A stretch of DNA of 64,000 nt, taken from assembly GCF_034259325.1 (NCBI RefSeq), contig NZ_JAXIVS010000001.1, positions 558,001 through 622,000 on the forward strand, given 5' to 3'. A program made the translations under genes and the position numbers. Under the pieces are notes generated by a model, which saw only the letters and a list, made by a program, of their open reading frames with translations, was not told the DNA's origin and made no database searches. The stretch is from Hyalangium ruber. Lineage in GTDB: Bacteria > Myxococcota > Myxococcia > Myxococcales > Myxococcaceae. The number at the start of each line of letters is the position of its first letter. Positions within the stretch are counted from its first letter, which is position 1. Shown here piece after piece: positions 1-64,000 of this stretch.

Positions 1-464
1 TCCAGCAGGAGCACGTCCTGGGTGTTCTCGGGCACCGCGAGCGCCGAGCGGGTGTCCGCAGCATGCCGCACCTGGTACTTGCCCTGCGCCATGCCGGTCA
101 GTTGGAAGGCCGAGGCCCCGCGGCGATCCAGGAAGACCACCACCTCCTCGCCCTGCGTGAAGGAGGCCGAGCCGTGGGCGATCTGCCCGATGTCCCCTAC
201 CCGTCCCCCCGCCTGGATGAGGAGCACCGTGCTGCCGGGCTTGCCCTTGAGGGCCTCGGTGACCTCGATCTCGACGTCGGTGAGGATGCGGCGACGGTCG
301 CCGCTCCACCGGCTCTCGACGCGGCGGACCGTCCCGTGGACGACGGTGTCGGCGGTCTGGGAGAGCTCGGTAATGCCGAGCCGGAGCATCGTCGTGGCGG
401 CCGAGGGCAGCCCTACCAGCAGCAGGGCGGCCAGGAGCGCGCGGAGCATGGAGCGCAGTGTCAT
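1..464 (-). CDS. Exported protein of unknown function, C-terminus outside window
   Basis: About 154 codons are visible, read from the ATG at 464 and running off the left edge. The N-terminus (MTLRSMLRALLAALLLVGLPSAA) is a typical Sec signal peptide. The mature part opens with TELSQTADTVVHGTV and continues through an EIEVTEALKGKPG strand and a GEEVVVFL segment. The same layout (exported start, 'TEL...D.VV...V', 'LEV.E...GKG', 'GE.ALFFL') recurs in the gene at 33870-34415, so the two look like paralogs. An AGGAAGG motif lies about 9 nt upstream of the chosen ATG; the ATG at 449 is an alternative. It is divergent from gltX. No function can be assigned. Confidence 0.72.
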   Translation of the reverse strand, partial: MTLRSMLRALLAALLLVGLPSAATTMLRLGITELSQTADTVVHGTVRRVESRWSGDRRRILTDVEIEVTEALKGKPGSTVLLIQAGGRVGDIGQIAHGSASFTQGEEVVVFLDRRGASAFQLTGMAQGKYQVRHAADTRSALAVPENTQDVLLL

Positions 465-496
465 GGGGTGTACCTTCCTATGCGTCCATTGTAACC

Positions 497-524
497 CATG
501 GGCCCAGCCGCGCGCGGGCCCATG
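497..524. promoter_or_regulatory. 9-bp inverted repeat between divergent genes
   Basis: CATGGGCCC at 497-505 and GGGCCCATG at 516-524 form a perfect dyad with a 10-nt spacer. It lies in the 112-bp gap between the left-edge exported gene and gltX. It has no T-run and sits between divergent starts, so an operator fits better than a terminator. The binding protein is unknown. Confidence 0.35.
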
Positions 525-535
525 TTGGACGTGCG

Positions 536-565
536 TTGACCATCTATCCCGCCCCTTGCTATCCC
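536..565 (+). promoter_or_regulatory. Candidate sigma-70-type promoter for gltX
   Basis: TTGACC at 536-541 is followed after 18 nt by TATCCC at 560-565. If real, transcription would start only a few bases before the gltX ATG at 577. That agrees with the absence of a Shine-Dalgarno sequence there. The -10 element is weak. Confidence 0.28.
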
Positions 566-576
566 GCGCCTCCTCT

Positions 577-2007
577 ATGGCCTCCGTTCCTCGCGTACGC
601 TTCGCACCCTCTCCCACCGGCTACCTCCATATTGGCGGCGCCCGGACCGCGCTCTTCAACTACCTCTATGCGCGGCGCTTCGGCGGCGTCTTCATCCTGC
701 GCATCGAGGACACGGACCAGGAGCGCTCCACCCCTGAGTCGCTCAAGGCCATCCTGGATGGCCTCAAGTGGCTCGGCATCGACTGGGACGAGGGCCCCGA
801 CAAGAACGGCCCCCACGCCCCCTACTTCCAGACGCAGCGGCTGGACACCTACCGCCAGCACGCCGACCAGCTCATCGCCCAGGGCAAGGCCTACCGCTGC
901 TACTGCACCCAGGAGGAGCTCCGCGAGCGCCGCGCCCAGGCCGAGAAGGAAGGCCGCGCCTACAAGTACGAGGGCACCTGCCGCGACCGCAAGGACGTGC
1001 CCGAGGGGCGCACTGCCGTGGTGCGCTTCAAGATGCCCTCCCAGGAGGGCACCGTCTCGTTCGATGACCTGGTGCTGGGGAAGATCTCCAAGGAGTACTC
1101 GGACCTGGATGACTGGGTCATGCTGCGCGCCGACGGCATCCCGCTCTACAACTACGGCTGCGTCATCGATGACCACCTGATGGAAATCACCCTGGTGTCG
1201 CGCGGGCAGGAGCACGTCAACTCCACCTTCCCGCAGCTGATGCTCTACCAGTCGCTCGGGTGGCAGCCGCCCCGGTTCGCCCACCTGCCGCTCATCCTCG
1301 GCGCGGACCGCGAGAAGCTCTCCAAGCGCAAGCACCCCGAGGCGGACGTCATGCAGCACGCGCGCAACGGCATCCTCCCGGAGGCGCTGCTCAACTTCGT
1401 CATCCGCCTGGGCTGGAGCCATGGCAATGACGAGGTCATCACCCGCCAGCAGATGATGGAGTGGTTCGACTTCAAGGACGTGGGCTCCACCTCGGGCGTG
1501 TGGAACCCGGACAAGCTGCAGTGGCTCAACCAGCAGTACTTCAAGACACTGCCCCCGGCGCAGATCGCCACGCGCCTGGCCACCTTCCTCGACCGTCGCG
1601 GCTTCCGCCTCGACTGGGGTGACCCCCGAGGCCCTCAGTTCGTGATGGCCTTCCGCGAGCGCGCCAAGACGCTCGAGGAGATGGCCGACATGGCCGTGCC
1701 CTACCTCAAGCAGGGTGTGACGCTGGACGAGAAGGCGGCCGCCAAGCACCTCACGGCGGAGTCCCTGCCGCTGGTGCGCCAGGTGCGCGAGGCCGTGGCC
1801 GCCCTGACCGACTGGAACGTGCCGGCGCTGGATGCCGTCATCAAGTCCGTGAGCGAGCGGGCAAGCGTGGGCATGGGCAAGGTGGCCCAGCCGGTGCGCG
1901 TGGCGGTGACGGGCAACACCACCAGCCCGGGCATCGGCGAGACGCTCCTGCTGATGGGCAGGGACGAGGCGCTGCGCCGCCTGGACGCCGCGCTGTCGCG
2001 GGCATGA
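577..2007 (+). CDS. gltX: Glutamyl-tRNA synthetase
   Basis: Class I aminoacyl-tRNA synthetase of 476 aa that charges tRNA with glutamate in the cytoplasm, a normal length for bacterial GluRS. The N-terminal FAPSPTGYLHIGGARTALFN carries the HIGH-type motif in its usual HIGG form (about residues 18-21). The KMSKS-type motif is KLSKR (247-251). A zinc-type Cys pattern as in E. coli GluRS is visible: C108-x-C110, then YEGTC ending at C135. The start at 577 gives the conserved VRVRFAPSPTG N-terminus; longer in-frame starts would add sequence overlapping the upstream gene. No ribosome-binding site is visible. tRNA-Gln and tRNA-Glu genes follow 550-680 bp downstream. Whether the enzyme also charges tRNA-Gln cannot be read from sequence alone. 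Confidence 0.97.
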   Translation: MASVPRVRFAPSPTGYLHIGGARTALFNYLYARRFGGVFILRIEDTDQERSTPESLKAILDGLKWLGIDWDEGPDKNGPHAPYFQTQRLDTYRQHADQLIAQGKAYRCYCTQEELRERRAQAEKEGRAYKYEGTCRDRKDVPEGRTAVVRFKMPSQEGTVSFDDLVLGKISKEYSDLDDWVMLRADGIPLYNYGCVIDDHLMEITLVSRGQEHVNSTFPQLMLYQSLGWQPPRFAHLPLILGADREKLSKRKHPEADVMQHARNGILPEALLNFVIRLGWSHGNDEVITRQQMMEWFDFKDVGSTSGVWNPDKLQWLNQQYFKTLPPAQIATRLATFLDRRGFRLDWGDPRGPQFVMAFRERAKTLEEMADMAVPYLKQGVTLDEKAAAKHLTAESLPLVRQVREAVAALTDWNVPALDAVIKSVSERASVGMGKVAQPVRVAVTGNTTSPGIGETLLLMGRDEALRRLDAALSRA

Positions 2008-2072
2008 CGTGCTTCTGGGGCCCTCACGATGGCGGTGGACGCCGCCGGGTGAGGGCCCTATCTTGTCCGCCC

Positions 2073-2486
2073 ATGGCACGAGCGCTTGACAGCCTGATGC
2101 GCCCTCTCTATAAGCCGCGCCCGCTCTGGGCGGCGCTGGTGGCCTCCCTGTGGATGACGGTGGCGGCGGCGGACGTTGTGAATGGGGCGCAGATCCCCGA
2201 TGGCGCGCAGAAGGTCGGCGAGAATCGGTATCGGGCGGCGGGCGACTTCGAGGAGACGCTGAAGTACTACCGGACGGTGTATCCGGTTCAGGCCTACCCT
2301 CGCAGGTCGGTCGTGAACCAGCCGGGCGTGAAGGCGGTTCACATCGTCAATCCCTCGGGGAAGAATTTCGAGGGGCTGAACATTTATGAGGCGAACGACG
2401 AGGTTCGCATCTACGTCGTCGTAGCAGCGCCGCCTCCGAAGCCGGTGAAGAAGGCGGAGCCGAAAGCAGGGAAGAAAACTCGGTAG
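2073..2486 (+). CDS. Small secreted protein of unknown function
   Basis: 137 aa from the ATG at 2073, or 129 aa from the ATG at 2097. A signal-peptide-like segment (RPLWAALVASLWMTVAAA) precedes a mature region that starts DVVNGAQIPDGAQKVGENRYR and contains a DFEETLKYYRTVYP segment. The C-terminus is a Pro/Lys-rich tail (PPPKPVKKAEPKAGKK). It lies on the same strand 65 bp after gltX and before the tRNA genes. The mature part resembles small exported myxobacterial proteins with one alpha/beta domain, but I do not recognise the family. Confidence 0.7.
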   Translation: MARALDSLMRPLYKPRPLWAALVASLWMTVAAADVVNGAQIPDGAQKVGENRYRAAGDFEETLKYYRTVYPVQAYPRRSVVNQPGVKAVHIVNPSGKNFEGLNIYEANDEVRIYVVVAAPPPKPVKKAEPKAGKKTR

Positions 2487-2553
2487 TTCACGAGGCCCTG
2501 TCAGTTGTGGTAGTAGGAAGCGCGTCGTCGGTAGCACGCAGCACGGCGGTTCT

Positions 2554-2624
2554 TGGGGAATCGTCTAACGGCAGGACAGCAGACTCTGACTCTGCTTATC
2601 TAGGTTCGAATCCTAGTTCCCCAG
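2554..2624 (+). tRNA. tRNA-Gln (anticodon CUG)
   Basis: Complete cloverleaf. The acceptor stem TGGGGAA (2554-2560) pairs with TTCCCCA (2617-2623). The anticodon stem GCAGA/TCTGC encloses the loop CTCTGAC, giving anticodon CTG. The T arm contains GGTTCGAATCC. The discriminator base is G and CCA is not encoded. It lies 63 bp before tRNA-Glu and downstream of gltX. Confidence 0.95.
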
Positions 2625-2687
2625 CTTGAAAACTTCGGTTGACGCAAGGAAGCCGAAGCGGTACTTGAGGTCGCAGAAAAAACAAAC

Positions 2688-2759
2688 GGCCCTGTCGTCT
2701 AGCGGTTAGGACGGTGCCCTCTCACGGCACAAACTCGGGTTCGAATCCCGGCAGGGTCA
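2688..2759 (+). tRNA. tRNA-Glu (anticodon CUC)
   Basis: The acceptor stem GGCCCTG (2688-2694) pairs with CAGGGTC (2752-2758), with a G-U at the second pair. The anticodon stem GTGCC/GGCAC encloses CTCTCAC, giving anticodon CTC. The T arm is CGGGTTCGAATCCCG. The discriminator is A and CCA is not encoded. A terminator follows within 10 bp. Confidence 0.95.
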
Positions 2760-2766
2760 CTGAGGC

Positions 2767-2803
2767 GCCCGCTCTTCGTAAGGAGAGCGGGCGTTTCGCT
2801 TTT
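2767..2803 (+). terminator. Rho-independent terminator after tRNA-Glu
   Basis: A 9-bp perfect stem GCCCGCTCT/AGAGCGGGC (2767-2775 and 2784-2792) is followed by GTTTCGCTTTT. It closes the tRNA transcript and faces the end of the convergent response-regulator gene. Confidence 0.85.
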
Positions 2804-2852
2804 GCGGGTCCGCACCGCCGAGAGGGCCGAGTTGCCTCGGCCCTCCCCTGCT

Positions 2853-3821
2853 TCAGCGCGGGGTGATGCTGCGGTGGAAGATGACCATCGCGCTGGCCAG
2901 CCGGTTCTGCGCGTGCTGGAGGCTGCGACGCACCAGCAGCATCCGCACCCGCTCGGGCAGCGCCTGGGTCCCCGTGGAGGTACCGAAGCCCACCAGGTCC
3001 AGCCGCAGGCCGATGGCCTCGAGCAGGTCCGACAGGTCCGCCTGGGGGTTGGCCAGCAGCAGCACGTCCGGCGAGCGGGACTGGAGGATCTCCGCCAGCA
3101 TCCGCCACCGCGGCTCGCCCGTCTCGAGGACGACGACGTCGGCGGTCTCCAGGTCCGGCGAGTTCACGGGCAGGCCCGCCACCTGGAAGCCCTCGGCGCG
3201 CAGGACTTCCACGGCCTGCTGGCTGCCCACCACGGCCACGCGTCCCGCCATGGCGCCGTTCTTCACGGCTTGCTCGTAGTTGCGCAGCTCGATCTCCAGC
3301 GCCTGGTGGGCGGGCTCCGGAGCATCCTGCCCTGCCTCCAGCAGCGCGGAGGCCTGGCGGGCCACGCTCCTCGCCATCTCGCGCCCCTTCACGCGCTCGG
3401 CCCGTCGCTCGAGCGCCGCGCGCACCTTGGCGCGCAGCACGCGCAGGTCGTCGAAGGGCTTGAGGATGTAGTCGCTGGCCCCCGCCGCGAAGGCGGCGAT
3501 GACGGACTCGGAGCTCGCGTAGCCGGTGATCATCATCGCCTCCAGCGTCGGCTGGAGGCGCCGGGCCTCGGCGATGAGCTCGATGCCGCTCATCTGAGGC
3601 AGGTTCTTGTCGGTGATGAGCACATCGACGCGTTGGTCCTGCAGCAGCGGCAGGGCCTCCTCGGCGCTCGTGGTTTGCAAGACCATCAGGTCCGGCTCGC
3701 GGGTGAGCAACCGGCTGCAGACATCCAGCACCACGGTCTCATCGTCCACGAGCAGGACGGTCGAGGCGAGTGTTGCCCCGCTCTCTCCCTCCTCCTCTTC
3801 GGTGTCGAACGGCAGATCCAT
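2853..3821 (-). CDS. Response regulator with divergent C-terminal domain
   Basis: 322 aa. The N-terminal receiver domain (about residues 20-135) has all key residues: acidic pair D26/D27, phosphoacceptor D71 in VLITDKNLP, switch T99 in MITGYAS and K121 in ILKPF. A helical linker (about 135-190) leads to a second alpha/beta unit (about 195-300, starting GRVAVVGSQQAVEVL). The second unit resembles a degenerate receiver or nucleotide-binding fold without the acidic pair. There is no DNA-binding domain, so output is probably by protein contact. The neighbouring REC-histidine kinase at 4439-5596 is a possible partner, but it is transcribed separately with a membrane gene between them. Confidence 0.85.
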   Translation of the reverse strand: MDLPFDTEEEEGESGATLASTVLLVDDETVVLDVCSRLLTREPDLMVLQTTSAEEALPLLQDQRVDVLITDKNLPQMSGIELIAEARRLQPTLEAMMITGYASSESVIAAFAAGASDYILKPFDDLRVLRAKVRAALERRAERVKGREMARSVARQASALLEAGQDAPEPAHQALEIELRNYEQAVKNGAMAGRVAVVGSQQAVEVLRAEGFQVAGLPVNSPDLETADVVVLETGEPRWRMLAEILQSRSPDVLLLANPQADLSDLLEAIGLRLDLVGFGTSTGTQALPERVRMLLVRRSLQHAQNRLASAMVIFHRSITPR

Positions 3822-3891
3822 CGCGGGAGGGAGGATCTCACAGCTCGAAGGGAGTTTCGAGCCGGGCGAGCGATCACCCTATGCTGTAGGT

Positions 3892-4461
3892 GTGAGCTTC
3901 GCCGACGCACTCGTGGAGAACCGCATCCCACCACGGGTGGGAGACGTGCGGCTGCGCTACGACGAGGGACGTATGCTCGGAGAGTCCCTCCCCCCTCCCC
4001 TGGGGCGGCGGGTACTGCCCGAGCTGTGTCTGCTGCTAGCGGCTTGTTGCGGCCTGGGCAGCATTCTACTGCTGGTGGCCGTCCCGGGGACCTACGTTGT
4101 CCCCGGGGTGCTGGCGCTGGGAGCGGCCGCCTTCCTCGGGTTCGGGTTCCAGCTCGAGGCCCGGCACGGGCGCCGGCGCTTCGTCCTTCACTTCCATACC
4201 GAGACGCTCCGCCTGGAGCGCTTGACCTGGGCCCCCCGGGCCACGCGCACGGAGGTGATCCCCTTCGATGACGTGACGGCGGTGGAGGTGGTGGAGCGCT
4301 CCTCCGGGCACTACGCCATCCTCGTGGTCTGGCGCGCGGGTGACGAGGAGCGGCGCGCGGTGCTGGTGGAGCATGCCCGGCCCAGCGAGGCGCAGACGCT
4401 GCATCGGGTGTGGCGCATGCTCCACAACGCCTTCGGGCTCAAGGCATTGGCGCCCGAATGA
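3892..4461 (+). CDS. Membrane protein with cytoplasmic PH-like domain
   Basis: 189 aa from a GTG start. Two adjacent membrane segments (about residues 44-63 and 67-87) are followed by a soluble domain of about 100 residues. That domain contains strand pairs such as RRFVLHFHTETLRLERL and VIPFDDVTAVEVVER and ends in a helix (EAQTLHRVWRMLHNAFG). This is the layout of small bacterial PH-like membrane proteins, a fold guess only. The start is uncertain: the GTG at 3892 has a poor ribosome-binding site, and an in-frame ATG lies at 3973. The 3' end overlaps the convergent kinase gene by 23 bp. Confidence 0.7.
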   Translation: MSFADALVENRIPPRVGDVRLRYDEGRMLGESLPPPLGRRVLPELCLLLAACCGLGSILLLVAVPGTYVVPGVLALGAAAFLGFGFQLEARHGRRRFVLHFHTETLRLERLTWAPRATRTEVIPFDDVTAVEVVERSSGHYAILVVWRAGDEERRAVLVEHARPSEAQTLHRVWRMLHNAFGLKALAPE

Positions 4462-5596
4462 GCGTCAGCTCGATGTCCGTGCCCTGCCCCGGCACCGAGG
4501 ACAGCCGCAGCTTGCCGCCATACTGCGTCACCAGCTCCTTGCAGATCGAGAGCCCCAGGCCTGTGCCGATGCCCACCGGCTTGGTGGTGAAGAGCGGCTG
4601 GAACACCTTCTCCTGCAGTTCCAGGGGAATGCCGCAGCCGTTGTCCGAGACGGTGATGATGACGCTGCGGTCCTGAGTGGCCCACTTCACGTCGATCTTC
4701 CCGGGCCGGCCGATGCCATCCATGGCCTGCGCGGCGTTGACGACGAGGTTGAGCAGCACCTGGCAGAGCTTCACCGGGCCGAACAGCACCCGTACCGGCT
4801 CGCCGTTGCTGCTGAGCCGCGCCCGGTCGCGCACCTCGGCGCGCGCCAGCTTCACCGCGAAGGAGACGACTTCGGACACCTCGGCGGCCTGCTCTGTCTC
4901 GTCGCCACGCGCCTGGGCCTTCAGCCCGTGCGCCACCTGGCGCAGGTGCTCGGTGCCCGTCACCAGGTCGCCGATCAGCGAGGGGAGATCCTTCACCGTC
5001 TCGCCCACGCCCCGGTCCGGATCCTGCTCCAGGTGCTTGTTCACGTAGGAGATGACCTGCTCGATGTCCCGGCGCAGCGAGGCCACGTTCTGCGACAGGT
5101 AGCCCACCGGGCCCATCAGCTCGTGGGCGATGCCCGCAGTCACCTGCCCCAGCGTGGCCAGACGCTCGGCCTTGAGCATCCGGTTCTCGACCTCGCGGAT
5201 CTTCAGCTCCAGGCGCGCGATCTTCAGCGCGTCCTCGAGCGCGGCGAGCATCTCCGCACGGTCCCACGGCTTGACGAAGTAGCGCGTCACCTGGCCGCGG
5301 TTGACGGCGTCCACCACCGCCTGCAGGTCCGCGTAGGCGGTGACGAGCATGCGCTTGGCATCTGGCGCCAGCGTGCGGGCGCGCTCCAGCAGCTCCACGC
5401 CGCTCATGCCGGGCATGCGCTGGTCGGAGACAACGACGCCGATCTCTCCTCGACGCTGCTCCAAGAGCGCCAGCGCCTCAGTGGGCGAGGAGCAACGAAA
5501 GATGCGGAAGCGCTGCCCGAAGTTGGCGTCGAACACCCTCAGGTTCAGGGCGTCATCGTCGCAATAGAGCACTGCGGGAAGGTCGTACGGGCTCAT
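4439..5596 (-). CDS. Receiver-first hybrid histidine kinase, cytoplasmic
   Basis: 385 aa. The domain order is reversed from usual hybrids. A receiver comes first (Y11-C-DDD, phosphoacceptor D58 in VVVSDQRMPGMSG, T86, K109), then a short coiled linker and a HisKA domain with H158 (AGIAHELMGP). A HATPase domain follows with N box NLVVNAAQAM, G1 DNGCGIP, F box FQPLFTTK and G2 GTGLGLSI. No membrane segment or PAS/GAF sensor is present, so its input is probably phosphotransfer or protein contact through the receiver. The start at 5596 (MSPYDLPAVL) was chosen over a longer in-frame ATG at 5686 because it begins just before the receiver. Such kinases are common in myxobacteria. Confidence 0.9.
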   Translation of the reverse strand: MSPYDLPAVLYCDDDALNLRVFDANFGQRFRIFRCSSPTEALALLEQRRGEIGVVVSDQRMPGMSGVELLERARTLAPDAKRMLVTAYADLQAVVDAVNRGQVTRYFVKPWDRAEMLAALEDALKIARLELKIREVENRMLKAERLATLGQVTAGIAHELMGPVGYLSQNVASLRRDIEQVISYVNKHLEQDPDRGVGETVKDLPSLIGDLVTGTEHLRQVAHGLKAQARGDETEQAAEVSEVVSFAVKLARAEVRDRARLSSNGEPVRVLFGPVKLCQVLLNLVVNAAQAMDGIGRPGKIDVKWATQDRSVIITVSDNGCGIPLELQEKVFQPLFTTKPVGIGTGLGLSICKELVTQYGGKLRLSSVPGQGTDIELTLIRAPMP

Positions 5597-5800
5597 GGCA
5601 AGGATCCAGACCGAGGGAAGTGTCCGGCGGCTGGAATGGCCACAGGATAGCGCTTCAGTCCGCCAGTTCATCGCCCCCTGAAACACCCATCGCCTCAGCC
5701 TGTTGACGCATCGCGTCCAACATCAGGCGTTGCCTACTCAGGGAGGCCGGCGGGGTCCTGCCCGCCCACTTGGAGGGCGAACAGGGAACGGTTTCGGCGC

Positions 5801-6061
5801 TCAGCCGTGCGAGACGTGGGACTCCACGGCCTCGAGCGAGCGGAACTCTCCCCCAGGCAATCCCCCGAGCAGGGTGAGGACCGCGGCGGGAGCCCCATTC
5901 TCCTGGGCCACACGGGTGAGCTGCTGCGCCGAGAGCGGGAACACCGCACCCTGCAAAGCCTCCCGCAACCCGGAGGTGGGCGGCGCGAGGAGCGGCTTCG
6001 CACGTGCCTCCAAATCACCCGATCCAGAGGGGGATTGGGCTCGTGTCATGTCGTCGTTCAT
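5801..6061 (-). CDS. DUF2795-family small protein
   Basis: 86 aa. The C-terminal two-thirds match the DUF2795 pattern: ALQGAVFPLSAQQL, then NGAPAAVLTLLGGLP and a final FRSLEAVESHV. A hydrophilic N-terminal stretch of about 30 residues precedes it. The function of this family is unknown. The start at 6061 (MNDDMTRAQ) has no good ribosome-binding site; a second in-frame ATG is at 6049. It is divergent from the 67-aa gene at 6215. Confidence 0.7.
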   Translation of the reverse strand: MNDDMTRAQSPSGSGDLEARAKPLLAPPTSGLREALQGAVFPLSAQQLTRVAQENGAPAAVLTLLGGLPGGEFRSLEAVESHVSHG

Positions 6062-6214
6062 TGGGGGGAAGTTAAGCAGCGAACGGGCCGAATGCGGGCT
6101 TTTTTCATCGCCTCCCGAGCAGCCAGGGGAGCGAGCCCGCGCAGGGAGGGGCCATAGCCACCTCCATCTCCACACCCCACCCTATGGCCACGGACACTTC
6201 CCAGGAGGCGCGAC

Positions 6215-6418
6215 ATGGCGAAGAAGGACAAGGGCTACGTGGAGCACATCGAGCACGCGGAAGCGACCCGGCCGGAGCCATGGCCAGGCATCCAGGGCCG
6301 CTCGAAGGAGCATGAGGAGGAATTGCCCACCGGCACTCCGCGCGAGCAGCAGGCCAGCGTCACCGAGGCCCAGCGCAAACTCGAAGAGGACATGGACTCG
6401 GACGAGACACGGAGCTGA
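6215..6418 (+). CDS. Small charged protein of unknown function
   Basis: 67 aa, almost entirely hydrophilic (MAKKDKGYVEHIEHAEATRP...), rich in Glu and Lys with no membrane segment or cysteine. A strong AGGAGG lies 7 nt before the ATG, which is the best evidence that it is translated. It is probably disordered. It is divergent from the DUF2795 gene and ends at a hairpin shared with the GST-like gene. No family recognised. Confidence 0.65.
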   Translation: MAKKDKGYVEHIEHAEATRPEPWPGIQGRSKEHEEELPTGTPREQQASVTEAQRKLEEDMDSDETRS

Positions 6419-6422
6419 GAAA

Positions 6423-6463
6423 GACAGGTCCCCAGGGCGAAGCAGTCCCTAGGGGACCCTGTC
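6423..6463. terminator. Hairpin between convergent genes
   Basis: GACAGGTCCCCAGGG pairs with CCCTAGGGGACCCTGTC across a loop of about 9 nt, with one or two bulged bases. There is no long T-run, but it sits between two convergent stop codons and could serve both directions. Confidence 0.5.
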
Positions 6464-6495
6464 CAAGACCCACTGGCCGTGGGGAACTTGCCCGC

Positions 6496-7125
6496 TCAAG
6501 CCTGCTTCGCCGCGAGCTCCGCGTCCTTCGCGCGCGCGCGCACCACCGCGGGCCGGGCGTTGAACCGCTCGAGGTAGGCTTTGATCTCCGGCAGCTCCGG
6601 CACGAGCTTGAAGCCGGTGGTCCACGTCAGCGCCGAGCCCCAGAGCACATCAGCCGCGGTGAAGGTCTCGCCCAGGAGCCAGGGCCCCTTGGCGAGCTGC
6701 TGCGTCAGCGTGCTGATCACCGTCTCGAAGTCGCCATAGGGCGAAGTCCCACGCGGGGCGGGCTCGCGCTTCATCGAGCGATCCACCAGCGCGGGCTCGA
6801 AGCAGGAGCCGTAGAACACCATCCAGCGCAGATACGGCCCCCGCAGCGGGTGACCGACGGCGGGCGACAACCCCGCCTCCGGGTAGAGCTCGGCCAGGTA
6901 CATGTAGACGGCGGCCTGCTCCGTCACCAGCGCATCCCCGTGCTTGATCGCCGGCACCTTGCCCATCGGGTTGACCGCCAGGTAGTCCGCCTGGCGCGTC
7001 TCGCCCGCCTTCATATTGAGCACCTTCAGCTCGTGCTCGGCGTTGAGCTCCTCGATCAGGATCCGGACCCCGGCGGACCGGGAGTTCGGAGCGTGGAAGA
7101 AGACAACGTGACGGCTGCTGGTCAT
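6496..7125 (-). CDS. Glutathione S-transferase family protein
   Basis: 209 aa, the normal GST length. The N-terminal thioredoxin-like domain (about residues 1-80) begins HVVFFHAPNSRSAGVRILIEEL and carries the cis-Pro and glutathione-binding region NPMGKVPAIKHGDALVTEQAAVYMYLAELYP. The C-terminal helical domain contains the N-capping region FTAADVLWGSALTW. Ser11-13 in the SRS segment may stand in for the catalytic Ser or Tyr. The start at 7125 has a GGAG upstream and gives the family N-terminus. It lies directly after the pyruvate dehydrogenase E2 gene in the direction of transcription (32 bp gap), so it may be co-transcribed. Confidence 0.9.
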   Translation of the reverse strand: MTSSRHVVFFHAPNSRSAGVRILIEELNAEHELKVLNMKAGETRQADYLAVNPMGKVPAIKHGDALVTEQAAVYMYLAELYPEAGLSPAVGHPLRGPYLRWMVFYGSCFEPALVDRSMKREPAPRGTSPYGDFETVISTLTQQLAKGPWLLGETFTAADVLWGSALTWTTGFKLVPELPEIKAYLERFNARPAVVRARAKDAELAAKQA

Positions 7126-7157
7126 GCGGGCTCCCTGGGGCGTCGTGAGTTGCGGGC

Positions 7158-8780
7158 CTAGAACAGCAATCGCATCGGGTGCTCGAGCAGCGTCTTGAAC
7201 TCCCGCAGGTACTCCGCGCCGGTGGCGCCGTCGATGACGCGGTGATCGCACGACATCGTCACCGTCAGCGTCTTGCGCACCGTGACCTGCCCGTCGCGCA
7301 CCACCGCCTTGTCCGCCACCGCGCCCACCGCGAGGATGGAGGCCTGCGGCGGGTTGATGACGGCGACGAACTGGTCGATGCCGTACATGCCCAGGTTGCT
7401 CACCGTGAGCGAGCCCCCCGTGTACTCGGCCGGCTTGAGCGCCTTCTTGCGAGCGCGCTCGGCCAGCTCCCGCGACTCGGCGGAAATGGCCGACAGGCCC
7501 TTCTGGTCCGCGTCCCGGATGACGGGCGTGATGAGGCCATCCTCGATGGCCACCGCGATGCCCACGTCCGCCGTGCCGTACTGGAGGATGCGATCCCCCT
7601 GCAGCGACACGTTCACCTTCGGGTAGCGACGCAGCGCGATGGCCGCCGCCTTCACGATGATGTCGTTGACGGAGACCTTGGACTCCAGCGCCTTGGCCTC
7701 CTCGCGGATCTTCATCGCCGCTTCCATGTCCACGTCCACCGTCAGGTAGAAGTGGGGCACGCCGGGCTTCACCTCGGCCATGCGCTGGGCAATCACCTTG
7801 CGCATGGACGAGATGGGCACCACCTGCGGCTCGGGACGAACGCCCGGAGTCGCAGCGGCACGGGCAGCAGCGGCCGGAGCCTTCTGAGCCGCGGGCCCGC
7901 CCTGGGCCAGCGCCTCCTCGACGTCACGCTTCACGATGCGGCCCAGCGGACCCGAGCCATGCATCGCCGCCAGATCCAGGCCGCGCTCGCGCGCCATCCT
8001 CTTGGCGAGCGGGCTGGCACGGACGCGACCTCCCGCACCGGTGCCCTTCTCCTCGTGACGCGGCGGAGCGCCCGACGGCCCTCCGGCCTTCTGCGCGGGC
8101 GCGGCGGCCTTCGGGGCCTCCGCCTTCGGAGCAGGAGCCGCAGCGGGAGCAGAGGCAGCGGCCTTACCGCCCTTGCCCGCGATGAACGCGATGGGGGCGC
8201 CGACCTGCGCCATCTCGCCCTCACCCACGACGATCTTCGCGAGCGTCCCGTTGTCGTAGGCCTCGATCTCGAGGTTGGACTTGTCGGTCTCCACCTCGGC
8301 GATGGCCTCGCCGGAGGAGACCTTGTCCCCTACCTTCTTGAGCCACTTGACGATCTTCCCCTCCTTCATCGTCGGGGAGAGCGACGGCATCTCGACGGCG
8401 ATGCCCTCGCCACCGCCGGCCGGAGCCGCAGGAGCAGGAGCAGGAGCAGCGGGCGCGGCGGCCTTCGCGGGAGCGGGCGTCTCGGCCTTGGGAGCGGCAG
8501 CGGGAGCAGGCGCGGCGGCCTTACCGGCCTCGACCTTCTCGCCCTTGGCACCGATGTACCCAATGGGAGCGCCGACCTGCGCCATCTCCCCCTCGGCCAC
8601 GGTGACCTGCAGCAGCACGCCGCTGTCGTAGGCCTCGATCTCGAGGTTGGACTTGTCGGTCTCCACCTCGGCGATGGCATCACCGGAGGAGATCTTGTCC
8701 CCCACCTTCTTGAGCCACTTGACGATCTTCCCCTCCTTCATCGTCGGGGAGAGCGACGGCATCTCGATGGGCTTGGCCAT
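7158..8780 (-). CDS. pdhC: Pyruvate dehydrogenase E2, dihydrolipoamide acetyltransferase
   Basis: 540 aa. Transfers acetyl groups from E1 to CoA and forms the core of the complex. Two lipoyl domains are present, each with the lipoyl-lysine motif ETDKSNLEIEAYD (K43 and about K167), separated by Ala/Pro linkers. A peripheral subunit-binding domain follows (RASPLAKRMARERGLDL). The catalytic domain (about residues 310-540) ends with the active-site DHRVIDGATGAEYL. The start at 8780 gives MAKPIEMPSLSPTM. It lies 5 bp after the E1 beta gene, third in an E1 alpha-E1 beta-E2 operon. The two lipoyl-coding segments are nearly identical in DNA. No E3 gene is nearby. Confidence 0.97.
   Translation of the reverse strand: MAKPIEMPSLSPTMKEGKIVKWLKKVGDKISSGDAIAEVETDKSNLEIEAYDSGVLLQVTVAEGEMAQVGAPIGYIGAKGEKVEAGKAAAPAPAAAPKAETPAPAKAAAPAAPAPAPAAPAGGGEGIAVEMPSLSPTMKEGKIVKWLKKVGDKVSSGEAIAEVETDKSNLEIEAYDNGTLAKIVVGEGEMAQVGAPIAFIAGKGGKAAASAPAAAPAPKAEAPKAAAPAQKAGGPSGAPPRHEEKGTGAGGRVRASPLAKRMARERGLDLAAMHGSGPLGRIVKRDVEEALAQGGPAAQKAPAAAARAAATPGVRPEPQVVPISSMRKVIAQRMAEVKPGVPHFYLTVDVDMEAAMKIREEAKALESKVSVNDIIVKAAAIALRRYPKVNVSLQGDRILQYGTADVGIAVAIEDGLITPVIRDADQKGLSAISAESRELAERARKKALKPAEYTGGSLTVSNLGMYGIDQFVAVINPPQASILAVGAVADKAVVRDGQVTVRKTLTVTMSCDHRVIDGATGAEYLREFKTLLEHPMRLLF
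8261..8395. repeat. Direct repeat, copy in second lipoyl domain
   Basis: These 135 bp match 8633-8767 with only about 4 mismatches (offset 372 bp, 124 codons). They encode the same lipoyl-domain segment in pdhC. Near identity at silent positions suggests recent duplication or gene conversion. Confidence 0.85.
8633..8767. repeat. Direct repeat, copy in first lipoyl domain
   Basis: Partner of 8261-8395. It encodes the N-terminal lipoyl domain of pdhC, from just after its start codon through the lipoyl-lysine motif. Confidence 0.85.
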
Positions 8781-8785
8781 ACGTC

Positions 8786-9772
8786 TCAGGCTCCCTCTCG
8801 GTAGAGGACCTTCTTCACGGCCTCGATGATCTTCGGGGCGTCCGGCTGGGTGGCGTTCTCCAGGTTCGCCGCGTAGGACATGTTCACGTCCAGGCCGGTA
8901 ACTCGCACCACCGGCGCGTCCAGGTCGTCGAACGCCTTGGACTGGATGATGTCCACCACCGAGGCGCCCACACCCGCCAGCGCCCACCCCTCCTCCACCA
9001 CCACCACGCGGTTGGTCTTGCGCACCGTGGCCAGGATGGCCTCCTCGTCGAGCGGCCGCAGCGTGCGCAGGTCGAGGATCTCCACCGAGATGCCCTCCTG
9101 CTCGAGCTGCTTCGCGGCCTCCTCGCAGAAGTAGTACATGCGGCTCCACGTGATGATGGAGACGTCTTTGCCCTCGCGCTTCACGTCCGCCTTGCCGATG
9201 GGCACCACGTGCTCGCCCTCGGGCACCTCGCCCTTGACGGCGTAGAGCCGCTCGCCCTCGATCATGATGACCGGGTTCTCATCGCGAATGGCCGACTTGA
9301 GCAGGCCCTTGGCGTCCGCCGGGGTGGCCGGAGCAATCACCTTCAGGCCCGGGAAGTGGGCGTAGTTGGCCTCCAGCGCCTGGCTGTGCTGGCTGGAGAG
9401 CCGGCCGCCAGCGCCGCCCGGTCCACGGAACACGATGGGGCAGCGCAGCTGGCCACCGGACATGTGCCGCAGCTTCGCCGCGTTGTTGACGATCTGGTCC
9501 ATCGCCAGGATGGCGAAGTTCCACGTCATCATCTCCACCACGGGCCGCAGGCCCACCATCGCCGCGCCCACCGCCATGCCGGTGAAGCCCAGCTCGGAGA
9601 TCGGCGCATCGATGATGCGCGCGCTCCCGAACTTATCCAGCAGTCCCTGCGACACCTTGAAGGCGCCGTTGTAGCGGCCGACCTCCTCGCCAATCAGGTA
9701 GACGTTGGCGTCGCGCTCCATCTCCTCGGCGAGCGCCTGGTTCAGCGCCTCGCGGTACATCAACTCGGCCAT
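8786..9772 (-). CDS. pdhB: Pyruvate dehydrogenase E1 component, beta subunit
   Basis: 328 aa, the usual length. With the alpha subunit it decarboxylates pyruvate using thiamine diphosphate. Typical segments are the N-terminal REALNQALAEEMERD, the GEEVGRYNGAFKVSQGL region with the cofactor-activating Glu, PISELGFTGMAVGAAM, RGPGGAGGRLSSQHSQ and the C-terminal transketolase domain VEILDLRTLRPLD. The gene lies between E1 alpha (45 bp upstream) and E2 (5 bp downstream) in one operon. Confidence 0.96.
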   Translation of the reverse strand: MAELMYREALNQALAEEMERDANVYLIGEEVGRYNGAFKVSQGLLDKFGSARIIDAPISELGFTGMAVGAAMVGLRPVVEMMTWNFAILAMDQIVNNAAKLRHMSGGQLRCPIVFRGPGGAGGRLSSQHSQALEANYAHFPGLKVIAPATPADAKGLLKSAIRDENPVIMIEGERLYAVKGEVPEGEHVVPIGKADVKREGKDVSIITWSRMYYFCEEAAKQLEQEGISVEILDLRTLRPLDEEAILATVRKTNRVVVVEEGWALAGVGASVVDIIQSKAFDDLDAPVVRVTGLDVNMSYAANLENATQPDAPKIIEAVKKVLYREGA

Positions 9773-9817
9773 CGTTGGCTCCAGCTCGTATTCAGTAAAG
9801 GGTGGGGATGAGGGGCA

Positions 9818-10954
9818 CTAGCGGATCAGGCCTGCCTTCTTGTCTTCCTTCTCGGCCTGCTCACGCGGCTCCAGATCCCAGGTGACCTTCAGCTCCTGGC
9901 CCGAGGGGTACGAAGGCCACTTCACCTTCATGCCCAGCACGCGCTCGCGGGGGCGCACGTCCTCCTCGCCCTCCTCCACGATGGTGTCGCGCCACAGCTC
10001 GTCCAGGCTGGGCTCCGGCGACTCGTCGGCGAACTTCACCGCCGCCTCCACCTGCGTGTTCACCTCTTCATCGATGGCGTCGAACTCCGCCTCGGTGCCC
10101 AGCTTCTTCTTGAGCGCGAACTCCTTGATCTTGGGGATCGGGTCGTTCTTGCGCTCCTCCTCGACCTCCTGCTTGGTGCGGTAGTTGGCAGGGTCGGCCA
10201 TCGAGTGGCCGCGGAAGCGGTAGGTGTTGGCCTCCAGCAGCACCGGGCCCTTGCCGGCGCGGCAGTACTCGGCGGCGTCCTTCACCGTCTCGTACATCTT
10301 CAGGCAGTCCATGCCGTCCACCGGCTCGCCGCGCATGTTGTAGGCGGCGGCGCGCTTGTAGATCTCCGGCACCGCGGCAACGCGGCCGACGGCCGTGCCC
10401 ATGCCGTAGCGGTTGTTCTCGCAGATGTAGATGACCGGCAGCTTCCACTTGGCCGCCATGTTGAACGTCTCGTGCAGCGCGCCCTGGTTGGCCGCCGCGT
10501 CGCCGAAGTAGCACACCGTGACGCGGTCCTCGTTGCGGTAGCGGCTCGCGAACGCCATGCCCGCCGCCAGGGGAATCTGCCCGCCGACGATGCCGTAGCC
10601 ACCGTAGAAGTGGTGCTCGATGTCGAAGATGTGCATCGAGCCGCCCTTGCCCTTGCTGTAGCCGGTGCCGCGGCCGAACAGCTCCGCCATCACCATGCCC
10701 GCATCCGAGCCACGCGCCAGCGGCTGGCCATGGTCCCGGTACGCCGAGAGCATGTAGTCATCCGGACGGATGGCCTCGTTGGTGCCCACCGCGACGGCTT
10801 CCTGTCCGATGTAGAGGTGGCAGAAACCGGCGATCTTCCCTCGGCCATAGGCCTGGCCCGCGCGCTCCTCGAAGCGGCGGATGAGGATCATCTTCCGGTA
10901 CATCGTCAACAGCAGGTCCTTCGAGTACGAGCTGGCCACCGCGACAGCCTCCAT
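9818..10954 (-). CDS. pdhA: Pyruvate dehydrogenase E1 component, alpha subunit
   Basis: 378 aa from the ATG at 10954, which has GGAG 8 nt upstream; an in-frame ATG at 11005 adds 17 residues but has no ribosome-binding site. The thiamine-diphosphate motif is visible as GDAAANQGALHETFNMAA...ENN. Other landmarks are RRFEERAGQAYGRGKIAGF, GKGGSMH and the phosphorylation-loop-type YRFRGHSMADP. The C-terminus is Glu/Lys rich and longer than in some homologs. It is the first gene of the E1 alpha-E1 beta-E2 operon and lies 51 bp after the HAD-type gene on the same strand. Confidence 0.96.
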   Translation of the reverse strand: MEAVAVASSYSKDLLLTMYRKMILIRRFEERAGQAYGRGKIAGFCHLYIGQEAVAVGTNEAIRPDDYMLSAYRDHGQPLARGSDAGMVMAELFGRGTGYSKGKGGSMHIFDIEHHFYGGYGIVGGQIPLAAGMAFASRYRNEDRVTVCYFGDAAANQGALHETFNMAAKWKLPVIYICENNRYGMGTAVGRVAAVPEIYKRAAAYNMRGEPVDGMDCLKMYETVKDAAEYCRAGKGPVLLEANTYRFRGHSMADPANYRTKQEVEEERKNDPIPKIKEFALKKKLGTEAEFDAIDEEVNTQVEAAVKFADESPEPSLDELWRDTIVEEGEEDVRPRERVLGMKVKWPSYPSGQELKVTWDLEPREQAEKEDKKAGLIR

Positions 10955-11056
10955 GGAGGTCGCTCCGTCCTCTACCGGCGGAGCGTCGAACGCCGTGCGC
11001 CTCATAACGCGCGGCTGGGGGACTTCAAAGCCAAACTGACGCTTGGCCGCACTGCG

Positions 11057-11803
11057 TCAAGGCAACAACAGGAAGTGCGGGATGGAGATGACATCCTCCA
11101 GGAGCCTTACCGGCCGGCCCGAGTGGTCGGTCGCCAGGTGGATGACCGTCGCCTCGGGGAACTTCTGGCGATAGTCATTGGCATGGGTAGGCTCGTTGTC
11201 GAAGGCGGCGATGACGCGGCCCAGCCGGCCCAACTGGGAATGGGCCTCGCGCTTGAAGGCGTCGTCGTTCTCTCGCGCCGTGGGCTTCATGATGAGGTGG
11301 ACGCGGCCCTCGCCGGGCAATGCCAGACCACAGCGGCGCATGGCCTCCACGGAACCCTCACGCATGGGCTCGGGGCGGCCCGTCACGTAAGCCAGGTGGG
11401 CGCCAGTGGCCACCACCGCGTGGGTGAAAGCCGCCGCCCCCTGGATGGCCGCGTCGTCCACGCAGTACTCGCTGGTGAAGAAGCGCTCCATCCAGAAGCC
11501 GCGGGCCTCGTCATAGACAGTCTCCACCTCCTCGGTGGACAGGCCGCAGTTGCGCATGGCGGCCTTCATGTCCCAGCCGGTGTCCCAGTGTGAAGCCAGA
11601 CACGCGTCCAGCCCCGCCAGCCCTCGCGCCGCGCCGAACTCGCGGAGGATGCGCGCCTGGCGTGGGCGGTTGTCGAAGAGGGTGGAGTCCAGATCGAACG
11701 CCAGAACGGCCTGCTCACCGAGCGAGCGGGCCTGGTCCAGGATGCCCTGCAGGGTGGCTTGCCACCCCTCACGGATGCGGCTCTTGAAGTCGTCGTAGGC
11801 CAT
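11057..11803 (-). CDS. HAD-superfamily hydrolase-like protein
   Basis: 248 aa. Motif I is FDLDSTLFDN (about residues 36-45), with the nucleophile Asp and a second Asp two residues later. Motif II is YVTGRP, which supplies Thr. A long alpha-helical cap lies between them. The expected acidic motif is probably AAFDNEPTHANDY near the C-terminus. The substrate is unknown. It lies upstream of pdhA on the same strand, so it may head that transcript. The start at 11803 (MAYDDFKSRI) has only a weak ribosome-binding site; an in-frame ATG a few codons upstream is possible. Confidence 0.85.
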   Translation of the reverse strand: MAYDDFKSRIREGWQATLQGILDQARSLGEQAVLAFDLDSTLFDNRPRQARILREFGAARGLAGLDACLASHWDTGWDMKAAMRNCGLSTEEVETVYDEARGFWMERFFTSEYCVDDAAIQGAAAFTHAVVATGAHLAYVTGRPEPMREGSVEAMRRCGLALPGEGRVHLIMKPTARENDDAFKREAHSQLGRLGRVIAAFDNEPTHANDYRQKFPEATVIHLATDHSGRPVRLLEDVISIPHFLLLP

Positions 11804-11926
11804 GTCCCTACGAGGATACATGCGGCGGGCGCGTGGGATGCCCGGGAAAGCGAAACCTGCCGCCTGTGGCATCATGAAGCTTGCCCGCCCCCTCCCTCTC
11901 CCTGAGGTGCGGAAGAAAGACCGACC

Positions 11927-13357
11927 GTGACAGTGACAGCGACCCCTTCCACTCCCCGTGGCATGGACTCCCTGCCCGGCCCCCGTCCCCTGCCCTTGCT
12001 GGGCAACACGCTGGAGATGAAGCCCACCTCCTTCCACCTCGTCCTCGAGGACTGGGCCCGGCGCTACGGGGAGATCTACCGCTGCCACATGGGCCCTCGC
12101 CCCGTCGTCGTCCTCTCCAACCCGGAGGTAATCCGAAAGGTTCTGATCGATCGGCCCGCCACCTTCCGGCGCCTGCGCAACCTCGAGAAGGTGATGGAGG
12201 ACATGAACCTGCTGGGCGTCTTCCCCGCCGAGGGTGAGACCTGGCGCCGCCAGCGCAAGCTGCTCAACCCCGGCTTCCAGGCCACGCACCTGGAGACCTT
12301 CTACCCCTCGCTGTCCACCATCACCCAGCGGCTGCGGGGCGTAATGGAGCTCGCCGCGAAGGAGGCCCACACGGTCGACGTCCTTCCGTTGATCATGCGC
12401 TACACGGTGGATGTCACCTGCATCGTCAGCTTCGGCCTGGATCTGAACACAGTGGAGAAGGGCTCGGACACGCTGCAGCTCCAGCTGGAGCAAATCTTCG
12501 CCGCCCTGCAACATCGCGTGGTGGCTCCCTTCCCTTACTGGAAGCTGCTGCCTGGCACCCGGCCGGTGGACAGAGCCCTGGCGGCGACCCGCAAGGTGAT
12601 GCTGGAGATCATCGACTCGGCCCGCAAGGCGATGGAGCGCGAGCCCGAGCGAGCCAAACAGCCCCGCACCCTGCTGGAGGCCATGCTCGTGGCCCAGGAC
12701 GAGGAGAGCGACGGGGCCCGGCTCACGGATGACGAGGTCATCGCCAACGTCGTGATCCTCCTGCTGGGAGGAGAAGACACCACCGCCAACACGATCACGT
12801 GGATGCTGCACTACTTGGCCTCGATGCCCGAGATGCAGGCCCGTGCGCGCCAGGAGGTCGACTCGGTGCTGGGCACGGAGACCGTGCCGACGTCGGCGCA
12901 CCTCAAGCGACTGCCTTACGTGGCAGGGGTGACCCAGGAGGCGCTGCGGCTGCGCTCGCCGGTTCCGACCGTCCTCCTGGAGACCAACGAGGACACGGTG
13001 ATCGATCAGGTGGCGGTGCCCGCAGGGACGATGGTGTTCTGCCTCACCCGGCCGCCGTGCCTGAACAACTCCCTGTTTGGAGACGCGGAGCACTTCCGCC
13101 CGGAGCGGTGGCTGCCCGAGCCGCCTCCCGACACCCTACCGCACACGCCTCGGCTGATGATGCCGTTCGGGGCTGGCTCGCGGATCTGCCCGGGGCGCAG
13201 CCTCGGCCTGCTCGAGTGCGCCCTCGTCGCCAGTACGGTGCTGCGCCACTTCGAGCTGGAGGTGGTAGACCCCAACGCTCCCGTGCGGGAGGTCAACACC
13301 TTCACCGTGCAGCCCGACGGCGTGCGCCTGCGCTTCCGGCAGCGCGCCTCGACCTGA
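11927..13357 (+). CDS. Cytochrome P450
   Basis: 476 aa from a GTG start. The proline-rich N-terminus (LPGPRPLPLLGN) resembles eukaryotic-type class II P450s, but there is no membrane anchor. Diagnostic motifs: I-helix GGEDTTANT (281-289), K-helix E338-ALR341, the PERW region (392-395) and the heme-binding loop FGAGSRICPGRSLG with ligand C421. It catalyses oxygen insertion in an unknown substrate; redox partners are not in the window. It sits alone between the divergent HAD gene and a peptide transporter, so it does not look like part of a biosynthetic cluster. GGAAG lies about 11 nt before the GTG. Confidence 0.95.
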   Translation: MTVTATPSTPRGMDSLPGPRPLPLLGNTLEMKPTSFHLVLEDWARRYGEIYRCHMGPRPVVVLSNPEVIRKVLIDRPATFRRLRNLEKVMEDMNLLGVFPAEGETWRRQRKLLNPGFQATHLETFYPSLSTITQRLRGVMELAAKEAHTVDVLPLIMRYTVDVTCIVSFGLDLNTVEKGSDTLQLQLEQIFAALQHRVVAPFPYWKLLPGTRPVDRALAATRKVMLEIIDSARKAMEREPERAKQPRTLLEAMLVAQDEESDGARLTDDEVIANVVILLLGGEDTTANTITWMLHYLASMPEMQARARQEVDSVLGTETVPTSAHLKRLPYVAGVTQEALRLRSPVPTVLLETNEDTVIDQVAVPAGTMVFCLTRPPCLNNSLFGDAEHFRPERWLPEPPPDTLPHTPRLMMPFGAGSRICPGRSLGLLECALVASTVLRHFELEVVDPNAPVREVNTFTVQPDGVRLRFRQRAST

Positions 13358-13404
13358 CATCGGGGCGCACGCTACAGTGCGCCCTCCTCCTACACCGGCC
13401 CTTC

Positions 13405-14952
13405 ATGGACAGAGTTCCCGCTCCCGCGATGACGCAGCCCGCTGCTGCCGCGGACACCCGCTTCTTCGGCCATCCCCGCGGCCTCTCCACGCTCTTCTTC
13501 ACCGAGATGTGGGAGCGCTTCTCCTTCTACGGCATCCGCCCGCTGCTCGTGCTCTACATGGCCGCGGCGATCACCAGCGGCGGCTTCGGCTTCTCGCGCA
13601 CGGAGGCCTCCGCCATCGTGGGCATCTACGCCGCCTCGGTGTACCTGGGCTCGCTGCCCGGAGGCTGGGTGGCGGACCGGCTGCTGGGGCTGCAACGCGC
13701 CATCTGGTACGGCGGGTGTCTCATCGCGGCGGGGCACATCTGCATCGGCCTGTCGGAGTTCCTGGGACGCGCCGCCTTCTTCTCGGGCCTCATCCTCATC
13801 GTCCTGGGCACCGGGCTGCTCAAGCCGAACATCTCCGCCATCGTCGGCGAGCTGTACCCCGAGGGCGGTGCCCGGCGCGACGCGGGCTTCTCCCTCTTCT
13901 ACATGGGCATCAACATCGGCGCGCTGCTCGCGCCCCTGGTCACCGGCTTCCTCGGTGAGAAGGTGGGCTGGCACTACGGCTTCGGCGCCGCGGGCCTGGG
14001 GATGATCATCGGGCTCATCCAGTACCGGCTCACCGTCCCGTGGCTGGGTACGCTCGGCCTCGAGCCCACCCGCCATCCGGACCCGGCCGTGCAGGCGCGG
14101 CAGGAGATGCAGATCAAGCTGGGGCTGGGCGTGTTCCTGGCCCTGCTGGTGCTGCTGGTGGTGCTGGGAATGGCGGGCATGCTGCACATCAACGCGGTCG
14201 CCGTGAGCCAGTCCATGGGCTACGCCATCGCCACCATGGCCGTGCTCTACTTCCTCTACCTCTTCACGCTGGCCGGGCTGACGGGGGATGAGAAGAAGCG
14301 CGTGGTCGCCATCCTCGTCCTCTTCGTCTTCGCCACGATCTTCTGGGCGGCGTTCGAGCAGGCGCCCACCTCCCTCAATCTTTTCGCCGCGGACTTCACC
14401 GACCGCACCGTGCTCGGCTGGGAGATGCCCACGCTCTGGCTCCAGTCGGCCAACTCCTTCTTCGTGATCGTCTTCGCGCCCGTCTTCGCCGCGCTCTGGG
14501 TCGCGCTCGGTCGGCGCGGCGGCAACCCCTCCAGCCCCACCAAGTTCGCCCTGGGCCTGCTGCTGGCCTCGATCGGCTTCGGGGTGATGATCTTCGCGGC
14601 GCAGCGCATCCAGGCGGGCGGCGGAATCCGGGTGTCTCCGTGGTGGCTCATCACCAGCTTCTTCTTCCAGACCATGGGGGAGCTGTGCCTGAGCCCGGTG
14701 GGCCTCAGCTCCATGACGAAGCTGGCGCCGCGCAAGTTCACGGGTCAGATGATGGGCGTGTGGTTCATGGCCACCGCGCTCGGCAACCTCATCGCCGGAC
14801 TGGTGGGAGGCCACGTCAACCCGGAGAACCCGGCGGAGATGCCCGCGCTCTTCACCCAGACGTCGCTGTTCCTGCTGGGCTCCGCCGTGGTGCTCGGCCT
14901 GCTCATCATCCCCATCCGCCGGATGATGGCCCAGACGCAGACGGAAGGCTGA
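13405..14952 (+). CDS. POT-family proton-dependent peptide transporter
   Basis: 515 aa with about 14 hydrophobic segments. The POT signature is clear near the N-terminus: FTEMWERFSFYGIRPLLVLYM, the ExxERF proton-coupling motif. Further family regions are GGWVADRLLGLQRAI and the long FYMGINIGALLAP. It imports di- and tripeptides with protons across the inner membrane. The start at 13405 (MDRVPAPAM) is 47 bp after the P450 stop; the ATG at 13429 is an alternative. It may be co-transcribed with the P450. Confidence 0.93.
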   Translation: MDRVPAPAMTQPAAAADTRFFGHPRGLSTLFFTEMWERFSFYGIRPLLVLYMAAAITSGGFGFSRTEASAIVGIYAASVYLGSLPGGWVADRLLGLQRAIWYGGCLIAAGHICIGLSEFLGRAAFFSGLILIVLGTGLLKPNISAIVGELYPEGGARRDAGFSLFYMGINIGALLAPLVTGFLGEKVGWHYGFGAAGLGMIIGLIQYRLTVPWLGTLGLEPTRHPDPAVQARQEMQIKLGLGVFLALLVLLVVLGMAGMLHINAVAVSQSMGYAIATMAVLYFLYLFTLAGLTGDEKKRVVAILVLFVFATIFWAAFEQAPTSLNLFAADFTDRTVLGWEMPTLWLQSANSFFVIVFAPVFAALWVALGRRGGNPSSPTKFALGLLLASIGFGVMIFAAQRIQAGGGIRVSPWWLITSFFFQTMGELCLSPVGLSSMTKLAPRKFTGQMMGVWFMATALGNLIAGLVGGHVNPENPAEMPALFTQTSLFLLGSAVVLGLLIIPIRRMMAQTQTEG

Positions 14953-14955
14953 GCC

Positions 14956-16269
14956 CTACCGCGGCTTCGCGGTGGGCTCCTGTCCCTTCGTGCCCTCCAG
15001 GTAGTCCACCGCCAGGTTGGAGAGCAGTCGCACTCCGACCGGCAGGGCGCGCTCGTCCACGAAGAAGCGCGGCGAGTGATTGGGAGCGGCCTGCTTGAGG
15101 TCCTTGCCCTCGGGCGTGACGCCGAGGAACAGGAACACACCGGGGATTCGCGCCTGGAAGGCGGAGAAGTCCTCGGACGTGGTGGTGGACTGACCGGTGA
15201 CCATCCCCTTGCCGGCGACGCGACGCACCGTGGGGCGCATGCGCTCCACGAGCGCCGGATCGTTTTGGGTGACGCCATTGCCGAGGGAGATCTTCACCTC
15301 CGCCGTGGCGCCCGCGCTCTGGGCGATCCCCTCCGCCACGCGACGCACACGCTCGTGGATCTGCTGGCGCATCCCCTGATCGAAGGTGCGGATGGTGCCT
15401 GACATGGTGACCGTGTCGGGGATGATGTTGCCGCGCACCCCGCCAGTGATGCTGCCAATGGTGACGATGGCGGGGCTGGCGGTGAGATCCACCTGACGGC
15501 TCACCACGGTCTGCAGCCCGAGCACGATCTGCGAGGCGACGACGATGGGATCCACCCCCGCCCACGGCATCGCGCCATGCGTCTGGCTGCCACGCACGAC
15601 GATGGAGAGCCCGTCGGAGCTGGCCATCACCCCGCCCGGCCGGTAGTCCACCTCCCCCGTGCGGTAGCCGCTGAAGACGTGCAGGCCGAAGATGGCGGAG
15701 GGCGCGGGGTTCTCGAGCACGCCGTCACGGAGCATCGCCAGCGCTCCACCCGGGCCCGTACCGGAGGCTTCCTCGGCCGGCTGGAAGATGAACTTCACCG
15801 TGCCCGGCAGCGTGGCACGCATGCTGGCGAGCACTTCCGCCGCGCCCATGAGCATGGCGACGTGGGTGTCATGCCCGCAGGCGTGCATCACCCCCACCTC
15901 CTGCCCGTTGTACTGGGTTCGCACGGTGGACTTGAAGGGCAGGTCCACCTCCTCGGTCACCGGCAGCGCGTCCATGTCCGCCCGGAGCGCGACCACGGGG
16001 CCCGGGCGAGCGCCCCGGAGCACGCCCACCACGCCCGTGCCCCCCACTCCGGTGCGGACCTCCAGGCCCAGGCGACGCAGGTGCTCGGCTACCACCTGCG
16101 CCGTGCGCGTCTCCTGGTTGGAGAGCTCCGGGTGCGCGTGGAGGTCGCGCCGCCACCCCACCACCTTGGCCTCCACGCTGGCCGCGTGGCGCTCCACCTC
16201 GCGAGAGAGGGCGGACTGGGCGAGGGCCGGAGCGGCGAGGAGCAGCGCAAGGAGGAGGTGGAGACGCAT
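14956..16269 (-). CDS. Exported M20-family amidohydrolase/peptidase
   Basis: 437 aa with a cleavable signal peptide (MRLHLLLALLLAAPALAQS). The mature enzyme is of the M20D type (hippurate/IAA-amino acid hydrolase-like). It has RRDLHAHPELSNQE, the metal ligands in MHACGHDTHVAMLMGAA and QPAEEASGTGPGGA, a dimerisation-domain segment SSDGLSIVVRGSQTHGAMPW, and TTTSEDFSAF near the C-terminus. It probably removes amino acids from acyl or peptide substrates in the periplasm or outside. It lies 9 bp after the exported amidohydrolase gene and is almost certainly in the same operon. It converges on the peptide transporter with a 3-bp gap. Confidence 0.93.
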   Translation of the reverse strand: MRLHLLLALLLAAPALAQSALSREVERHAASVEAKVVGWRRDLHAHPELSNQETRTAQVVAEHLRRLGLEVRTGVGGTGVVGVLRGARPGPVVALRADMDALPVTEEVDLPFKSTVRTQYNGQEVGVMHACGHDTHVAMLMGAAEVLASMRATLPGTVKFIFQPAEEASGTGPGGALAMLRDGVLENPAPSAIFGLHVFSGYRTGEVDYRPGGVMASSDGLSIVVRGSQTHGAMPWAGVDPIVVASQIVLGLQTVVSRQVDLTASPAIVTIGSITGGVRGNIIPDTVTMSGTIRTFDQGMRQQIHERVRRVAEGIAQSAGATAEVKISLGNGVTQNDPALVERMRPTVRRVAGKGMVTGQSTTTSEDFSAFQARIPGVFLFLGVTPEGKDLKQAAPNHSPRFFVDERALPVGVRLLSNLAVDYLEGTKGQEPTAKPR

Positions 16270-16278
16270 CCCTCCAGA

Positions 16279-18294
16279 TTAGGGCGCAATCCCCATGGAG
16301 CGGAACAGGGCCGCGCTCTCGAACATGCGGTCGCCACGGATGACGTGACGCACCTTGCGCAGGTCGCTCATGAGCAGGGTCGGATCGCCCTCCACCAGGA
16401 TCAGGTCGGCGACATAGCCGGGCAGCACGCGCCCGTACTCCTTGTCGCGCTTCATGACCTCGGCGTTGCCCAGCGTGGCGATGCGCAGCACCTCGCGGGG
16501 CGGAATGCCCGCGGCCACGTAGAGCTCGAGCTCACGCGCCAGGAACAGGCCCGAGAGGTTGTCCGTGCCCGCGACGATATGCACCCCACTCCGGTGCAGG
16601 AGCCCCACGAATTCGACCAGACGATTGAAGGAGTCCCGGTAGCGCTCGGGGTGCTTGGGCACATCCGGCAGGCCTCCACCGCCCGCGCGAATCCACCGCT
16701 GCCAGGTGGGCGGCACCCGGCCCAGGAGCGGACTCGCACCCGCGTTCCAGTGGCCCGGATGGTTGTGGAACATGTCATCGAAGATGGACACCGTCGGGTC
16801 CACCGTCACGTTGTGCTTCTTCAGCAGCGCGATGAACTCGCGCACCGCGGGCGAGCTGAGATCGAGCGCGTTGGCATTCTCCCCCACGGCGGTGAAGCGC
16901 GCGGGCGTGCGCGTGTCCTGCACCTTGTCGAACAGGAAGTTGAGCGCCAGGAAGTTGATGTGCTGGATCTCGTCCGCGCCGGCCTCGATGAACTGCTTCG
17001 CGGTCATGAACGCCGGCACGTGGCCGCTGAGCCGCAGCCCCTTCTCGTGGGCCATCCGCACCAGCGCCGGGACGAGCTCCGGCTTGATCGAGCTGTAGAT
17101 CTTGATCTGCTCGTAGCCCTTGCTCGCGTAGTGCTCGATGGCCTTGCGCCCCTCCTCCTCGGTGTCCACGAAGACCTTGGTGGGGCCCGAGTAGGGGCTG
17201 CGCCCGTCCATGAAGCCCGCCCGGATCACCCGCGGCCCGATATCGCGCCCCGCCTCGACGGCGGAGATGAGATCGTTCAGCGTGCGCTCCTCGTTGGCGA
17301 GATCGCGCACGGTGGTGACGCCGCTGGCGATGGCGAGCGGGCCACCGGCGCCGCTGCTGATATGCACGTGCATGTCCCAGAGGCCCGGCATGAGGAACTT
17401 GCCCTGGGCATCCAGCGTCCGCGCCCCCGAGGGCACCGCCACCTTCGCCGAGGGCCCCACCGCCGTGATGCGGCCCTTCGTGACGAGCACCGTCTGGGCC
17501 TCCTCCACCGCGAGCGTGCCCGGATCGAAGACGCGGGCGTTGATGATGGCCAGCGGGCGATCGAGCTTCGTCGTGAACTCCTTCGCGCGCGCCTCGGCGA
17601 GGCGCCGCTCTTCTTTCTCCTGGAACCCATCCAACTGGGGCGTCACATCCTCGAAGCCCTCGCGCACGAACTTCATCCAGCCCGAGACCGAGGCGAAGAA
17701 GCGCTGCTCCTCATCGAGCCAGGTGTAGCTGGGCGTCAGATCGACTCCGGTCAGGGCATAGAGCTTCACTCGCTTGCTGCCAGCCTTGCCCTTGACGGTG
17801 TAGGTCCCCACGGGAGTCACCTGGGCCTCCCCCGTAGGCAACAAGGCGATGCGCTTGTTGGGGGCTTTGAGCGCCGCGCGGATCAACAGCACCGTCTCCT
17901 CGGGCGGAGAGTTCAGGCTCAGGTAGAAGACCGCGCCTGGAACCTCGCGCTGCTCCTCCTCGGCGGAGTTCTTCCAGCTGTGCTGGGTGCCGCTCACCGT
18001 GTAGCGCTCGTTGACCTGGGCCTTGAGGTAGTCGGCGCCCTGGGTCTCGACCGCCGCGAGCGTCCCGTTCGCATTCACCCGGTACGTCGAGTCAAGCGAG
18101 GGGCCGCGCCCGCGATCGTTGAACTCGTAGTGGACCTTCACCTGGCCGTCGGGCAGGTACTCCACCTGTTGGTACCCCGCGACGTTGCCCATGAGCACCG
18201 CCGTGGTGCGCTCCGTCGCCGCCCCCGCGGTCGAAGCCAGAAACAACCCAAGTCCCGCCAGCGCCCACGGCGCCGAGGCACGTACCTTCTTCAT
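16279..18294 (-). CDS. Exported metal-dependent amidohydrolase
   Basis: 671 aa. A signal peptide (ALAGLGLFLASTAGAA) is followed by a beta-rich N-terminal region of about 230 residues of unknown role. An amidohydrolase-superfamily barrel comes next. Its HxH metal motif DMHVHIS lies at about residue 307. Later landmarks are SGHVPAFMTAKQFIEAGADEIQH and the conserved Asp in VAGTDNLSG. The superfamily includes imidazolonepropionase- and prolidase-like enzymes; the substrate here is unknown. A strong GGAGGG lies 6 nt before the ATG. It is the first gene of a two-gene exported hydrolase operon with the M20 enzyme. Confidence 0.92.
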   Translation of the reverse strand: MKKVRASAPWALAGLGLFLASTAGAATERTTAVLMGNVAGYQQVEYLPDGQVKVHYEFNDRGRGPSLDSTYRVNANGTLAAVETQGADYLKAQVNERYTVSGTQHSWKNSAEEEQREVPGAVFYLSLNSPPEETVLLIRAALKAPNKRIALLPTGEAQVTPVGTYTVKGKAGSKRVKLYALTGVDLTPSYTWLDEEQRFFASVSGWMKFVREGFEDVTPQLDGFQEKEERRLAEARAKEFTTKLDRPLAIINARVFDPGTLAVEEAQTVLVTKGRITAVGPSAKVAVPSGARTLDAQGKFLMPGLWDMHVHISSGAGGPLAIASGVTTVRDLANEERTLNDLISAVEAGRDIGPRVIRAGFMDGRSPYSGPTKVFVDTEEEGRKAIEHYASKGYEQIKIYSSIKPELVPALVRMAHEKGLRLSGHVPAFMTAKQFIEAGADEIQHINFLALNFLFDKVQDTRTPARFTAVGENANALDLSSPAVREFIALLKKHNVTVDPTVSIFDDMFHNHPGHWNAGASPLLGRVPPTWQRWIRAGGGGLPDVPKHPERYRDSFNRLVEFVGLLHRSGVHIVAGTDNLSGLFLARELELYVAAGIPPREVLRIATLGNAEVMKRDKEYGRVLPGYVADLILVEGDPTLLMSDLRKVRHVIRGDRMFESAALFRSMGIAP

Positions 18295-18415
18295 CTCATC
18301 CCTCCCTGGTGAATACGCTTCGCGCATCCTATGGAACCTGCGTGCCAACGCCGCATTCCTGAGGACGTGCATTCGCCCTGGGAGTTCGCGCGCGGCGTGT
18401 GCCAGAGTCGGACGC

Positions 18416-19132
18416 ATGAACGTCCGCTCTCCCCTGCTCTTGGTGTGGCTGCTCTCCTCGGCCTGCGCCACCACGTCCGATACCTCCAAGCCGGCGGAGA
18501 GCTCGCCCGCCACGGCGAGTCAGCCGCAGACCGAGGACCAGAAGACGCTGTACGCGCTGGGACTCACCCTGGGCCGTAGCATCTCGGTCTTCAACCTGAC
18601 TCCCGAGGAATTGGAGTACGTCCGGGCCGGCATCTATGCGCAGCAGAAGGGCGAGACGCCCGCCGTGGACATCCAGGAGTACGGGCCGAAGCTCCAGGCG
18701 CTCGCCACGAGCCGCCAGTCGACCAAGGCCTCCGGCGAGAAGGAGAAGAGCAAGGCCTACCTGGACAAGGTCGCCCAGGAGGTCGGCTCGGTGAAGACCG
18801 AGTCGGGCCTCATCTACCAGGAGTTGAAGGGGGGCACCGGAACCTCTCCCACGGCCTCGGATGAGGTGACGGTTCACTACCGCGGCACGCTCATCAACGG
18901 CGAGGAGTTCGACAACTCCTACAAGCGCGGCGAGCCCGCCAGCTTCCCCCTCGGCGGCGTCATCCCTTGCTGGACGGAGGGCGTGCAGCGCATGAAGGTG
19001 GGCGGCAAGGCACGCCTGGTGTGCCCGTCCGATCTCGCCTACGGCGATCGGGGCGCTCCGCCCGACGTCCCGGGTGGCGCCGCCCTCATCTTCGAGATCG
19101 AGCTGCTGGACATCGCCAAGGAGGCGCCGTAG
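18416..19132 (+). CDS. FKBP-type peptidyl-prolyl isomerase lipoprotein
   Basis: 238 aa. The N-terminus (LLLVWLLSSACATTS) looks like a lipoprotein signal with Cys17. A helical dimerisation-type domain (about residues 40-120) precedes an FKBP domain. FKBP landmarks are GLIYQELKGGTGTSPTASDEVTVHYRGTLINGEEFDNSY, FPLGGVIPCWTEG, KARLVCPSDLAYGDRG and the C-terminal LIFEIELLDI. The layout is like FkpA/Mip, which catalyse proline isomerisation in envelope proteins. It is divergent from the amidohydrolase operon and ends 4 bp before the convergent thioesterase stop. Confidence 0.95.
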   Translation: MNVRSPLLLVWLLSSACATTSDTSKPAESSPATASQPQTEDQKTLYALGLTLGRSISVFNLTPEELEYVRAGIYAQQKGETPAVDIQEYGPKLQALATSRQSTKASGEKEKSKAYLDKVAQEVGSVKTESGLIYQELKGGTGTSPTASDEVTVHYRGTLINGEEFDNSYKRGEPASFPLGGVIPCWTEGVQRMKVGGKARLVCPSDLAYGDRGAPPDVPGGAALIFEIELLDIAKEAP

Positions 19133-19136
19133 CGCG

Positions 19137-19997
19137 CTACTCGCGCTCGCGGATCAGCCCTTCCTGGGCCACCGAGGCCACCAGGCGCCCGTCGCGGGTG
19201 AAGACGTGCCCCCGCGCCAGGCCCCGCGAGTTGCCCGCCCAGGGGCTGTCCATGCTGTACAGCAGCCACTCGTTCATGAGCAGCTCCCCGTGGAACCACA
19301 GCGCATGGTCGAGGCTGGCAATCTGCATCTTCGGGTTCACGAAGCTCGCGCCATGCGGCTGCATCGCGGTCGTGAGCAGGTTGAAGTCGGAGGCATAGGC
19401 CAGCACGTACCGGTGGACCTGCGGGTCCTCCGGCAGCGAGCCGTTGGCGCGAAACCAGACGTGCCTGAGGGGCTCGCTCGACTTGGGTTCGAACGGGTCG
19501 TAGTACGCCACCGGCCTCATCTCGATCGGCTTGTCGCCGAGGAACTTCTCGCGCAGGTGCTCGGGGATGCGGTGGGCATGGCGGCGCAGCAGCTCGATGT
19601 CCGAAGGCAGGCCCTCCGGCCCCGGCACCTCGGGCATCTTCGCCTGATGGGAGAAGCCGCCCTCCTGCCCCTGGAAGGAGGCCATCATGGTGAAGATGGG
19701 CTGGCCCTTCTGGATGGCCACCACGCGCCGGGTGCTGAAGCTGCCCCCGTCCCGCACGCGATCCACGGTGTAGACCACCGGCAGGCTGGCATCGCCCGGA
19801 CGCAGGAAGTAGCCGTGGATGGAGTGGACGTGGCGCTCGGCCCCCAAGGTCTGGCTGGCGGCCGAGAGCGACTGGCCGAGCACCTGTCCCCCGAACAGCT
19901 GCCGGAAGCCGAGATCCTGGCTCCGGCCCCGGAACAGGTTCTCCTCGATGGGCTCCAGCTTGAGGAGCTCCAGCAGATCCTCCAGAACGCGGCTCAT
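19137..19997 (-). CDS. tesB: Acyl-CoA thioesterase II
   Basis: 286 aa, the TesB length, built of two hot-dog folds. Family landmarks: RGRSQDLGFRQLFGGQVLGQSLSAA, VHSIHGYFLRPGD, the catalytic Asp region in SFSTRRVVAIQKG, and ASLDHALWFH with the Asp of the second half. It hydrolyses medium- and long-chain acyl-CoA in the cytoplasm. A clear GGAAGGGAAG precedes the ATG at 19997. It follows the 522-aa membrane protein gene with a 17-bp gap, so the two are probably one operon. Confidence 0.96.
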   Translation of the reverse strand: MSRVLEDLLELLKLEPIEENLFRGRSQDLGFRQLFGGQVLGQSLSAASQTLGAERHVHSIHGYFLRPGDASLPVVYTVDRVRDGGSFSTRRVVAIQKGQPIFTMMASFQGQEGGFSHQAKMPEVPGPEGLPSDIELLRRHAHRIPEHLREKFLGDKPIEMRPVAYYDPFEPKSSEPLRHVWFRANGSLPEDPQVHRYVLAYASDFNLLTTAMQPHGASFVNPKMQIASLDHALWFHGELLMNEWLLYSMDSPWAGNSRGLARGHVFTRDGRLVASVAQEGLIRERE

Positions 19998-20014
19998 CTT
20001 CCCTTCCCAGGAGC

Positions 20015-21583
20015 TCAGGCGGCAGTGCGGTACGGCTCCGGACGCGGAGGCATATCCGGCCGCGAGCCCAAGCGCAGCATCCGCTTGATGCCGTTGCGAT
20101 CCAGCACCAGCCGCACCATCTGCACCGAGACCTTCTCCTGGTCCGCCTCGTCCGTGGTGAAGCGGAACGCCACGTCCACCTGGTAGCTCTTGGCGCCCTT
20201 GACCCGGCCCACCGAGAAGTCCTCCAGGTCCACGTACTCCAGCGCCAGCTCCGGATCGTCCATGTCGCGCAGGAAGCGCTCCACGTTGAAGCGGATGATG
20301 TCGGTAACGCCCGACAGCCCCCGCCCCGTGCGCGGCAGCAGCTCCGCGTCCAGGACGATCTCCTTCTGGTAGCGGATGACCGTCTCCGACAGCTCGCCCT
20401 GCGACACGGTGATGAAGTCGTCCAGGCAACGCATGGCGGCCACCTCCTCCGGCACCTTCACCGCCCGCCCGTAGTCCACCCGCTCCTCGAGGGTGCCCAG
20501 GCTCCTCTTCGTCACCGGCTCGATGATCTCCGCCATGCGGTCATGCAGGTGCATCGAGGCGAACTTGCTGAAGATGCGGCGCAGGCCCTCCTTGATGCGG
20601 TCCTTCACCATGTAGCCCAGCACGGCGATGATGAAGAAGTTGAGGCTCACCTGGGTGAAGCGCGCCTGCGCCCAGATGGCCACCGCCGTGGCGAACGCCA
20701 TGGCCAGGCCCGCGGCGATGGCGAACAGCACCTCCTCCCAGCCCTGGCGCTTCTGCTTCCGGCGCGCCGAGAGGAAGAGGATGTTCATGCAGAACTTCTT
20801 CAGGAACCCGATCCGGTGCATGTACTCCTCGTTGTCACCGGTGGGGCTCAGCACGCTGCGAAGCTGGTTCTCCTTGCGGTACGTCTCCTCGCGGATGACG
20901 GCGGCCATCAGCGCCTTGCGCGGCTCGATGTAGACGCCCGAGCGTGGCAGCGAGTCCATGTCCACCGCGGCCTTGCGGAAGTACTGCTCCACGGTGAGGC
21001 TCATGTACTCGTCCACCAGCCGCAGCGAGGCGCGCGTCTTCTCCTGCAACCGCAGGTTGCTGATCTCCTTGGTCCACGTGCGGAAGCGCTCCAGCACCTT
21101 GGCCACCGCCTCCTGCGAGCACAGCACCTGGCGCTGCAGCTCGGCCCACTCGACCTCTCCCAGCTTCGCGGTGTCCGCCGGCTCGCACCGCGCATCCACC
21201 AGCTTGGCGAAGCGGCGCAGCGCCCCACGGAAGATGCAGCACAGGAGCTTGGCCTGGTAGATGAGCTCCACCTCGGTGCCCATCCCCGTCTTCAGCCACG
21301 CCTCCAGGCGCAACAGCGGCGAGCCCGCCGAGCCCAGCAGCTCATCCAGCCCCATCACCGGCGTGGTGAAGCGCACGTAGTTGTGGATGTCCGCGTAGAA
21401 GTCCGCGCGCGGGTATGTCTCCGCGTCGATGTTCAGACTCGCTGGCAGGAACAGGAACATCTCGACGAGATAGCGCGTCTCGTCGTCGGCCCCCGACGGC
21501 TGATACTCCAGCTTGATCTCGAACTGCTTCCGATCGTGGACCTCCAACCGGTTCTGCAGCAGTGGGGCGGATTCGAGTGGCAC
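20015..21583 (-). CDS. Conserved membrane protein of unknown function
   Basis: 522 aa. The N-terminal half is soluble and rich in charged helices. Two membrane segments follow at roughly residues 280-300 (FAIAAGLAMAFATAVAIW) and 308-325 (LNFFIIAVLGYMV), joined by a short loop. The C-terminal half is again soluble and contains the repeated-looking IRFNVERFLRDMDDPELALEYVDLEDF. The N-terminus (VEMFLFLPASLNID, DFYADIHNYVRFTTP) suggests a beta-rich domain. Enzyme motifs are absent. It lies upstream of tesB and may be co-transcribed with it. I do not recognise the family. Confidence 0.8.
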   Translation of the reverse strand: MPLESAPLLQNRLEVHDRKQFEIKLEYQPSGADDETRYLVEMFLFLPASLNIDAETYPRADFYADIHNYVRFTTPVMGLDELLGSAGSPLLRLEAWLKTGMGTEVELIYQAKLLCCIFRGALRRFAKLVDARCEPADTAKLGEVEWAELQRQVLCSQEAVAKVLERFRTWTKEISNLRLQEKTRASLRLVDEYMSLTVEQYFRKAAVDMDSLPRSGVYIEPRKALMAAVIREETYRKENQLRSVLSPTGDNEEYMHRIGFLKKFCMNILFLSARRKQKRQGWEEVLFAIAAGLAMAFATAVAIWAQARFTQVSLNFFIIAVLGYMVKDRIKEGLRRIFSKFASMHLHDRMAEIIEPVTKRSLGTLEERVDYGRAVKVPEEVAAMRCLDDFITVSQGELSETVIRYQKEIVLDAELLPRTGRGLSGVTDIIRFNVERFLRDMDDPELALEYVDLEDFSVGRVKGAKSYQVDVAFRFTTDEADQEKVSVQMVRLVLDRNGIKRMLRLGSRPDMPPRPEPYRTAA

Positions 21584-21669
21584 GCCTCAATTCTACGTGA
21601 CGCTCCTGTCACAATGAAGCCACCCACCCAACGCCGTTCGCCCCTGAACGCAGTTTGACCCCCTAGTAC

Positions 21670-23133
21670 CTATCCGCCGGTGCCCGTGCGCGGCGAAGTG
21701 TCCGCGGGAGCCACCGGCGCGGCGGTGGGCAGGGGCGCCGCCTTCGGCTGGGGCCGGGCGTTCCACACCCGGGTGGCCAGCACGAGCCCCACGACGGACA
21801 GCGGCACCAGGGCGATGGGCCAGTTGCTCCAGTTGTTGGGGTCCTTGGCCGCCGGCCCCGAGGGGAGGATCTTGCCCAGCAGCAGGGACTGGAGCGCGGT
21901 GCCGGCGTACACCGCGCCGTCGATGATGCCCACGGCCACGCCCGCGTTCTTCTTGCCGCCGAAGTCCATGCTCGCCGTGCCCGACAGCATTCCATGCACG
22001 CCGATGACGCACAGCGACATGAAGATGACCGTCCAGCCCAGCATCACGTGGTTGATGAGGAAGAGCGTGGTCACGGCGCCCAGCGTCATACCGCCATAGA
22101 GCACCGCGGACACGGGGCCCCGGCGGGAGTCGAACACCTTGTCGGAGATGACACCGGCGAACATGCCACCGGTGATGCCCGCCACGCACAGCAGCATGCC
22201 CCAGTTGGACGCGACGAAGCTCTCACCGATGCCGGTGGACTTCGCGAACTTGGGGTACCACTGCATGATGGCGTTGCGCATGTAGCCGCTGCAGAACTCG
22301 ATCATCAGGATGACGACGATGGTCGGGTTGCTGAGCATCTTGCGCAGCACGGTGAACACGCCCAGTCGGGGGCCGAGGTCTCCCGAGGAGGCATCCGCGG
22401 TATCGAAGTCCCGGTGGCCCGCCTGCCCCGGCGTGTCCCGGATGACGAAGAAGTCCAGCACCACGAAGGCCGCGAGGATCACCGCGGGGATGAAGAACAC
22501 CCAGTAGGTGGGCGCCGACTGGGTGATGAACCGGCTCCAGTCGTAGGCGAAGTAGACGCCCAGCGAGATGAGGATGCCGAACACGCCGCCGAGCACGCCG
22601 CGCTCGCGCACGTGGAACCACGACGCGTTCACCTTGACGATGGAGACGGCGCCGAAGCTCTGGAAGTACATGTTCGTCGCGTAGAGCACCGACAGCGTAG
22701 CCACCAAGCCGCCCGGCGGCTGCCAGTCCTGCGTCAGCACCGCGTACACCACCGCGCCCATCAGCACGTTGCACACCGAGGAGCCGGCCGCCGAGATCAG
22801 GATCGTCCTGCGCCCGCCCCACTTGTCCGTCAGCGGGCCGTTGAGCAGGAACGCCACGCCGTAGACGATGGTGCCCCAGAAGAAGATGGTGCCGAAGTCC
22901 TCGTTCGTCGTGCGACTGCCCATCGCGCTGGTGGCCACGTTGACGTTGTAGCGCCCCATGTAGAGGAACGCGTACGTCATCCCCAGCGGGAACCAGTTGA
23001 AGAAGCGCCGGCGCTTGAAGGCCTCCGTGTGCCCCAGTTCGACCTTGGGCAGGCTCGCGATCACCAGGGCGATCGCCCCGAGCAGGATGACGATGGGCAG
23101 CAACTGTTGCAGCCACGAGGGCATCGACGACAT
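21670..23133 (-). CDS. MFS transporter of the organophosphate:phosphate antiporter type
   Basis: 487 aa with about 12 membrane segments. MGRYNVNVATSAM after the first loop matches the RYN region conserved in GlpT/UhpT-like carriers. GPLTDKWGGRRTILI is the MFS loop 2-3 motif. The substrate is probably a phosphorylated metabolite, but the binding arginines cannot be assigned safely by eye. The C-terminus carries a Pro/Ala-rich cytoplasmic tail. It is transcribed toward the 522-aa membrane gene with an 86-bp gap. Confidence 0.85.
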   Translation of the reverse strand: MSSMPSWLQQLLPIVILLGAIALVIASLPKVELGHTEAFKRRRFFNWFPLGMTYAFLYMGRYNVNVATSAMGSRTTNEDFGTIFFWGTIVYGVAFLLNGPLTDKWGGRRTILISAAGSSVCNVLMGAVVYAVLTQDWQPPGGLVATLSVLYATNMYFQSFGAVSIVKVNASWFHVRERGVLGGVFGILISLGVYFAYDWSRFITQSAPTYWVFFIPAVILAAFVVLDFFVIRDTPGQAGHRDFDTADASSGDLGPRLGVFTVLRKMLSNPTIVVILMIEFCSGYMRNAIMQWYPKFAKSTGIGESFVASNWGMLLCVAGITGGMFAGVISDKVFDSRRGPVSAVLYGGMTLGAVTTLFLINHVMLGWTVIFMSLCVIGVHGMLSGTASMDFGGKKNAGVAVGIIDGAVYAGTALQSLLLGKILPSGPAAKDPNNWSNWPIALVPLSVVGLVLATRVWNARPQPKAAPLPTAAPVAPADTSPRTGTGG

Positions 23134-23217
23134 GCGGTGAACCTCGGCGGGGGGCGAGAAGAAGGACCGGCGCGCACCCTAGCCGGTCCCGTACCGCCGG
23201 CCAACCTGAGTGGTGCG

Positions 23218-23889
23218 CTATGCCTGCTCGGCCAGCAGACGGGTGATGGCGATCTCCAGCTTCGCGTCCGGCACCTCCCCGCGTCGGCACGCCGCCAGCA
23301 GTTCCTGGATGGGGCGCCACTGCAGCCGGGTGCCCTCCTCTAGAGGAGAGCCGTCCCCCTCGGGCTCCCGGGCCTGCTTGCCCGTCACGTCCACCGCCGT
23401 GGGGAACACCTTCTCCGAGATGATCCCCGGCGCCACGAAGAAGCCCCCACCCAGCAGCCGGATCTCCTCGGGCCCTACCTCGTAGCCGGCCTCCTCGCGC
23501 ACCTCCTCCACCGCGCGGCGCCGCACCCCCGCCTCCCCCTTGTCCTCCACCTCCATCACCCCGGCGACGAGCTCCTCCACCAGCAGGTAGCTGCTCGGAT
23601 CCGGCACCACCATCTCCTTGCCCCTGCGGAAGTAGGCCGCTGGCCGGAGGTTCTTGCGCGTGAGCACCTCCAGCCCCGACGCACCGCGGCGATAGATGAG
23701 CACCGCCACCGCGTCCAACCGGGGCCGATCCACCACATCCACCCGGTACACGGGTGAAACCGACCCATCCGCGCGGCGGTTCTGGCACCGCAGCCGGCGG
23801 ATCCGCAGGAATCCTTCGTCGCAGCGCGCCGTGGACGAGAAATCCTCGATGATCTCGATATCCGTCACGGTCACCTGGCTTGACTGCAT
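23218..23889 (-). CDS. Nudix-family hydrolase
   Basis: 223 aa. The central domain has the Nudix helix region GEAGVRRRAVEEVREEAGYE, ending in the conserved REExGY-type element. One extra residue and replacement of the canonical Arg make the box slightly atypical. The fold resembles ADP-ribose or nucleoside-diphosphate-sugar pyrophosphatases: VVDRPRLDAVAVLIYRRG before and LGGGFFVAPGIISEKVFP after the box. It probably hydrolyses a nucleoside diphosphate linked to another group. AAGGAGG lies upstream of the ATG at 23889. It is divergent from the 5'-nucleotidase gene. Confidence 0.85.
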   Translation of the reverse strand: MQSSQVTVTDIEIIEDFSSTARCDEGFLRIRRLRCQNRRADGSVSPVYRVDVVDRPRLDAVAVLIYRRGASGLEVLTRKNLRPAAYFRRGKEMVVPDPSSYLLVEELVAGVMEVEDKGEAGVRRRAVEEVREEAGYEVGPEEIRLLGGGFFVAPGIISEKVFPTAVDVTGKQAREPEGDGSPLEEGTRLQWRPIQELLAACRRGEVPDAKLEIAITRLLAEQA

Positions 23890-24008
23890 GCCTGCCTCCT
23901 TGGCGGGTGGGGTCGTCCCGCCCTCGTCGCTTGCCCGACACTCCCTGATCCCGTACCTTGCGCCGTCTCCTGCTGCATCCCTTTCACGAAAGCCCCCGGA
24001 ACCACCTG

Positions 24009-26537
24009 ATGCGTCGTGCACTGATCGGCCTCCTCTGCGCCCTGATCTCCACCTCGTGCATGCCGGTGCTGGACGGCGAGGATTACAACCTCGCTGGTCA
24101 GGAAGTGCGCCTCACGATCCTTCATACGTCGGATATCCACTCCCGGCTCATCCCCTATGACTTCGCGCCGCTGAAGACGGACACGGATCTGGGGATCATC
24201 CCGGAGGCGGGACCGTTCGGAGGCGCCACCCGCATGGCCGCGCTGCTCAAGCGCGAGCGGCAGCGCGGCGACCGCGTGATGCACCTGGACTCGGGTGACT
24301 GCTTCCAGGGCGCGCCCATCTTCAACCTCAAGAACGGCGAGGCGGAGTTCCGCTTCCTCACCGCCGCCGGGCTGGATGCCGCGGTGGTGGGCAATCACGA
24401 GTTCGACGCCGGCGCGCTCAACTTCGTGGAGAAGGCGCGCGACTTCGCCCAGTTCCCGCTGCTGGCCGCCAACTACGCCTGGGACAGCCCCAATGATCCT
24501 GGCAACAACGGCGCCGCGCTCGTCACCGCCCCCTACACCATCCGCATGATGAAGGGCCTGCGCGTGGGCGTCATCGGCATGGCCAACCTCTCCTCGCTCA
24601 ACTCGATCGTCGAGGGTGGCAACTCGCTGCAGGTGACGCCGCTGGAGCAGAACGAGGCCCTGCGCGGCTACGTGGACCTGCTGCGCCCGGTGACGGACCT
24701 CATCGTCGTCGTCAGCCACCTGGGCCTCACCGAGGACCAGGACGCGGTGCTCGGCTACGAGGCCTACTTCGAGTACGAGCGCGCCAAGCCCTTCATCGAT
24801 CGCGAGAAGAACCCGTGGAAGATCCTCGAGTGGTCCGGCGAGGAGGGCAACCTCAAGTCCGTGGTCCGCGTGCAGATCCCCGGCGTGTCCGGCATCGACA
24901 TCATCCTCGGTGGCCACCTGCACGTGGTGCTCAACCCGCCGCAGAGCGTCATCGATCCGAGCGGCCGCACGGTGCTGCTGACCCACTCGGGCGCCTTCTC
25001 CAAGTACGTGGGCCGCCTGGATGTGGTGGTGAAGGTGCCCAAGGCCGAGGAGGCCACGGTGGACGGGGCGGAGCTCGTCAGCCACGACTACCGCGCCTTC
25101 CCGCTGGACGCGCTCTGGTGCGACGACGCGATGCGCGCCTTCTACCATGACGACTCCGTCTTCTGGGAGCCGGGCACCTTCGTCGCGAGGCCTGACGTGC
25201 GCGCCGCCATGAAGAAGTGCGAGGACCAGGAGGACCGGTTCACCACCGGGCTGCTCCAGGAGTACATCCTGGGCATGGACTTCAACCTCCAACTGACGTC
25301 CATCTTCTCTTACGCGCCCCGGGACGTGGCCCGCCGCAACAGCTCCACCGGTGGTGACTCGCCCCTGGGCAACGTCGCCGCGGACTCCATGCGCAAGCGC
25401 CGCCGCGTCGAGGCGGAGATGGCCATCACCAACTCGCTGGGCATCCGCGACAACCTCTACGCGGGCGTCGTCTCCCAGGAGTCGATGTTCAACGTGTTCC
25501 CCTTCGAGAACACGATCAACATCATGTACCTGTCCGGCGTGGAGGTGCAGGAGATGTTCGACTTCGTGGCCGAGCGCTCCGCCGAGCGCGGCTGCGTCAG
25601 CCAGGCCCAGGTCTCCGGCGCGCGCTTCACCATGGACTGCGCCCAGGTGCAGCTCAACGAGCTGCGCATCGCCTGTAATCCGGACGACGGCGGCGCCTCG
25701 AAGTGGTGCCCCAAGGAAGGCCGCGAGGGCCACGCGCCGTGGCAGTGCCTGGAGGACCTGGACGGCAGCCGCTGCTGGGCCAACCCCGCCATCGACATCC
25801 AGATCAACGGCAAGCCGCTGGATCCCAACGGCACCTACCGCATCGCCGTCAATGACTACATCGCCAAGGGCGGCTCGGGCTTCCGGGTGCTCAAGCGCAA
25901 CACCACCCGCATCGAGACGGGCATCTCCTTGCGTGACTCGCTCATCGGCTACATGCAGAGCCAGTGTACCTGCGAGGACATCCTCCTCGGCAACGAGACG
26001 TCCTCGACGGGAGAGCGCTGCGGCACGCTGGTCAACGGCAAGTGGGTCGTGGACGAGCAGACCCGTGGCTTCTGCCGCGAGGCGAAGGCTTTCAAGCAGC
26101 ACCTGGCAGTGACGGCGGGCAGCTGCACCTGCCGCGAGCTGCTGGGCAAGACCGAGGATGTGGACGACCTCGATGACACGGTCGAGCGCTGTGGCGTGTC
26201 CGCCGAGACGATCCAGACCACCTGCACCGCGGGCCAGCAGGACAAGGCCGTAGGCAGCTGCACCTGCGGTGAGCTGACGGCGGCCCAGAAGATCGACGTG
26301 GACGACCTGGATGACTCGGTCGAGCGCTGCGGCGCGTCGGCCGAGAAGATCCAGGAACTGTGCACCGTCGAGCCGGGCCCCTACACCGGACGCTGCGGCT
26401 GCCGGGATGCGCTGGCGGGCAACAACCCCACCTGCGGCACCCTCACCCCGCAGCTGCGCAACTTCTGCGAGAACCCCACTTCCATGCCAATCGCCAACGT
26501 GGTCGAGGATGGCCGCATCGGCCGGAGGGTGAAGTAA
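24009..26537 (+). CDS. 5'-nucleotidase/UDP-sugar-hydrolase lipoprotein with Cys-rich tail
   Basis: 842 aa. The N-terminus (LLCALISTSCMP) is a lipoprotein signal. The metallophosphoesterase domain has all motifs: TILHTSDIHSRL, LDSGDCFQG, VGNHEFDAGAL, VVVSHLGL and GGHLHVVL. The 5'-nucleotidase C-terminal domain includes NSLGIRDNLYAG and FPFENTINIMYLSG with the substrate-stacking region. The last 190 residues (about 650-842) are unusual: four short cysteine modules beginning C-T-C or C-G-C and ending in a lone Cys. Family enzymes are usually 550-650 aa, so the tail is an addition. It likely acts on extracellular nucleotides at the cell surface. It overlaps the next lipoprotein gene by one base. 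Confidence 0.93.
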   Translation: MRRALIGLLCALISTSCMPVLDGEDYNLAGQEVRLTILHTSDIHSRLIPYDFAPLKTDTDLGIIPEAGPFGGATRMAALLKRERQRGDRVMHLDSGDCFQGAPIFNLKNGEAEFRFLTAAGLDAAVVGNHEFDAGALNFVEKARDFAQFPLLAANYAWDSPNDPGNNGAALVTAPYTIRMMKGLRVGVIGMANLSSLNSIVEGGNSLQVTPLEQNEALRGYVDLLRPVTDLIVVVSHLGLTEDQDAVLGYEAYFEYERAKPFIDREKNPWKILEWSGEEGNLKSVVRVQIPGVSGIDIILGGHLHVVLNPPQSVIDPSGRTVLLTHSGAFSKYVGRLDVVVKVPKAEEATVDGAELVSHDYRAFPLDALWCDDAMRAFYHDDSVFWEPGTFVARPDVRAAMKKCEDQEDRFTTGLLQEYILGMDFNLQLTSIFSYAPRDVARRNSSTGGDSPLGNVAADSMRKRRRVEAEMAITNSLGIRDNLYAGVVSQESMFNVFPFENTINIMYLSGVEVQEMFDFVAERSAERGCVSQAQVSGARFTMDCAQVQLNELRIACNPDDGGASKWCPKEGREGHAPWQCLEDLDGSRCWANPAIDIQINGKPLDPNGTYRIAVNDYIAKGGSGFRVLKRNTTRIETGISLRDSLIGYMQSQCTCEDILLGNETSSTGERCGTLVNGKWVVDEQTRGFCREAKAFKQHLAVTAGSCTCRELLGKTEDVDDLDDTVERCGVSAETIQTTCTAGQQDKAVGSCTCGELTAAQKIDVDDLDDSVERCGASAEKIQELCTVEPGPYTGRCGCRDALAGNNPTCGTLTPQLRNFCENPTSMPIANVVEDGRIGRRVK
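25965..26468. repeat. Four tandem cysteine modules in the 5'-nucleotidase gene
   Basis: The modules span about residues C653-C689, C706-C741, C751-C787 and C796-C820. Modules 2 and 3 share VDDLDD(T/S)VERCG(V/A)SAE and are similar in DNA (around 26160 and 26298), which points to internal duplication. Modules 1 and 4 are more diverged. Confidence 0.75.
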
Positions 26538-28615
26538 TGAAGCGACTGCTCCTCCTGGCGGCCCTCGCGGGGGCTGGCTGTTACTCGACGGACGGGAAGA
26601 TCGACGGGTCGAGCCTCGACTCCGACGTGGGCTCGTTCCGCGTCGAGGTCAAGGGCATCTACACCGTCACCGACACCGGCGCCAACCGCACGCCGCTGTC
26701 CGTGGTGAGCTCCTGCTCCGCGCGCTACGGCTCTCCGGCCGAGGTGCCCGTGGCGGTGCGCGGCACTCCGGACTGCCGCTACGCCATCCCCAAGAGCGCG
26801 ATGGACATCGATCTGGCCATCACGGCGCTGGATCGCAACGGTGAGCCGCTCACCTCTTTCAACGGCCCGGTCTCCTTCCGCGTCGTCCCGGGGAACCTGA
26901 GCGGTCCCTACGAGACGCGGTGGAAGCAGCTCGAGAATGGCCAGGGCGACGGCACCGTGCGCGTGAAGCATCTGTACGGCGAGGTTCGCGTGTGGGTGCA
27001 GGACGAGCCGCCCCAGCTCGAATACAGCGACGGCGGCATCCGCTACACCGACGGCGGAGTCCGCTCGGACGGCGGCGATCCGAACTCCCTGCCCCAGGAC
27101 AGCGGCACGCACAGCTACGCCACGGGCCTGACGGCCCCCGTGTACTTCGAGGAGCCCACGCTGGCGCGCGTGCAGGAGCCGGAGGTCTACAACGACAACC
27201 GCATCTCGCCCTTCTCCGGTCAGTTCCTCACCGTGGGCCGGCCGCCCGAGTCCGGCACTCCGCTGCTCCAGAACTGCCCTCCCGGTTACGACTCCCGGGA
27301 TCCGTCGAAGAAGGATCCCAACGACGGCAAGCTCGCCACCCTGGTGGTGACTGGCACCGACCCGGGCGGCTTCTTCGTCACGGACCTGACGGCCTGCAAG
27401 GTGCGTGAGTACACCGGCTCGGGCTCCAACGTCCGCACCCCCGAGCCCACGGGCTTCATGCCCGGCACCTACGGCTCGATCTACATCTACAACTACTCCT
27501 TCCCCGAGGGGCTGTACCCGGGCGATCTGCTCTGGTCCATCTCCGGCTCGGTGCAGGAGTTCACGGCCACCACGCAGCTGACCTTCCCGGCGTGGATCAT
27601 CCGCGAGAAGGTGCGCGAGCTGCCTCCCGCCGAGTGGGAGAAGTACCTCAATCAGCTCAACGTGGTGGAGCTCAACCTGCGCCACTGCGGCCTGGACAAT
27701 CTGGTGGCGCCGTACGTCACCGACTCGCTGTGCGGCTACAGCTACGGCAACCTGAAGATGGAGAGCATGGAGTCGGCGCTGGTGAAGCTGCGCCGTGTCC
27801 GCATGCCCGAGATCTTCGAGAACTGCGACACCAACGGCGACGGCTCGGTGCCGTTCTTCTGCCCCGGCGCCGGCGGCGCCGCCTACACGTACTGCGGCGA
27901 GGAGAACCAGGCCGAGATCGCCGAGCGGACGTGCAACATCAACTGCATCGTCGGGCTGGGCAAGCACGCGGGGAAGGTTTGCGCCGAGCGCAACACGTAC
28001 AATGGCTTCGGCCAGTTCGTGGTGGAGATGGCCGCTCCCGGGCCGCGCGAGGCGGGCTTCGACGACTCGCTGGACCGGCGCACCCAGGTCATCACCGTGT
28101 CGCCGCTCGAGTCGCGCGCCACCCCGACGGCGATCACCACGGGCGTCAACGGCCCGGCGCAGGTGCGCGTGTGGTGTGACACGCCGGTGCGCGTGAAGTT
28201 CGGCACGGCGAGCGTGAGGGCGACGATCGATGACGTCCCCCTGGCGGCCAAGGCCGTCATGGAGCACACGATGACGGGCACCGAGCAGTTCGTGGCCGTG
28301 CTGGCCGACGGTGACGTCATCAACCGAGGCCAGTGCCACGTGTCGCTCAACAGCCGCACGCGCATCAACGTCGTCACGCGCGACGCGGTGCCGGACCTGG
28401 TGGTGGACTGCAACGAGAACGACTCGAACGCGGACGCCGCCAAGCAGTGCCAGCTGCTGCGTACGGCCACCTACAACATCACCGGCCACCTGCGGCAGGT
28501 GAGCGCCGCCCGGCCGCGCTGGATCATCAGCCCGCGCGACGCGGACGATGTCTGCTGCTTCCCGGGACCGGAGGGTGCTTGCCCCCGCCCCATCAAGCAG
28601 TGCCCGGCCGAGTAA
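26537..28615 (+). CDS. Large lipoprotein of unknown function
   Basis: 692 aa with a lipoprotein signal (LLLLAALAGAGCYSTDG). The first 130 mature residues look like an immunoglobulin-like beta domain (FRVEVKGIYTVTDTGAN). A Gly/Asp-rich linker follows (about residues 160-190). The rest has about 15 cysteines and one calcium-loop-like DTNGDGSVPF. No catalytic motif is evident. The start codon overlaps the stop of the 5'-nucleotidase gene (TAATG), so translation is probably coupled. It may bind or present something at the outer membrane with its two neighbours. Confidence 0.85.
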   Translation: MKRLLLLAALAGAGCYSTDGKIDGSSLDSDVGSFRVEVKGIYTVTDTGANRTPLSVVSSCSARYGSPAEVPVAVRGTPDCRYAIPKSAMDIDLAITALDRNGEPLTSFNGPVSFRVVPGNLSGPYETRWKQLENGQGDGTVRVKHLYGEVRVWVQDEPPQLEYSDGGIRYTDGGVRSDGGDPNSLPQDSGTHSYATGLTAPVYFEEPTLARVQEPEVYNDNRISPFSGQFLTVGRPPESGTPLLQNCPPGYDSRDPSKKDPNDGKLATLVVTGTDPGGFFVTDLTACKVREYTGSGSNVRTPEPTGFMPGTYGSIYIYNYSFPEGLYPGDLLWSISGSVQEFTATTQLTFPAWIIREKVRELPPAEWEKYLNQLNVVELNLRHCGLDNLVAPYVTDSLCGYSYGNLKMESMESALVKLRRVRMPEIFENCDTNGDGSVPFFCPGAGGAAYTYCGEENQAEIAERTCNINCIVGLGKHAGKVCAERNTYNGFGQFVVEMAAPGPREAGFDDSLDRRTQVITVSPLESRATPTAITTGVNGPAQVRVWCDTPVRVKFGTASVRATIDDVPLAAKAVMEHTMTGTEQFVAVLADGDVINRGQCHVSLNSRTRINVVTRDAVPDLVVDCNENDSNADAAKQCQLLRTATYNITGHLRQVSAARPRWIISPRDADDVCCFPGPEGACPRPIKQCPAE

Positions 28616-28705
28616 GGCTTTGCTGTAGACAGCACCGAAGAAGCTTGCCCCGGTAACGGGGCTCATGGGAGGCGCGGTCGGCTCGGCCGCGTCCGTGGAG
28701 GGAAA

Positions 28706-30235
28706 TTGAAAACGCTGCGTACCCTGGCCCTGACCGGGCTGTTGTCCTTGTCCGCGCCCGCATGGGCCGGAGACTTCGTCGACACCCGCTTGTCCTTCGT
28801 CTTCGCGGACGACAACGTCCTGGCGGGGGCGGGCGAGACGACGCCCAACAGCCCCAACGCGCGCTTCGGCGCGGGCAACCAGAACACCCAGTTCTACGAC
28901 AACTTCAACACGCGCTTCTCGGGCTTCGAGACGCTGTCGAACGTGGTGCTCTACAAGCGCATGCCCGCCTTCTTCGAGGGGCTCACCACCGAGGCGGCGC
29001 TCACCATCCTCGTGCTGGAGCAGCCCTCGGGCGGCGTCACGCTGCGGGACAACTCCAGCTACATCCGGCTGAACTACACGCCGCCGGGCTGGGGTGAGCG
29101 CGAGGGCATCTCGCTCACGGGCTTCCCGGTGTCGGCGGACCGCTTCCGGCTCGGGTACGCGTACCGCATCTCCTGGGGTGGCAGCGGCATCTTCACCACC
29201 CGCGCCGCGGCCGAGGGCGTGCCGGGCGCCAAGCTGCAGATCACCCGCGACCGCTGGTACGCCTACGTGGGCGGCAAGACGGCGCTGGCGCTCAACGATC
29301 TCATCCTCGAGAAGGAGACGCTCTACGGCGCGATGGCGGGCGCGGGCGTGGACCTGCTGGAGACGCTGCGGCTGGAAGCGGGCGGCGGCTACTTCCAGAA
29401 GGGCATCATCCCGGGCCTGGCCAACCAGGGCATCCGCGCGCCGGTGAACTCGGCGGGCGTGTCGGGCCAGGCGGTGTACCACGTGGGCGTGCCGGTGGGC
29501 ACGAGCGTGGACTTCCGGCTCTACCGGAACGACCCGGAGGTGTACCAGCGCTTCTTCGCGCCGGAGATCTACACGGGCGGGCTGTCCTACTCGGTGTCGC
29601 TGGAGGGGAGCTTCCTGACGCAGTCGCTGGAGAACCCGGACGTCTTCGGCCAGACGGTGACGCAGGACGCCACGGCGGTGGCGCTGCAGGCGCGGGCGAA
29701 GTTCAACTATCTGCGCGTCCACCTGCTGGGGCTCTACCGCAGCCTGTCGTTCATCCAGTTCGAGGTGCCGGGCCTGCCGCCCTACCGTGACTTCCCGGAG
29801 GGCACGAAGCTCAACCCGGAGATGTTCATCGCGGCGGGCGCGGACTACCACCTGCCGAGCCTGCACTTCACCCCGGGCTTCATCGTGGGTGTGCAGCAGC
29901 CGGCCTCCTTCCGCAGCCCGGAGTTCACGGGCGGTGGCAACAACCCGCCGCCGAGCCTGACGGGCACGCGCACCGTGGTGGTGCGGGACGTGAACCTGCT
30001 GAGCATCCTTCCGGAGACGTGCGGCACCGCGGCCTGCGAGGCGGACCTGATCCTCTCGGCGAAGGCGACGTTCCGCTGGGACTTGTCGGAGACGGTCGCG
30101 GCGGTGGGCGAGGTCTATTACACGTACGACAACAACCGGACGACGTTCCGGGACGACGTGACGGGCGTGGCCGAGCCGCGCTTCGAGGAGCCGCACGCGC
30201 TGGGCTTCAACACCCTGCTCCAGGCGCGCTTCTAA
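28706..30235 (+). CDS. Predicted outer-membrane beta-barrel protein
   Basis: 509 aa from a TTG start preceded by a strong GGAGGGAAA. A signal peptide (TLALTGLLSLSAPAWA) is followed by alternating aromatic and charged beta-strand patterns throughout. The last residues (LGFNTLLQARF) end in the C-terminal Phe that outer-membrane barrels use for assembly. The protein starts its mature part GDFVDTRLSFVFADDNVL and has no plug or receptor signature. It lies 90 bp after the lipoprotein gene and ends at a strong hairpin, so it is probably the last gene of the 5'-nucleotidase operon. Confidence 0.85.
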   Translation: MKTLRTLALTGLLSLSAPAWAGDFVDTRLSFVFADDNVLAGAGETTPNSPNARFGAGNQNTQFYDNFNTRFSGFETLSNVVLYKRMPAFFEGLTTEAALTILVLEQPSGGVTLRDNSSYIRLNYTPPGWGEREGISLTGFPVSADRFRLGYAYRISWGGSGIFTTRAAAEGVPGAKLQITRDRWYAYVGGKTALALNDLILEKETLYGAMAGAGVDLLETLRLEAGGGYFQKGIIPGLANQGIRAPVNSAGVSGQAVYHVGVPVGTSVDFRLYRNDPEVYQRFFAPEIYTGGLSYSVSLEGSFLTQSLENPDVFGQTVTQDATAVALQARAKFNYLRVHLLGLYRSLSFIQFEVPGLPPYRDFPEGTKLNPEMFIAAGADYHLPSLHFTPGFIVGVQQPASFRSPEFTGGGNNPPPSLTGTRTVVVRDVNLLSILPETCGTAACEADLILSAKATFRWDLSETVAAVGEVYYTYDNNRTTFRDDVTGVAEPRFEEPHALGFNTLLQARF

Positions 30236-30247
30236 CCGCCGGGAGTT

Positions 30248-30274
30248 CCCCCTCTCCCCCGCGAGGAGAGGGGG
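30248..30274. terminator. Hairpin between convergent genes
   Basis: A perfect 9-bp stem CCCCCTCTC/GAGAGGGGG with a 9-nt loop lies between the stop of the outer-membrane protein gene and the stop of the GspE/PilB-type gene. There is no T-run, but the position suits a bidirectional terminator. Confidence 0.65.
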
Positions 30275-30280
30275 TGTTGC

Positions 30281-32104
30281 TCAGGAGGACGTCATGCGCA
30301 CCACTTCATCGAACGTGGTGAGCCCCTGGGCCAGCTTGCGCACCGCCGCCTCGCGCAGCGTGCGCATCCCCACCCGCCGTGCCGCCTCCACCAGCTCATG
30401 GTGAGAGGCGCCGTGGGTGATCATCTCCTTCATCTCCGCGCCGATGCTGACGATCTCGAAGACGCCGGTGCGCCCGAAGTAGCCGGTGCCGCGGCAGCGC
30501 ACGCACCCTGCTCCCTTGAGCAGCCTCACCCCGCCGGGTAGCAGCGGGATGGGCACCTGGAGCGCCGTCAGCTCGTCCGGAGTGAGCGTCGTCTCCTGCG
30601 CGCAGTGGACGCAGATGCGCCGCAGCAGGCGCTGGGCCATGAGCCCCACGAGGCTCGAGGCGAGCAGGAAGGCCGGCACCTCCAGGTCCTTCATGCGAGC
30701 CACCGCGCCGATCGCGTCGTTGGTGTGCAGCGTGGAGAGCACCAGGTGGCCGGTGAGCGCGGACTGGATGGCGTTCTCCGCCGTCTCCGCGTCGCGGATC
30801 TCTCCCACCATGATGACGTCCGGGTCCTGGCGGAGGATGTGGCGCAGCGCCCCGGCGAAGTCCAAGCCCACCTTGGGCTGAACCTGCACCTGGTTGAAGC
30901 CCTCCCACACCATTTCGATCGGATCCTCGATGGTGGTGACGTTGACGTCCGGCCCGGCCACCGCCTTGAGCGCCGAGTAGAGCGTCGTCGTCTTGCCGCT
31001 GCCCGTGGGGCCCGTCACCAGAATGAGCCCGTGCGGCTGGTCGATCCACGACTCGAAGGAGCCCTTCTCGTCCGGCTCGAAGCCGAGCTGGGCGATGTCC
31101 TGCACCAGCGTGTCCGGGTCGAAGATACGGATGACCACCTTCTCACCGAAGGCGGTGGGCAGCGTGGAGACACGTAACTCCACCTCGCGGCCCTCGCGCT
31201 CCGTCTTGATGCGCCCGTCCTGCGGCCGGCGCTTCTCGGAGATGTCCATGCGCGAGAGCATCTTCACGCGCGAGACGATGGGCGCATGCACGCCTGCAGG
31301 CAGCGTGTACACGGTGTGCAGCACACCGTCGATGCGCAGGCGCACATGGGACTGGGCACGCTTGGGCTCGACGTGGATGTCCGAGGCGCGGTTGTCGAAG
31401 GCGTAGCGCAGCAGGTAGTCCACCGCCTGCACCACCGGCTTGTCCGAGGCCTCCAGCTCCTGCGTGCCGCTGAGCGACACGAGCTGCTCGAAGTTGCCGA
31501 TCGCCGGCTCGCTGGCGAAGTCGTCCGCCGCGCGGGCCAGCGTCTTCTTGAAGCCGTAGATCTCCGTGATGGACTTGAGGATGTCCGACTTGGAGGACAG
31601 CACCGGCTCGATGGGCAGGCCGGTGAGGTGGAAGAGGTTCTCGAACAGCTCGCGATCGAACGGGTTGGCCACCGCCACCACGAGCCGCCCCTGCGCCGAA
31701 CGCTCCAGCGGCAGCAGCGCGTGCTTCTGCGCGAAGGGGCGCGACACGGTGCGCGTGGCCAGCGCCATGTCCAGCTTGAGCGGGTCGATCTTCCGGTACG
31801 TCATGCCGGCGGCGCGCGCGGCGGCCTCCGTCACCCGGTCCTCATCCAGTACGCCCCGGCCCTCGGGCAGCGGCACCTGGAAGGCGGCGACGATCTCCAC
31901 CGGCGACACGTCATACCGTGCCGCCTCCTTGGTGTTGCCCTGCCCCTTGGACTTGAGGACGCGGGCCCGGGCGGCTGGCTCACGCGCCAGCACCTCCTGG
32001 GCCTGCTGAGGGGCGAGCAGCCCCTGGGCCACCAACGCCTCCAGCACGAACGTCGTGCTGAAGTCGGCCTGGCTGCGATTCGTGGTGCTCAGCGGCGTTG
32101 CCAA
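30281..32104 (-). CDS. GspE/PilB-type secretion ATPase
   Basis: 607 aa from a TTG start at 32104, which has GGAGGT 8 nt upstream. An MshEN-like N-terminal domain (about residues 20-185) is followed by the ATPase core: ASDIHVEP, Walker A GPTGSGKT (365-372), Asp box, Walker B DPDVIMVGEIRD (428-439) and His box TGHLVLSTLHTND. A tetracysteine zinc site is present (C498/C501 and C534/C537), as in GspE and PilB. It drives type II secretion or type IV pilus assembly from the cytoplasmic face. Sequence alone does not separate the two; no other gsp or pil gene is in the window. Its start overlaps the end of the MYXO-CTERM protease gene by 16 bp. Confidence 0.92.
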   Translation of the reverse strand: MATPLSTTNRSQADFSTTFVLEALVAQGLLAPQQAQEVLAREPAARARVLKSKGQGNTKEAARYDVSPVEIVAAFQVPLPEGRGVLDEDRVTEAAARAAGMTYRKIDPLKLDMALATRTVSRPFAQKHALLPLERSAQGRLVVAVANPFDRELFENLFHLTGLPIEPVLSSKSDILKSITEIYGFKKTLARAADDFASEPAIGNFEQLVSLSGTQELEASDKPVVQAVDYLLRYAFDNRASDIHVEPKRAQSHVRLRIDGVLHTVYTLPAGVHAPIVSRVKMLSRMDISEKRRPQDGRIKTEREGREVELRVSTLPTAFGEKVVIRIFDPDTLVQDIAQLGFEPDEKGSFESWIDQPHGLILVTGPTGSGKTTTLYSALKAVAGPDVNVTTIEDPIEMVWEGFNQVQVQPKVGLDFAGALRHILRQDPDVIMVGEIRDAETAENAIQSALTGHLVLSTLHTNDAIGAVARMKDLEVPAFLLASSLVGLMAQRLLRRICVHCAQETTLTPDELTALQVPIPLLPGGVRLLKGAGCVRCRGTGYFGRTGVFEIVSIGAEMKEMITHGASHHELVEAARRVGMRTLREAAVRKLAQGLTTFDEVVRMTSS

Positions 32105-33873
32105 GAGCGCCGACCTCCCACCCCGAGCAGCAGCACGAGCGCCGCGAGGAAGACCAACGCCGAGGCGGGGCCTCCGGAGCAACCACACCCGTCCGGCGTG
32201 CCCCCTCCTCCGCTGCCGCCATCCGTTGGAGGGGGAGGAGGCGGAGGCTGCGTGCCAGCGTCGTTGCCGCAGAGCGTGCAACCCCCGTCCGTGGGGGCAT
32301 AGGGATCGAAGCACCCGCCACCGCTGCAGAAGTACCCGGAGGGGCAGTCGAGGTTGTTCTGGCAGCCCGGCTGGCACGCGAAGCCATCCCCCAGCGGGTT
32401 GCATGCGAGCGGCTGCTCACAGGTGCCCGCGCTGCAGTCCCGCATGCACATGCGCACGTTGCCGACGGCCCGGCAGGTGGAGCCTCCCGGACAGCCGCAG
32501 GCGGCGTTGGAGCAGGGCTGCGAGCAGACCCCCGTCGGCTGGTTGTTGATGAACAGGCACACCTGACCCGCGCTGCACTCCGAGGTCTGGTTGCACGGCG
32601 AGCCCACGGAGCGCCCGAGCCCCGTGTTCGCGAAGCAGATCCGGTCACACACGCGGCAGCTGAAGGCGGTCGGGCTGCTGCTGCCCACGTTGCAGTCCGA
32701 GTCGGTGTAGCAGTTGGGGACGCAGACGTTGCCCGTGGGCAGGGGCGAGCAGGTGTAGCCCACGCGGCAGTCACCACTTCCCACGCGGCACGACTTCAGG
32801 CAGCGGTTCCCGTTGCCGGTGGCCGTGCAGAGGGAGCCCGCGGGACAGTTGTCGTTGGGCGCCAGGGAGCAGGACTCCTGGCAGTAGCCGTCCTCCCAGG
32901 CGATGCCCGTGGAGGGCAGCGCCAGCTCATTCTGGCAGAGGCCGACCGCCGAGCCGCAGTCGCCATTGACGCCGCAGGGCTTGCCCACCTGGGTGATCGC
33001 CTCGTTGGGCACGGCGGTGCAAGCGGTGCCACCGTCCTGCAGGCTGCGCCGACAGACGAAGGGATCCGGGCAATCGCCCGGGTTGTTGAGGGCGCAGTTC
33101 TTGGTGCAGTAGCGGTACAGCAGACCGCCGTCCGACTTGTTGTAGGGGATGCAGTTCAGCCCGTTGCTGCACGGATCGCTCGGCGAACAGGGCGAGCCCA
33201 CCGCGCCGTTGTCCGGGTACTGACGGCACAGGTGCTCCTCGTCATGCACGTCGAGCGCGCGCCGGTTGCCTCCCGCGGGGAGCACCGCGTGCATCACCGC
33301 CTCCGTGGGGCTGTAGACGTCATCCAACCCCAGGCAGTGGCCGATCTCGTGGGTCAGCGCCGACTGAAGGTCCGTGCGTCCGCCGCTCGGGTCGGTGTTC
33401 GGCACCACCGTCCACAGGTAGTTCACCGCGTTGACGAAGATGTCGCACTGGTAGAGGTAGCCCGCGTAGGTGAGCGGGATGGAGCCCGTCTTCGCCTGCC
33501 CTCGACCGAGCGCCAGCTCGTAGTACGGGTCGGTATTGCTGGTGACCCAGACGGTGCTCACGTTGAATGCGTCGAACGCGTTGCCCACGTCGTTGGGGTT
33601 GATGGACGTGTTCTGGCTGGTGAGCCCCGCGTAGTTGAAGTCCGGGTACGCGCAGCCCACGTTCTCCCAGGCCTGGAAGGCATCCTGGGTGGCCTGGATG
33701 ACCGAGCTCAGGGAGATGCCCGCGGGAGTCTGGTTCCGACTGTCCACGTAGTAGGAGAACGGATTCTCCCGCGTGTTGAGCATCTTGTGGCCGAGGTAGG
33801 GGTATTCGTCCGCCCAGGCCGTGGCGCTGATCGCCACCCACGCGAGCACCACCGTCCATTGCAACCTGTTCAT
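32089..33873 (-). CDS. Secreted metalloprotease with MYXO-CTERM sorting tail
   Basis: 594 aa. A signal peptide (VVLAWVAISATAWA) leads to a zincin catalytic domain with HEIGHCLGLDD at 175-185. The third ligand position is Asp instead of His, as in snapalysin-type enzymes, and a Met-turn-like VMHAVLP follows. The middle (about 225-540) is a long string of short cysteine motifs (PCS.SDPC, CPAGSLC, CPSGYFC), like myxobacterial surface adhesion modules. The last 34 residues are a MYXO-CTERM tail: a Pro/Gly spacer, GCGCSGG, one membrane segment and RRSWQRR. Such tails are cleaved and anchored after export in myxobacteria. Its ATG overlaps the upstream stop by 4 bp. Confidence 0.92.
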   Translation of the reverse strand: MNRLQWTVVLAWVAISATAWADEYPYLGHKMLNTRENPFSYYVDSRNQTPAGISLSSVIQATQDAFQAWENVGCAYPDFNYAGLTSQNTSINPNDVGNAFDAFNVSTVWVTSNTDPYYELALGRGQAKTGSIPLTYAGYLYQCDIFVNAVNYLWTVVPNTDPSGGRTDLQSALTHEIGHCLGLDDVYSPTEAVMHAVLPAGGNRRALDVHDEEHLCRQYPDNGAVGSPCSPSDPCSNGLNCIPYNKSDGGLLYRYCTKNCALNNPGDCPDPFVCRRSLQDGGTACTAVPNEAITQVGKPCGVNGDCGSAVGLCQNELALPSTGIAWEDGYCQESCSLAPNDNCPAGSLCTATGNGNRCLKSCRVGSGDCRVGYTCSPLPTGNVCVPNCYTDSDCNVGSSSPTAFSCRVCDRICFANTGLGRSVGSPCNQTSECSAGQVCLFINNQPTGVCSQPCSNAACGCPGGSTCRAVGNVRMCMRDCSAGTCEQPLACNPLGDGFACQPGCQNNLDCPSGYFCSGGGCFDPYAPTDGGCTLCGNDAGTQPPPPPPPTDGGSGGGGTPDGCGCSGGPASALVFLAALVLLLGVGGRRSWQRR

Positions 33874-34415
33874 CGCTTGCCCCTCTCCTGCTTCGCCGGA
33901 GGCGGACTCGCCCGCCGGATCTCGTCAATCACCGCTTCGAGCGGACGCTGCGCGGGTCCTCCCTGGACCCGGCCGTTGAGCTGCACCTGGCGCGCGCCCT
34001 CCGCTCCGGATGTCACCGTCTGCTTGCCCGCGGCCAACCCCACCAGCGCGCACCGCTCCACCGCCTTCGGGTCCGGGCACCGCAGGAAGAACAGCGCCGT
34101 CTCCCCGACGGTCACGGTGGCATCGCCCGCCAGGCGCGATTCCCACAAGCCGCTCTTGCCGCCCACCTGGACCAGCTCCACCGCCGCGGGCCCCTTGCCC
34201 TGGTACGTCTCCAGCACCTCCAGGCGGAACAGCGTGGTCATCTGCCGCACGTTGCCCTCGGGCACGCGGACACGTGAGTCCAGCACGCGCGCGAGCACCA
34301 CGCGATCCGAGCCACGGGCCAGCTCGGTGATCGTCTGGAGAGGCCCTGTCGAGCCCAGGGCGAGCGAGGGCAGCGACAGGGCGAGCAGCAGCCCCAGGGG
34401 GCGAAGGAAAGACAT
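33870..34415 (-). CDS. Exported protein of unknown function, paralog of the left-edge gene
   Basis: 181 aa with a signal peptide (LLLALSLPSLALG). The mature region has ITELARGSDRVVLARVLDS, FRLEVLETYQGKG and GETALFFLRC, the same order of features as the truncated gene at 1-464. A Pro/Lys/Arg-rich C-terminus (PPPAKQERGKR) ends the protein. It lies 10 bp after hemD and overlaps the MYXO-CTERM protease start by 4 bp (ATGA), so translation with the protease is probably coupled. It may be a partner of the protease, but no function is known. Confidence 0.8.
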   Translation of the reverse strand: MSFLRPLGLLLALSLPSLALGSTGPLQTITELARGSDRVVLARVLDSRVRVPEGNVRQMTTLFRLEVLETYQGKGPAAVELVQVGGKSGLWESRLAGDATVTVGETALFFLRCPDPKAVERCALVGLAAGKQTVTSGAEGARQVQLNGRVQGGPAQRPLEAVIDEIRRASPPPAKQERGKR

Positions 34416-34425
34416 GGGGTGCAGC

Positions 34426-35187
34426 TTACCCGTGAACGGCGCGGATGGCGGCGTCGACGAGCCCTTCAGGAGTGGGCCGCTCCGCGACAGCTGCTACCTC
34501 CACCCCCAGCCGGGCCAGGGCCGCCGCCGTGGTAGGGCCGATGGCCACCACCCGGGCCTGCCCCAGTCGCTCCCGGCCAGCGGCCTCCAGGAACACCTCC
34601 ACCGTGCGCGGCGAGGCGAAGAGCACCACGTCCGGAGGCGCCGTCCGCAGCGCCTCCTGCGCCTCCGGAGACAGCGTCGCGGGAGTGCTCCGGTAGGCCG
34701 TTACCCGGGTGACACGGACGCCCTGCTCTCGCAGCGCCAGCTCCAGCTCGCGGCGCCCCTCCTCGGCGGCGGGCAGCAGCACCTCATCCTCCGGCTGCAG
34801 ATCGTCCCGAATGACTTCGTAGAGCCCCAGGCCCGTGCCCTCCGGAGGCTCGGCCACCACCTTCAGGCCATAGCCTTCGGCGGTCCGCGCGGTGCGAGGT
34901 CCCACCGCCGCCACCCGCACGAGGCCCATCCGGTCCGCCGTGCCGGCCTCGCGAAGCGCCTCCATCAGCGCCTCCACGGCCGAGGGACTGGCGAACACCA
35001 CCCAACGATAGCGTTGGATGGCCTCCGCCGCGGCCGCCAGGGGCCGGGAGTCCTCCGGAGGATGGAGCTCCAGCAGGGGGAGGCTGAGCACCTCCGCGCC
35101 TTCATCCTCCAGGAGGAAGCACAGCTCCTCCACCCGCTCCTTGGGGCGGGTCACCAGCACGCGCTTGCCGTCGAGTCGCCGTTCCAC
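34426..35187 (-). CDS. hemD: Uroporphyrinogen-III synthase
   Basis: 253 aa from a GTG start. It closes hydroxymethylbilane with inversion of ring D to give uroporphyrinogen III. The N-terminus LDGKRVLVTRPKER and the central FASPSAVEALMEAL, AVGPRTARTAEGYG and VTAYRSTP segments fit the two-domain HemD fold. As usual for this family, conservation is low. The GTG at 35187 lies 11 bp after the hemC stop; no strong ribosome-binding site is visible. Operon order hemX-hemA-hemC-hemD supports the call strongly. Confidence 0.93.
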   Translation of the reverse strand: MERRLDGKRVLVTRPKERVEELCFLLEDEGAEVLSLPLLELHPPEDSRPLAAAAEAIQRYRWVVFASPSAVEALMEALREAGTADRMGLVRVAAVGPRTARTAEGYGLKVVAEPPEGTGLGLYEVIRDDLQPEDEVLLPAAEEGRRELELALREQGVRVTRVTAYRSTPATLSPEAQEALRTAPPDVVLFASPRTVEVFLEAAGRERLGQARVVAIGPTTAAALARLGVEVAAVAERPTPEGLVDAAIRAVHG

Positions 35188-35198
35188 GGGCGCGGACT

Positions 35199-36143
35199 CT
35201 AGGACTTTGGAACGAAGCCGGTATTGCCAAAATGGCGAAGGATGTCTTGTGCGCCACGAGAGAGCAGCTCCTCGGCGAGCCGCTCCCCCAGGGCGTGGGC
35301 TTCCTGGGACGGGCCGCGCACCTCGCCGGCCACCACCTTGGAGCCATCCGGCTGGCCCACGAAGCCCCTCAGGTGTACCTCGCCGTCCGTCACGGTGGCG
35401 TGGCCCGCCATGGGAACCGTGCAGCCACCCTCCAGCTTCGCCAGCAGCGCGCGCTCGGCCATCACCGCCACGCGCGTCACCGCATCCTCGAGCGGCGCGA
35501 GCAGGCCGCGCACCTCGGCGTCCGCCGTGCGGCACTGAATGGCGAGCACGCCCTGCCCCACCGCCGGCAGGCTCACCGAGGGCGAGAGCACCTCGGTGAT
35601 CTCCTTCTCCAGCCCCAGGCGCTTGAGGCCCGCATAGGCCAGCATCGCGCCGGCCAGCCCCAGCTCCTTCGTCTTCGCCAGCCGTGTCTGCACGTTGCCG
35701 CGCAGGCTGACGATCTCCAGGTCCGGCCGCCGCGATCGCAGGATGCAGCTTCGGCGCAGTGAGGAGGTGCCCACCCGGGCGCCCTGGGGCAGCCGATCGA
35801 GCGTGAGCCCCGTGGGGCTGCAGAACGCGTCGCGAGGGTCCTCGCGCGCCGGCACCGCGGCGAGCATCAGCCCCTCGGGCAGCACCGACGTCATGTCCTT
35901 GAGGCTGTGGACGGCGATGTCCGCGCGCCCATCCAGCAGCGACTGCTCAATCTCTTTCACGAACAGCCCCTTGCCACCGATGGCGGACAAGGGAGCCGAG
36001 AGGAAGCGATCTCCCTCGGTGGTCATCTCCACCAGGGACACCTCGAGGCCGGGGTGGCGCGAGGCGAGCAGCGCGGCCACGTGACGGGCCTGCCAGAGCG
36101 CCAGCGGGCTCTGACGCGTGGCGATCCGCACCGCGCGGCTCAT
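35199..36143 (-). CDS. hemC: Porphobilinogen deaminase
   Basis: 314 aa. It polymerises four porphobilinogens into hydroxymethylbilane. Landmarks: [14 protein letters not shown] at the N-terminus, [14 protein letters not shown], the active-site Asp region AVHSLKDM, the Arg-rich VGTSSLRR and the dipyrromethane-binding C241 in [12 protein letters not shown]. The start overlaps the hemA stop by 4 bp (ATGA), giving translational coupling. Confidence 0.98.
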
Positions 36144-37456
36144 CGCTTGCCTCCACTCGCGGCGGTGGGAGCGGCGCTCTCGGCCTCGGCGGTGGGCACC
36201 GACTCCTCGGCGAGACCGAACAGCTCGGCGGCGGCGCCCGCCAACCGGTTGCTCTCATGCTCCGGCCCCACGGCGCGCAGCTTCGCGGTGGGCTCGTGCA
36301 GCAGCTTGTTGACGATGGCGCGCCCCATGGCCTCGATGCTCTTGCGCTGCTTGTCGGTGAGCCCCTCGCCCATGCCCGCCAGCGTGCGCTCCACCTCGGC
36401 CTTGGCGATCTGCTCGGCCCGCTGCCGCAACCGCGCCAGCACCGGCACTCCGTCGCGCACCGCGCGGTCGCGCATGAAGCGCGACACCTCTTGAATGACG
36501 AGCACAGCGGCCTTCTGGGCCTCCTCGGCCCGCGCCGCCTCGTTCTCGGCGACGAACTTCTGGATGTCGTCCACGTCGTAGGCCGTTACCCAGTCCAGCT
36601 CAGCCACTTCTGGAGCAATGTCGCGCGGCACGGCCAGGTCCACCATGAACAGGGGCCGGAACCGGCGCGCCCTGCCCACCGCGCCCACGTTCTCCTTGGT
36701 GAACAGGGGCACTGGCGAGGCCGTCGAGCACACCACCACGTCGGCCTCCTTGAGCAGCACCTGCAGTTCCTCGAAGGGCCGGGCCACGCCGCCCACCTCG
36801 GCGGCCAGCGCCTCGGCGCGAGAGAGCGTCCGGTTGGTGATCAACACCCGGCCCGCCTTGGCCTGCTTCAGGTGCCGCGCGGCCAGCTCGCCCATCTCTC
36901 CCGCCCCCACCACCAGCACCGTCTTGTCCGACAGCTCATCGAAGACCTTGGAGGCCAGCGACACGGCCGCCGAGGCCATGGAGGTGGCCGCCCGACCGAT
37001 GGCCGTCTCGGTGCGCACGCGCTTGGCGCACGAGAAGGCCGAGGCGCACACGCGAGTGAGCACCCCACGCACCGCGCCCGCGCCCTGACCCAGCTCGAAA
37101 GCGTCCTTCACCTGCCCGAGGATCTGCGCCTCGCCCAGCACCATGGAGTCCAGGCTGGAGGCCACGCGGAACAAGTGCTCCAGCGCCCCGGCGCCCTGGT
37201 GCTCATAGAGGTGCTCCAGCGTCTCGGGACCGCCCAGCTCACTGAGCGCCTCACGCGCACGGACGCCCGCCTGCGAGATCTCGGGAGATGACACGTACAG
37301 CTCCACCCGGTTGCAGGTGGAGACGAGGAACGCCTCGGTAGGCGCCTGCGCCAGCCGCTGGAGCAGCTCCACCTGCCGGGGCTCCGGCAGCGCGAGCCGC
37401 TCACGCACGTTCAGGGGCGCCGTCCGGTGGGACAAGCCAATACAGAGCAGCTCCAT
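36140..37456 (-). CDS. hemA: Glutamyl-tRNA reductase
   Basis: 438 aa. It reduces glutamyl-tRNA to glutamate-1-semialdehyde, the first committed step of C5-pathway haem synthesis, which links to gltX and tRNA-Glu in the same window. The N-terminus is [18 protein letters not shown]. The catalytic nucleophile C48 lies in [11 protein letters not shown]. The NADPH domain has [19 protein letters not shown] helical dimerisation domain ends the protein. It starts 2 bp after hemX ends and overlaps hemC. Confidence 0.98.
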
Positions 37457-37458
37457 GG

Positions 37459-38268
37459 CTAGCGCCCGCCTCCGATGGTGGAGTTGTACGACGAGAGGAA
37501 GGACACGAGCACCAACCCGAAGCCCATCATGGTCAGCAGCGCCACGCGCCGGCCGCGCCAGCCAATCAGGACGCGTGCGCCCGCCAGCGCCGCGAACAGG
37601 CCCCAGGCCACGAAGGTGGCGAGGACCTTGGCATCCAACATCCAGGAGAACCCATGTGAGGAGCCCACGACGAAGAAGGCGCCGGTGGCCAGGGTGATGG
37701 ACAGCGCGATGAAGCCCCACACCACCAGCCGTCGATTGAGGGTGTCGAGGAACTCGAGCGAGGGCAGCCGGGAGAACAGCAGGCCGAAGCGCTTGCCCTT
37801 CACCTGCCGCTCCATCAGCAGGTACATGACGCCCACGCCGGCCGCCACGGCGAAGGCCGCCATGCCCAGCAGCGCGATGCTGATGTGCAGCGGCAGCAGC
37901 GGCTGGCGCATGGAGGACGACAGCGGCGCCTGCCCACCGTGCAGCAACAACCCGGGCAGCAGCACCGCCACCGCCAGCGGGGTGATGAACGCGCCGATGA
38001 CAGGCTTGCGGTAGAGCAGATCCAGCACCAACCCGAGGGCCAGCAGCAGGAAGGCGAGCGCGGAGAAGCCCTGCGCCGCGCCCACTGGCATGCCTCCCTG
38101 CGCGCCCATCAGCGAGAACAGGGACAAGCCATGCAGGGCCAGCCCTCCGCCCACCAATACCCGCCCGGCGAGGGCGAGCGCGTGCCACTGGCGTACCAGG
38201 TAGGCGAGATACACCAGCGCCGCGAAGGCGTAGGCGTGGCAGGCAAGCGAGACGAGGGATTGACTCAT
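37459..38268 (-). CDS. hemX: HemX-type CcsA-family membrane protein
   Basis: 269 aa with about 8 membrane segments. It belongs to the CcsA/ResC/HemX family of cytochrome c assembly proteins. The tryptophan-rich loop is reduced to SWMLDAKVLATFVAW, lacking the full WGxxWxWD motif of true cytochrome c synthases. That fits HemX, which sits with hemA in many bacteria and is thought to act on HemA level. Its gap to hemA is 2 bp. Confidence 0.85.
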   Translation of the reverse strand: MSQSLVSLACHAYAFAALVYLAYLVRQWHALALAGRVLVGGGLALHGLSLFSLMGAQGGMPVGAAQGFSALAFLLLALGLVLDLLYRKPVIGAFITPLAVAVLLPGLLLHGGQAPLSSSMRQPLLPLHISIALLGMAAFAVAAGVGVMYLLMERQVKGKRFGLLFSRLPSLEFLDTLNRRLVVWGFIALSITLATGAFFVVGSSHGFSWMLDAKVLATFVAWGLFAALAGARVLIGWRGRRVALLTMMGFGLVLVSFLSSYNSTIGGGR

Positions 38269-38302
38269 GGCGGCTGCGACATAACCCCGGGCGACCGTCA
38301 GG

Positions 38303-38671
38303 TCAGCCCATCTTGTTCAAGATGAAGGCGGCCAGAAGGTCCGTCTCGTTGTTCGGTTTCTTATCTCCCGGGCGAGGGGCCACGGCCACCTCGGTGACAT
38401 AGCCGGGCACCACCTCATAGGCGGTCTCTCCCACCAGCACGGAGGTCTCCAGGTGGTCGGCCCCCAGGCTGGCGAGTTGGGGCTCGGTCTTCACCTTGGC
38501 CACCAGCTGGTGGGTGTCCTCTCCGGAGACCAGCTTCACGAAATGCACGGCGGGCACGGTGGGGTAGCTGGCGCCACCCTCCGCCGCCACCACCAGCTTT
38601 CCGTCCCGGAGGTCGGCTTTGTCCCCCAGCGCCCACTCCTCGAGCTGAGCCTGAGGCAGAAAGAGCTTCAT
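38303..38671 (-). CDS. Small conserved protein at head of hem operon
   Basis: 122 aa, soluble and beta-rich (VPAVHFVKLVSGEDTHQLVAKV, ETAYEVVPGYVTEVAV). No catalytic motif or membrane segment. The ATG at 38671 is directly preceded by an in-frame GTG at 38674. It lies 34 bp before hemX and is the first gene of the minus-strand run. Proteins of this kind are found in myxobacteria without a known role. Confidence 0.75.
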   Translation of the reverse strand: MKLFLPQAQLEEWALGDKADLRDGKLVVAAEGGASYPTVPAVHFVKLVSGEDTHQLVAKVKTEPQLASLGADHLETSVLVGETAYEVVPGYVTEVAVAPRPGDKKPNNETDLLAAFILNKMG

Positions 38672-38871
38672 CACGTCCGCCAGCTTACATCAGCCCCGTT
38701 TCAAGGGCCCGTCTTCTCTTGGCGCTTGCCTGCTTGAAACGTCCCCAGACTGTCCGCATCTCACCTGCGTGGGGCTGGCAAGGGCTGGTCGAGCCTTGCA
38801 GGGCCCTCGGGGCGCGTACTAGACGCGCCAGCAGCCAGGCCCTCGCTTCTCAATGGCCTGAAGGAGACATC

Positions 38872-39201
38872 ATGGCAGGCGCAGACATCATGACCATCGG
38901 AGATGGGGATTTCGACAAGGAAGTGCTCAAGTCAGACACGCCGGTGCTCGTGGACTTCTGGGCGACCTGGTGCGCCCCGTGTCGGGCCATCGCCCCAGCC
39001 ATCGAGGAGCTGGCCTCGCAGTACAAGGGCAAGGTGAAGGTCGCCAAGCTCAACGTCGACGACAACCAGGACACCGCGCAGACGTACGGCATCCGCTCCA
39101 TCCCGACCCTGCTCGTCTTCAAGGGCGGCAAGGTGGTGGGCACCATCGTCGGCGCGGTTCCCAAGGGCCGCATCGAGGCGGAGATCACCAAGTCGCTGTA
39201 A
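38872..39201 (+). CDS. trxA: Thioredoxin
   Basis: 109 aa, the normal thioredoxin length. The active site is WCAPC (33-37) after VLVDFWAT, with the cis-Pro in IRSIPTLLVFKGG. It reduces protein disulfides in the cytoplasm. A strong AAGGAGA lies upstream of the ATG. It stands alone in a 200-bp/366-bp gap pair, with its own promoter region. Confidence 0.97.
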   Translation: MAGADIMTIGDGDFDKEVLKSDTPVLVDFWATWCAPCRAIAPAIEELASQYKGKVKVAKLNVDDNQDTAQTYGIRSIPTLLVFKGGKVVGTIVGAVPKGRIEAEITKSL

Positions 39202-39329
39202 GCCTCACCCTCTGTCCGCGCGGGGCTCGAATGCCTCGCGCGGCGGAGGTGCCGTGAACGAAGGTTGGAGCAGCGCCGTCTCGCGCGGGCTGAAGCGCTT
39301 GAGACCTGAATCGCAGCTCGCCTTCACCC

Positions 39330-39360
39330 GTCACGCCAGTCACGCTCCAGTCACGCTCCA
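39330..39360. repeat. Short direct repeat GTCACGC(T)CCA
   Basis: One 9-bp unit GTCACGCCA is followed without gap by two perfect 11-bp units GTCACGCTCCA. The 11-bp period places the copies on the same helical face, consistent with a protein-binding array, but it is only three units long. Confidence 0.55.
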
Positions 39361-39481
39361 CCGTCTATGGCCCCAGCACGGGTGAACCTGCCAGGTAACC
39401 CTTCTCTCGGCCACTTGACAGATCTGACCTCTCAGAGGGGGGACCGATCGAGCGAGTCGGGACAAATCCTTCAACCATGTG

Positions 39482-39510
39482 TTGACAGAATTTTCCTCAA
39501 AGGCCAAATA
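39482..39510 (+). promoter_or_regulatory. Candidate sigma-70 promoter for AT-hook protein gene
   Basis: A perfect -35 TTGACA (39482-39487) is followed by a 17-nt spacer and CAAATA (39505-39510), giving a leader of about 50 nt. The -10 is imperfect. The element lies in an unusually A/T-rich patch. Confidence 0.4.
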
Positions 39511-39567
39511 AGCGCCCACGTAGGCTTGTCTTGTTTAAGCCGCGAGTTCCGTTTTTCAGGAGTTGTC

Positions 39568-39903
39568 ATGGCTCGTCCTCGTAAGAGTCCCGTTTCCTCC
39601 CCCGCCCTGGCTCTGCCTCCCGCGCTCGCGTCCTGGGCGGAGGCGATCGGGGATGCGATCGGTCGAGGGCTGGCTCGTGCCCTCCATAACAGTGGCCTGG
39701 GAGCCACGGGCGGAAATCTGGCGGCGCCGATGCGCAAGCGTGGACGTCCGCCCAAGGTCTTCATGGGGCCCGTACCTCCCGAGCGGCGCTGCACCGTCCC
39801 GGGCTGTGAGCGCGAGTCTCGCTCCAAGGGGCTGTGCTCCGCGCACTACCAGGCCGAGCGGCGCCGCAACCTCGCGGCCAACAATAAGCCGAAGCCTTCT
39901 TGA
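39568..39903 (+). CDS. Small AT-hook and zinc-finger protein
   Basis: 111 aa from an ATG preceded by CAGGAG. An N-terminal region (about 1-48) is Ala/Leu rich. It is followed by the AT-hook core KRGRPPKVF (residues about 54-62), which binds the minor groove of A/T-rich DNA. A C-terminal Cys/His pattern (CTVPGCERESRSKGLCSAHYQAERR) of C-x4-C-x8-C-x2-H type is likely a zinc finger. A longer in-frame frame runs upstream to 39367 but lacks a ribosome-binding site. It is probably a chromosome- or promoter-binding protein. No homolog is recognised with certainty. Confidence 0.75.
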   Translation: MARPRKSPVSSPALALPPALASWAEAIGDAIGRGLARALHNSGLGATGGNLAAPMRKRGRPPKVFMGPVPPERRCTVPGCERESRSKGLCSAHYQAERRRNLAANNKPKPS

Positions 39904-39912
39904 AAGCGCTGC

Positions 39913-40668
39913 CTACTCGCCTCGCCAGGGGTCTCCCGGCGAGGTGGCCTTGAGCAGCTCCCACGCGGCGAGCACATCCACCGCTCGCTCGAGCTCGTTG
40001 GGCAGAGAGCGGGAGCGCCGGGACTGCAAATAGTCCTCGACGAAGGTCCGTAGCCGCATGCCCAGGAAGAGCCGAGCCAGGGACACCTCGGTCTGTCCCG
40101 AGAACTCCACGAACCGAATGCCGAAGCCGCTGCGCCCATCGGGGCCGTTGCGCTCCTCGCGGACGATCTGCGCGCGCGCCTGAACCGGTTCTGCCCCCTC
40201 CTCCAGCGCGAAGCGCACGTTGAGCTCCGTGCCCATGGGCATGAAGAACGTGCTCTCGAGGAAGGCCCCACTCACGCTCACGTTCAGCGAGGTGAAGGAA
40301 GCGGCGAAGGTCCGCGTTCCTCCCTCCTCTCGCCACAGCTCGAAGCGCGTGGCCAGGCGGGCCCGTGGGAAGTGCCGGTGCTCTGGCTCATCCCCCACCC
40401 GCGTCTCGATGATCGGCGCCAGCATGGGCGCGCCGCCTCGGCGACCCGAGGCTCCCGGACGTCCTGCCTCCTCGCCTCGGCCTGACGGGCGGCGCTCCTC
40501 GGGACGGGGAAAGGAGACCCGCGGCAGCGAGGGCTTGTCCGCGCCCTTGGCCGCGAGCGGGGAAGTTGGAGCTGCGATCGCCTCGGGCTTTTCGGGCTTC
40601 GCGGCAGGGGCGGAGGTGTCCGCCTCACGGGAGGGAGCTTTGCCCTTCCGGGCACCCTTGCTCTGCAT
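39913..40668 (-). CDS. PilZ-domain protein
   Basis: 251 aa. The first 110 residues are low-complexity (Lys/Pro/Ala/Arg rich). The C-terminal half is a PilZ domain with RARLATRFELW (RxxxR-type motif) and SLNVSVSGAFLE in place of the D/NxSxxG motif, and a strand LNVRFALEEG. These residues bind cyclic di-GMP in the family, so it may respond to the GGDEF protein at 48456. A strong GGAGGT lies before the ATG at 40668. It is divergent from mgtE. Confidence 0.88.
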   Translation of the reverse strand: MQSKGARKGKAPSREADTSAPAAKPEKPEAIAAPTSPLAAKGADKPSLPRVSFPRPEERRPSGRGEEAGRPGASGRRGGAPMLAPIIETRVGDEPEHRHFPRARLATRFELWREEGGTRTFAASFTSLNVSVSGAFLESTFFMPMGTELNVRFALEEGAEPVQARAQIVREERNGPDGRSGFGIRFVEFSGQTEVSLARLFLGMRLRTFVEDYLQSRRSRSLPNELERAVDVLAAWELLKATSPGDPWRGE

Positions 40669-40759
40669 CGTCACCTCCGCCGCGCTGGGAAAGAATCCCG
40701 TACCGGAACTGGCGCGATTCATACACCATGCGCCCGCTCCACCGCGCGCGGAGATTGTG

Positions 40760-42139
<1,380 letters not shown>

Positions 42140-42149
42140 CGCCCACCGG

Positions 42150-43298
42150 CTAGAACATGTGGCGGCGCATGCTGATGTTCACCAGCAGCCCGATGCTGAG
42201 CATCACCGACAGCATGGAGGAGCCGCCGTAGCTCATCAACGGCAGGGTGATGCCCGTCACTGGCAGCAGGCCGATCACCATGCCGATGTTCTCGAACACC
42301 TGCCAGAAGAGCATGGCGGTGACGCCCACGGCCACGAAGGCGCCGAACCTGTCCCGTGCGCTGAAGCCCACGGCCAGCGCCAGGGAGAACAGTCCTCCAT
42401 AGAGCGCCAGCAGGAGCAGGCACATCAGGAAGCCGTGCTCCTCGGCCCACACGGAGAAGATGAAGTCCGTGTGCTGCTCGGGCAGGAAGGAGAGGCCCGT
42501 CTGCGTGCCCTCGCGCCAGCCCTTGCCGCCCATGCCGCCGCTGCCCACGGCGATCTTCGACTGGGCGGCGTGGTAGCCGCTGCCCCGCAGGTCCGCCTCT
42601 GGATCCAGCCACCCGGAGATGCGCTGGCTCTGGTGCTTCTTCAAGTGGTGGCGAAGGATGGTGGTGCGCGGCTCGGGCGCATCCCGCACATAGTCGTTCC
42701 AGATGACGCCCGCGCCCGCCAGCAGGGCCGCCACCATCACCGCCACGAGGTACCAGCGCACCTTGCCGAAGAGGATGACGGTGATCGAGGACAGGCCGAT
42801 CATCATCGCCGTGCCCAGGTCCGGCTGCACCAGCACGATGGCGAAGGGCACCATCACCACCAGCACCGGCTTCCACAGCCGCAACAGCCCATACGCGGGC
42901 TGATTGGGCCGGAAGTCGTCGTGGTAGATCTTCGCCAGCATGAGGATGACGCCGATCTTCATGAACTCGGCGGGCTGGACGCGGATGGGGCCGAGCACGA
43001 ACCAGCTCTCAGCGCCCTTGGCCTTGTGGCCGATGAAGCGCAGCGCGATGAGCGCCAGGATGTTGAGCACATAGATGGGCACCGTCATCCGCTGGATCCA
43101 GCGGTAGTCCACCAGGCACACCATCAGCGCCGCGCCCAGGCCGATGCCCAGGTAGACCGTCTGGCTGGTCCAGGCGGACTGCGAGCCACGTGCCGCCGAG
43201 GCGAGGTTCCAGATGCCCAGGCACGCGATGGCCAGGACACAGACGATCAGCCCCCACGGGACGTGGGGGACCATGCGCTTTTCAATGCTGAGCTGCAT
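42150..43298 (-). CDS. rodA: Rod-shape peptidoglycan polymerase RodA
   Basis: 382 aa with about 10 membrane segments, SEDS family. Landmarks: FVLGPIRVQPAEFMKIGVILMLAK, VLVQPDLGTAMM, FLPEQHTDFIFSVWAEEHGF and the C-terminal GITLPLMSYGGSSML. It polymerises glycan strands in the elongasome together with PBP2. Its start lies inside the end of the mrdA gene (17-bp overlap). It converges on mgtE. Confidence 0.97.
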   Translation of the reverse strand: MQLSIEKRMVPHVPWGLIVCVLAIACLGIWNLASAARGSQSAWTSQTVYLGIGLGAALMVCLVDYRWIQRMTVPIYVLNILALIALRFIGHKAKGAESWFVLGPIRVQPAEFMKIGVILMLAKIYHDDFRPNQPAYGLLRLWKPVLVVMVPFAIVLVQPDLGTAMMIGLSSITVILFGKVRWYLVAVMVAALLAGAGVIWNDYVRDAPEPRTTILRHHLKKHQSQRISGWLDPEADLRGSGYHAAQSKIAVGSGGMGGKGWREGTQTGLSFLPEQHTDFIFSVWAEEHGFLMCLLLLALYGGLFSLALAVGFSARDRFGAFVAVGVTAMLFWQVFENIGMVIGLLPVTGITLPLMSYGGSSMLSVMLSIGLLVNISMRRHMF

Positions 43299-45279
43299 TC
43301 GGAGTCTGGGCCTGCGGCGCGCCGCGAGTGAGCATGACGTCCTCCAGCTTCGGCGCCGGAGGCAACGTCAGGACGTAGGGCTGATTGGAACGCTGCGGAG
43401 GAGAGCTCGCGTCCTGCTTCTTCAGGTCGAAGTACTTCTGGATGACAGCCATGCCCGTGGGCGCGGCGTCCGAGCCACCGTGCCCGCCGTGCTCGTTGAG
43501 CACCACCACGGCGATCTCCGGGTTCTCCGCCGGGGCGAAGGAGGCGAACCACGCGTGGTCACGCGCGAAGAACTCCATCTGGTGCGTCTTGAGGCGCACC
43601 GCGCCCAGCGAGGCCACCTGGGCGGTGCCCGTCTTGCCCGCCACCACGATGTCCTTGAGGCGCGTACGGTACGCGGTGCCGCCCGGCTCGTTCACCACCG
43701 CCACCAGCGCGTCGACGATCGACTTGCGGTGCGAGGGGTTCATCTCCACCTTGCGCACCACCTGCGGCTCGTACGACTCCATGACGCGCCCGTCCAGGTC
43801 CTCGATGCGCTGGACCAGCTGCGGCTTGTGCAGCGTGCCGCCATTGGCCAGGGCCGCGTAAACCATGGCCAGCTGCAGCGGCGTCACGTTGTCATCGCCC
43901 TGGCCGATGGCGCTGTTGAGCGCCATGCCCTTGGTGTAGCCACCGGGCGAGAGCCGGTCGTGGTAGCTCTCGCTGGGCATGATGCCGGGCACCTCGGCCA
44001 CCACGCCAATGCCGGTGGGGCTGCCCAGCCCGAGCGACTTGCCCATGTCGGCGATCGCGTCCAGCCCCAGGGTGTCGGCGACCTTGTAGTACCAGGTGTC
44101 GCACGAGTACTGGAGCGCCTGCTTCCCATTCACCGGCCCGTGGCCCGCGTCCTTGTGGCAGCGCCAGGTGCGCGCCCCCAGCTTGTAGCCACCCGGGCAG
44201 TTGACCGTCGTCTCCGGCCGGAACACGCCCGACTTGTAGGCCGCCAGCGCGGTGACGACCTTGAAAGTGGAGCCCGGGCTGTAGTGCTCGGCGGCCACGC
44301 GGTTGATCATCGGCTGGAGCCGATCCTTGGTGAGCGCCGACATCTGCGCCGGCGTGACACGGCCGGTGAGCAGGTTGGGATCGAAGCCCGGCCGCGACAC
44401 GAGGGCGCGGATGTAGCCCGTGTTCACGTCGATGGCCACCACCGCGCCAGCGACACCCGGAAACGCGCGCTCGGCCTCCTCCTGCAGCCGCATGTCGATG
44501 GAGAGCACCACGTTGCTGCCCGCCTGCGGCGGCACCACCGAGTGCTCGCCCAGCTTCACGTTGAGCTCCTCGATCGTCTGTCCGCGCGCGTTCACCACCT
44601 CCTTGCGCACCCCATCCACCCCGCGCAGCCGCGACTCGAAGTAGCGCTCCAGGCCGCGCCGACCGATGTAATCGCCCAGGGCGTACTTCGCCCCGTCCGC
44701 GTTGAGCCGGTCCAGCTCGTCCTGGGTGATCTCGTTCATGTACCCCAGCACGTGCGACAGCACCGTCTCGGTGCGGTAGTTGCGGTGCGGCACCGGCACC
44801 ACCTCCACGCCGTCCAGGATGTCGCGCCGGGCGTTGAGCCGGTCCAGCTCGTCACGCGCCAGATCGATGCGCACAGGCACCGGCTGAAACGGAGCGTTGC
44901 GGCGCGCCGAGCGCACCTGATCGTCCACCTTCTGGCGCGTCTCCGCGTCCCAGCCGAGCAGCTCGGCCAGCTTCGGAATCACATGGGTGGAGCAGTCGGT
45001 GCAGAAGGCCGGAGTGATGAAGGCGTCGAACGAGGGACGGCTGTCCACGAGGATGGTGCCACGCGCGTCCTTGATGACGCCGCGATCGGCGCGCAGGCGC
45101 ACCTCCTTGACGAAGTTGGCCACGGACTTGGCCGAGTACTCCTCGCCCCGGATGATCTGCAGCCGGTAGAGCTGCATGGCCAGCACGACGAGGCCGCCCA
45201 CCAGGAGCAGGCCCAGGAGGAGGAAGTGCCGCTTGAGGTCGCGGCCAGCGGTGGTGTTTCCAATCGTCGGAGGCGTCAC
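43282..45279 (-). CDS. mrdA: Penicillin-binding protein 2
   Basis: 665 aa. One N-terminal membrane anchor (about residues 19-38), a dimerisation/pedestal domain, then a transpeptidase domain with active-site S337 in SPGSTFK, SCD (392-394) and KTG (549-551, AGKTGTAQ). It cross-links side-wall peptidoglycan. A cysteine-containing segment (AFCTDCSTH) near residue 95 is unusual. It overlaps mreD at its start by 4 bp and rodA at its end. Confidence 0.97.
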   Translation of the reverse strand: MTPPTIGNTTAGRDLKRHFLLLGLLLVGGLVVLAMQLYRLQIIRGEEYSAKSVANFVKEVRLRADRGVIKDARGTILVDSRPSFDAFITPAFCTDCSTHVIPKLAELLGWDAETRQKVDDQVRSARRNAPFQPVPVRIDLARDELDRLNARRDILDGVEVVPVPHRNYRTETVLSHVLGYMNEITQDELDRLNADGAKYALGDYIGRRGLERYFESRLRGVDGVRKEVVNARGQTIEELNVKLGEHSVVPPQAGSNVVLSIDMRLQEEAERAFPGVAGAVVAIDVNTGYIRALVSRPGFDPNLLTGRVTPAQMSALTKDRLQPMINRVAAEHYSPGSTFKVVTALAAYKSGVFRPETTVNCPGGYKLGARTWRCHKDAGHGPVNGKQALQYSCDTWYYKVADTLGLDAIADMGKSLGLGSPTGIGVVAEVPGIMPSESYHDRLSPGGYTKGMALNSAIGQGDDNVTPLQLAMVYAALANGGTLHKPQLVQRIEDLDGRVMESYEPQVVRKVEMNPSHRKSIVDALVAVVNEPGGTAYRTRLKDIVVAGKTGTAQVASLGAVRLKTHQMEFFARDHAWFASFAPAENPEIAVVVLNEHGGHGGSDAAPTGMAVIQKYFDLKKQDASSPPQRSNQPYVLTLPPAPKLEDVMLTRGAPQAQTPNAAQH

Positions 45280-45779
45280 AGCAGCCCTCCCACCTGCGAG
45301 CGCTCCTGGCGTACCTCGAACTTGCGCAGGAGCGGATAGAGCGCGAGCGCCGCGACACCGGTGAGCGCCACCTGCAGCGGCAGGCCGGGCAGCACCGCCG
45401 TGGCCGAGCCATCCTTCACCGTCAGCCAGCCGAAGAAGGCCGCGAGCAGGCCATGGCCGACGTCAGCGCCCATGGTGAAGAGCACGAAGGCGATCGGGCC
45501 GCGCACGTCCACCAGCGAGGACACCAACCGGCACACCAGGAAGGTGAACACCCCCAGGAACGTGAACAGGCCCGTGGGCTTGCCGCTCATCATGTCCAGC
45601 AGGTAGCCGACCGCGAAGGCCGAGCAGGCGCCCTCCATCAACGTGGCACGCAGCGCGAGGAAGGACAGCAGCACCACGGTGACGTCGATGCGGCTCAGGA
45701 CCAGGCCCGCCCGCTGCACCACCACGGCCTCCAGCGTGAGCAGCAGCAGCGCCAGCCCCACCGAGACGAGGAACCTCAT
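45276..45779 (-). CDS. mreD: Rod-shape protein MreD
   Basis: 167 aa with about 5 membrane segments and no soluble domain, as in MreD. Features: LEAVVVQRAGLVLSRIDVTVVLL and GYLLDMMSGKPTGLFTF. It links MreC to PBP2 in the elongasome. It overlaps mreC and mrdA by 4 bp each. Confidence 0.92.
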   Translation of the reverse strand: MRFLVSVGLALLLLTLEAVVVQRAGLVLSRIDVTVVLLSFLALRATLMEGACSAFAVGYLLDMMSGKPTGLFTFLGVFTFLVCRLVSSLVDVRGPIAFVLFTMGADVGHGLLAAFFGWLTVKDGSATAVLPGLPLQVALTGVAALALYPLLRKFEVRQERSQVGGLL

Positions 45780-46627
45780 CGCGTGCCCTCCACCACCGGC
45801 CCTGCCTCCTGGTACTGACTGCCCACCACGAGCACCTCCTCCAGCTTGGTCGTGTCCACCGCGGGGAGGATGTCGGCACCCTGGAACATGCCGTGCTCCT
45901 TCTTCTCCAGGTTCGCCACCCGCCCCACCACCAGCCCTGGCGGGTACACCCCGTCCGTGCCGGCGGTGATGATGAGATCGCCGTCCTCAACATCCTCGGT
46001 GCGCAGCATGTTCTCCAGCTTGAGCGGCCCACTGCCCGAGCCCGCCGCCGTGCCCCGCGCTCGCGAGCGCTGAACCCGCACGCCCACCCGGCTCTGCGGA
46101 TCCGTCACCAGCGCCACGTCCGCGTAGTTGCCCGTGGTCCGAATCACCTGGCCGACGATGCCGTCCGGCGTCACCACCGACATGCCCTGGAAGACGCCCT
46201 GGTTCTCCCCGGCGCTGATCCGCACCGACAGCAGCTTGGCCACCGGGTTCACCCCCACCACCCGCGCGGGGACCTCCTGCCCTGGCACCTTCTCCGTCCA
46301 CGCCAGCAACTGCCGCAGCCGCTCGTTCTCCGCCCGCGCCTCGCCCAGCGCCTGCACCGAGGCCCGAAGCTGCATGTTCTCCAGCCGCAGCGCGTCATTC
46401 TCCTGGCGCACGCCGCGCAGATCCACATACCCGCGCACCGAGGCCACCGCGCCGTCGATGAGCCAGTTGAGGCCCGACTGCACCGGGGAGGTAACCGCGA
46501 TGACGGTGCGATCGATGAAGTTGGGCTCGCGGCCCCGCCGGCCGGTCACCAGGAAGGCGACCAAGGGGTAGAGCAACAGCCCACTCACGAGGAGCAGCTG
46601 ACGGTAACGCTTGAGAAGGGACAGCAC
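45776..46627 (-). CDS. mreC: Rod-shape-determining protein MreC
   Basis: 283 aa. An N-terminal membrane segment (LLLVSGLLLYPLVAFLV) is followed by a coiled coil (about residues 70-110, RQENDALRLENMQLRASVQAL) and a periplasmic two-beta-barrel domain (ARVVGVNPVAKLLSVRIS, GQVIRTTGNYADVALVTDP). It organises the elongasome. First gene of an mreC-mreD-mrdA-rodA operon; mreB is not upstream here. Confidence 0.96.
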   Translation of the reverse strand: MLSLLKRYRQLLLVSGLLLYPLVAFLVTGRRGREPNFIDRTVIAVTSPVQSGLNWLIDGAVASVRGYVDLRGVRQENDALRLENMQLRASVQALGEARAENERLRQLLAWTEKVPGQEVPARVVGVNPVAKLLSVRISAGENQGVFQGMSVVTPDGIVGQVIRTTGNYADVALVTDPQSRVGVRVQRSRARGTAAGSGSGPLKLENMLRTEDVEDGDLIITAGTDGVYPPGLVVGRVANLEKKEHGMFQGADILPAVDTTKLEEVLVVGSQYQEAGPVVEGTR

Positions 46628-46850
46628 TGGGAGGAAGGGCCCGTGTAGGGAAAGAGGAGCAGGGAGCGTCGGGGTCAGCTAAACACTGTAAATCGCTTGC
46701 ATTTTCTGGGGTCTTGTCCTAGGCAGTCAAGGCCTTGCAACGAGGGTGGTGGCGAATCGACCACCCTGCGGCCGGGCATCCAACAAACCCGCGCGGCGAG
46801 TCCTTCCACGAGAGTGGCTTGTCCGGCGCCCTGCACGAAGAAATGGTTCC

Positions 46851-48419
46851 ATGGAAGGTCTGAACCTCCGGAAGGTCGTCTCGCTGGTGTTCATCGTCGG
46901 GATTGCAGTGGTGTTCACGCTGCAGTTCGGGCCGGGGAGCACGGGCTTTGGTGGCAGCGGCAACCCGACGGTGGCGCCCAGCGCCGCCGCGACGGTGAAC
47001 GGCAAGGAGATCCCGATTCGGGAGTTCAGCCGCGCCTACACCCAGCAGATCAACACCCTGCGCAACCAGGGCCGGCCGATCCCCGAGGCCCTGGCGCGCC
47101 AGTTCATCGTGCCGCAGGTGATGGACCAGCTCGTCAACGGCGAGCTGCTCTCCCAGGCAGCCGAGCGCTACGGCATCGTCGCCTCGGATGAGGAGCTGCG
47201 CGAGCTCATCCACAAGAGCCCGAGCTTCCAGACGAACGGCCAGTTCGACTTCGAGCGCTACAAGCGGGTGCTGCGCGACTTCTACCGGATGACGGAGCCC
47301 CAGTTCGAGGAGGAGCTGCGGCGCGACATGGCGGCGCAGAAGATGCTCGAGGTGGTGCGCAGCAGCGCGGCGGTGTCCGACGACGAGGTGCGCGTGCGCT
47401 ACGACAAGGACGCCAACACGGCCCGAGTGGTCTTCGCGCGCTTCCTGCCGACGATGTACGCCAACAAGGTGCCGGCGCCGACGGCGCAGCAGCTCGAGGA
47501 GTTCCGCAAGGCCAACGAGAAGAAGGTCTCCGACTACTACGAGGCCAACCGCTTCATGTACCAGCAGCCGGAGCGGGCCAAGGTGCGGCAGATCCTGGTG
47601 AAGCTGGCGCCGGACGCGACGGCGGAGCAGAAGGACGCGGCCAAGGCGCGCGCCCAGGCGCTGCGCCAGGAGATCGTCGGCGGCAAGGACTTCGTCGCGG
47701 TGGCGCAGGAGCGCAGCGAGGATCCGGGCACGAAGGCGGCCGGTGGGGACCTGGGCTGGGTGGAGCGCGCCAGCCTGGAGCCGGCGCTGGCGGACGCGGT
47801 GTTCGCGCTGGCGCCCAACACGGTGTCGGAGCCCATCGAGACGAAGCTGGGCATCCACCTGGTGAAGGTGGAGATCAAGCAGCCGGCCTCGGACAAGAAG
47901 CTGGAGGACGTGCAGAACGAGATCGCCACCACGCTCTACAAGCAGGAGCAGGCCAAGGGGCTGGCGAAGGCGGAGGCGGAGAAGGCGCTGGCGTCCGCGA
48001 AGGGTGGCCAGACGCTGCAGCAGCTCTTCCCGGCGGAGAAGGAGGGCCAGCCGGCGCTCCAGCGCTTCGAGACGGAGACGCGTCCGGAGGCGGTGGAGAC
48101 GGGAAGCTTCACGGCGGGCAGCGAGTCGGTGCCCTACCTGGGGCCGGCGCCGCAGCTGATCACCTCGGCGTTCTCGGCACAGGGTCCGCAGGTGCTGGAC
48201 CAGGTGTTCCCCGTGGGCGAGGGCTTCGTGGTGGCGCAGGTGACCGAGCGCCAGAAGGCCAGCGACGAGGACTTCACCAAGAAGAAGGACGAGCTGCGTG
48301 AGCAGGCCCGGCGCGCCAAGCAGATCGAGCTGGAGCAGTCCTTCCTCAAGGCGCTGAAGGACACGGGCAAGGTGTCCACCAACACCGAGGCCATCGAGAG
48401 CGTGGTCGGCGCCAGCTGA
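46851..48419 (+). CDS. SurA/PpiD-type PpiC-domain foldase
   Basis: 522 aa. An N-terminal membrane segment (KVVSLVFIVGIAVVFTLQF) anchors it with the bulk periplasmic. A SurA_N-like helical region (about 45-190) precedes a parvulin PpiC domain (about 240-345; VRQILVKLAPDA, AQERSEDPGTKAAGGDLGWVER). The C-terminal region resembles SurA/PpiD chaperone arms. It helps outer-membrane or envelope proteins fold. The start at 46851 has only a weak ribosome-binding site. It is divergent from mreC. Confidence 0.92.
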   Translation: MEGLNLRKVVSLVFIVGIAVVFTLQFGPGSTGFGGSGNPTVAPSAAATVNGKEIPIREFSRAYTQQINTLRNQGRPIPEALARQFIVPQVMDQLVNGELLSQAAERYGIVASDEELRELIHKSPSFQTNGQFDFERYKRVLRDFYRMTEPQFEEELRRDMAAQKMLEVVRSSAAVSDDEVRVRYDKDANTARVVFARFLPTMYANKVPAPTAQQLEEFRKANEKKVSDYYEANRFMYQQPERAKVRQILVKLAPDATAEQKDAAKARAQALRQEIVGGKDFVAVAQERSEDPGTKAAGGDLGWVERASLEPALADAVFALAPNTVSEPIETKLGIHLVKVEIKQPASDKKLEDVQNEIATTLYKQEQAKGLAKAEAEKALASAKGGQTLQQLFPAEKEGQPALQRFETETRPEAVETGSFTAGSESVPYLGPAPQLITSAFSAQGPQVLDQVFPVGEGFVVAQVTERQKASDEDFTKKKDELREQARRAKQIELEQSFLKALKDTGKVSTNTEAIESVVGAS

Positions 48420-48429
48420 GTCCACTCCC

Positions 48430-48452
48430 GGGGGCGAGGCGTTCTCGCCCCC
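48430..48452. terminator. Hairpin between convergent genes
   Basis: A perfect 9-bp stem GGGGGCGAG/CTCGCCCCC with loop GCGTT lies between the stops of the PpiC-foldase and GGDEF genes. There is no T-run, but it probably serves both strands. Confidence 0.65.
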
Positions 48453-48455
48453 GTC

Positions 48456-49538
48456 TCAGCGGTTCGGCGGAGCCTCGTTGGTCGGAGCGGCGGGCCGCTC
48501 CGCGAGGCAGACGTCATCCCTCCCCCGGGCCTTCGCCGCGTACATGGCGAAGTCCGCCGCCCGGATGAGGTCCGTGGCCGAGTGCGCGTGGTCCGGGTAG
48601 GTGGCCACGCCCAGGCTCGCGGTGAGTCGAAGCTCCAACCCCTGGGTCTGCATGAAGCGCTTGTTGCGGAACGCATCCCGCAAGCGCCGTGCCGTGATGA
48701 GCGCTCCTTCCGGAGCCGTCTCCACCAGGAGCAGCGCGAACTCGTCGCCGCCGTAGCGGAACACGAGATCGAGCTGGCGGCTGGAGCTCATCAGCAACTC
48801 CCCTACTTCCTTGAGCAACGCGCTGCCCACCAGGTGCCCGTGGGTGTCGTTGACGCTCTTGAAGTGGTCCAGGTCCAGGAACACCAGGGACAGCGGGTGG
48901 TGGAAGCGCTGGGAGCGCTTCACCTCGTGCTCGAGCTGCGCGCGCAGGTGCCGGGCGTTGAAGCACCCGGTGTGCTCGTCCGTAATCGTCAGCTCCTGGA
49001 TCCGGCGGAAGTTGCGCGCGTTCTCGATGGCGATGGCCGCGTAGTCGGCGATGGTCGTCAGCGTCGTCAGGTCGTCCAGGGTGAAGGGCGGATCCTTGGG
49101 GCCGTTCACCAGCTCGATGAGGCCCAGCACCCGCTCCCGGGCGATGAGGGGCACGGCGAGGATGGAGCTCGTCCGGAAGGCGGAGGCCTCGTCGAAGCGC
49201 GGGGCGAACGTCGGGTCCCCTCCGACGTCCTCCACCAGGCGGGCCTTGCCGGTGGAGAACACCGCGCCGGCGATCCCCTCGTCCGGAGAGATCTGGAGCG
49301 ACTTGAGGGCCTCGGCTCCCTCGCCCACGGCGATCTCGAAGTAGAGCTTGCCGGTGCGCTCGTCCTGGAGCATCAGCGACCAGTTGCGCGGCTGCAGCAG
49401 GTCGCTCACCTTCTGCATCACCAGGCTGAGCACCTCCCTCAGCTCCAGCGTGGAGGTGAGCGCCTTGGCCATCTCATTGAACGCAGCGAGCTGCTCCACC
49501 GTCCGCTTCATGGCTGACAGGAGATCAGCGGGGTTCAT
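48456..49538 (-). CDS. GAF-GGDEF diguanylate cyclase
   Basis: 360 aa, cytoplasmic. A GAF domain (about residues 20-175; [35 protein letters not shown]) is followed by a complete GGDEF domain (active site [12 protein letters not shown]). The inhibitory I-site RQLD sits 5 residues before GGDEF, so product feedback inhibition is likely. It should make cyclic di-GMP. No EAL domain is present. The PilZ protein at 39913 is a possible receptor in the same window. Confidence 0.95.
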
Positions 49539-49589
49539 CGGGGGTCCACTCCGAGGCGCGGTTCTGCTAAGGGCTCCAAGCCATCCACC

Positions 49590-50186
49590 ATGCGCACTCT
49601 AGAGGATCCTACGTCCCTCGTCCTTGCCTCCGCCTCTCCTCGGCGGAAAGACCTGCTGTCCCAGTTGGGGCTGCGCTTCATCGTGTCCGCGGCGGATCTG
49701 GACGAGACGCCCCTGGAAGGTGAGCCCGCGGACACCTATGTGCTGCGGCTGGCCCAGGCCAAGGCCCGAGCGGTGGCGGCGCGCTTTCCGGCCGCCTGGG
49801 TGCTGGCGGCGGACACCACCGTGGCCCTGGGCCCGGAGCTGCTCGGAAAACCGAAGGATGGGGCCGAGGCGAGAGAGATGCTCTCACGGCTCTCCGGCCG
49901 CACCCACAACGTCTACACGGGTGTAGCCCTCGTGGGCCGGACGGAGGCTTCCACGGTGGTGCGCTCGGGCGTCACGTTCCGGACACTCACCCCTGGAGAG
50001 ATCGACTGGTACGTGGGCACGGGCGAGCCGCTGGACAAGGCGGGCGCCTACGCCGTGCAGGGGCGCGGCGGGTTCCTCGTGGCCTCGGTGGAGGGCAGCC
50101 CCACCAACGTCATCGGCCTGCCGCTCGGAGAGACGCTGGAGTTGCTCACGCGCGCGGGCGTCCCCCTGCCTTGGAGCGCGACATGA
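49590..50186 (+). CDS. maf: Maf-family nucleotide pyrophosphatase
   Basis: 198 aa. [18 protein letters not shown] is the family N-terminus and [17 protein letters not shown] the substrate-binding region, with [14 protein letters not shown] and [13 protein letters not shown] following. Maf proteins hydrolyse non-canonical or canonical nucleoside triphosphates such as dTTP/UTP. Its stop overlaps the YggS-type gene start (ATGA). Confidence 0.95.
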
Positions 50187-50848
50187 GCGAGGTGGCCCAA
50201 CGGCTGAAGGAGATCCAGGCCCGGGTGGCCGCGGCGTGCGCGCGCGCGGGGCGCCCGGTGGAGTCGGTGACGCTGGTGGCCGTGTCCAAGCTCAAGCCGG
50301 CGGCGCTGATCCGCGAGGCGTACGAGGCCGGACAGCGCGACTTCGGGGAGAACTACGCGCAGGAGCTACGGGACAAGGCCGCGGAGCTGGCCGGGCTGGA
50401 GGGGCTGCGCTGGCACTCCATCGGGCCGCTGCAGACGAACAAGGTGAAGTACGTGGCCAAGGTGGCGCACGCCTTCCACGCGCTGGACCGGTTGGATGTG
50501 GCGCGCGAGCTGTCCAAGCGCCGAGCCGAGGCACCCCTGCCCTGCTACGCCGAGGTGAACATCGGTGGCGAGCAGAGCAAGAGCGGGCTGGCCCCGGAGG
50601 CACTCGAGCCATTCCTGCGGGAGGTGCGCGCGCTGCCGGGCCTCCGGCTGGAGGGGCTGATGGCGCTCCCGCCTCCCACGGAGGACCTGGAGCAGGCGCG
50701 CGGCCACTTCCGGCGGCTGCGCGAGCTGGCCCGCGAGCACGGGCTCTCGGGCCTGTCCATGGGGACGACGCACGACTTCGAGCTGGCCATCGAAGAGGGC
50801 GCCACCCTGGTGCGCGTGGGCACCGCCATCTTCGGTGAGCGCGGTTGA
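50183..50848 (+). CDS. YggS/PROSC-type PLP-binding protein
   Basis: 221 aa. The PLP-binding lysine lies in LVAVSKLKP. Other landmarks are [22 protein letters not shown] and the phosphate-binding [12 protein letters not shown], a variant of the usual SMGMSxD. These proteins control PLP homeostasis and have no known catalytic activity. GGAG precedes the ATG at 50183, which overlaps the maf stop. Confidence 0.93.
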
Positions 50849-50863
50849 GCCGCGCCGGGCGCG

Positions 50864-51079
50864 TTAGACTTCCTTGAACTTGAGCCGGCCGTTCTCGTTG
50901 ACCTTCACCTGGTACTCGTTGCCGCAGTAGTTGCAGCGGACCTCCGAGCCATCGACGATCGGATCATCGGTGGGGTTGTTGGCCTCGCAGCCCGGGCAGT
51001 CGAACTCCTTGATGGCCTTGCCGCCACCCTTGCCCTTCTTGCTGCCCTTGTCCTCATCGTCCATATCGAAGTTGTCCAT
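50864..51079 (-). CDS. Small zinc-ribbon protein
   Basis: 71 aa. An acidic/Lys-Gly N-terminus (MDNFDMDDEDKGSKKGKGG) precedes a zinc-ribbon: CPGC (residues about 28-31) and CNYC (about 49-52), followed by a charged C-terminus. GAGGAG lies 9 nt upstream of the ATG. Unknown role; possibly RNA or protein binding. Confidence 0.75.
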   Translation of the reverse strand: MDNFDMDDEDKGSKKGKGGGKAIKEFDCPGCEANNPTDDPIVDGSEVRCNYCGNEYQVKVNENGRLKFKEV

Positions 51080-51393
51080 GACCGGGCTCTCCTCGACTTG
51101 AGCGGCGGCGCATCGGGCGCCGTGGCGCTCCGAGGCTAGCAGTGCCGTTCCCGACCCGCGCTCTCATTCGCTTCCCCGAAACACCTGGGTCCCAGGGACC
51201 AGGCAGGCAGGGGCCCGCCTCTACTACCTGCTCCCACCTTTGAGAGGGGCTGGGGTTGAATGCTGGGGGACAGACCCCGTCCAGGGAATGTCACGCCGGT
51301 GGGAAGTGATTGGGTGAGGCGGTTGCGGACCCAGGCGTGCTGCCTACATTGCCCTGCCGCGGACGCGGGAGGGTGGGACCCGAGGGAACACAC
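51080..51393. other. 314-bp divergent intergenic region
   Basis: Between the zinc-ribbon gene and the DUF3108 gene. A weak TTGCGG-16-TACATT pair (51323-51350) may be a promoter for the DUF3108 operon. No RNA gene or convincing open frame was seen. Confidence 0.4.
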
Positions 51394-52194
51394 ATGCAGA
51401 AGCGGTTCAAGGGTGCGTTCGTGGGACTGCTGTCCGGAATGATGCTGTCCGGTGCGGCCCTGGCCCAGGAAGCGAACAAGGCGTTCGGGCCCGGTGAGCA
51501 GTCGCTCTACCGCGTCCAGTACCTGGGAGTGACCGCGGGCACGGCGCAGATCACCGTCGGCGCGCCGATGAAGCAGTGGGGCCAGCAGGTGTGGCCCATC
51601 GTCTCCCTGGCCAAGTCGGACCCGTCCCTCAACGTGTGGCCCATCAAGGACAAGTTCGTGTCCTACTGGCACTCGGACACCCAGCGCTCGCTGGGCAGTG
51701 ACTTCTTCGCGGACGAGAACAACAAGCGGCGCCGCCAGCGCATCAAGGTCGAGGGCGACGGCAGCTCTGCTCACGTCGTGCGGCAGAAGGAGGGCGCGGC
51801 CCCCAGCGAGGCCACGCACCAACTGCCTCCGGGCACCATGGATCTGGCGGCCGCCACGTTCGCGCTGCGCAACCGGGGGCTCGTCGAGGGCCAGGAGTAC
51901 AGCTACCCGGTGTTCACCGGCTCGCGCAGCTTCATCATGCGCGCGAAAGTGGAGGGCAAGCAGAAGCTGAAGACGCCGCTCGGCGAGAAGGAAGTGTTCC
52001 GGCTGAAGCTGCAGACGGACTTCTCCGAGAAGCTGAAGACCCAGCGCGACATCACCGCGTACTTCACGACGGACCCGAGCCACGTGCCGGTGCGCGTGGA
52101 GGCGGACTTCGTGCTGGGCTCCATCGTGGCGGATCTCATCGAGTACAAGCAGGGGCGCCTCGTGGCGTTGAGCCAGGCGGGCGTGGACAACTGA
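51394..52194 (+). CDS. Exported DUF3108 protein, first copy
   Basis: 266 aa. Signal peptide (LLSGMMLSGAALAQE). The mature part has the DUF3108 beginning FGPGEQSLYRVQYLGVTAGTAQITV and continues as an all-beta structure with FRLKLQTDFSEKLKTQRDI and a final IVADLIEY strand. The function of the family is unknown; it is periplasmic. GAGGGAAC precedes the ATG. It starts a three-gene set with a DUF4091 protein and a second DUF3108 protein. Confidence 0.85.
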   Translation: MQKRFKGAFVGLLSGMMLSGAALAQEANKAFGPGEQSLYRVQYLGVTAGTAQITVGAPMKQWGQQVWPIVSLAKSDPSLNVWPIKDKFVSYWHSDTQRSLGSDFFADENNKRRRQRIKVEGDGSSAHVVRQKEGAAPSEATHQLPPGTMDLAAATFALRNRGLVEGQEYSYPVFTGSRSFIMRAKVEGKQKLKTPLGEKEVFRLKLQTDFSEKLKTQRDITAYFTTDPSHVPVRVEADFVLGSIVADLIEYKQGRLVALSQAGVDN

Positions 52195-52212
52195 GCCGAG
52201 AAAGGCGGGGGC

Positions 52213-53877
52213 ATGGGAGCAGGTTGGGCGTGGGTGCTCACGACGGTGCTGGCCGCATCGCCGGAGCCGAAGGTGGTGTCACCGCTGGTGAAGGTCAGAC
52301 CGGGCGTCGCGGTGCAGGGTGCCGCCGAGGCCCGGCTGAGCATGGCCCGAGGAGAGTGTGAGGCCGCGCAGGTGGTCCTCCCGGGGAATATCGAGCGCGT
52401 CACGGCACAGCCGCTGGCGCTCAAGGGCCCGGGCTCGACGCTGACCGCCTCGCTCTGGCGCGAGGCCTTCCTCAAGGTCACGACGCCGTCCAACAGCCAG
52501 GGTCAGCCAGGTCCCTGGCCGGACGCGCTGGTCCCAGTGGAGACACCGGGAGAGCGCTCGCTGCCCGCGGTGCTCTATGTGGAGGTGTGCGCGCCCGCCG
52601 AGCAGGAGCCCGGGACGTACCGCGGCGAGCTGCAAGTGAAGGCGGATGCCAAGGCGGTGGCGCCCGTCCCCTTCACGGTGGAGGTACAGCCGTTCACGCT
52701 GCCGGCGACGGCCTCGCTGCCGACGAGCTTCGGCATCTCGCTCTACAGCGTCTCGCGCGGACACGGACTGTCCCCGGAGTCGCCGGAGGCACGCTCGCTG
52801 CTGCGCACCTATGCGCGGACGCTGCTGGAGCACCGCGTCAGCGCGCACGGCATGAGCATGGCCGGGCCGCCGGTGCGCTTCGAGAAGGGCCGCGCGGTGG
52901 TGGACTTCCGCTCGTACGAGGAGGAGATGGCGCCCTTCTTCGAGGGTGGGCTGCTGCCCTCCGGCGCCCGCTTCACCACCGCCGAGGTTCGCGACAACCG
53001 GCAGGCGCGCACCGACGCGGAGAAGGTGGCGTACTTCCGCGCCTTCGCCGACTACTTCCGGAGCAAAGGCTGGTCCGCGCAGCTCTTCTTCTACGCGAAG
53101 GACGAGCCGAAGCCGGAGGACGTGCCCCTGGTGCGCGCCCAGTCCGCGCGGGCCCGCGCGGCCGGCAACATCCCCGTGCTGGTCACCGCGCCGCTGGATG
53201 ATGCCCTGCGTGGAAGCGCGGACATCCTCACGCCCACGCTCAACTGCTTCTTCCCACGTTCGGGGCCGGAGACGTGCCGCCGGGTGATGCCCATCTCCAA
53301 GCTGCGCACGCAGCTCCCTCCGGGTTCCAAGGTGTGGTGGTACCAGAGCTGCAACTCGCACGGCTGCAACGGCGGGCCCATCGCGGACGCCTCGGCGGAG
53401 CGTGCCTATACCGGCTGGGCCTCTTACATGGTGGACCACCCGGCGACGCTCAACCGGGCCATGGGGCCCCTGGCCTTCCTGTCCGGTGTGGATGGCGAGC
53501 TCTATTTCGACACCGTCTTCGCCTACAACACGAAGGATCCGTGGAAGGACATCTTCGAGTTCGGAGGCAATGGCGACGGCACCCTCTTCTACCCGGGGAC
53601 GCCCTCTCGGCTGGGCACGAAGGAGCACCAGCCCGTGGTGTCACTGCGGCTCAAGCACATCCGCGACGGACTGGAGGACTATGAGTACCTTCACCTCCTG
53701 GCGAAGCTGGGGGACCCACAAGGCGCCCAGGCGCTCGCGCGCAGGCTCGCCCGTTCGGGATATGAGATCGAACAAGATGTCGAAAAGTGGGAGCAGGTCC
53801 GCAAGGACATGACCACCCGCCTGCGTCAGCGCTGGGAGAATTCCGAATATGCGAAGCGCCCTGGCGTCCGACCGTGA
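52213..53877 (+). CDS. Exported DUF4091 protein, glycoside-hydrolase-like
   Basis: 554 aa. Short signal peptide (WVLTTVLAASP). A beta-sandwich-like N-terminal region (about 30-160) is followed by a TIM-barrel-like region with LFFYAKDEPKPEDVPLV. The C-terminal DUF4091 signature GDGTLFYPG is followed by VVSLRLKHIRDGLEDYEYLHLL. The family is thought to be carbohydrate active because of the fold, but no activity is established. It lies 18 bp after the first DUF3108 gene and 40 bp before the second. Confidence 0.88.
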   Translation: MGAGWAWVLTTVLAASPEPKVVSPLVKVRPGVAVQGAAEARLSMARGECEAAQVVLPGNIERVTAQPLALKGPGSTLTASLWREAFLKVTTPSNSQGQPGPWPDALVPVETPGERSLPAVLYVEVCAPAEQEPGTYRGELQVKADAKAVAPVPFTVEVQPFTLPATASLPTSFGISLYSVSRGHGLSPESPEARSLLRTYARTLLEHRVSAHGMSMAGPPVRFEKGRAVVDFRSYEEEMAPFFEGGLLPSGARFTTAEVRDNRQARTDAEKVAYFRAFADYFRSKGWSAQLFFYAKDEPKPEDVPLVRAQSARARAAGNIPVLVTAPLDDALRGSADILTPTLNCFFPRSGPETCRRVMPISKLRTQLPPGSKVWWYQSCNSHGCNGGPIADASAERAYTGWASYMVDHPATLNRAMGPLAFLSGVDGELYFDTVFAYNTKDPWKDIFEFGGNGDGTLFYPGTPSRLGTKEHQPVVSLRLKHIRDGLEDYEYLHLLAKLGDPQGAQALARRLARSGYEIEQDVEKWEQVRKDMTTRLRQRWENSEYAKRPGVRP

Positions 53878-53917
53878 AACCCGCCTCCCCGCCTCTCCTG
53901 GAAGAAGGATGACCTCC

Positions 53918-54784
53918 ATGCGCTCCATTCTCGCGGCCAGCCTCGTCCTCCTCGCCACCGCGGCCCAGGCCCAGGTGCCCGAGGGCGACGTACAGGACAC
54001 CACGCCGCCCGCCACGCCCGCGGAGAACGTGCCGCTGTGCCCCAACCCGCTGCCTCAGCTGCGCACGCCCATCGCCTTCATGCCGGGCGAGCTGCTCGAG
54101 TTCGACCTGGACGCCCTGGGCGCGCAGGCGGGGAAGATGACCATGAAGGTGCAGCGGCCCGAGAACGGCTCGCTGCCCGTGGAGATCGAAGCCAAGACCA
54201 ACACCTTCTTCTCCAAGGTACGGCGGGTGAATGGTTTGGCGGTGAGCTACCTGCACCCGCGGACGCTGAGGCCCTCGCGCTACACCGAGGACGCCACCGA
54301 GAACGAGGTGCGCCGCAAGGTGGAGGTGGCCTTCGGCGCCAAGGACCGCTCCGTGAAGGTGGACTACGTCATCGGCAAGAAGTCGGGCCGCTACGACTAC
54401 ACCTATGACAAGGACGGCCTGGACGTGGCCGGCGCCATCTACCTGCTGCGCCAGCTGCCCATGAAGGAGGGCCTGACCGTGTGCTTCGACGTGGTCGGCA
54501 TCCGCCGCCTCTGGCGAATGACGGGCACGGTAATGAAGCGGGAGCATGTGTCGCTGCCCATCGGCGAGTTCGACGCCTGGTACCTGACCGGCACCGCGGT
54601 GCGCACCGACAAGCCCACGGTGAAGCGCGAGGTCCACGTGTGGATCTCCGACGACGCGCGCCGCCTGCCGCTGGTGGCCGTGGGTACCATCGACCTGGGT
54701 GCCGTGCGCGCCACCCTCACCTCCTATTCTCGCCCCGGCGAGAAGACCCAGCGCGCCCAGGGCAAGGAAGACCTCAAGTGGTAG
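53918..54784 (+). CDS. Exported DUF3108 protein, second copy
   Basis: 288 aa from the ATG at 53918 (AAGGA 8 nt upstream; an in-frame ATG at 53909 is an alternative). Signal peptide LAASLVLLATAAQAQ. The mature part has a proline-rich spacer, then FMPGELLEFDLDALGAQAGKMTM, matching the first DUF3108 protein in layout, and YTYDKDGLDVAGAIYLLRQLP typical of the family. It ends at a strong terminator. Confidence 0.85.
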   Translation: MRSILAASLVLLATAAQAQVPEGDVQDTTPPATPAENVPLCPNPLPQLRTPIAFMPGELLEFDLDALGAQAGKMTMKVQRPENGSLPVEIEAKTNTFFSKVRRVNGLAVSYLHPRTLRPSRYTEDATENEVRRKVEVAFGAKDRSVKVDYVIGKKSGRYDYTYDKDGLDVAGAIYLLRQLPMKEGLTVCFDVVGIRRLWRMTGTVMKREHVSLPIGEFDAWYLTGTAVRTDKPTVKREVHVWISDDARRLPLVAVGTIDLGAVRATLTSYSRPGEKTQRAQGKEDLKW

Positions 54785-54813
54785 CCAGCGGCCGCGCCTG
54801 AGCAGGCGATCCC

Positions 54814-54840
54814 ACTCCCCCTGCACGGGGGAGTTTTTTT
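54814..54840 (+). terminator. Rho-independent terminator
   Basis: An 8-bp stem ACTCCCCC/GGGGGAGT with loop TGCAC is followed by a run of seven T (54834-54840). It ends the DUF3108-DUF4091-DUF3108 operon. Confidence 0.93.
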
Positions 54841-54854
54841 GGTGCTCAAATTGA

Positions 54855-54886
54855 TACTGGTTTGCAAAATCATTTGCAAACCAGTA
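54855..54886. promoter_or_regulatory. Perfect 14-bp inverted repeat, candidate operator
   Basis: TACTGGTTTGCAAA at 54855-54868 is repeated inverted as TTTGCAAACCAGTA at 54873-54886 with spacer ATCA. The block is A/T-rich in a G+C-rich genome. It lies 16 bp before the ATG of a porin gene that starts an imelysin/di-heme oxidoreductase operon. It overlaps a TGATACTGGTTTGCA segment that matches the Fur consensus at 11 of 15 positions. Fur or another metal regulator is a likely binder. Confidence 0.6.
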
Positions 54887-54902
54887 GGGTGCGCGCCGTT
54901 CG

Positions 54903-56225
54903 ATGCGCTCCCCCTCCCTGTTCCTGTCCTTGCTGTGTGCCACCGCCCTGCTCACCGCGCCCGCCGCTCGGGCTGACGACAAGGACGAGGAGAAGGCCGA
55001 GAAGAAGCGCCCGGAGATCAACTTCGAGTTCGGCGGGTACGCCGACCTGCAGTTCGCCTTCTACAACCACGGCGAGAACCAGAACCGCGAGGGTGGCGCG
55101 CAGCGGGATGCGCGGGTGACTTTCGACACGACGCGGCTGGTGCTGGAGCTGGAGGGCTCCATGCCCGAGTACGGGCTGGAGGCCGAGGTGGAGGTCGAGT
55201 TCGAGCACGGAGGCACCGGCGCCTCGATGGAGCTCGAATACGAGGAGTTCGGCGAGTTCGAGCAGGAGGTGGAGAAGGGCGGCGAGGTGCGGGTGGAAGA
55301 GCTCTACCTGAAGAAGGAGTTCGGGGAGCGCTTCTCGCTGTCGATCGGTCGCTTCTACGTGGCGACGGGGCTGCTGAGCGCGTTCTCCCGGCCCACCGAC
55401 TACCTGGGGACGATCCGCGCCGAATCGGAGACGCTCATCATCCCCAACACCTGGGATGAGATGGGGGTGCAGGGTCGGGCGTCGCTGGGCAGCGTGCAGC
55501 TGACGGCGCAGGTGATCAACGGGCTGGACTCCACCGCCTTCAACTCACAGCGATGGGTGGCCGAGGGGCACCAGACCCGCTTCGAGCTGGTGCGCGCCAG
55601 GGATCTGGCGATGGTGCTCCGGGCGGATGTCACGAGCTTCGAGGGAGTGGTGTTCGGTGCCTCCGGCTATTACGGGGACACGACCCGCAACCGGCCCAAG
55701 CCGGACCTGGTGAAGGCGTGCGAAGCGTCGAATGACCGGGTGGTGGCCCCGTGCGGCTACATCTCCGCGCCGCTGCTGCTGCTGGACGCGCACCTGTCGG
55801 CGCAGCGAGGCCCGTGGCGCGCCAAGGCGCTGGCCATGTGGGGCTACCTCCAGAACGCGGATGACATCTCCGCGCGCAACGCCCGCCTGTCCAACTTCCT
55901 GAACGTGACTCGCACCCCGGTAGCCGAGCACGCCCTGGCGGCGTGGGCAGAGCTGGGCTTCAACGTCTCCTCCTCCGTGGGGCTGAGCACGGACCACCGG
56001 CTCGAGCCCTACGTGCGCTTCGACTACGCGGACTCGGTGCTCAACCCGCGCACCGAACTCTTCGACAACCCACGCTTCGCCCGCGCCATCTACACGGTGG
56101 GCACCTCTTACACGCTGGCGGGCGTGGCCTACTCGAAGCTCGACTTCAGCCACCGCCGCCTCGGCGACTCCTCTCGCTTCCGGCCGGAAAACACCGTCCG
56201 GCTCTCCACCGGCTTCTCCTACTGA
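54903..56225 (+). CDS. Predicted outer-membrane porin of iron operon
   Basis: 440 aa. Signal peptide (LCATALLTAPAARA), then a short charged helix (DDKDEEKAEKKRPE) and beta-barrel strands: FEFGGYADLQFAFYN, FDTTRLVLELEGS, LSIGRFYVATG. It ends LSTGFSY, with an aromatic C-terminal residue as in outer-membrane barrels. It resembles phosphate-selective or general porins, but the substrate is unknown. It lies 12 bp before the imelysin gene. The operator above and the partners suggest it admits an iron-related substrate. Confidence 0.8.
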   Translation: MRSPSLFLSLLCATALLTAPAARADDKDEEKAEKKRPEINFEFGGYADLQFAFYNHGENQNREGGAQRDARVTFDTTRLVLELEGSMPEYGLEAEVEVEFEHGGTGASMELEYEEFGEFEQEVEKGGEVRVEELYLKKEFGERFSLSIGRFYVATGLLSAFSRPTDYLGTIRAESETLIIPNTWDEMGVQGRASLGSVQLTAQVINGLDSTAFNSQRWVAEGHQTRFELVRARDLAMVLRADVTSFEGVVFGASGYYGDTTRNRPKPDLVKACEASNDRVVAPCGYISAPLLLLDAHLSAQRGPWRAKALAMWGYLQNADDISARNARLSNFLNVTRTPVAEHALAAWAELGFNVSSSVGLSTDHRLEPYVRFDYADSVLNPRTELFDNPRFARAIYTVGTSYTLAGVAYSKLDFSHRRLGDSSRFRPENTVRLSTGFSY

Positions 56226-56237
56226 AGGAAAATCCTG

Positions 56238-57323
56238 ATGCACCTGCCCTCTACTTCGCTCCGTACCCTCGTCCTCGCCGCGGCGCTCGCGCTCACCTCC
56301 TGCGGCTCCGATGACGAGGGCACCACCGAGTCCTCGTTCGACAAGGAGATCATCGTCCACTTCGCCGATGACGTGGTCGTCCCCACGTACCAGCAGCTCG
56401 CCACGCGGCTGAACACGCTGGACGTCGCGGTGCAGGCACTCGCGAACGGGCCGACCGCCGCCCGGCTCACCGCGGCGCAGGACGCATGGATCGCCGCGCG
56501 CGAGCCGTGGGAGCAGAGCGAGGGCTTTCTCTTCGGGCCGGTGGATTCCTTCGGCTACGATCCGGCCCTGGACAGCTGGCCGCTGAACCGCTCGGACCTG
56601 GACGCGGTGCTGGCGAGCAATGACAACTTCACGCCGGCGTACGTCGCCAGCCTCCAGACGACCCAGAAGGGCTTCCACACGGTGGAGTACCTCTTGTTCG
56701 GCGAGGGCCGCACCAAGCAGGTAGGGGACTTCAACGCGCGCCAGTTCGAGTACCTGAAGGCGATCTCCGCGGAGCTGAAGAGCGTGAGCACCGCACTGGC
56801 ATCCGCCTGGACGCAGTCGGTGGACGGCCGTCCGCCGTACCGGGATGTGCTGACCACCGCGGGCCAGTCGACCAACACCGCCTACCCGTCCGTGGAGACG
56901 GCGGCCCAGGAGATGGTGGTCGGAATCATCAACATCCTCGATGAGGTCGCCAACGGGAAGATCGCCGATCCGTATGACGCGAAGGACCCGGAGCTCGTGG
57001 AGAGCCAGTTCGCCTACAACTCGCTCACCGACTTCACCAACAACATCCGCAGCGTGGAGAACGTCTACCTGGGCCATCTGCCCGGCGAGACGGCGCGCGG
57101 CCCCGCGCTCACGGACTTCGTCAAGGGCGAGGACGCCGCACTGGACACGCGCATCCGTCAGGAGCTGGCCGCCTCCATCGCGGCCCTGGCCGCCATTCCC
57201 CAGCCCTTCCGCAGCGCCATCACGAATCCCGATGCCAAGGAAGAGATCGAGGCCGCGCAGGAGGCCATCCGCAAGCTGCAGCAGACCTTCGAGGCGAACG
57301 TCAAGCCGCTCCTGACGCGCTAG
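56238..57323 (+). CDS. Imelysin-family lipoprotein
   Basis: 361 aa. Lipoprotein signal (LAAALALTSCGSD, Cys22). The imelysin domain has the GxHxxE signature as G145-F-H147-T-V-E150, plus DAWIAAREPWEQSEGFLFGPVD and ENVYLG. Imelysin-like proteins are periplasmic or surface iron-binding or haem-processing proteins; the exact ligand varies. It lies between the porin and the di-heme oxidoreductase. Confidence 0.95.
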   Translation: MHLPSTSLRTLVLAAALALTSCGSDDEGTTESSFDKEIIVHFADDVVVPTYQQLATRLNTLDVAVQALANGPTAARLTAAQDAWIAAREPWEQSEGFLFGPVDSFGYDPALDSWPLNRSDLDAVLASNDNFTPAYVASLQTTQKGFHTVEYLLFGEGRTKQVGDFNARQFEYLKAISAELKSVSTALASAWTQSVDGRPPYRDVLTTAGQSTNTAYPSVETAAQEMVVGIINILDEVANGKIADPYDAKDPELVESQFAYNSLTDFTNNIRSVENVYLGHLPGETARGPALTDFVKGEDAALDTRIRQELAASIAALAAIPQPFRSAITNPDAKEEIEAAQEAIRKLQQTFEANVKPLLTR

Positions 57324-57342
57324 AATGGTCCGGGGGGACACC

Positions 57343-58665
57343 ATGCGACGGGCGCTCACGCTGTGGACGGTGCTGACACTGACTTGGGGCTGCGGTGAAC
57401 CGGAGCCCCCTCCGCGCGCGGGGGGCGCCACCACCATCGATGACCGCACGTCGCTGGCCTATGCCCAACCGGCACCCAACCTCTCCGCCGAGAGCGCCCA
57501 ACACCACCGCGCGGGGGATGCCGCCTTCGCGGCGGCGTTCGTCCCCTCCCCCTCCCCGGTGAACCCAGGACTGGGCCCACTCTACAACAACAACTCCTGC
57601 AACGCCTGCCACCTGCGCAACGGCCGGGGCATGCCCGTGATGGGCTCCGGCCCGCAGCGCACCCAGCTCCTCGTCCGCGTCAGCCTGCCCGAGGGTACGC
57701 CCAGCCACCTCAACGGCTCCGTGCCCGTGCCCGGGCTGGGAACCCAGGTGGCGGATCAGGCCATCTACGGTTCCACGCCCGAGGCCTCGGTCACCCTGGA
57801 TTGGGTCGAGACCGAGAGCGCGTATGGCGATGGAACGCTCTACCGGCTCCGCAGCCCTCGCGTCACCATCGTCCCCAGCGATGGCTCGGCGCTCCCCCCG
57901 GGGATGCTGACCTCGCTGCGCCTGCCGCCCCCCGTCTTCGGACTGGGCCTGCTCGAAGCGGTCGAGGCCTCCACCCTGCACTCCCTGGCCGACCCAGGGG
58001 ATCGCGATGGGGACGGAATCTCCGGCCGCATCAACGAGGTCTGGGATGTTCAAGCCGGCGCACTGGCTCCGGGGCGCTTCGGGCAGAAGGCCAACAGCCC
58101 CAACCTGCTCCAGCAGTCGGCCGAGGCCTACTTCAACGACATGGGCTTGACGACGCCCCTCTTCCCCGAGGCGAACGGCACCCACGAGGTGTCTCACGAC
58201 ACGCTGGAGGCCGCGGCCTTCTACGCGCAGACCCTTGGCGTGCCGGCCCGCGCCGCGCTCGATGACGCGGAGGTCCAGAAAGGAGAGGACCTCTTCCGCT
58301 CGCTGGGCTGCGAGAGCTGCCACCGCGAGACGCTGGAGACGGGCGATCACCCGCTCATGGAGCTGAGCCAGCAGCTCATCCACCCCTATACGGATCTCCT
58401 GCTGCATGACATGGGGCCCGGACTCGCGGACGGACGGCCGGATGGGGCCGCCAGTGGGACCGAGTGGCGCACGGCGCCGCTGTGGGGCCTGGGACTGACG
58501 CAGACCGTGCTGCCCTACGCGGGCTACCTGCACGATGGCCGGGCCCGAACGCTCGAGGAGGCCATCATCTGGCACGGCGGCGAGGCCGAACGCGCCAAAG
58601 AGCGCTTCCGGACCCTCTCGGCCTCGGAGCGCGCCGCGCTGGTCCGCTTCCTCCACTCCCTCTGA
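57343..58665 (+). CDS. Di-heme oxidoreductase (DUF1111/thiol-oxidoreductase-like) lipoprotein
   Basis: 440 aa. Lipoprotein signal (LTLTWGCGEP, Cys17). Two c-type haem sites: C86-NA-C89-H90 and C323-ES-C326-H327. The GLGLLEAVEA and calcium-like DRDGDGISGRIN segments and the C-terminal LPYAGYLHDGRARTLEEAI match the DHOR family found in imelysin operons. It probably carries out periplasmic electron transfer during iron acquisition. GGGGGG lies 5 nt before the ATG at 57343; an in-frame ATG at 57325 also exists. Confidence 0.93.
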   Translation: MRRALTLWTVLTLTWGCGEPEPPPRAGGATTIDDRTSLAYAQPAPNLSAESAQHHRAGDAAFAAAFVPSPSPVNPGLGPLYNNNSCNACHLRNGRGMPVMGSGPQRTQLLVRVSLPEGTPSHLNGSVPVPGLGTQVADQAIYGSTPEASVTLDWVETESAYGDGTLYRLRSPRVTIVPSDGSALPPGMLTSLRLPPPVFGLGLLEAVEASTLHSLADPGDRDGDGISGRINEVWDVQAGALAPGRFGQKANSPNLLQQSAEAYFNDMGLTTPLFPEANGTHEVSHDTLEAAAFYAQTLGVPARAALDDAEVQKGEDLFRSLGCESCHRETLETGDHPLMELSQQLIHPYTDLLLHDMGPGLADGRPDGAASGTEWRTAPLWGLGLTQTVLPYAGYLHDGRARTLEEAIIWHGGEAERAKERFRTLSASERAALVRFLHSL

Positions 58666-58731
58666 ACACTCCAGGGCGGGCGCCGGGCCGCTCCGGCTTG
58701 ACCCGCCTCGCTTCTTCCTGCATCCTTATTT

Positions 58732-58746
58732 TGAAATTGGTTATCA
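58732..58746. promoter_or_regulatory. Candidate Fur box
   Basis: TGAAATTGGTTATCA matches the 7-1-7 consensus TGATAATGATTATCA at 12 of 15 positions. It sits within a larger imperfect dyad (TGAAATTGGTT against AATCAAATTCA). It overlaps a TTGAAA -35-like element and lies 33 bp before the 84-aa protein ATG, which has AAAGGAG. This A/T-rich stretch is clearly unlike its surroundings. Confidence 0.65.
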
Positions 58747-58779
58747 GAATCAAATTCATAGCAATTCAAAGGAGCCGCC

Positions 58780-59034
58780 ATGACACCCACCCCCTGCCAA
58801 CGTACGGTTCTCGCCAGCAGCCCCTCCTCGGAAGTGACGCGCTGCAGTTGTGGCCACATCCACCTGAGCGTCGGGCCGGTGACGATCCGCATGGATGAGG
58901 ACATGCTGCACGCGGCCTGGCACACGCTGGGAGACGCGCTGCGATCGCTGGCCAGCCTCCCCACCCCGAGCACCAGCGAGGTGGCGCACCCGGCGGCGGC
59001 GGGGCGGCGGGCGCCCGGGGAGTGGGAGCAATGA
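58780..59034 (+). CDS. Small CxCGHxH protein of unknown function
   Basis: 84 aa. A short N-terminal region leads to C22-S-C24-G-H-I-H28, a compact cluster that could bind metal or haem, then LSVGPVTIRMDEDMLHAAWHTLGDALRSL, probably a beta hairpin and helix. AAAGGAG lies 6 nt before the ATG. It follows a candidate Fur box, and its stop overlaps the next start (ATGA), so the two are translated together. I do not recognise the family. Confidence 0.75.
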   Translation: MTPTPCQRTVLASSPSSEVTRCSCGHIHLSVGPVTIRMDEDMLHAAWHTLGDALRSLASLPTPSTSEVAHPAAAGRRAPGEWEQ

Positions 59035-59753
59035 GCGGCCGGGGGCACGTCCAGAGCCTGGGGCCGCTCCGGCTGACGGAGCTGCTCCAGCGCACCACCC
59101 AGGAGGAGACTCGAGCGGCGGCGGGCTCGCGTTTCGCTCGGCGCCTCTCCCTGGGACGGGTGGACCGGGACGGCTACGTGCGGCTCTTGTCCTGCCTCCA
59201 GTCCCTCTACGCGGAGCTGGAGTGGTCCCTCGAGTGGAACCACCGCCACCCATCGGTGTCCCCCTTCTGCCTGCCCGAGATGTGGCGCAACGAGCTGCTG
59301 CAGGATGATCTGCGCACCCTGCTCGGCCCCTCCTGGTACGAACGCGCCCCCCGGCAGAGCGCCATGCCATGGGTGGACCGGCTCGGCCTGCTGTGTGACG
59401 CGGCGCCCGAGTTGCTCGCCGCCCACGCCTGGGCGCTCTACGTCCTGGACATCCCCGGTGCGGCGGCGGCCGGCGCGGAGGTGGCGCGAGGCCTCGGGCT
59501 GCGCGGCGGCGCGGGCACTGTCTTCCTCCGCCACATCTCCGGCCTCGAGGGAACGGTGGGTCGGGTGCGCATCCTCGACGCGCTCGATCGCTTGTCGTTG
59601 GATACCACCACCCGCAGCGCGCTCCTGGGAGAGGCGCGAGTCGCCACGGGGATGCTCCGTGAACTCCTCGCGGCGCTGGATCGGCCTCGACTGCTCACCC
59701 TCAGCTCGCGCGAGGACACCACGGGCGGCGCGATGTTGGACGCGTCCGTGTGA
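59031..59753 (+). CDS. Heme-oxygenase-like protein lacking the usual proximal His
   Basis: 240 aa. The helical pattern LTELLQRTTQEETRAAAGSRFARRLSLGRVDRDGYVRLL and SLYAELEWSLEW fits bacterial haem oxygenases of the BphO type, as does the later HISGLEGTVGRV segment. At the position where these enzymes have the haem-ligating His (TxxxH), this protein reads TQEET. It may therefore be an inactive relative, use another ligand, or be a wider HO-fold protein. It is coupled to the CxCGHxH gene behind a Fur-type site, which supports a role in haem or iron. Confidence 0.6.
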   Translation: MSGRGHVQSLGPLRLTELLQRTTQEETRAAAGSRFARRLSLGRVDRDGYVRLLSCLQSLYAELEWSLEWNHRHPSVSPFCLPEMWRNELLQDDLRTLLGPSWYERAPRQSAMPWVDRLGLLCDAAPELLAAHAWALYVLDIPGAAAAGAEVARGLGLRGGAGTVFLRHISGLEGTVGRVRILDALDRLSLDTTTRSALLGEARVATGMLRELLAALDRPRLLTLSSREDTTGGAMLDASV

Positions 59754-59755
59754 GA

Positions 59756-60112
59756 CTAACCGCGGCGGAGCATGCCGGCGGCCTGTGACAGCCGCCGTCG
59801 CACCTGCGTCAACACGCTGACCAGGGCATCCAGCCGCTGGAGCACGAGCTGCTCATCGCTCACGGCCAACAGCGTGAAGGGCGCGGGCTTCTCCACGCGC
59901 AGGGCGTCGATGACATCCGCGAAGTGACACTCCAGGTCGCCCATCGCATCGAGCCCCTCCCGGAGATCATCCTCCAGCAGATCCACGAGGACCGCTGCGT
60001 CTGTACGTTCCGGCAGTGCCCGCGCCAGGTTCTCCATCGCCTCGCGCAGCGGATCTTCACCCGCGTGGCGCGGCGTCGCGGGAACGGCGAAGGCGGCAAC
60101 GGACGTCGACAT
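59756..60112 (-). CDS. All-helical protein of unknown function
   Basis: 118 aa, helical throughout (PLREAMENLARALPERTDAAVLVDLLEDDL, ECHFADVIDALRVE), ending LTQVRRRLSQAAGMLRRG. No motif recognised. It converges on the haem-oxygenase-like gene with a 2-bp gap. No clear ribosome-binding site. Confidence 0.6.
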   Translation of the reverse strand: MSTSVAAFAVPATPRHAGEDPLREAMENLARALPERTDAAVLVDLLEDDLREGLDAMGDLECHFADVIDALRVEKPAPFTLLAVSDEQLVLQRLDALVSVLTQVRRRLSQAAGMLRRG

Positions 60113-60177
60113 GCACAGGAAGCTACAGGCCCGTAGCGAAGGGTCAATTTTTCGCCCGGGCCTGGGAGCTACCCACT

Positions 60178-61797
60178 TCAGATGGACGGCGGGACACCCG
60201 CGCTGCCTGGCGGTGTCACGGCGGTGCCCGCAGGAACTCCCGCGCTAGGAGCCACGGGCGTAGCGGTGGTCGCCCCCGGCGTCGCGTTGACGGGAGCCGG
60301 CGTGCCGATCAGCGCGGGCGCGGGCGCGGCGTTGAGGGGTGCGGGCGTCCCGAGCAGCGGTGGCGCGGGCGCGGCGGTGAGCGGCGCGGGCGAGCCCAGC
60401 AGCGCCGACGTGGGCGTCGTCGGATCCGAGCCCAGCGGCGGCACGGTGGCGATGAGGCCCGGGCTCATCTGCGGCGTACCCGCGAAAGCACTGAAGTTCG
60501 GCGGGGAGATCGGCACCACGGAGAAGGACCCCTGTGCCGACACGCGAGGGACGGACGTCCCCAGCGCCACGCCGGCCTCGGCGGGGCCTCCCGGTGGCGG
60601 AGCTCCCGGAGGGATGGGCGTCTGCTCGGCCTGCACCGAACCCGGAGCCGGAGTCCCCGGCATGAGGCCCGAGATGTTGGCGGCAGGCGTGGGCGCGCCG
60701 ATGGTCGGGAAGGTGCCGCTGATCGTATCGGGCGTCACCGCCCCCGGCCCCACCGTCACCGAGCTGCCCACGGCACCGGCAATCGTCGTATTGGAAACAC
60801 CCGGCGTACCGGTGGTCACCGTTCCCGCCAGAGGCTCCGTCGGCCTCAAGACCACCCCAGGCACGACGAGCGGGTCCGGCGAGGCAGGCCCGCTGAGCAG
60901 CCCCGGGCTCACCGGGGTGACCGGCCCACCCGGCAACCCCGTCACGGCCGGCGCCGAGGCATCGAAGCCACTGCCGCCCACCGCGTCTCCAGGACGTGCG
61001 GGAGGCGACAACGGAGTGCCCCCCGTGATGGCGCCCCCCACTGACGCCGTGCGGCGAGCATCCACCGCCTCCAGCTGCTCGCTGGGCACCGAGGCCACGG
61101 CCTTCACGGGCTGATCGGCGAGGGAGATCTCCACATCGTCGAAGGAGAACTGGATGAACCCCCGAGGCTCGACGCTCAGCGGCAGGTTCCACACGAGCAC
61201 CTGCAACTCCGTGTCGCCCGCGCGAGCCTGAGGAAGCGGCAGGTGGGTGTCATCGTCGGCCTGGGCCCCATGGGACAGCGCGGAAACGTGGATGACCGCC
61301 GAGTCCGTGATCACCTGCCCATTGAGCAGCACGCGCCCCACGCCCCACACGGCCACCGCCGCATGGACCTGGGTCGCCGCCGGCCACCCCAGGCCGCTGA
61401 AGCCGTTCAGCTCCCGGTCAAGAATGACCCCACCCTCCACCGAATGACCGGGGCGAGGGAGCTGGCTGGCAGGCGCCGTGCCGCTGGCCTCAGTGGGGGG
61501 GAAGCCGGCCTGGGTGAGCTCGACCTGGTATTCGCTCGCGCCCAGACGGAAGCGGGCATCCAGGCGGGCCTTGTCTCCGTAGGTTGCCCCAGGCGCGACC
61601 AGCCGGTCCTCGGCGGTCAATGTCGCCGAGCCCACACCGCGCTCGTACTGGTTGGGGTACGGCACCGTCCCCTGGGCGAAGAAGCCCACCGAGGAACGCG
61701 TCCGGGCGCTGGCCTCGCGCCCTTCAAATGCAAAGTCTCCCGCCGCCGGAGCAGCCAGGAGACCCGCCACTACTACGCTCACCAGAGAACCCGCCAT
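60178..61797 (-). CDS. Secreted protein with Pro/Ala/Gly-rich repeats
   Basis: 539 aa. Signal peptide (VSVVVAGLLAAPAAGD). The N-terminal half (about 30-220) is a structured domain of unknown fold (YPNQYERGVGSATLTAED, QVELTQAGFPP). The second half is low complexity: Pro, Ala, Gly and Thr with repeats of the LLG(S/T)PAPL.AAPAP kind near the C-terminus. It resembles surface or matrix proteins. GGGAGG lies upstream of the ATG at 61797. Confidence 0.78.
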   Translation of the reverse strand: MAGSLVSVVVAGLLAAPAAGDFAFEGREASARTRSSVGFFAQGTVPYPNQYERGVGSATLTAEDRLVAPGATYGDKARLDARFRLGASEYQVELTQAGFPPTEASGTAPASQLPRPGHSVEGGVILDRELNGFSGLGWPAATQVHAAVAVWGVGRVLLNGQVITDSAVIHVSALSHGAQADDDTHLPLPQARAGDTELQVLVWNLPLSVEPRGFIQFSFDDVEISLADQPVKAVASVPSEQLEAVDARRTASVGGAITGGTPLSPPARPGDAVGGSGFDASAPAVTGLPGGPVTPVSPGLLSGPASPDPLVVPGVVLRPTEPLAGTVTTGTPGVSNTTIAGAVGSSVTVGPGAVTPDTISGTFPTIGAPTPAANISGLMPGTPAPGSVQAEQTPIPPGAPPPGGPAEAGVALGTSVPRVSAQGSFSVVPISPPNFSAFAGTPQMSPGLIATVPPLGSDPTTPTSALLGSPAPLTAAPAPPLLGTPAPLNAAPAPALIGTPAPVNATPGATTATPVAPSAGVPAGTAVTPPGSAGVPPSI

Positions 61798-61851
61798 CGC
61801 TGCCTCCCTTCCACACAAGGTAGGCAGCGGGCTGACGGATGGCAGGCCCCG

Positions 61852-62370
61852 TTAGATCAGGCCCCGCGCGCGGCGAATCTGCTCGACCGTCTTGTTGTAC
61901 TCGATGTCGAAGGCGCTGGTGCCCTCTTGCAGGTGCTTCAGGCGGGAGCGGGCCTCCTTGTCGATCTCGTCGTCCACATCGAGGTGCTTCTTCATCACCG
62001 TGTGGATCTTCGAGCGCAGGACGTTGTCCGGGGCGAAGACCTCTTCGACGTTCCGGCTGATCAGCAGGAACTCGATCATCTGGTTGATGACGTACTCGAT
62101 GCCCTCGTCCCCCATCTTGAAGCCGCGAACGTCCGCCATCTCGCGCTTCACCTGGTTGAACTTGGAGTAGTCGTACCCGCGACGCTCCAGCGCCTCGCGC
62201 GTCGCCTGGTTCACACGCTCCTCATTCGCCAGGTACTCGCGCATGATCGCCGACAGGTCCATCTCGGCATCCGCCACCCGCATCGGCTCCACCTCGATAT
62301 CCCCGTCCTGCATCAACATCTGGATGCACTCGCGCGAGATGATCGGGATCACCTTCGGATAGAGCCTCAT
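61852..62370 (-). CDS. DUF507-family protein
   Basis: 172 aa, helical. MRLYPKVIPIISRECIQMLMQDGDIEVE is the family N-terminus, followed by DLSAIMREYLANEERVNQATREALERRG and KSKIHTVMKKHLDVDDEIDKEARSRLKHLQEGT-like sequence. DUF507 has no known function and is found mainly in delta-proteobacteria and relatives. AGGGAG lies upstream of the ATG. Confidence 0.9.
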   Translation of the reverse strand: MRLYPKVIPIISRECIQMLMQDGDIEVEPMRVADAEMDLSAIMREYLANEERVNQATREALERRGYDYSKFNQVKREMADVRGFKMGDEGIEYVINQMIEFLLISRNVEEVFAPDNVLRSKIHTVMKKHLDVDDEIDKEARSRLKHLQEGTSAFDIEYNKTVEQIRRARGLI

Positions 62371-62510
62371 GTGTCGCTCCCTCACCCTCTTTTGCGTGCC
62401 GTCGAACGCGATCGCTATAAAACAGCGTCGCGCCACGCCGCAATGAAAAACCCCTGGAACCTCATGGCTCCGGCGCACTTTTCGCACTGAATTTCCGAGC
62501 GAAAAATTAA

Positions 62511-64000
62511 TCATGCCGAGCCGGCTGGCGACCCTCCTTCGGTGGATTTTTCATCGGAATCGGCGTCCGCGTCAGCCAACGACGCCTCGCGCACGGGGTC
62601 TGCTTCCTCCTCCTCGGGATGTCCATGGAGGGCGGCATGGACCCGCTCGGCCACCGAGGGACCGACCACTTCGGCCAGCTCCTCGATCGTCGCATCCTGC
62701 ACACGTTTGAGTGATCCGAAGTGACGCAGCAACAGCCTGCGACGCGTCTGGCCAACACCCGGGATGTCCTCCAGGGCGGAACGGATCCGGCTCTTGCGCA
62801 GGTCCTTCGCCTGGTAGGTGATGGCGAAGCGGTGCGCCTCGTCCCGCATGCGGGTGAGCATGAAGATCTCCGCGGAGTTCTGCGGCAGGACGATGGGGTC
62901 CTTCCGACCCAGGACGAAAAGGCGTTCAGGGCTGCGGGCGCTCTCTTCGTCCCGGTCGAACACTTCCTGATCGCGGCTCTTGGCCAGGCCGACGACGTCC
63001 ACCCCCTCCACGCCCAGGTCCTTCATGGCCGCGTGGGCGCTGGCGAGCTGGCCCTTGCCACCGTCGATGACCAACAGATCGGGCAGGTCCTTCTCCTCCA
63101 GGCCTCGTTTGAGCCGGCGGCTGAGCACCTCGTACATGCTGGCGAAGTCGTCCTGCTTCTCCAGGGTCTTGATCTTGTAGCGGCGGTAGCGCGACTTGTC
63201 CGTCTCACCGTCGGTGACGGCCACCTGTGAGGCGACGATGCTCGAGCCCTGGAAGTGCGAGATGTCGTAGCACTCCATGCGGCGCGGGAAGTTGCGCAGG
63301 TTGAGCTTCTGCTGGAGCCGGGAGAGCACCTGGTCCGTCTCGTCCTTGGTGCGCTTGCGCTCGATGAAGGCCTGCTCGGCGTTCTTGGCGGCCATGAGCA
63401 CCAGCTCGTGCTTCTCGCCGCGCTTGGGCACCAGCACGCGCACCTTCTGGCCCTTGCGCTCGGACAGGAGCGACTCCAGGGCCTCGAGGCTCTCGGGCTC
63501 CAGCGGCAGCAGCACCTCCTCGGGCACGAAGCTGCCCTGGTCGTAATAGAGGTTCACGAAGGAGGGCAGCAGCTCCTCGTCGGGGAACTCCTGGCTGCCG
63601 AAGGGGAAGGCCTGTCCGCCGTTGAGCCGGCCCTGCCGCACCCAGAGGACGTAGAAGAGGATCCGGTCGCCCTCGCGGTGGAAGGCGAACACGTCCTGAT
63701 CCTTGAAGTCGGTGGTGGCCACCTTCTGGCGCTCCAGGCTGCGCTCGATGGCCAGGAGCTGGTCGCGCAGGCGCGCGGCCTCCTCGAACTTCAGCTCGCC
63801 CGCCGCCCGCTTCATGCGGCCCTTGATGCCGTCCACCAGCTCGCCTGCCTTGCCCTCCAGGAACATCACCACCTCGTCCACGCTGCGGCGGTACTCCTCG
63901 GGAGCCACCGGGTAGACACAGGGCGCGGGGCAACGGCCGATCTGGTACAGCAGACAGGGCCGCTTGCGGTTGGCCAGCACGTGGTCCGTGCAGGTGCGCA
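62511..64000 (-). CDS. uvrC: Excinuclease ABC subunit C, N-terminus outside window
   Basis: About 496 codons of the C-terminal part are visible. [15 protein letters not shown] near the right edge is the conserved UvrC cysteine segment. The UVR domain ([23 protein letters not shown]) binds UvrB. The RNase H-like nuclease half has [15 protein letters not shown] and [13 protein letters not shown] helix-hairpin-helix ([19 protein letters not shown]) ends the protein. It makes the incisions in nucleotide excision repair. The GIY-YIG nuclease lies beyond the window. Confidence 0.97.

Follow-up and report, generated by a model that had tools for sequence, protein, structure and literature searches.

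The window, i.e. the whole 64,000-nucleotide stretch of Hyalangium ruber DNA that was analysed, contains a three-gene unit on the forward strand (24009-26537, 26537-28615 and 28706-30235), which confirms the coordinates and genes given in the initial annotation. The features of the unit and its upstream neighbourhood are the following:

21670-23133, reverse strand: MFS transporter gene, nearest to organophosphate transporters (PF07690 over its cut-off; TIGR00881 8e-31, below its cut-off)
23218-23889, reverse strand: divergent Nudix-type gene (TIGR00052 5.6e-8, below its cut-off; no Pfam match)
23927-23963, forward strand: conserved promoter-like core (GCTTGCC ... TACCTT) upstream of the operon
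24009-26537, forward strand: 5'-nucleotidase lipoprotein, predicted, 842 aa, lipid Cys 17
25959-26504, forward strand: four CxC...C...C modules, probably inserted into the nucleotidase C-domain after its last helix and ahead of its final strand
25965-26075, forward strand: Cys module 1 (C653-C689), profile match E 5.3e-9
26124-26225, forward strand: Cys module 2 (C706-C739), profile match E 7.1e-11
26259-26363, forward strand: Cys module 3 (C751-C785), profile match E 2.4e-9, near-twin of module 2
26394-26468, forward strand: Cys module 4 (C796-C820), profile match E 4.1e-12
26505-26534, forward strand: EDGRIGRRVK, probably the strand that ends the nucleotidase core (Arg836 in 35 of 35 rows; model strand 837-840)
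26537-28615, forward strand: predicted lipoprotein, 692 aa, lipid Cys 15, with a beta-sandwich, an OB-like part and further beta structure
27143-27610, forward strand: OB-like part of the lipoprotein (residues 203-358), from the NF033681 N-terminal region in relatives, structure matches and hhalign
28706-30235, forward strand: likely outer-membrane barrel, 509 aa, with a TTG start, a signal-peptide-like start and a C-terminal Phe

The nucleotidase gene overlaps the gene for the 692-aa lipoprotein, as had been noted, and they share a single base (TAATG, 26535-26539), while 90 bases separate the lipoprotein gene from the TTG start of the third gene. This gene does lie directly downstream, as had also been claimed, and its product is likely an outer-membrane barrel.

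The first protein is a member of the UshA/CD73-type superfamily by its domains, fold and conserved residues, and is predicted to hydrolyse 5'-nucleotides. Both domains exceed their cut-offs (PF00149, Metallophos, 35.0 bits vs 21.5; PF02872, 5_nucleotid_C, 102.2 bits vs 23.6), and the AF2 model (pLDDT 85.6) matches 2z1a (Z 35.5, 479 residues aligned, rmsd 2.8), CD73 entries (Z about 35) and NadN (Z 34.6). D42, H44, D97, N129, H130, H237, H303, H305, N475, R480 and F499 are present in all 35 aligned rows and F625 in 33 of them; we take these residues to have metal, phosphate and base binding roles. The score for the UshA equivalog NF007109 was 145.4 bits vs the 600 needed. The protein thus has in common with UshA, CD73 and Thermus 2z1a the two-domain fold, the catalytic and substrate residues and the terminal strand, but differs from them in being a predicted lipoprotein, in its extra internal segments and in the Cys modules before the last strand, of which the family has 0 to 4. 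The lipid-box Cys17 is found in 35 of 35 aligned rows and, in the second protein, Cys15 is invariant in 36 of 36, the window proteins included. The start codons chosen for both families favour lipid boxes, and the strict lipid-box pattern was passed by 111 of 132 proteins, so we based the lipoprotein claim on these aligned Cys columns; by this conserved Cys after a signal peptide, both sequences read as bacterial lipoproteins.

The 16 cysteines downstream of GGSGF form four modules of four, with modules 2 and 3 similar around VDDLDD.VERCG.SAE. This bears out what was described earlier as a four-module C-terminal tail in its modules and their likeness, but not in its being a tail. In the model, the last helix of the nucleotidase spans residues 641-650 and the terminal strand 837-840, and full-length structure matches end at model residues 838-842 (only end points can be read from the aligned ranges). 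Because solved nucleotidases can be aligned with the model through to its final residues, the modules are placed after the last helix and before the last strand; the Cys-rich stretch is therefore best read as an insertion in the C-terminal domain, and the conserved ending EDGRIGRRVK as part of the nucleotidase core. In the same genome, the canonical paralogue L003 ends with a helix, a short loop and LGRIAYV, and another paralogue, L005, has no ending of this type. The number of modules varies from 0 to 4 among 64 relatives, and the cysteines of module 3 are aligned in only 4 of 35 rows. When the profile was searched against the 10.8-Mb genome itself, with 150 of 441 first-look candidates scored, the four copies gave E values from 4e-12 to 5e-9, with 0.34 for the next-best match, indicating that the modules are more than chance.

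The same search in 40 genomes (up to 150 candidates scored in each) found the module confined at E<=0.01 to the nucleotidase rather than in unrelated proteins, with four matches in other proteins at E 0.03-0.09. The module had no match of weight in Pfam, NCBIfam or PDB sequences, in line with the earlier view that this region has no recognised family. Arrestins were the PDB profile matches; these covered part of the module at E of at least 0.056 and were taken as chance. The modules would be an insert of disulfide type within the domain that binds the substrate, most likely serving stability outside the cytoplasm, or docking.

For the second protein, an AF2 model (pLDDT 88.6, pTM 0.87) was obtained, and where the family is best conserved it looks like the OB-type N-terminal part of ExeM/NucH nucleases (NF033681). 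Of 36 aligned members, 9 matched NF033681 at E<=10, the best with 9.4e-5, and the two matches that were located span only positions 4-112 and 17-69 of its 546; the first belongs to the highest-scoring member, L154, with 21.5 bits vs a cut-off of 300. Six of eight lipoproteins checked singly had no NF033681 match at E<=1, the window protein has no family match in Pfam or NCBIfam, NF033681 included, and neither the family profile against PDB sequences nor Foldseek with the model (E <= 0.001) returned a match. Around residues 203-358, the model matches 3f1z (Z 6.3, 93 aligned, rmsd 3.6) and 5yzp (Z 6.3, 82 aligned, rmsd 2.3), where the trust level is Z 8; one of these two OB-type structures is titled a putative nucleic-acid-binding lipoprotein. 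Furthermore, hhalign to the genome's own ExeM gave E 0.0004 and a probability of 35%. The earlier statement that the lipoprotein lacks a recognised family is thus not supported: although the window protein itself matches nothing, its relatives carry a weak ExeM/NucH-type OB signal, and nucleic-acid binding may be a property of the family. The OB-like segment (G-F-F-x-x-D ... GD ... SGxVxEF) is what the family has in common with ExeM/NucH, while, unlike these enzymes, it has no nuclease domain and scores far below the cut-off. ExeM was also considered as a partner enzyme and rejected: this genome does encode a full ExeM-type nuclease, yet among 117 phylum genomes only 2 have one (E<=1e-60).

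The initial annotation had made its case depend on whether the three genes stay linked in other genomes. They do: of 80 loci in named records, 66 carry the full trio on one strand and in the same order, and 6 of the 14 loci without a complete trio are interrupted by contig ends; many predatory soil myxobacteria and related bacteria have the three genes together. With the start codons chosen, the first two genes of the trio share 1 or 4 bases in 42 of 63 cases. The barrel is missing in 22 of 60 relatives, all of which also lack the lipoprotein; no nucleotidase match in 21 of the 22 is stronger than E 1.6e-17, and in the remaining one (G024) the match is cut by a contig end. Pairwise distances of the three proteins correlate (r 0.92-0.96, 63 sets), with shared phylogeny giving much of the correlation. 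The linkage of the three genes is strong. A barrel lying apart from the other two genes (G048/L137) is an observation against the trio reading, and would suit three co-transcribed envelope proteins that form no complex and whose conserved order reflects shared regulation only. We consider this improbable given the tight order, the frequent gene overlap across many families and the joint absence, exemplified by the single-contig genome G028.

Barrel relatives occur in 114 of 179 phylum genomes. PF24653 was matched by 4 of 11 members at E<=10 (best 5.4e-6), the window protein reaching 12.7 bits vs a cut-off of 27, and PDB sequences gave no match of weight and no solved relative. Barrels without a nucleotidase or lipoprotein partner are common, and second barrels adjoin a ChaN-type lipoprotein, a metabolite symporter or an ABC permease; these varied neighbours indicate that the barrel family is not nucleotide-specific. 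At L148, L153 and L154, lipoprotein and barrel genes have no adjoining nucleotidase, a further observation against the trio reading, and the two proteins could be a display or export pair that takes an enzyme to the cell surface, with the nucleotidase as one cargo. The second barrel directly behind a ChaN-type lipoprotein gene at L080 (L194 and L195 are alike by eye) is consistent with such a pair, but we find it quite unlikely, as a beta-sandwich plus OB protein makes an odd export partner and the barrel, which is weak evidence, matches no known export barrel in Pfam or PDB sequences.

Of the 14 upstream regions, all contain GCTTGCC and 10 contain TACCTT. The Nudix-type gene is present in 14 of 20 family loci and the organophosphate-like MFS gene in 11 of 20, with NCBIfam scores below cut-offs; this context counts in favour of nucleotide processing. 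With these as partners, however, the unit could serve other organophosphates or dinucleotides (NAD, ADP-ribose, UDP-sugars) in place of nucleic acid; NadN and UshA, which share the nucleotidase fold, use NAD and UDP-sugars as substrates, and NadN is among the fold matches. This is nevertheless unlikely, since both genes are on the opposite strand and absent from 11 loci of other families (L067-L077), Nudix enzymes of this type are cytoplasmic and the OB-like lipoprotein suggests nucleic acid. The phosphate control suggested earlier is unsupported: no E. coli-type Pho-box pair was found in the window at 3 mismatches, the consensus being that of E. coli and other box sequences being possible, and the single match in the M. 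xanthus AM003 locus lies about 6 kb past the operon and is no better than chance. A point against the trio reading is that PF07662, the NupC family, had no match in the window's genome, which does encode two Bmp proteins.

The trio had been proposed to form a surface nucleotide-scavenging complex. An outer-membrane nucleotide-processing unit stays the best reading, while the three proteins may form a complex and may face either the surface or the periplasm. We give about an even chance to the trio being an outer-membrane module that is inherited together and serves to process nucleotides and nucleic acid from outside, and it probably aids the cell in feeding on outside nucleotides. The nucleotidase would strip phosphate from nucleotides, the OB-type lipoprotein would hold nucleic acid or nucleotides, and the barrel would pass the resulting nucleosides or phosphate, or anchor both lipoproteins; in predatory myxobacteria, lysed prey may be the nucleic acid source. 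A bolder version, possible but rather doubtful, is a Myxococcota-dedicated outer-membrane machine for eating prey nucleic acid, with OB capture of the polymer or of nucleotides, trimming at the membrane by the docked nucleotidase and its cysteine-rich insert, and uptake of the products through a barrel family that would so far be known almost only from Myxococcota, a logic comparable to that of Sus systems for glycans.

In Bacillus subtilis YhcR, an OB fold, a nuclease and a 5'-nucleotidase are found in one protein, so that OB domain and 5'-nucleotidase are joined as they would be in the trio; YhcR, however, is a single Gram-positive wall protein, whereas the trio consists of separate lipoproteins with a barrel. 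In Haemophilus influenzae, NadN, the lipoprotein e(P4) and OmpP2 (a nucleotidase, a phosphatase lipoprotein and a barrel) act on external nucleotide; to our knowledge this set is not one conserved operon and, unlike the trio, has no Cys modules and no OB lipoprotein. We know of little that describes prey nucleic acid uptake by predatory myxobacteria. Searches of a mostly open-access literature found no paper combining nucleotidase, OB-fold, outer membrane and lipoprotein, or Myxococcota, nucleotidase and cysteine-rich. If true, our reading names a conserved outer-membrane unit for prey nucleic acid that can be deleted and tested in M. xanthus, and a likely role for a barrel family without a solved relative; the Cys modules would then be an insertion that has grown within a known enzyme fold, in place of a new C-terminal domain.

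By gene order, protein class and relative chromosome position rather than by sequence, MXAN_2659-2661 would be the M. xanthus trio. In the literature searched, these numbers appeared only in PMC3222651 and PMC9548883, neighbouring numbers gave no result, and the available text of a report on myxobacterial phosphatases (PMC2887360) does not mention MXAN_2661. MXAN2661 is absent from the available part of the outer-membrane proteome (PMC3222651), where MXAN2470 and MXAN5361 are annotated as 5'-nucleotidase with one peptide each, and the word nucleotidase from that of PMC9548883, which leaves the M. xanthus link unproven. The same proteome, in its available part, has MXAN2659 in its barrel table (17 peptides) and MXAN2660 as a lipoprotein (6 peptides), and PMC9548883, in its available text, counts MXAN_2661 among vesicle-located hydrolases whose levels rise during predation.

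The three genes follow one another on the + strand of a 10.8 Mb myxobacterial genome:

24009-26537, + strand: nucleotidase lipoprotein
26537-28615, + strand: lipoprotein (692 aa), its ATG overlapping the preceding stop codon by one base
from 28706 (TTG start), + strand: likely outer-membrane barrel

This linkage, noted in the initial annotation, holds well beyond the window, with all three genes on one strand and in the same order in 66 of 80 loci. Six loci are cut by a contig end (L109, L110, L121, L127, L130, L162), three have only lipoprotein and barrel (L148, L153, L154) and five the barrel alone (L137, L149, L158, L160, L163); in the genome of L137 (G048), nucleotidase and lipoprotein lie on another contig. 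Thirteen of 34 extra loci, selected to include second barrels, were contigs already among the 80; the other 21, some on very short contigs, comprise five full trios (L172, L174, L189, L190, L197) and 16 with the barrel only. Among 60 relatives, largely species already in the locus survey, the barrel is absent from 22; none of these has the lipoprotein, and 21 are also without a close nucleotidase. Most likely the trio acts on nucleotides and nucleic acid from outside the cell, processing them at the outer membrane; for predators, lysed prey would supply both. While the data show the linkage, the enzyme fold, its catalytic residues and the lipid Cys, we infer the barrel class, the substrate, binding by the OB-like part, the orientation of the trio, its assembly into a complex and transport. 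An inward nucleoside route is possible, given two Bmp-type binding proteins in the window's genome; NupC (PF07662), the one importer family searched there, gave no match.

The nucleotidase exceeds the cut-offs of both Metallophos and 5_nucleotid_C, and eleven residues, which we take to bind metal, phosphate and base, are identical in 35/35 aligned rows, window included. Both it and the next gene product carry the lipid Cys. Its AlphaFold2 model (pLDDT 85.6, pTM 0.75) aligns, from near residue 30 up to 838-842 (end points only), with 5'-nucleotidases of known structure, giving Z 35.5 for 2z1a (rmsd 2.8, 479 aligned) and about Z 35 for CD73 entries. Within the ending EDGRIGRRVK, residues 837-840 are modelled as a strand and Arg836 is conserved in 35/35 rows. 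One standard nucleotidase encoded by this genome, L003, has the ending 'RDELVAYWQARKKPITVPTLGRIAYV', i.e. helix, short loop and GRI strand, an ending that the second (L005) lacks, these two being the endings compared. The Cys modules are best read as an insertion of some 180 residues, largely helical in the model, within the loop before the last strand, and not as the C-terminal tail first described.

Across 64 nucleotidases, the window's own and 63 from named records, the number of CxC motifs downstream of GGSGF gave three modules in 33, four in eight, two in seven, one in five and none in 11. In a phylogeny of 63 cores, the four-module state requires three changes, all forced by well-supported branches, which may be gains or losses. 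Since the window's nearest rows, a Myxococcaceae MAG (L088) and Hyalangium versicolor (L087), have three modules each, the near-twin fourth module of the window protein is consistent with a recent local duplication. A module profile gave no match at E <= 0.01 outside this nucleotidase in 40 genomes, own included (at most 150 candidates scored per genome); four weaker matches (E 0.03-0.09) fall elsewhere.

The lipoprotein is the least conserved of the trio in the pairs compared (for G014, nucleotidase 81%, lipoprotein 66%, barrel 88%). In its model (pLDDT 88.6, pTM 0.87), residues 29-207 form a beta-sandwich closest to GH2 C-terminal domains (Z 7.5), and the part near 203-358, followed by further beta structure, matches the p204 HINa domain and 3f1z, titled 'putative nucleic acid-binding lipoprotein', each with Z 6.3. 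As these Z values lie below 8, the putative OB assignment draws on the sequence evidence as well as on the model. The ExeM/NucH model NF033681 matched 9/36 aligned lipoproteins at E<=10, the best being L154 (9.4e-5, positions 4-112 of 546), with L126 at 0.0081 (positions 17-69 of 546); checked singly at E<=1, 2/7 family lipoproteins matched, and the window's lipoprotein gave no match to this model. With hhalign, the OB-like segment aligned with the genome's own ExeM at E 0.0004 (probability 35%). That full ExeM/NucH nuclease (L201, G000:C1:419097-420671) scores 585.6 bits; at E<=1e-60 the nuclease occurs in only 2/117 genomes of the phylum. One lineage has a lipoprotein of 1066-1076 aa (L118 at 4707-7904, L120, L124, L125, L128, L130, L136), and one member of 36 scanned, L118 by sequence, has an RCC1-type propeller (PF25390, 4.8e-125) inserted in the N-terminal domain.

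That the third product is a barrel is suggested by its sequence, and by the Myxococcus xanthus proteome if MXAN_2659-2661 correspond to the trio; no solved relative was found. In the single-contig genome G022, barrel, lipoprotein and nucleotidase lie in this chromosomal order at 3.10-3.11 of 8.97 Mb, which fits that numbering. In the M. xanthus outer-membrane study, MXAN2659 stands in the barrel table (17 peptides) and MXAN2660 is a lipoprotein (6 peptides); MXAN2661 is missing from the list, which includes two other annotated 5'-nucleotidase proteins, MXAN2470 and MXAN5361, each represented by a single peptide (PMC3222651). MXAN_2661 appears as a hydrolase raised in predation, its vesicle location credited to Kahnt 2010 (PMC9548883), a paper from which the word nucleotidase is absent. 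In the tables of a paper on ushA-like genes, Myxococcus is marked plus; the paper mentions neither lipoprotein nor outer membrane (PMC10454023).

Barrel relatives (E <= 1e-10) occur in 114/179 genomes and 48/83 genera of the phylum. A pattern scan of an 84,980-species collection gave 117 stretches encoding them, and among the best 80 of the 117, which were examined, all titles but two name Myxococcota groups or Deltaproteobacteria, the exceptions being Proteobacteria and a Comamonas placed among Myxococcus on the tree. The latter record (L102, BNCN01000003.1, under the name Comamonas sp. KCTC 72670) contains all three genes and is probably mislabelled or contaminated. Many genomes have a second, more distant barrel copy without partners, and a general family of uptake barrels is possible. 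Neighbours of such copies include a ChaN-type lipoprotein (PF04187; L080, with L194 and L195 alike by eye), an ABC permease (PF02653; L082) and a metabolite symporter (L192).

GCTTGCC is common to 14/14 upstream regions, ten of which also have TACCTT; no support was found for Pho-box control. With a rough ORF caller, a Nudix-type gene lay beside the operon in 14/20 family loci and an MFS transporter in 11/20, and neither did so in 11 loci of other families. Elsewhere in the window, 32089-33873 (- strand) encodes a Matrixin-type protease with Cys-rich stretches and, by eye, a MYXO-CTERM-like end; its relation to the MXAN_2677/2678 family is weak (58.9 of 250 bits). At 52213-58665 (+ strand), a series of genes encodes secreted proteins or lipoproteins, among them, by eye, an imelysin-like and a cytochrome-peroxidase-like protein.

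Follow-up and report, generated by a model that had tools for sequence, protein, structure and literature searches.

We believe that the porin, imelysin and di-heme oxidoreductase (DHOR) genes in the analysed stretch of the Hyalangium ruber genome (64,000 nucleotides, hereafter the window) very probably form a Fur-repressed iron-acquisition operon, in which a 21-bp Fur-type box at 54852-54872 would serve as the operator and the perfect palindrome overlapping it would be a local mutation. The promoter is an ordinary but well-supported Fur-type one that heads an imelysin operon. The first-pass annotation had already suggested an iron-regulated imelysin/di-heme operon, and with a Fur-type box conserved in 30/30 orthologous promoters this is still the best reading. 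The features are collected in Table 1.

Table 1. Features of the operon and its surroundings (positions in the window)
Feature	Position	Strand	Basis
Intrinsic-terminator-like hairpin and T-run of the upstream DUF3108 gene	54815..54840	+	Sequence
Fur-type box TGATACTGGTTTGCAAAATCA, conserved candidate operator	54852..54872	+	Consensus match; conservation in 30/30 orthologous promoters
Perfect 14-bp inverted repeat, 4-nt loop	54855..54886	.	Exact match in the window; lineage-specific
-35 element TTGCAA, inside the Fur box	54862..54867	+	TTGCA[ATG] in 30/30 orthologous promoters
-10 element TAGGGT	54885..54890	+	-10 starting with TA in 30/30 orthologous promoters
Porin-like outer-membrane barrel, 440 aa	54903..56225	+	Orthologues 34-80% identical; structure model
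Imelysin (Peptidase_M75) lipoprotein	56238..57323	+	PF09375, E 3.2e-77
Di-heme oxidoreductase (DHOR/DUF1111-type) lipoprotein	57325..58665	+	PF06537, E 2.4e-98
Second Fur-type box TGAAATTGGTTATCAGAATCA	58732..58752	+	15/20 vs E. coli consensus, the best in the window
Small CxCG protein, 84 aa	58780..59034	+	Homologue in 20/29 other heme-oxygenase loci
Heme oxygenase	59031..59753	+	PF01126, E 3e-19

The classic Fur box used for scoring was the E. coli 21-bp consensus TGATAATGATNATCATTATCA, with which the box at 54852 agrees at 14 of 20 positions. Only this site and the one at 58732 reach at least 14/20 in the 64 kb, and none of 100 shuffles of the 420-bp upstream region attained the score of the former. 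It was claimed initially that the sequence differs from classic Fur boxes; however, a Fur-like 21-mer, one of the two best consensus matches of the window, overlaps the left arm of the palindrome. The consensus scan ranks the conserved site first or second in 30/30 orthologous promoters, where the boxes are degenerate (11-14/20); these promoters belong to kin and are not independent samples. The second test used a matrix trained solely on heme-oxygenase promoters (Fur-like arrays) of other myxobacterial genomes; because similarity to the E. coli consensus guided the choice of its training sites, it is independent of the porin promoters, not of the consensus. By this matrix the porin site ranks first or second of approximately 4,200 positions at all 30 loci; whenever another position outranks it, that position is its own copy in a register 6 bp away. 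The top six of the 64,000 positions of the window all fall in the promoters at 54852 and 58732. Fur-type boxes are also found upstream of the Lujinxingia porin. The deltaproteobacterial Fur box is given as WTGAAAATNATTTTCAW (PMC545781). A strict motif derived from the two window sites matches the genome nowhere else, and is too strict to define a regulon.

The distance between the -35 and -10 elements is 17 bp in 28 of the 30 promoters (the window included) and 18 bp in the other two. The genome has three instances of the pattern TTG-N20-TAGGGTGCGC (control, 0). A second promoter-like element, TTG-N20-TAGGGTGCGCGCC, lies at 23171-23204 on the minus strand and has no Fur box; this may be a general promoter form of the H. 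ruber genome. The terminator-like hairpin (CTCCCCC-TGCAC-GGGGGAG-T7) stands directly ahead of the palindrome region. The leader of the porin operon mRNA is probably very short, since few nucleotides separate the expected start site from the ATG and no clear Shine-Dalgarno sequence was found ahead of the latter.

It can be asked whether the conserved 21-mer is simply the core promoter (-35) with UP-like AT sequence, not bound by Fur. Its invariant part, GGTTTGCA, contains the -35 element, and agreement with the E. coli consensus is limited to the 11-14/20 mentioned above. The centre of the box, GGTTTGC, is almost invariant among the orthologous promoters; such conservation exceeds the needs of Fur and its reason is probably that the centre doubles as the -35 element, so part of the box conservation could be promoter conservation. 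However, the TGA and TC(A/G) ends, which lie 21 bp from each other and beyond the -35 element, are kept in 30/30 promoters, a matrix from unrelated iron promoters puts the 21-mer at the top in every locus, and the register shifted by 6 bp, which is typical of Fur arrays, is present in many of the orthologues. We consider a promoter element without Fur very unlikely, and retain the Fur-type box.

The palindrome reads TACTGGTTTGCAAA-ATCA-TTTGCAAACCAGTA, and its description in the first-pass annotation (perfect 14-bp arms, a 4-nt spacer, an end 16 nt short of the porin start codon at 54903, a terminator-like element upstream) is exact. Among perfect inverted repeats with a loop of at most 12 it is the longest in the window (arm 14, next-best 10), and 20 order-2 Markov replicates of the window gave longest arms of 9-12; thus, the repeat is beyond chance. 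No second copy turned up when the 10.77-Mb genome was searched at a tolerance of 3 mismatches, and its shorter core TTGCAAANNNNTTTGCAA occurs at near-control numbers; the palindrome was rejected as a regulon motif on these grounds. Fetched loci of the same family supplied 29 further full porin orthologues for comparison, all outside the genus. When their promoters are read in the register of the window, no more than 1-6 of the 14 arm positions pair, i.e., the repeat is lacking in 29/29. The annotation that proposed the palindrome as the operator had named this absence as contrary evidence, and the proposal has to be abandoned. The palindrome is a lineage-specific curiosity overlapping a conserved Fur-type box.

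The palindrome could still be a new operator, acquired in this lineage, for a dimeric regulator other than Fur; it is perfect and longer than chance, it sits between the -35 and -10 elements, where a repressor would act, and it folds strongly as single-stranded DNA (z -4.8). We find this highly improbable: the genome has one copy with no related sites found, the 29 orthologous promoters do not have it, no regulator gene adjoins it, and its left arm is already accounted for by the Fur box and the -35 element, as is its final TA by the -10 element. An mRNA hairpin or attenuator is also unlikely, considering that the repeat is upstream of the putative -10 element. The inverted copy was further considered as an added Fur register and rejected, as the +6 register scores 13.6 against an orthologue median of 16.7 and the +12 and +18 registers are negative; it neither strengthens nor extends the Fur registers, so no gain for Fur binding is seen.

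The orthologous promoters keep the left arm and not the right one. Most relatives have AAATC and then GC-rich sequence in place of TTTGCAAACCAG of the window, with the length and the 17-bp -35/-10 spacing kept. It appears that the 12 bp separating the Fur box from the -10 element were swapped for an inverted copy of the Fur-box/-35 stretch, which would have produced the perfect palindrome. Replacement by an exact inverted copy of the neighbouring sequence at unchanged length is a signature of template switching, and we presume that such a mutation in the promoter spacer is the probable source of the palindrome. Template switching in inverted repeats is an event class treated in PMC8604942 and PMC3820800.

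Among the proteins of the genome are a strong Fur (PF01475, E 5e-39) and a single, weaker paralogue of the FUR family, and boxes of 14-17/20 precede TonB receptors, one of which is adjoined by HmuY. It is hardly probable that another regulator of the Fur superfamily (e.g., a paralogue of Zur or Mur type, for which the presence of the weaker FUR-family protein speaks) uses the site at 54852, as the same box type is common to the porin, heme-oxygenase, TonB-receptor and HmuY promoters, which points to iron/heme, and the gene content of the porin operon is of the iron type. Fur is known to regulate the imelysin-peroxidase operons of Pseudomonas and Vibrio (PMC3143127) and to repress siderophore synthesis in M. 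xanthus (PMC11388931); porins are predicted under Fur in Geobacter relatives (PMC545781). As separate observations, a fur gene stands immediately upstream of the porin-imelysin-DHOR genes in a Myxococcales MAG (L048:1-978), and at L099:985-1005 and 5874-5894 Fur-type boxes occur close to a TonB receptor paired with HmuY and to a DUF6607 protein, a probable heme uptake locus.

The heme-oxygenase operon downstream has a box of its own at 58732, which recurs 6 bp to either side, at 58726 and 58738. Its CxCG gene, which overlaps the heme oxygenase gene by ATGA, encodes a protein without a match in the Pfam/NCBIfam searches. Most other myxobacteria carry arrays of 14-16/20 boxes with 6-bp shifts ahead of their heme-oxygenase genes. 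The operon follows DHOR in the window and is missing from this place in the relatives (15 syntenic loci). The closest homologues, at 55-58%, belong to g3 and g7, two further genera of the family, and to genomes where no porin was found; these operons have similar boxes and the small CxCG gene. With its best homologues in genomes that gave no porin match, the operon was probably gained in the lineage of the window.

The gene assignments made at first hold well: the imelysin and the lipoprotein with two CXXCH motifs (57598-57612 and 58309-58323) match PF09375 and PF06537, and a structure model gives the first gene a barrel fold. The GxHxxE motif of the imelysin is intact (GFHTVE at 56670-56687), its lipobox reads LTSC, and it matches the solved imelysin structures 3n8u and 4ecg. 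No Pfam family, PF07396 (Porin_O_P) included, matches the porin at E 0.01, and its sequence matches no solved structure; the predicted fold (mean pLDDT 66) matches OprP and OmpF-type barrels by Foldseek. The genes have the same order in 15/15 loci retrieved by searching with the imelysin, among them those of Lujinxingia (52-55% identity) and Tenacibaculum (34-43%), i.e., out to Bacteroidota, which contradicts the remark that a porin in first place is less usual. In three related genomes (G059, G069 and G112) the porin is matched only in part, with a stop interrupting one of the matches, and the imelysin search at E 1e-10 found nothing; the operon seems to be in decay or already lost in them.

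Residues 97-132 of the porin (55190-55310) form an acid-rich segment that is nearly invariant from Myxococcota to Bacteroidota (pattern EFEHGGTGxxxELExEEfGEf...GGexxxEelY, with invariant E/H residues). Its composition would suit the binding of cations or iron; its pLDDT in the model is below 50, and its placement in the pore is therefore of low confidence. We tentatively propose, as a possibility, that the porin founds an unnamed family, spread from Myxococcota to Bacteroidota, whose members would always work together with an imelysin and a di-heme protein and in which this segment would be a dedicated outer-membrane iron gate.

The mechanism that we infer from the sequence is as follows. When iron is plentiful, Fe(II)-Fur would occupy the 21-bp box; with the -35 element inside the box, RNA polymerase would be kept out by simple steric hindrance. 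When iron is scarce, Fur would leave, and the porin, imelysin and DHOR genes would be transcribed from the -10 element TAGGGT. Iron would cross the outer membrane through the porin, and at the periplasmic face of the membrane the two lipoproteins, the imelysin and the di-heme protein, would bind it and process it by redox reactions. The CxCG/heme-oxygenase operon would respond to its own Fur box.

The result offers a testable definition of the Fur box for myxobacteria, and it makes iron control probable for a porin-imelysin-DHOR trio that is conserved but has no name. As for the palindrome, it illustrates that a perfect repeat in a promoter may be an accident of one lineage and may overlap a conserved operator that is less conspicuous. 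Should the acidic segment of the porin bind iron, imelysins would obtain a partner and an entry route.

As regards known systems, the porin resembles OprP (2o4v, the best Foldseek match of its model) in the barrel fold; identity is 12%, and the porin has its conserved acid-rich segment in contrast to the arginine ladder named in the title of 2o4v. An imelysin domain with a partner of the heme peroxidase type is shared with EfeUOB/EfeO; however, there is no EfeU permease among the operon genes, and the EfeO model gives the H. ruber imelysin 33 bits against a cut-off of 270, far below, which places it outside the EfeO class. Similarly to the psp porins of Geobacter and Desulfuromonas (PMC545781), a porin-like gene is predicted under Fur with a proposed role in iron entry; those are weakly PF07396-like and linked to feoAB, whereas the H. 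ruber porin is without a Pfam match and linked to imelysin-DHOR. The operator candidate shares with the Fur boxes of E. coli and deltaproteobacteria the length of 21 bp, the imperfect symmetry with TGA...TCA ends, the AT-richness, the overlap with the -35 element, the registers shifted by 6 bp and the place ahead of iron genes; unlike in those, the centre GGTTTGC is degenerate and doubles as the -35 element, and an unrelated perfect palindrome adjoins and overlaps the site in the H. ruber genome only. Further parallels are PA4370-PA4373 of P. aeruginosa and VC1264-1266 of V. cholerae (PMC3143127), where a GxHxxE imelysin also stands beside a DUF1111/DHOR protein with a Fur-type site; unlike these, the H. 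ruber operon starts with a porin-like barrel and has a single imelysin, and its trio reaches Bacteroidota.
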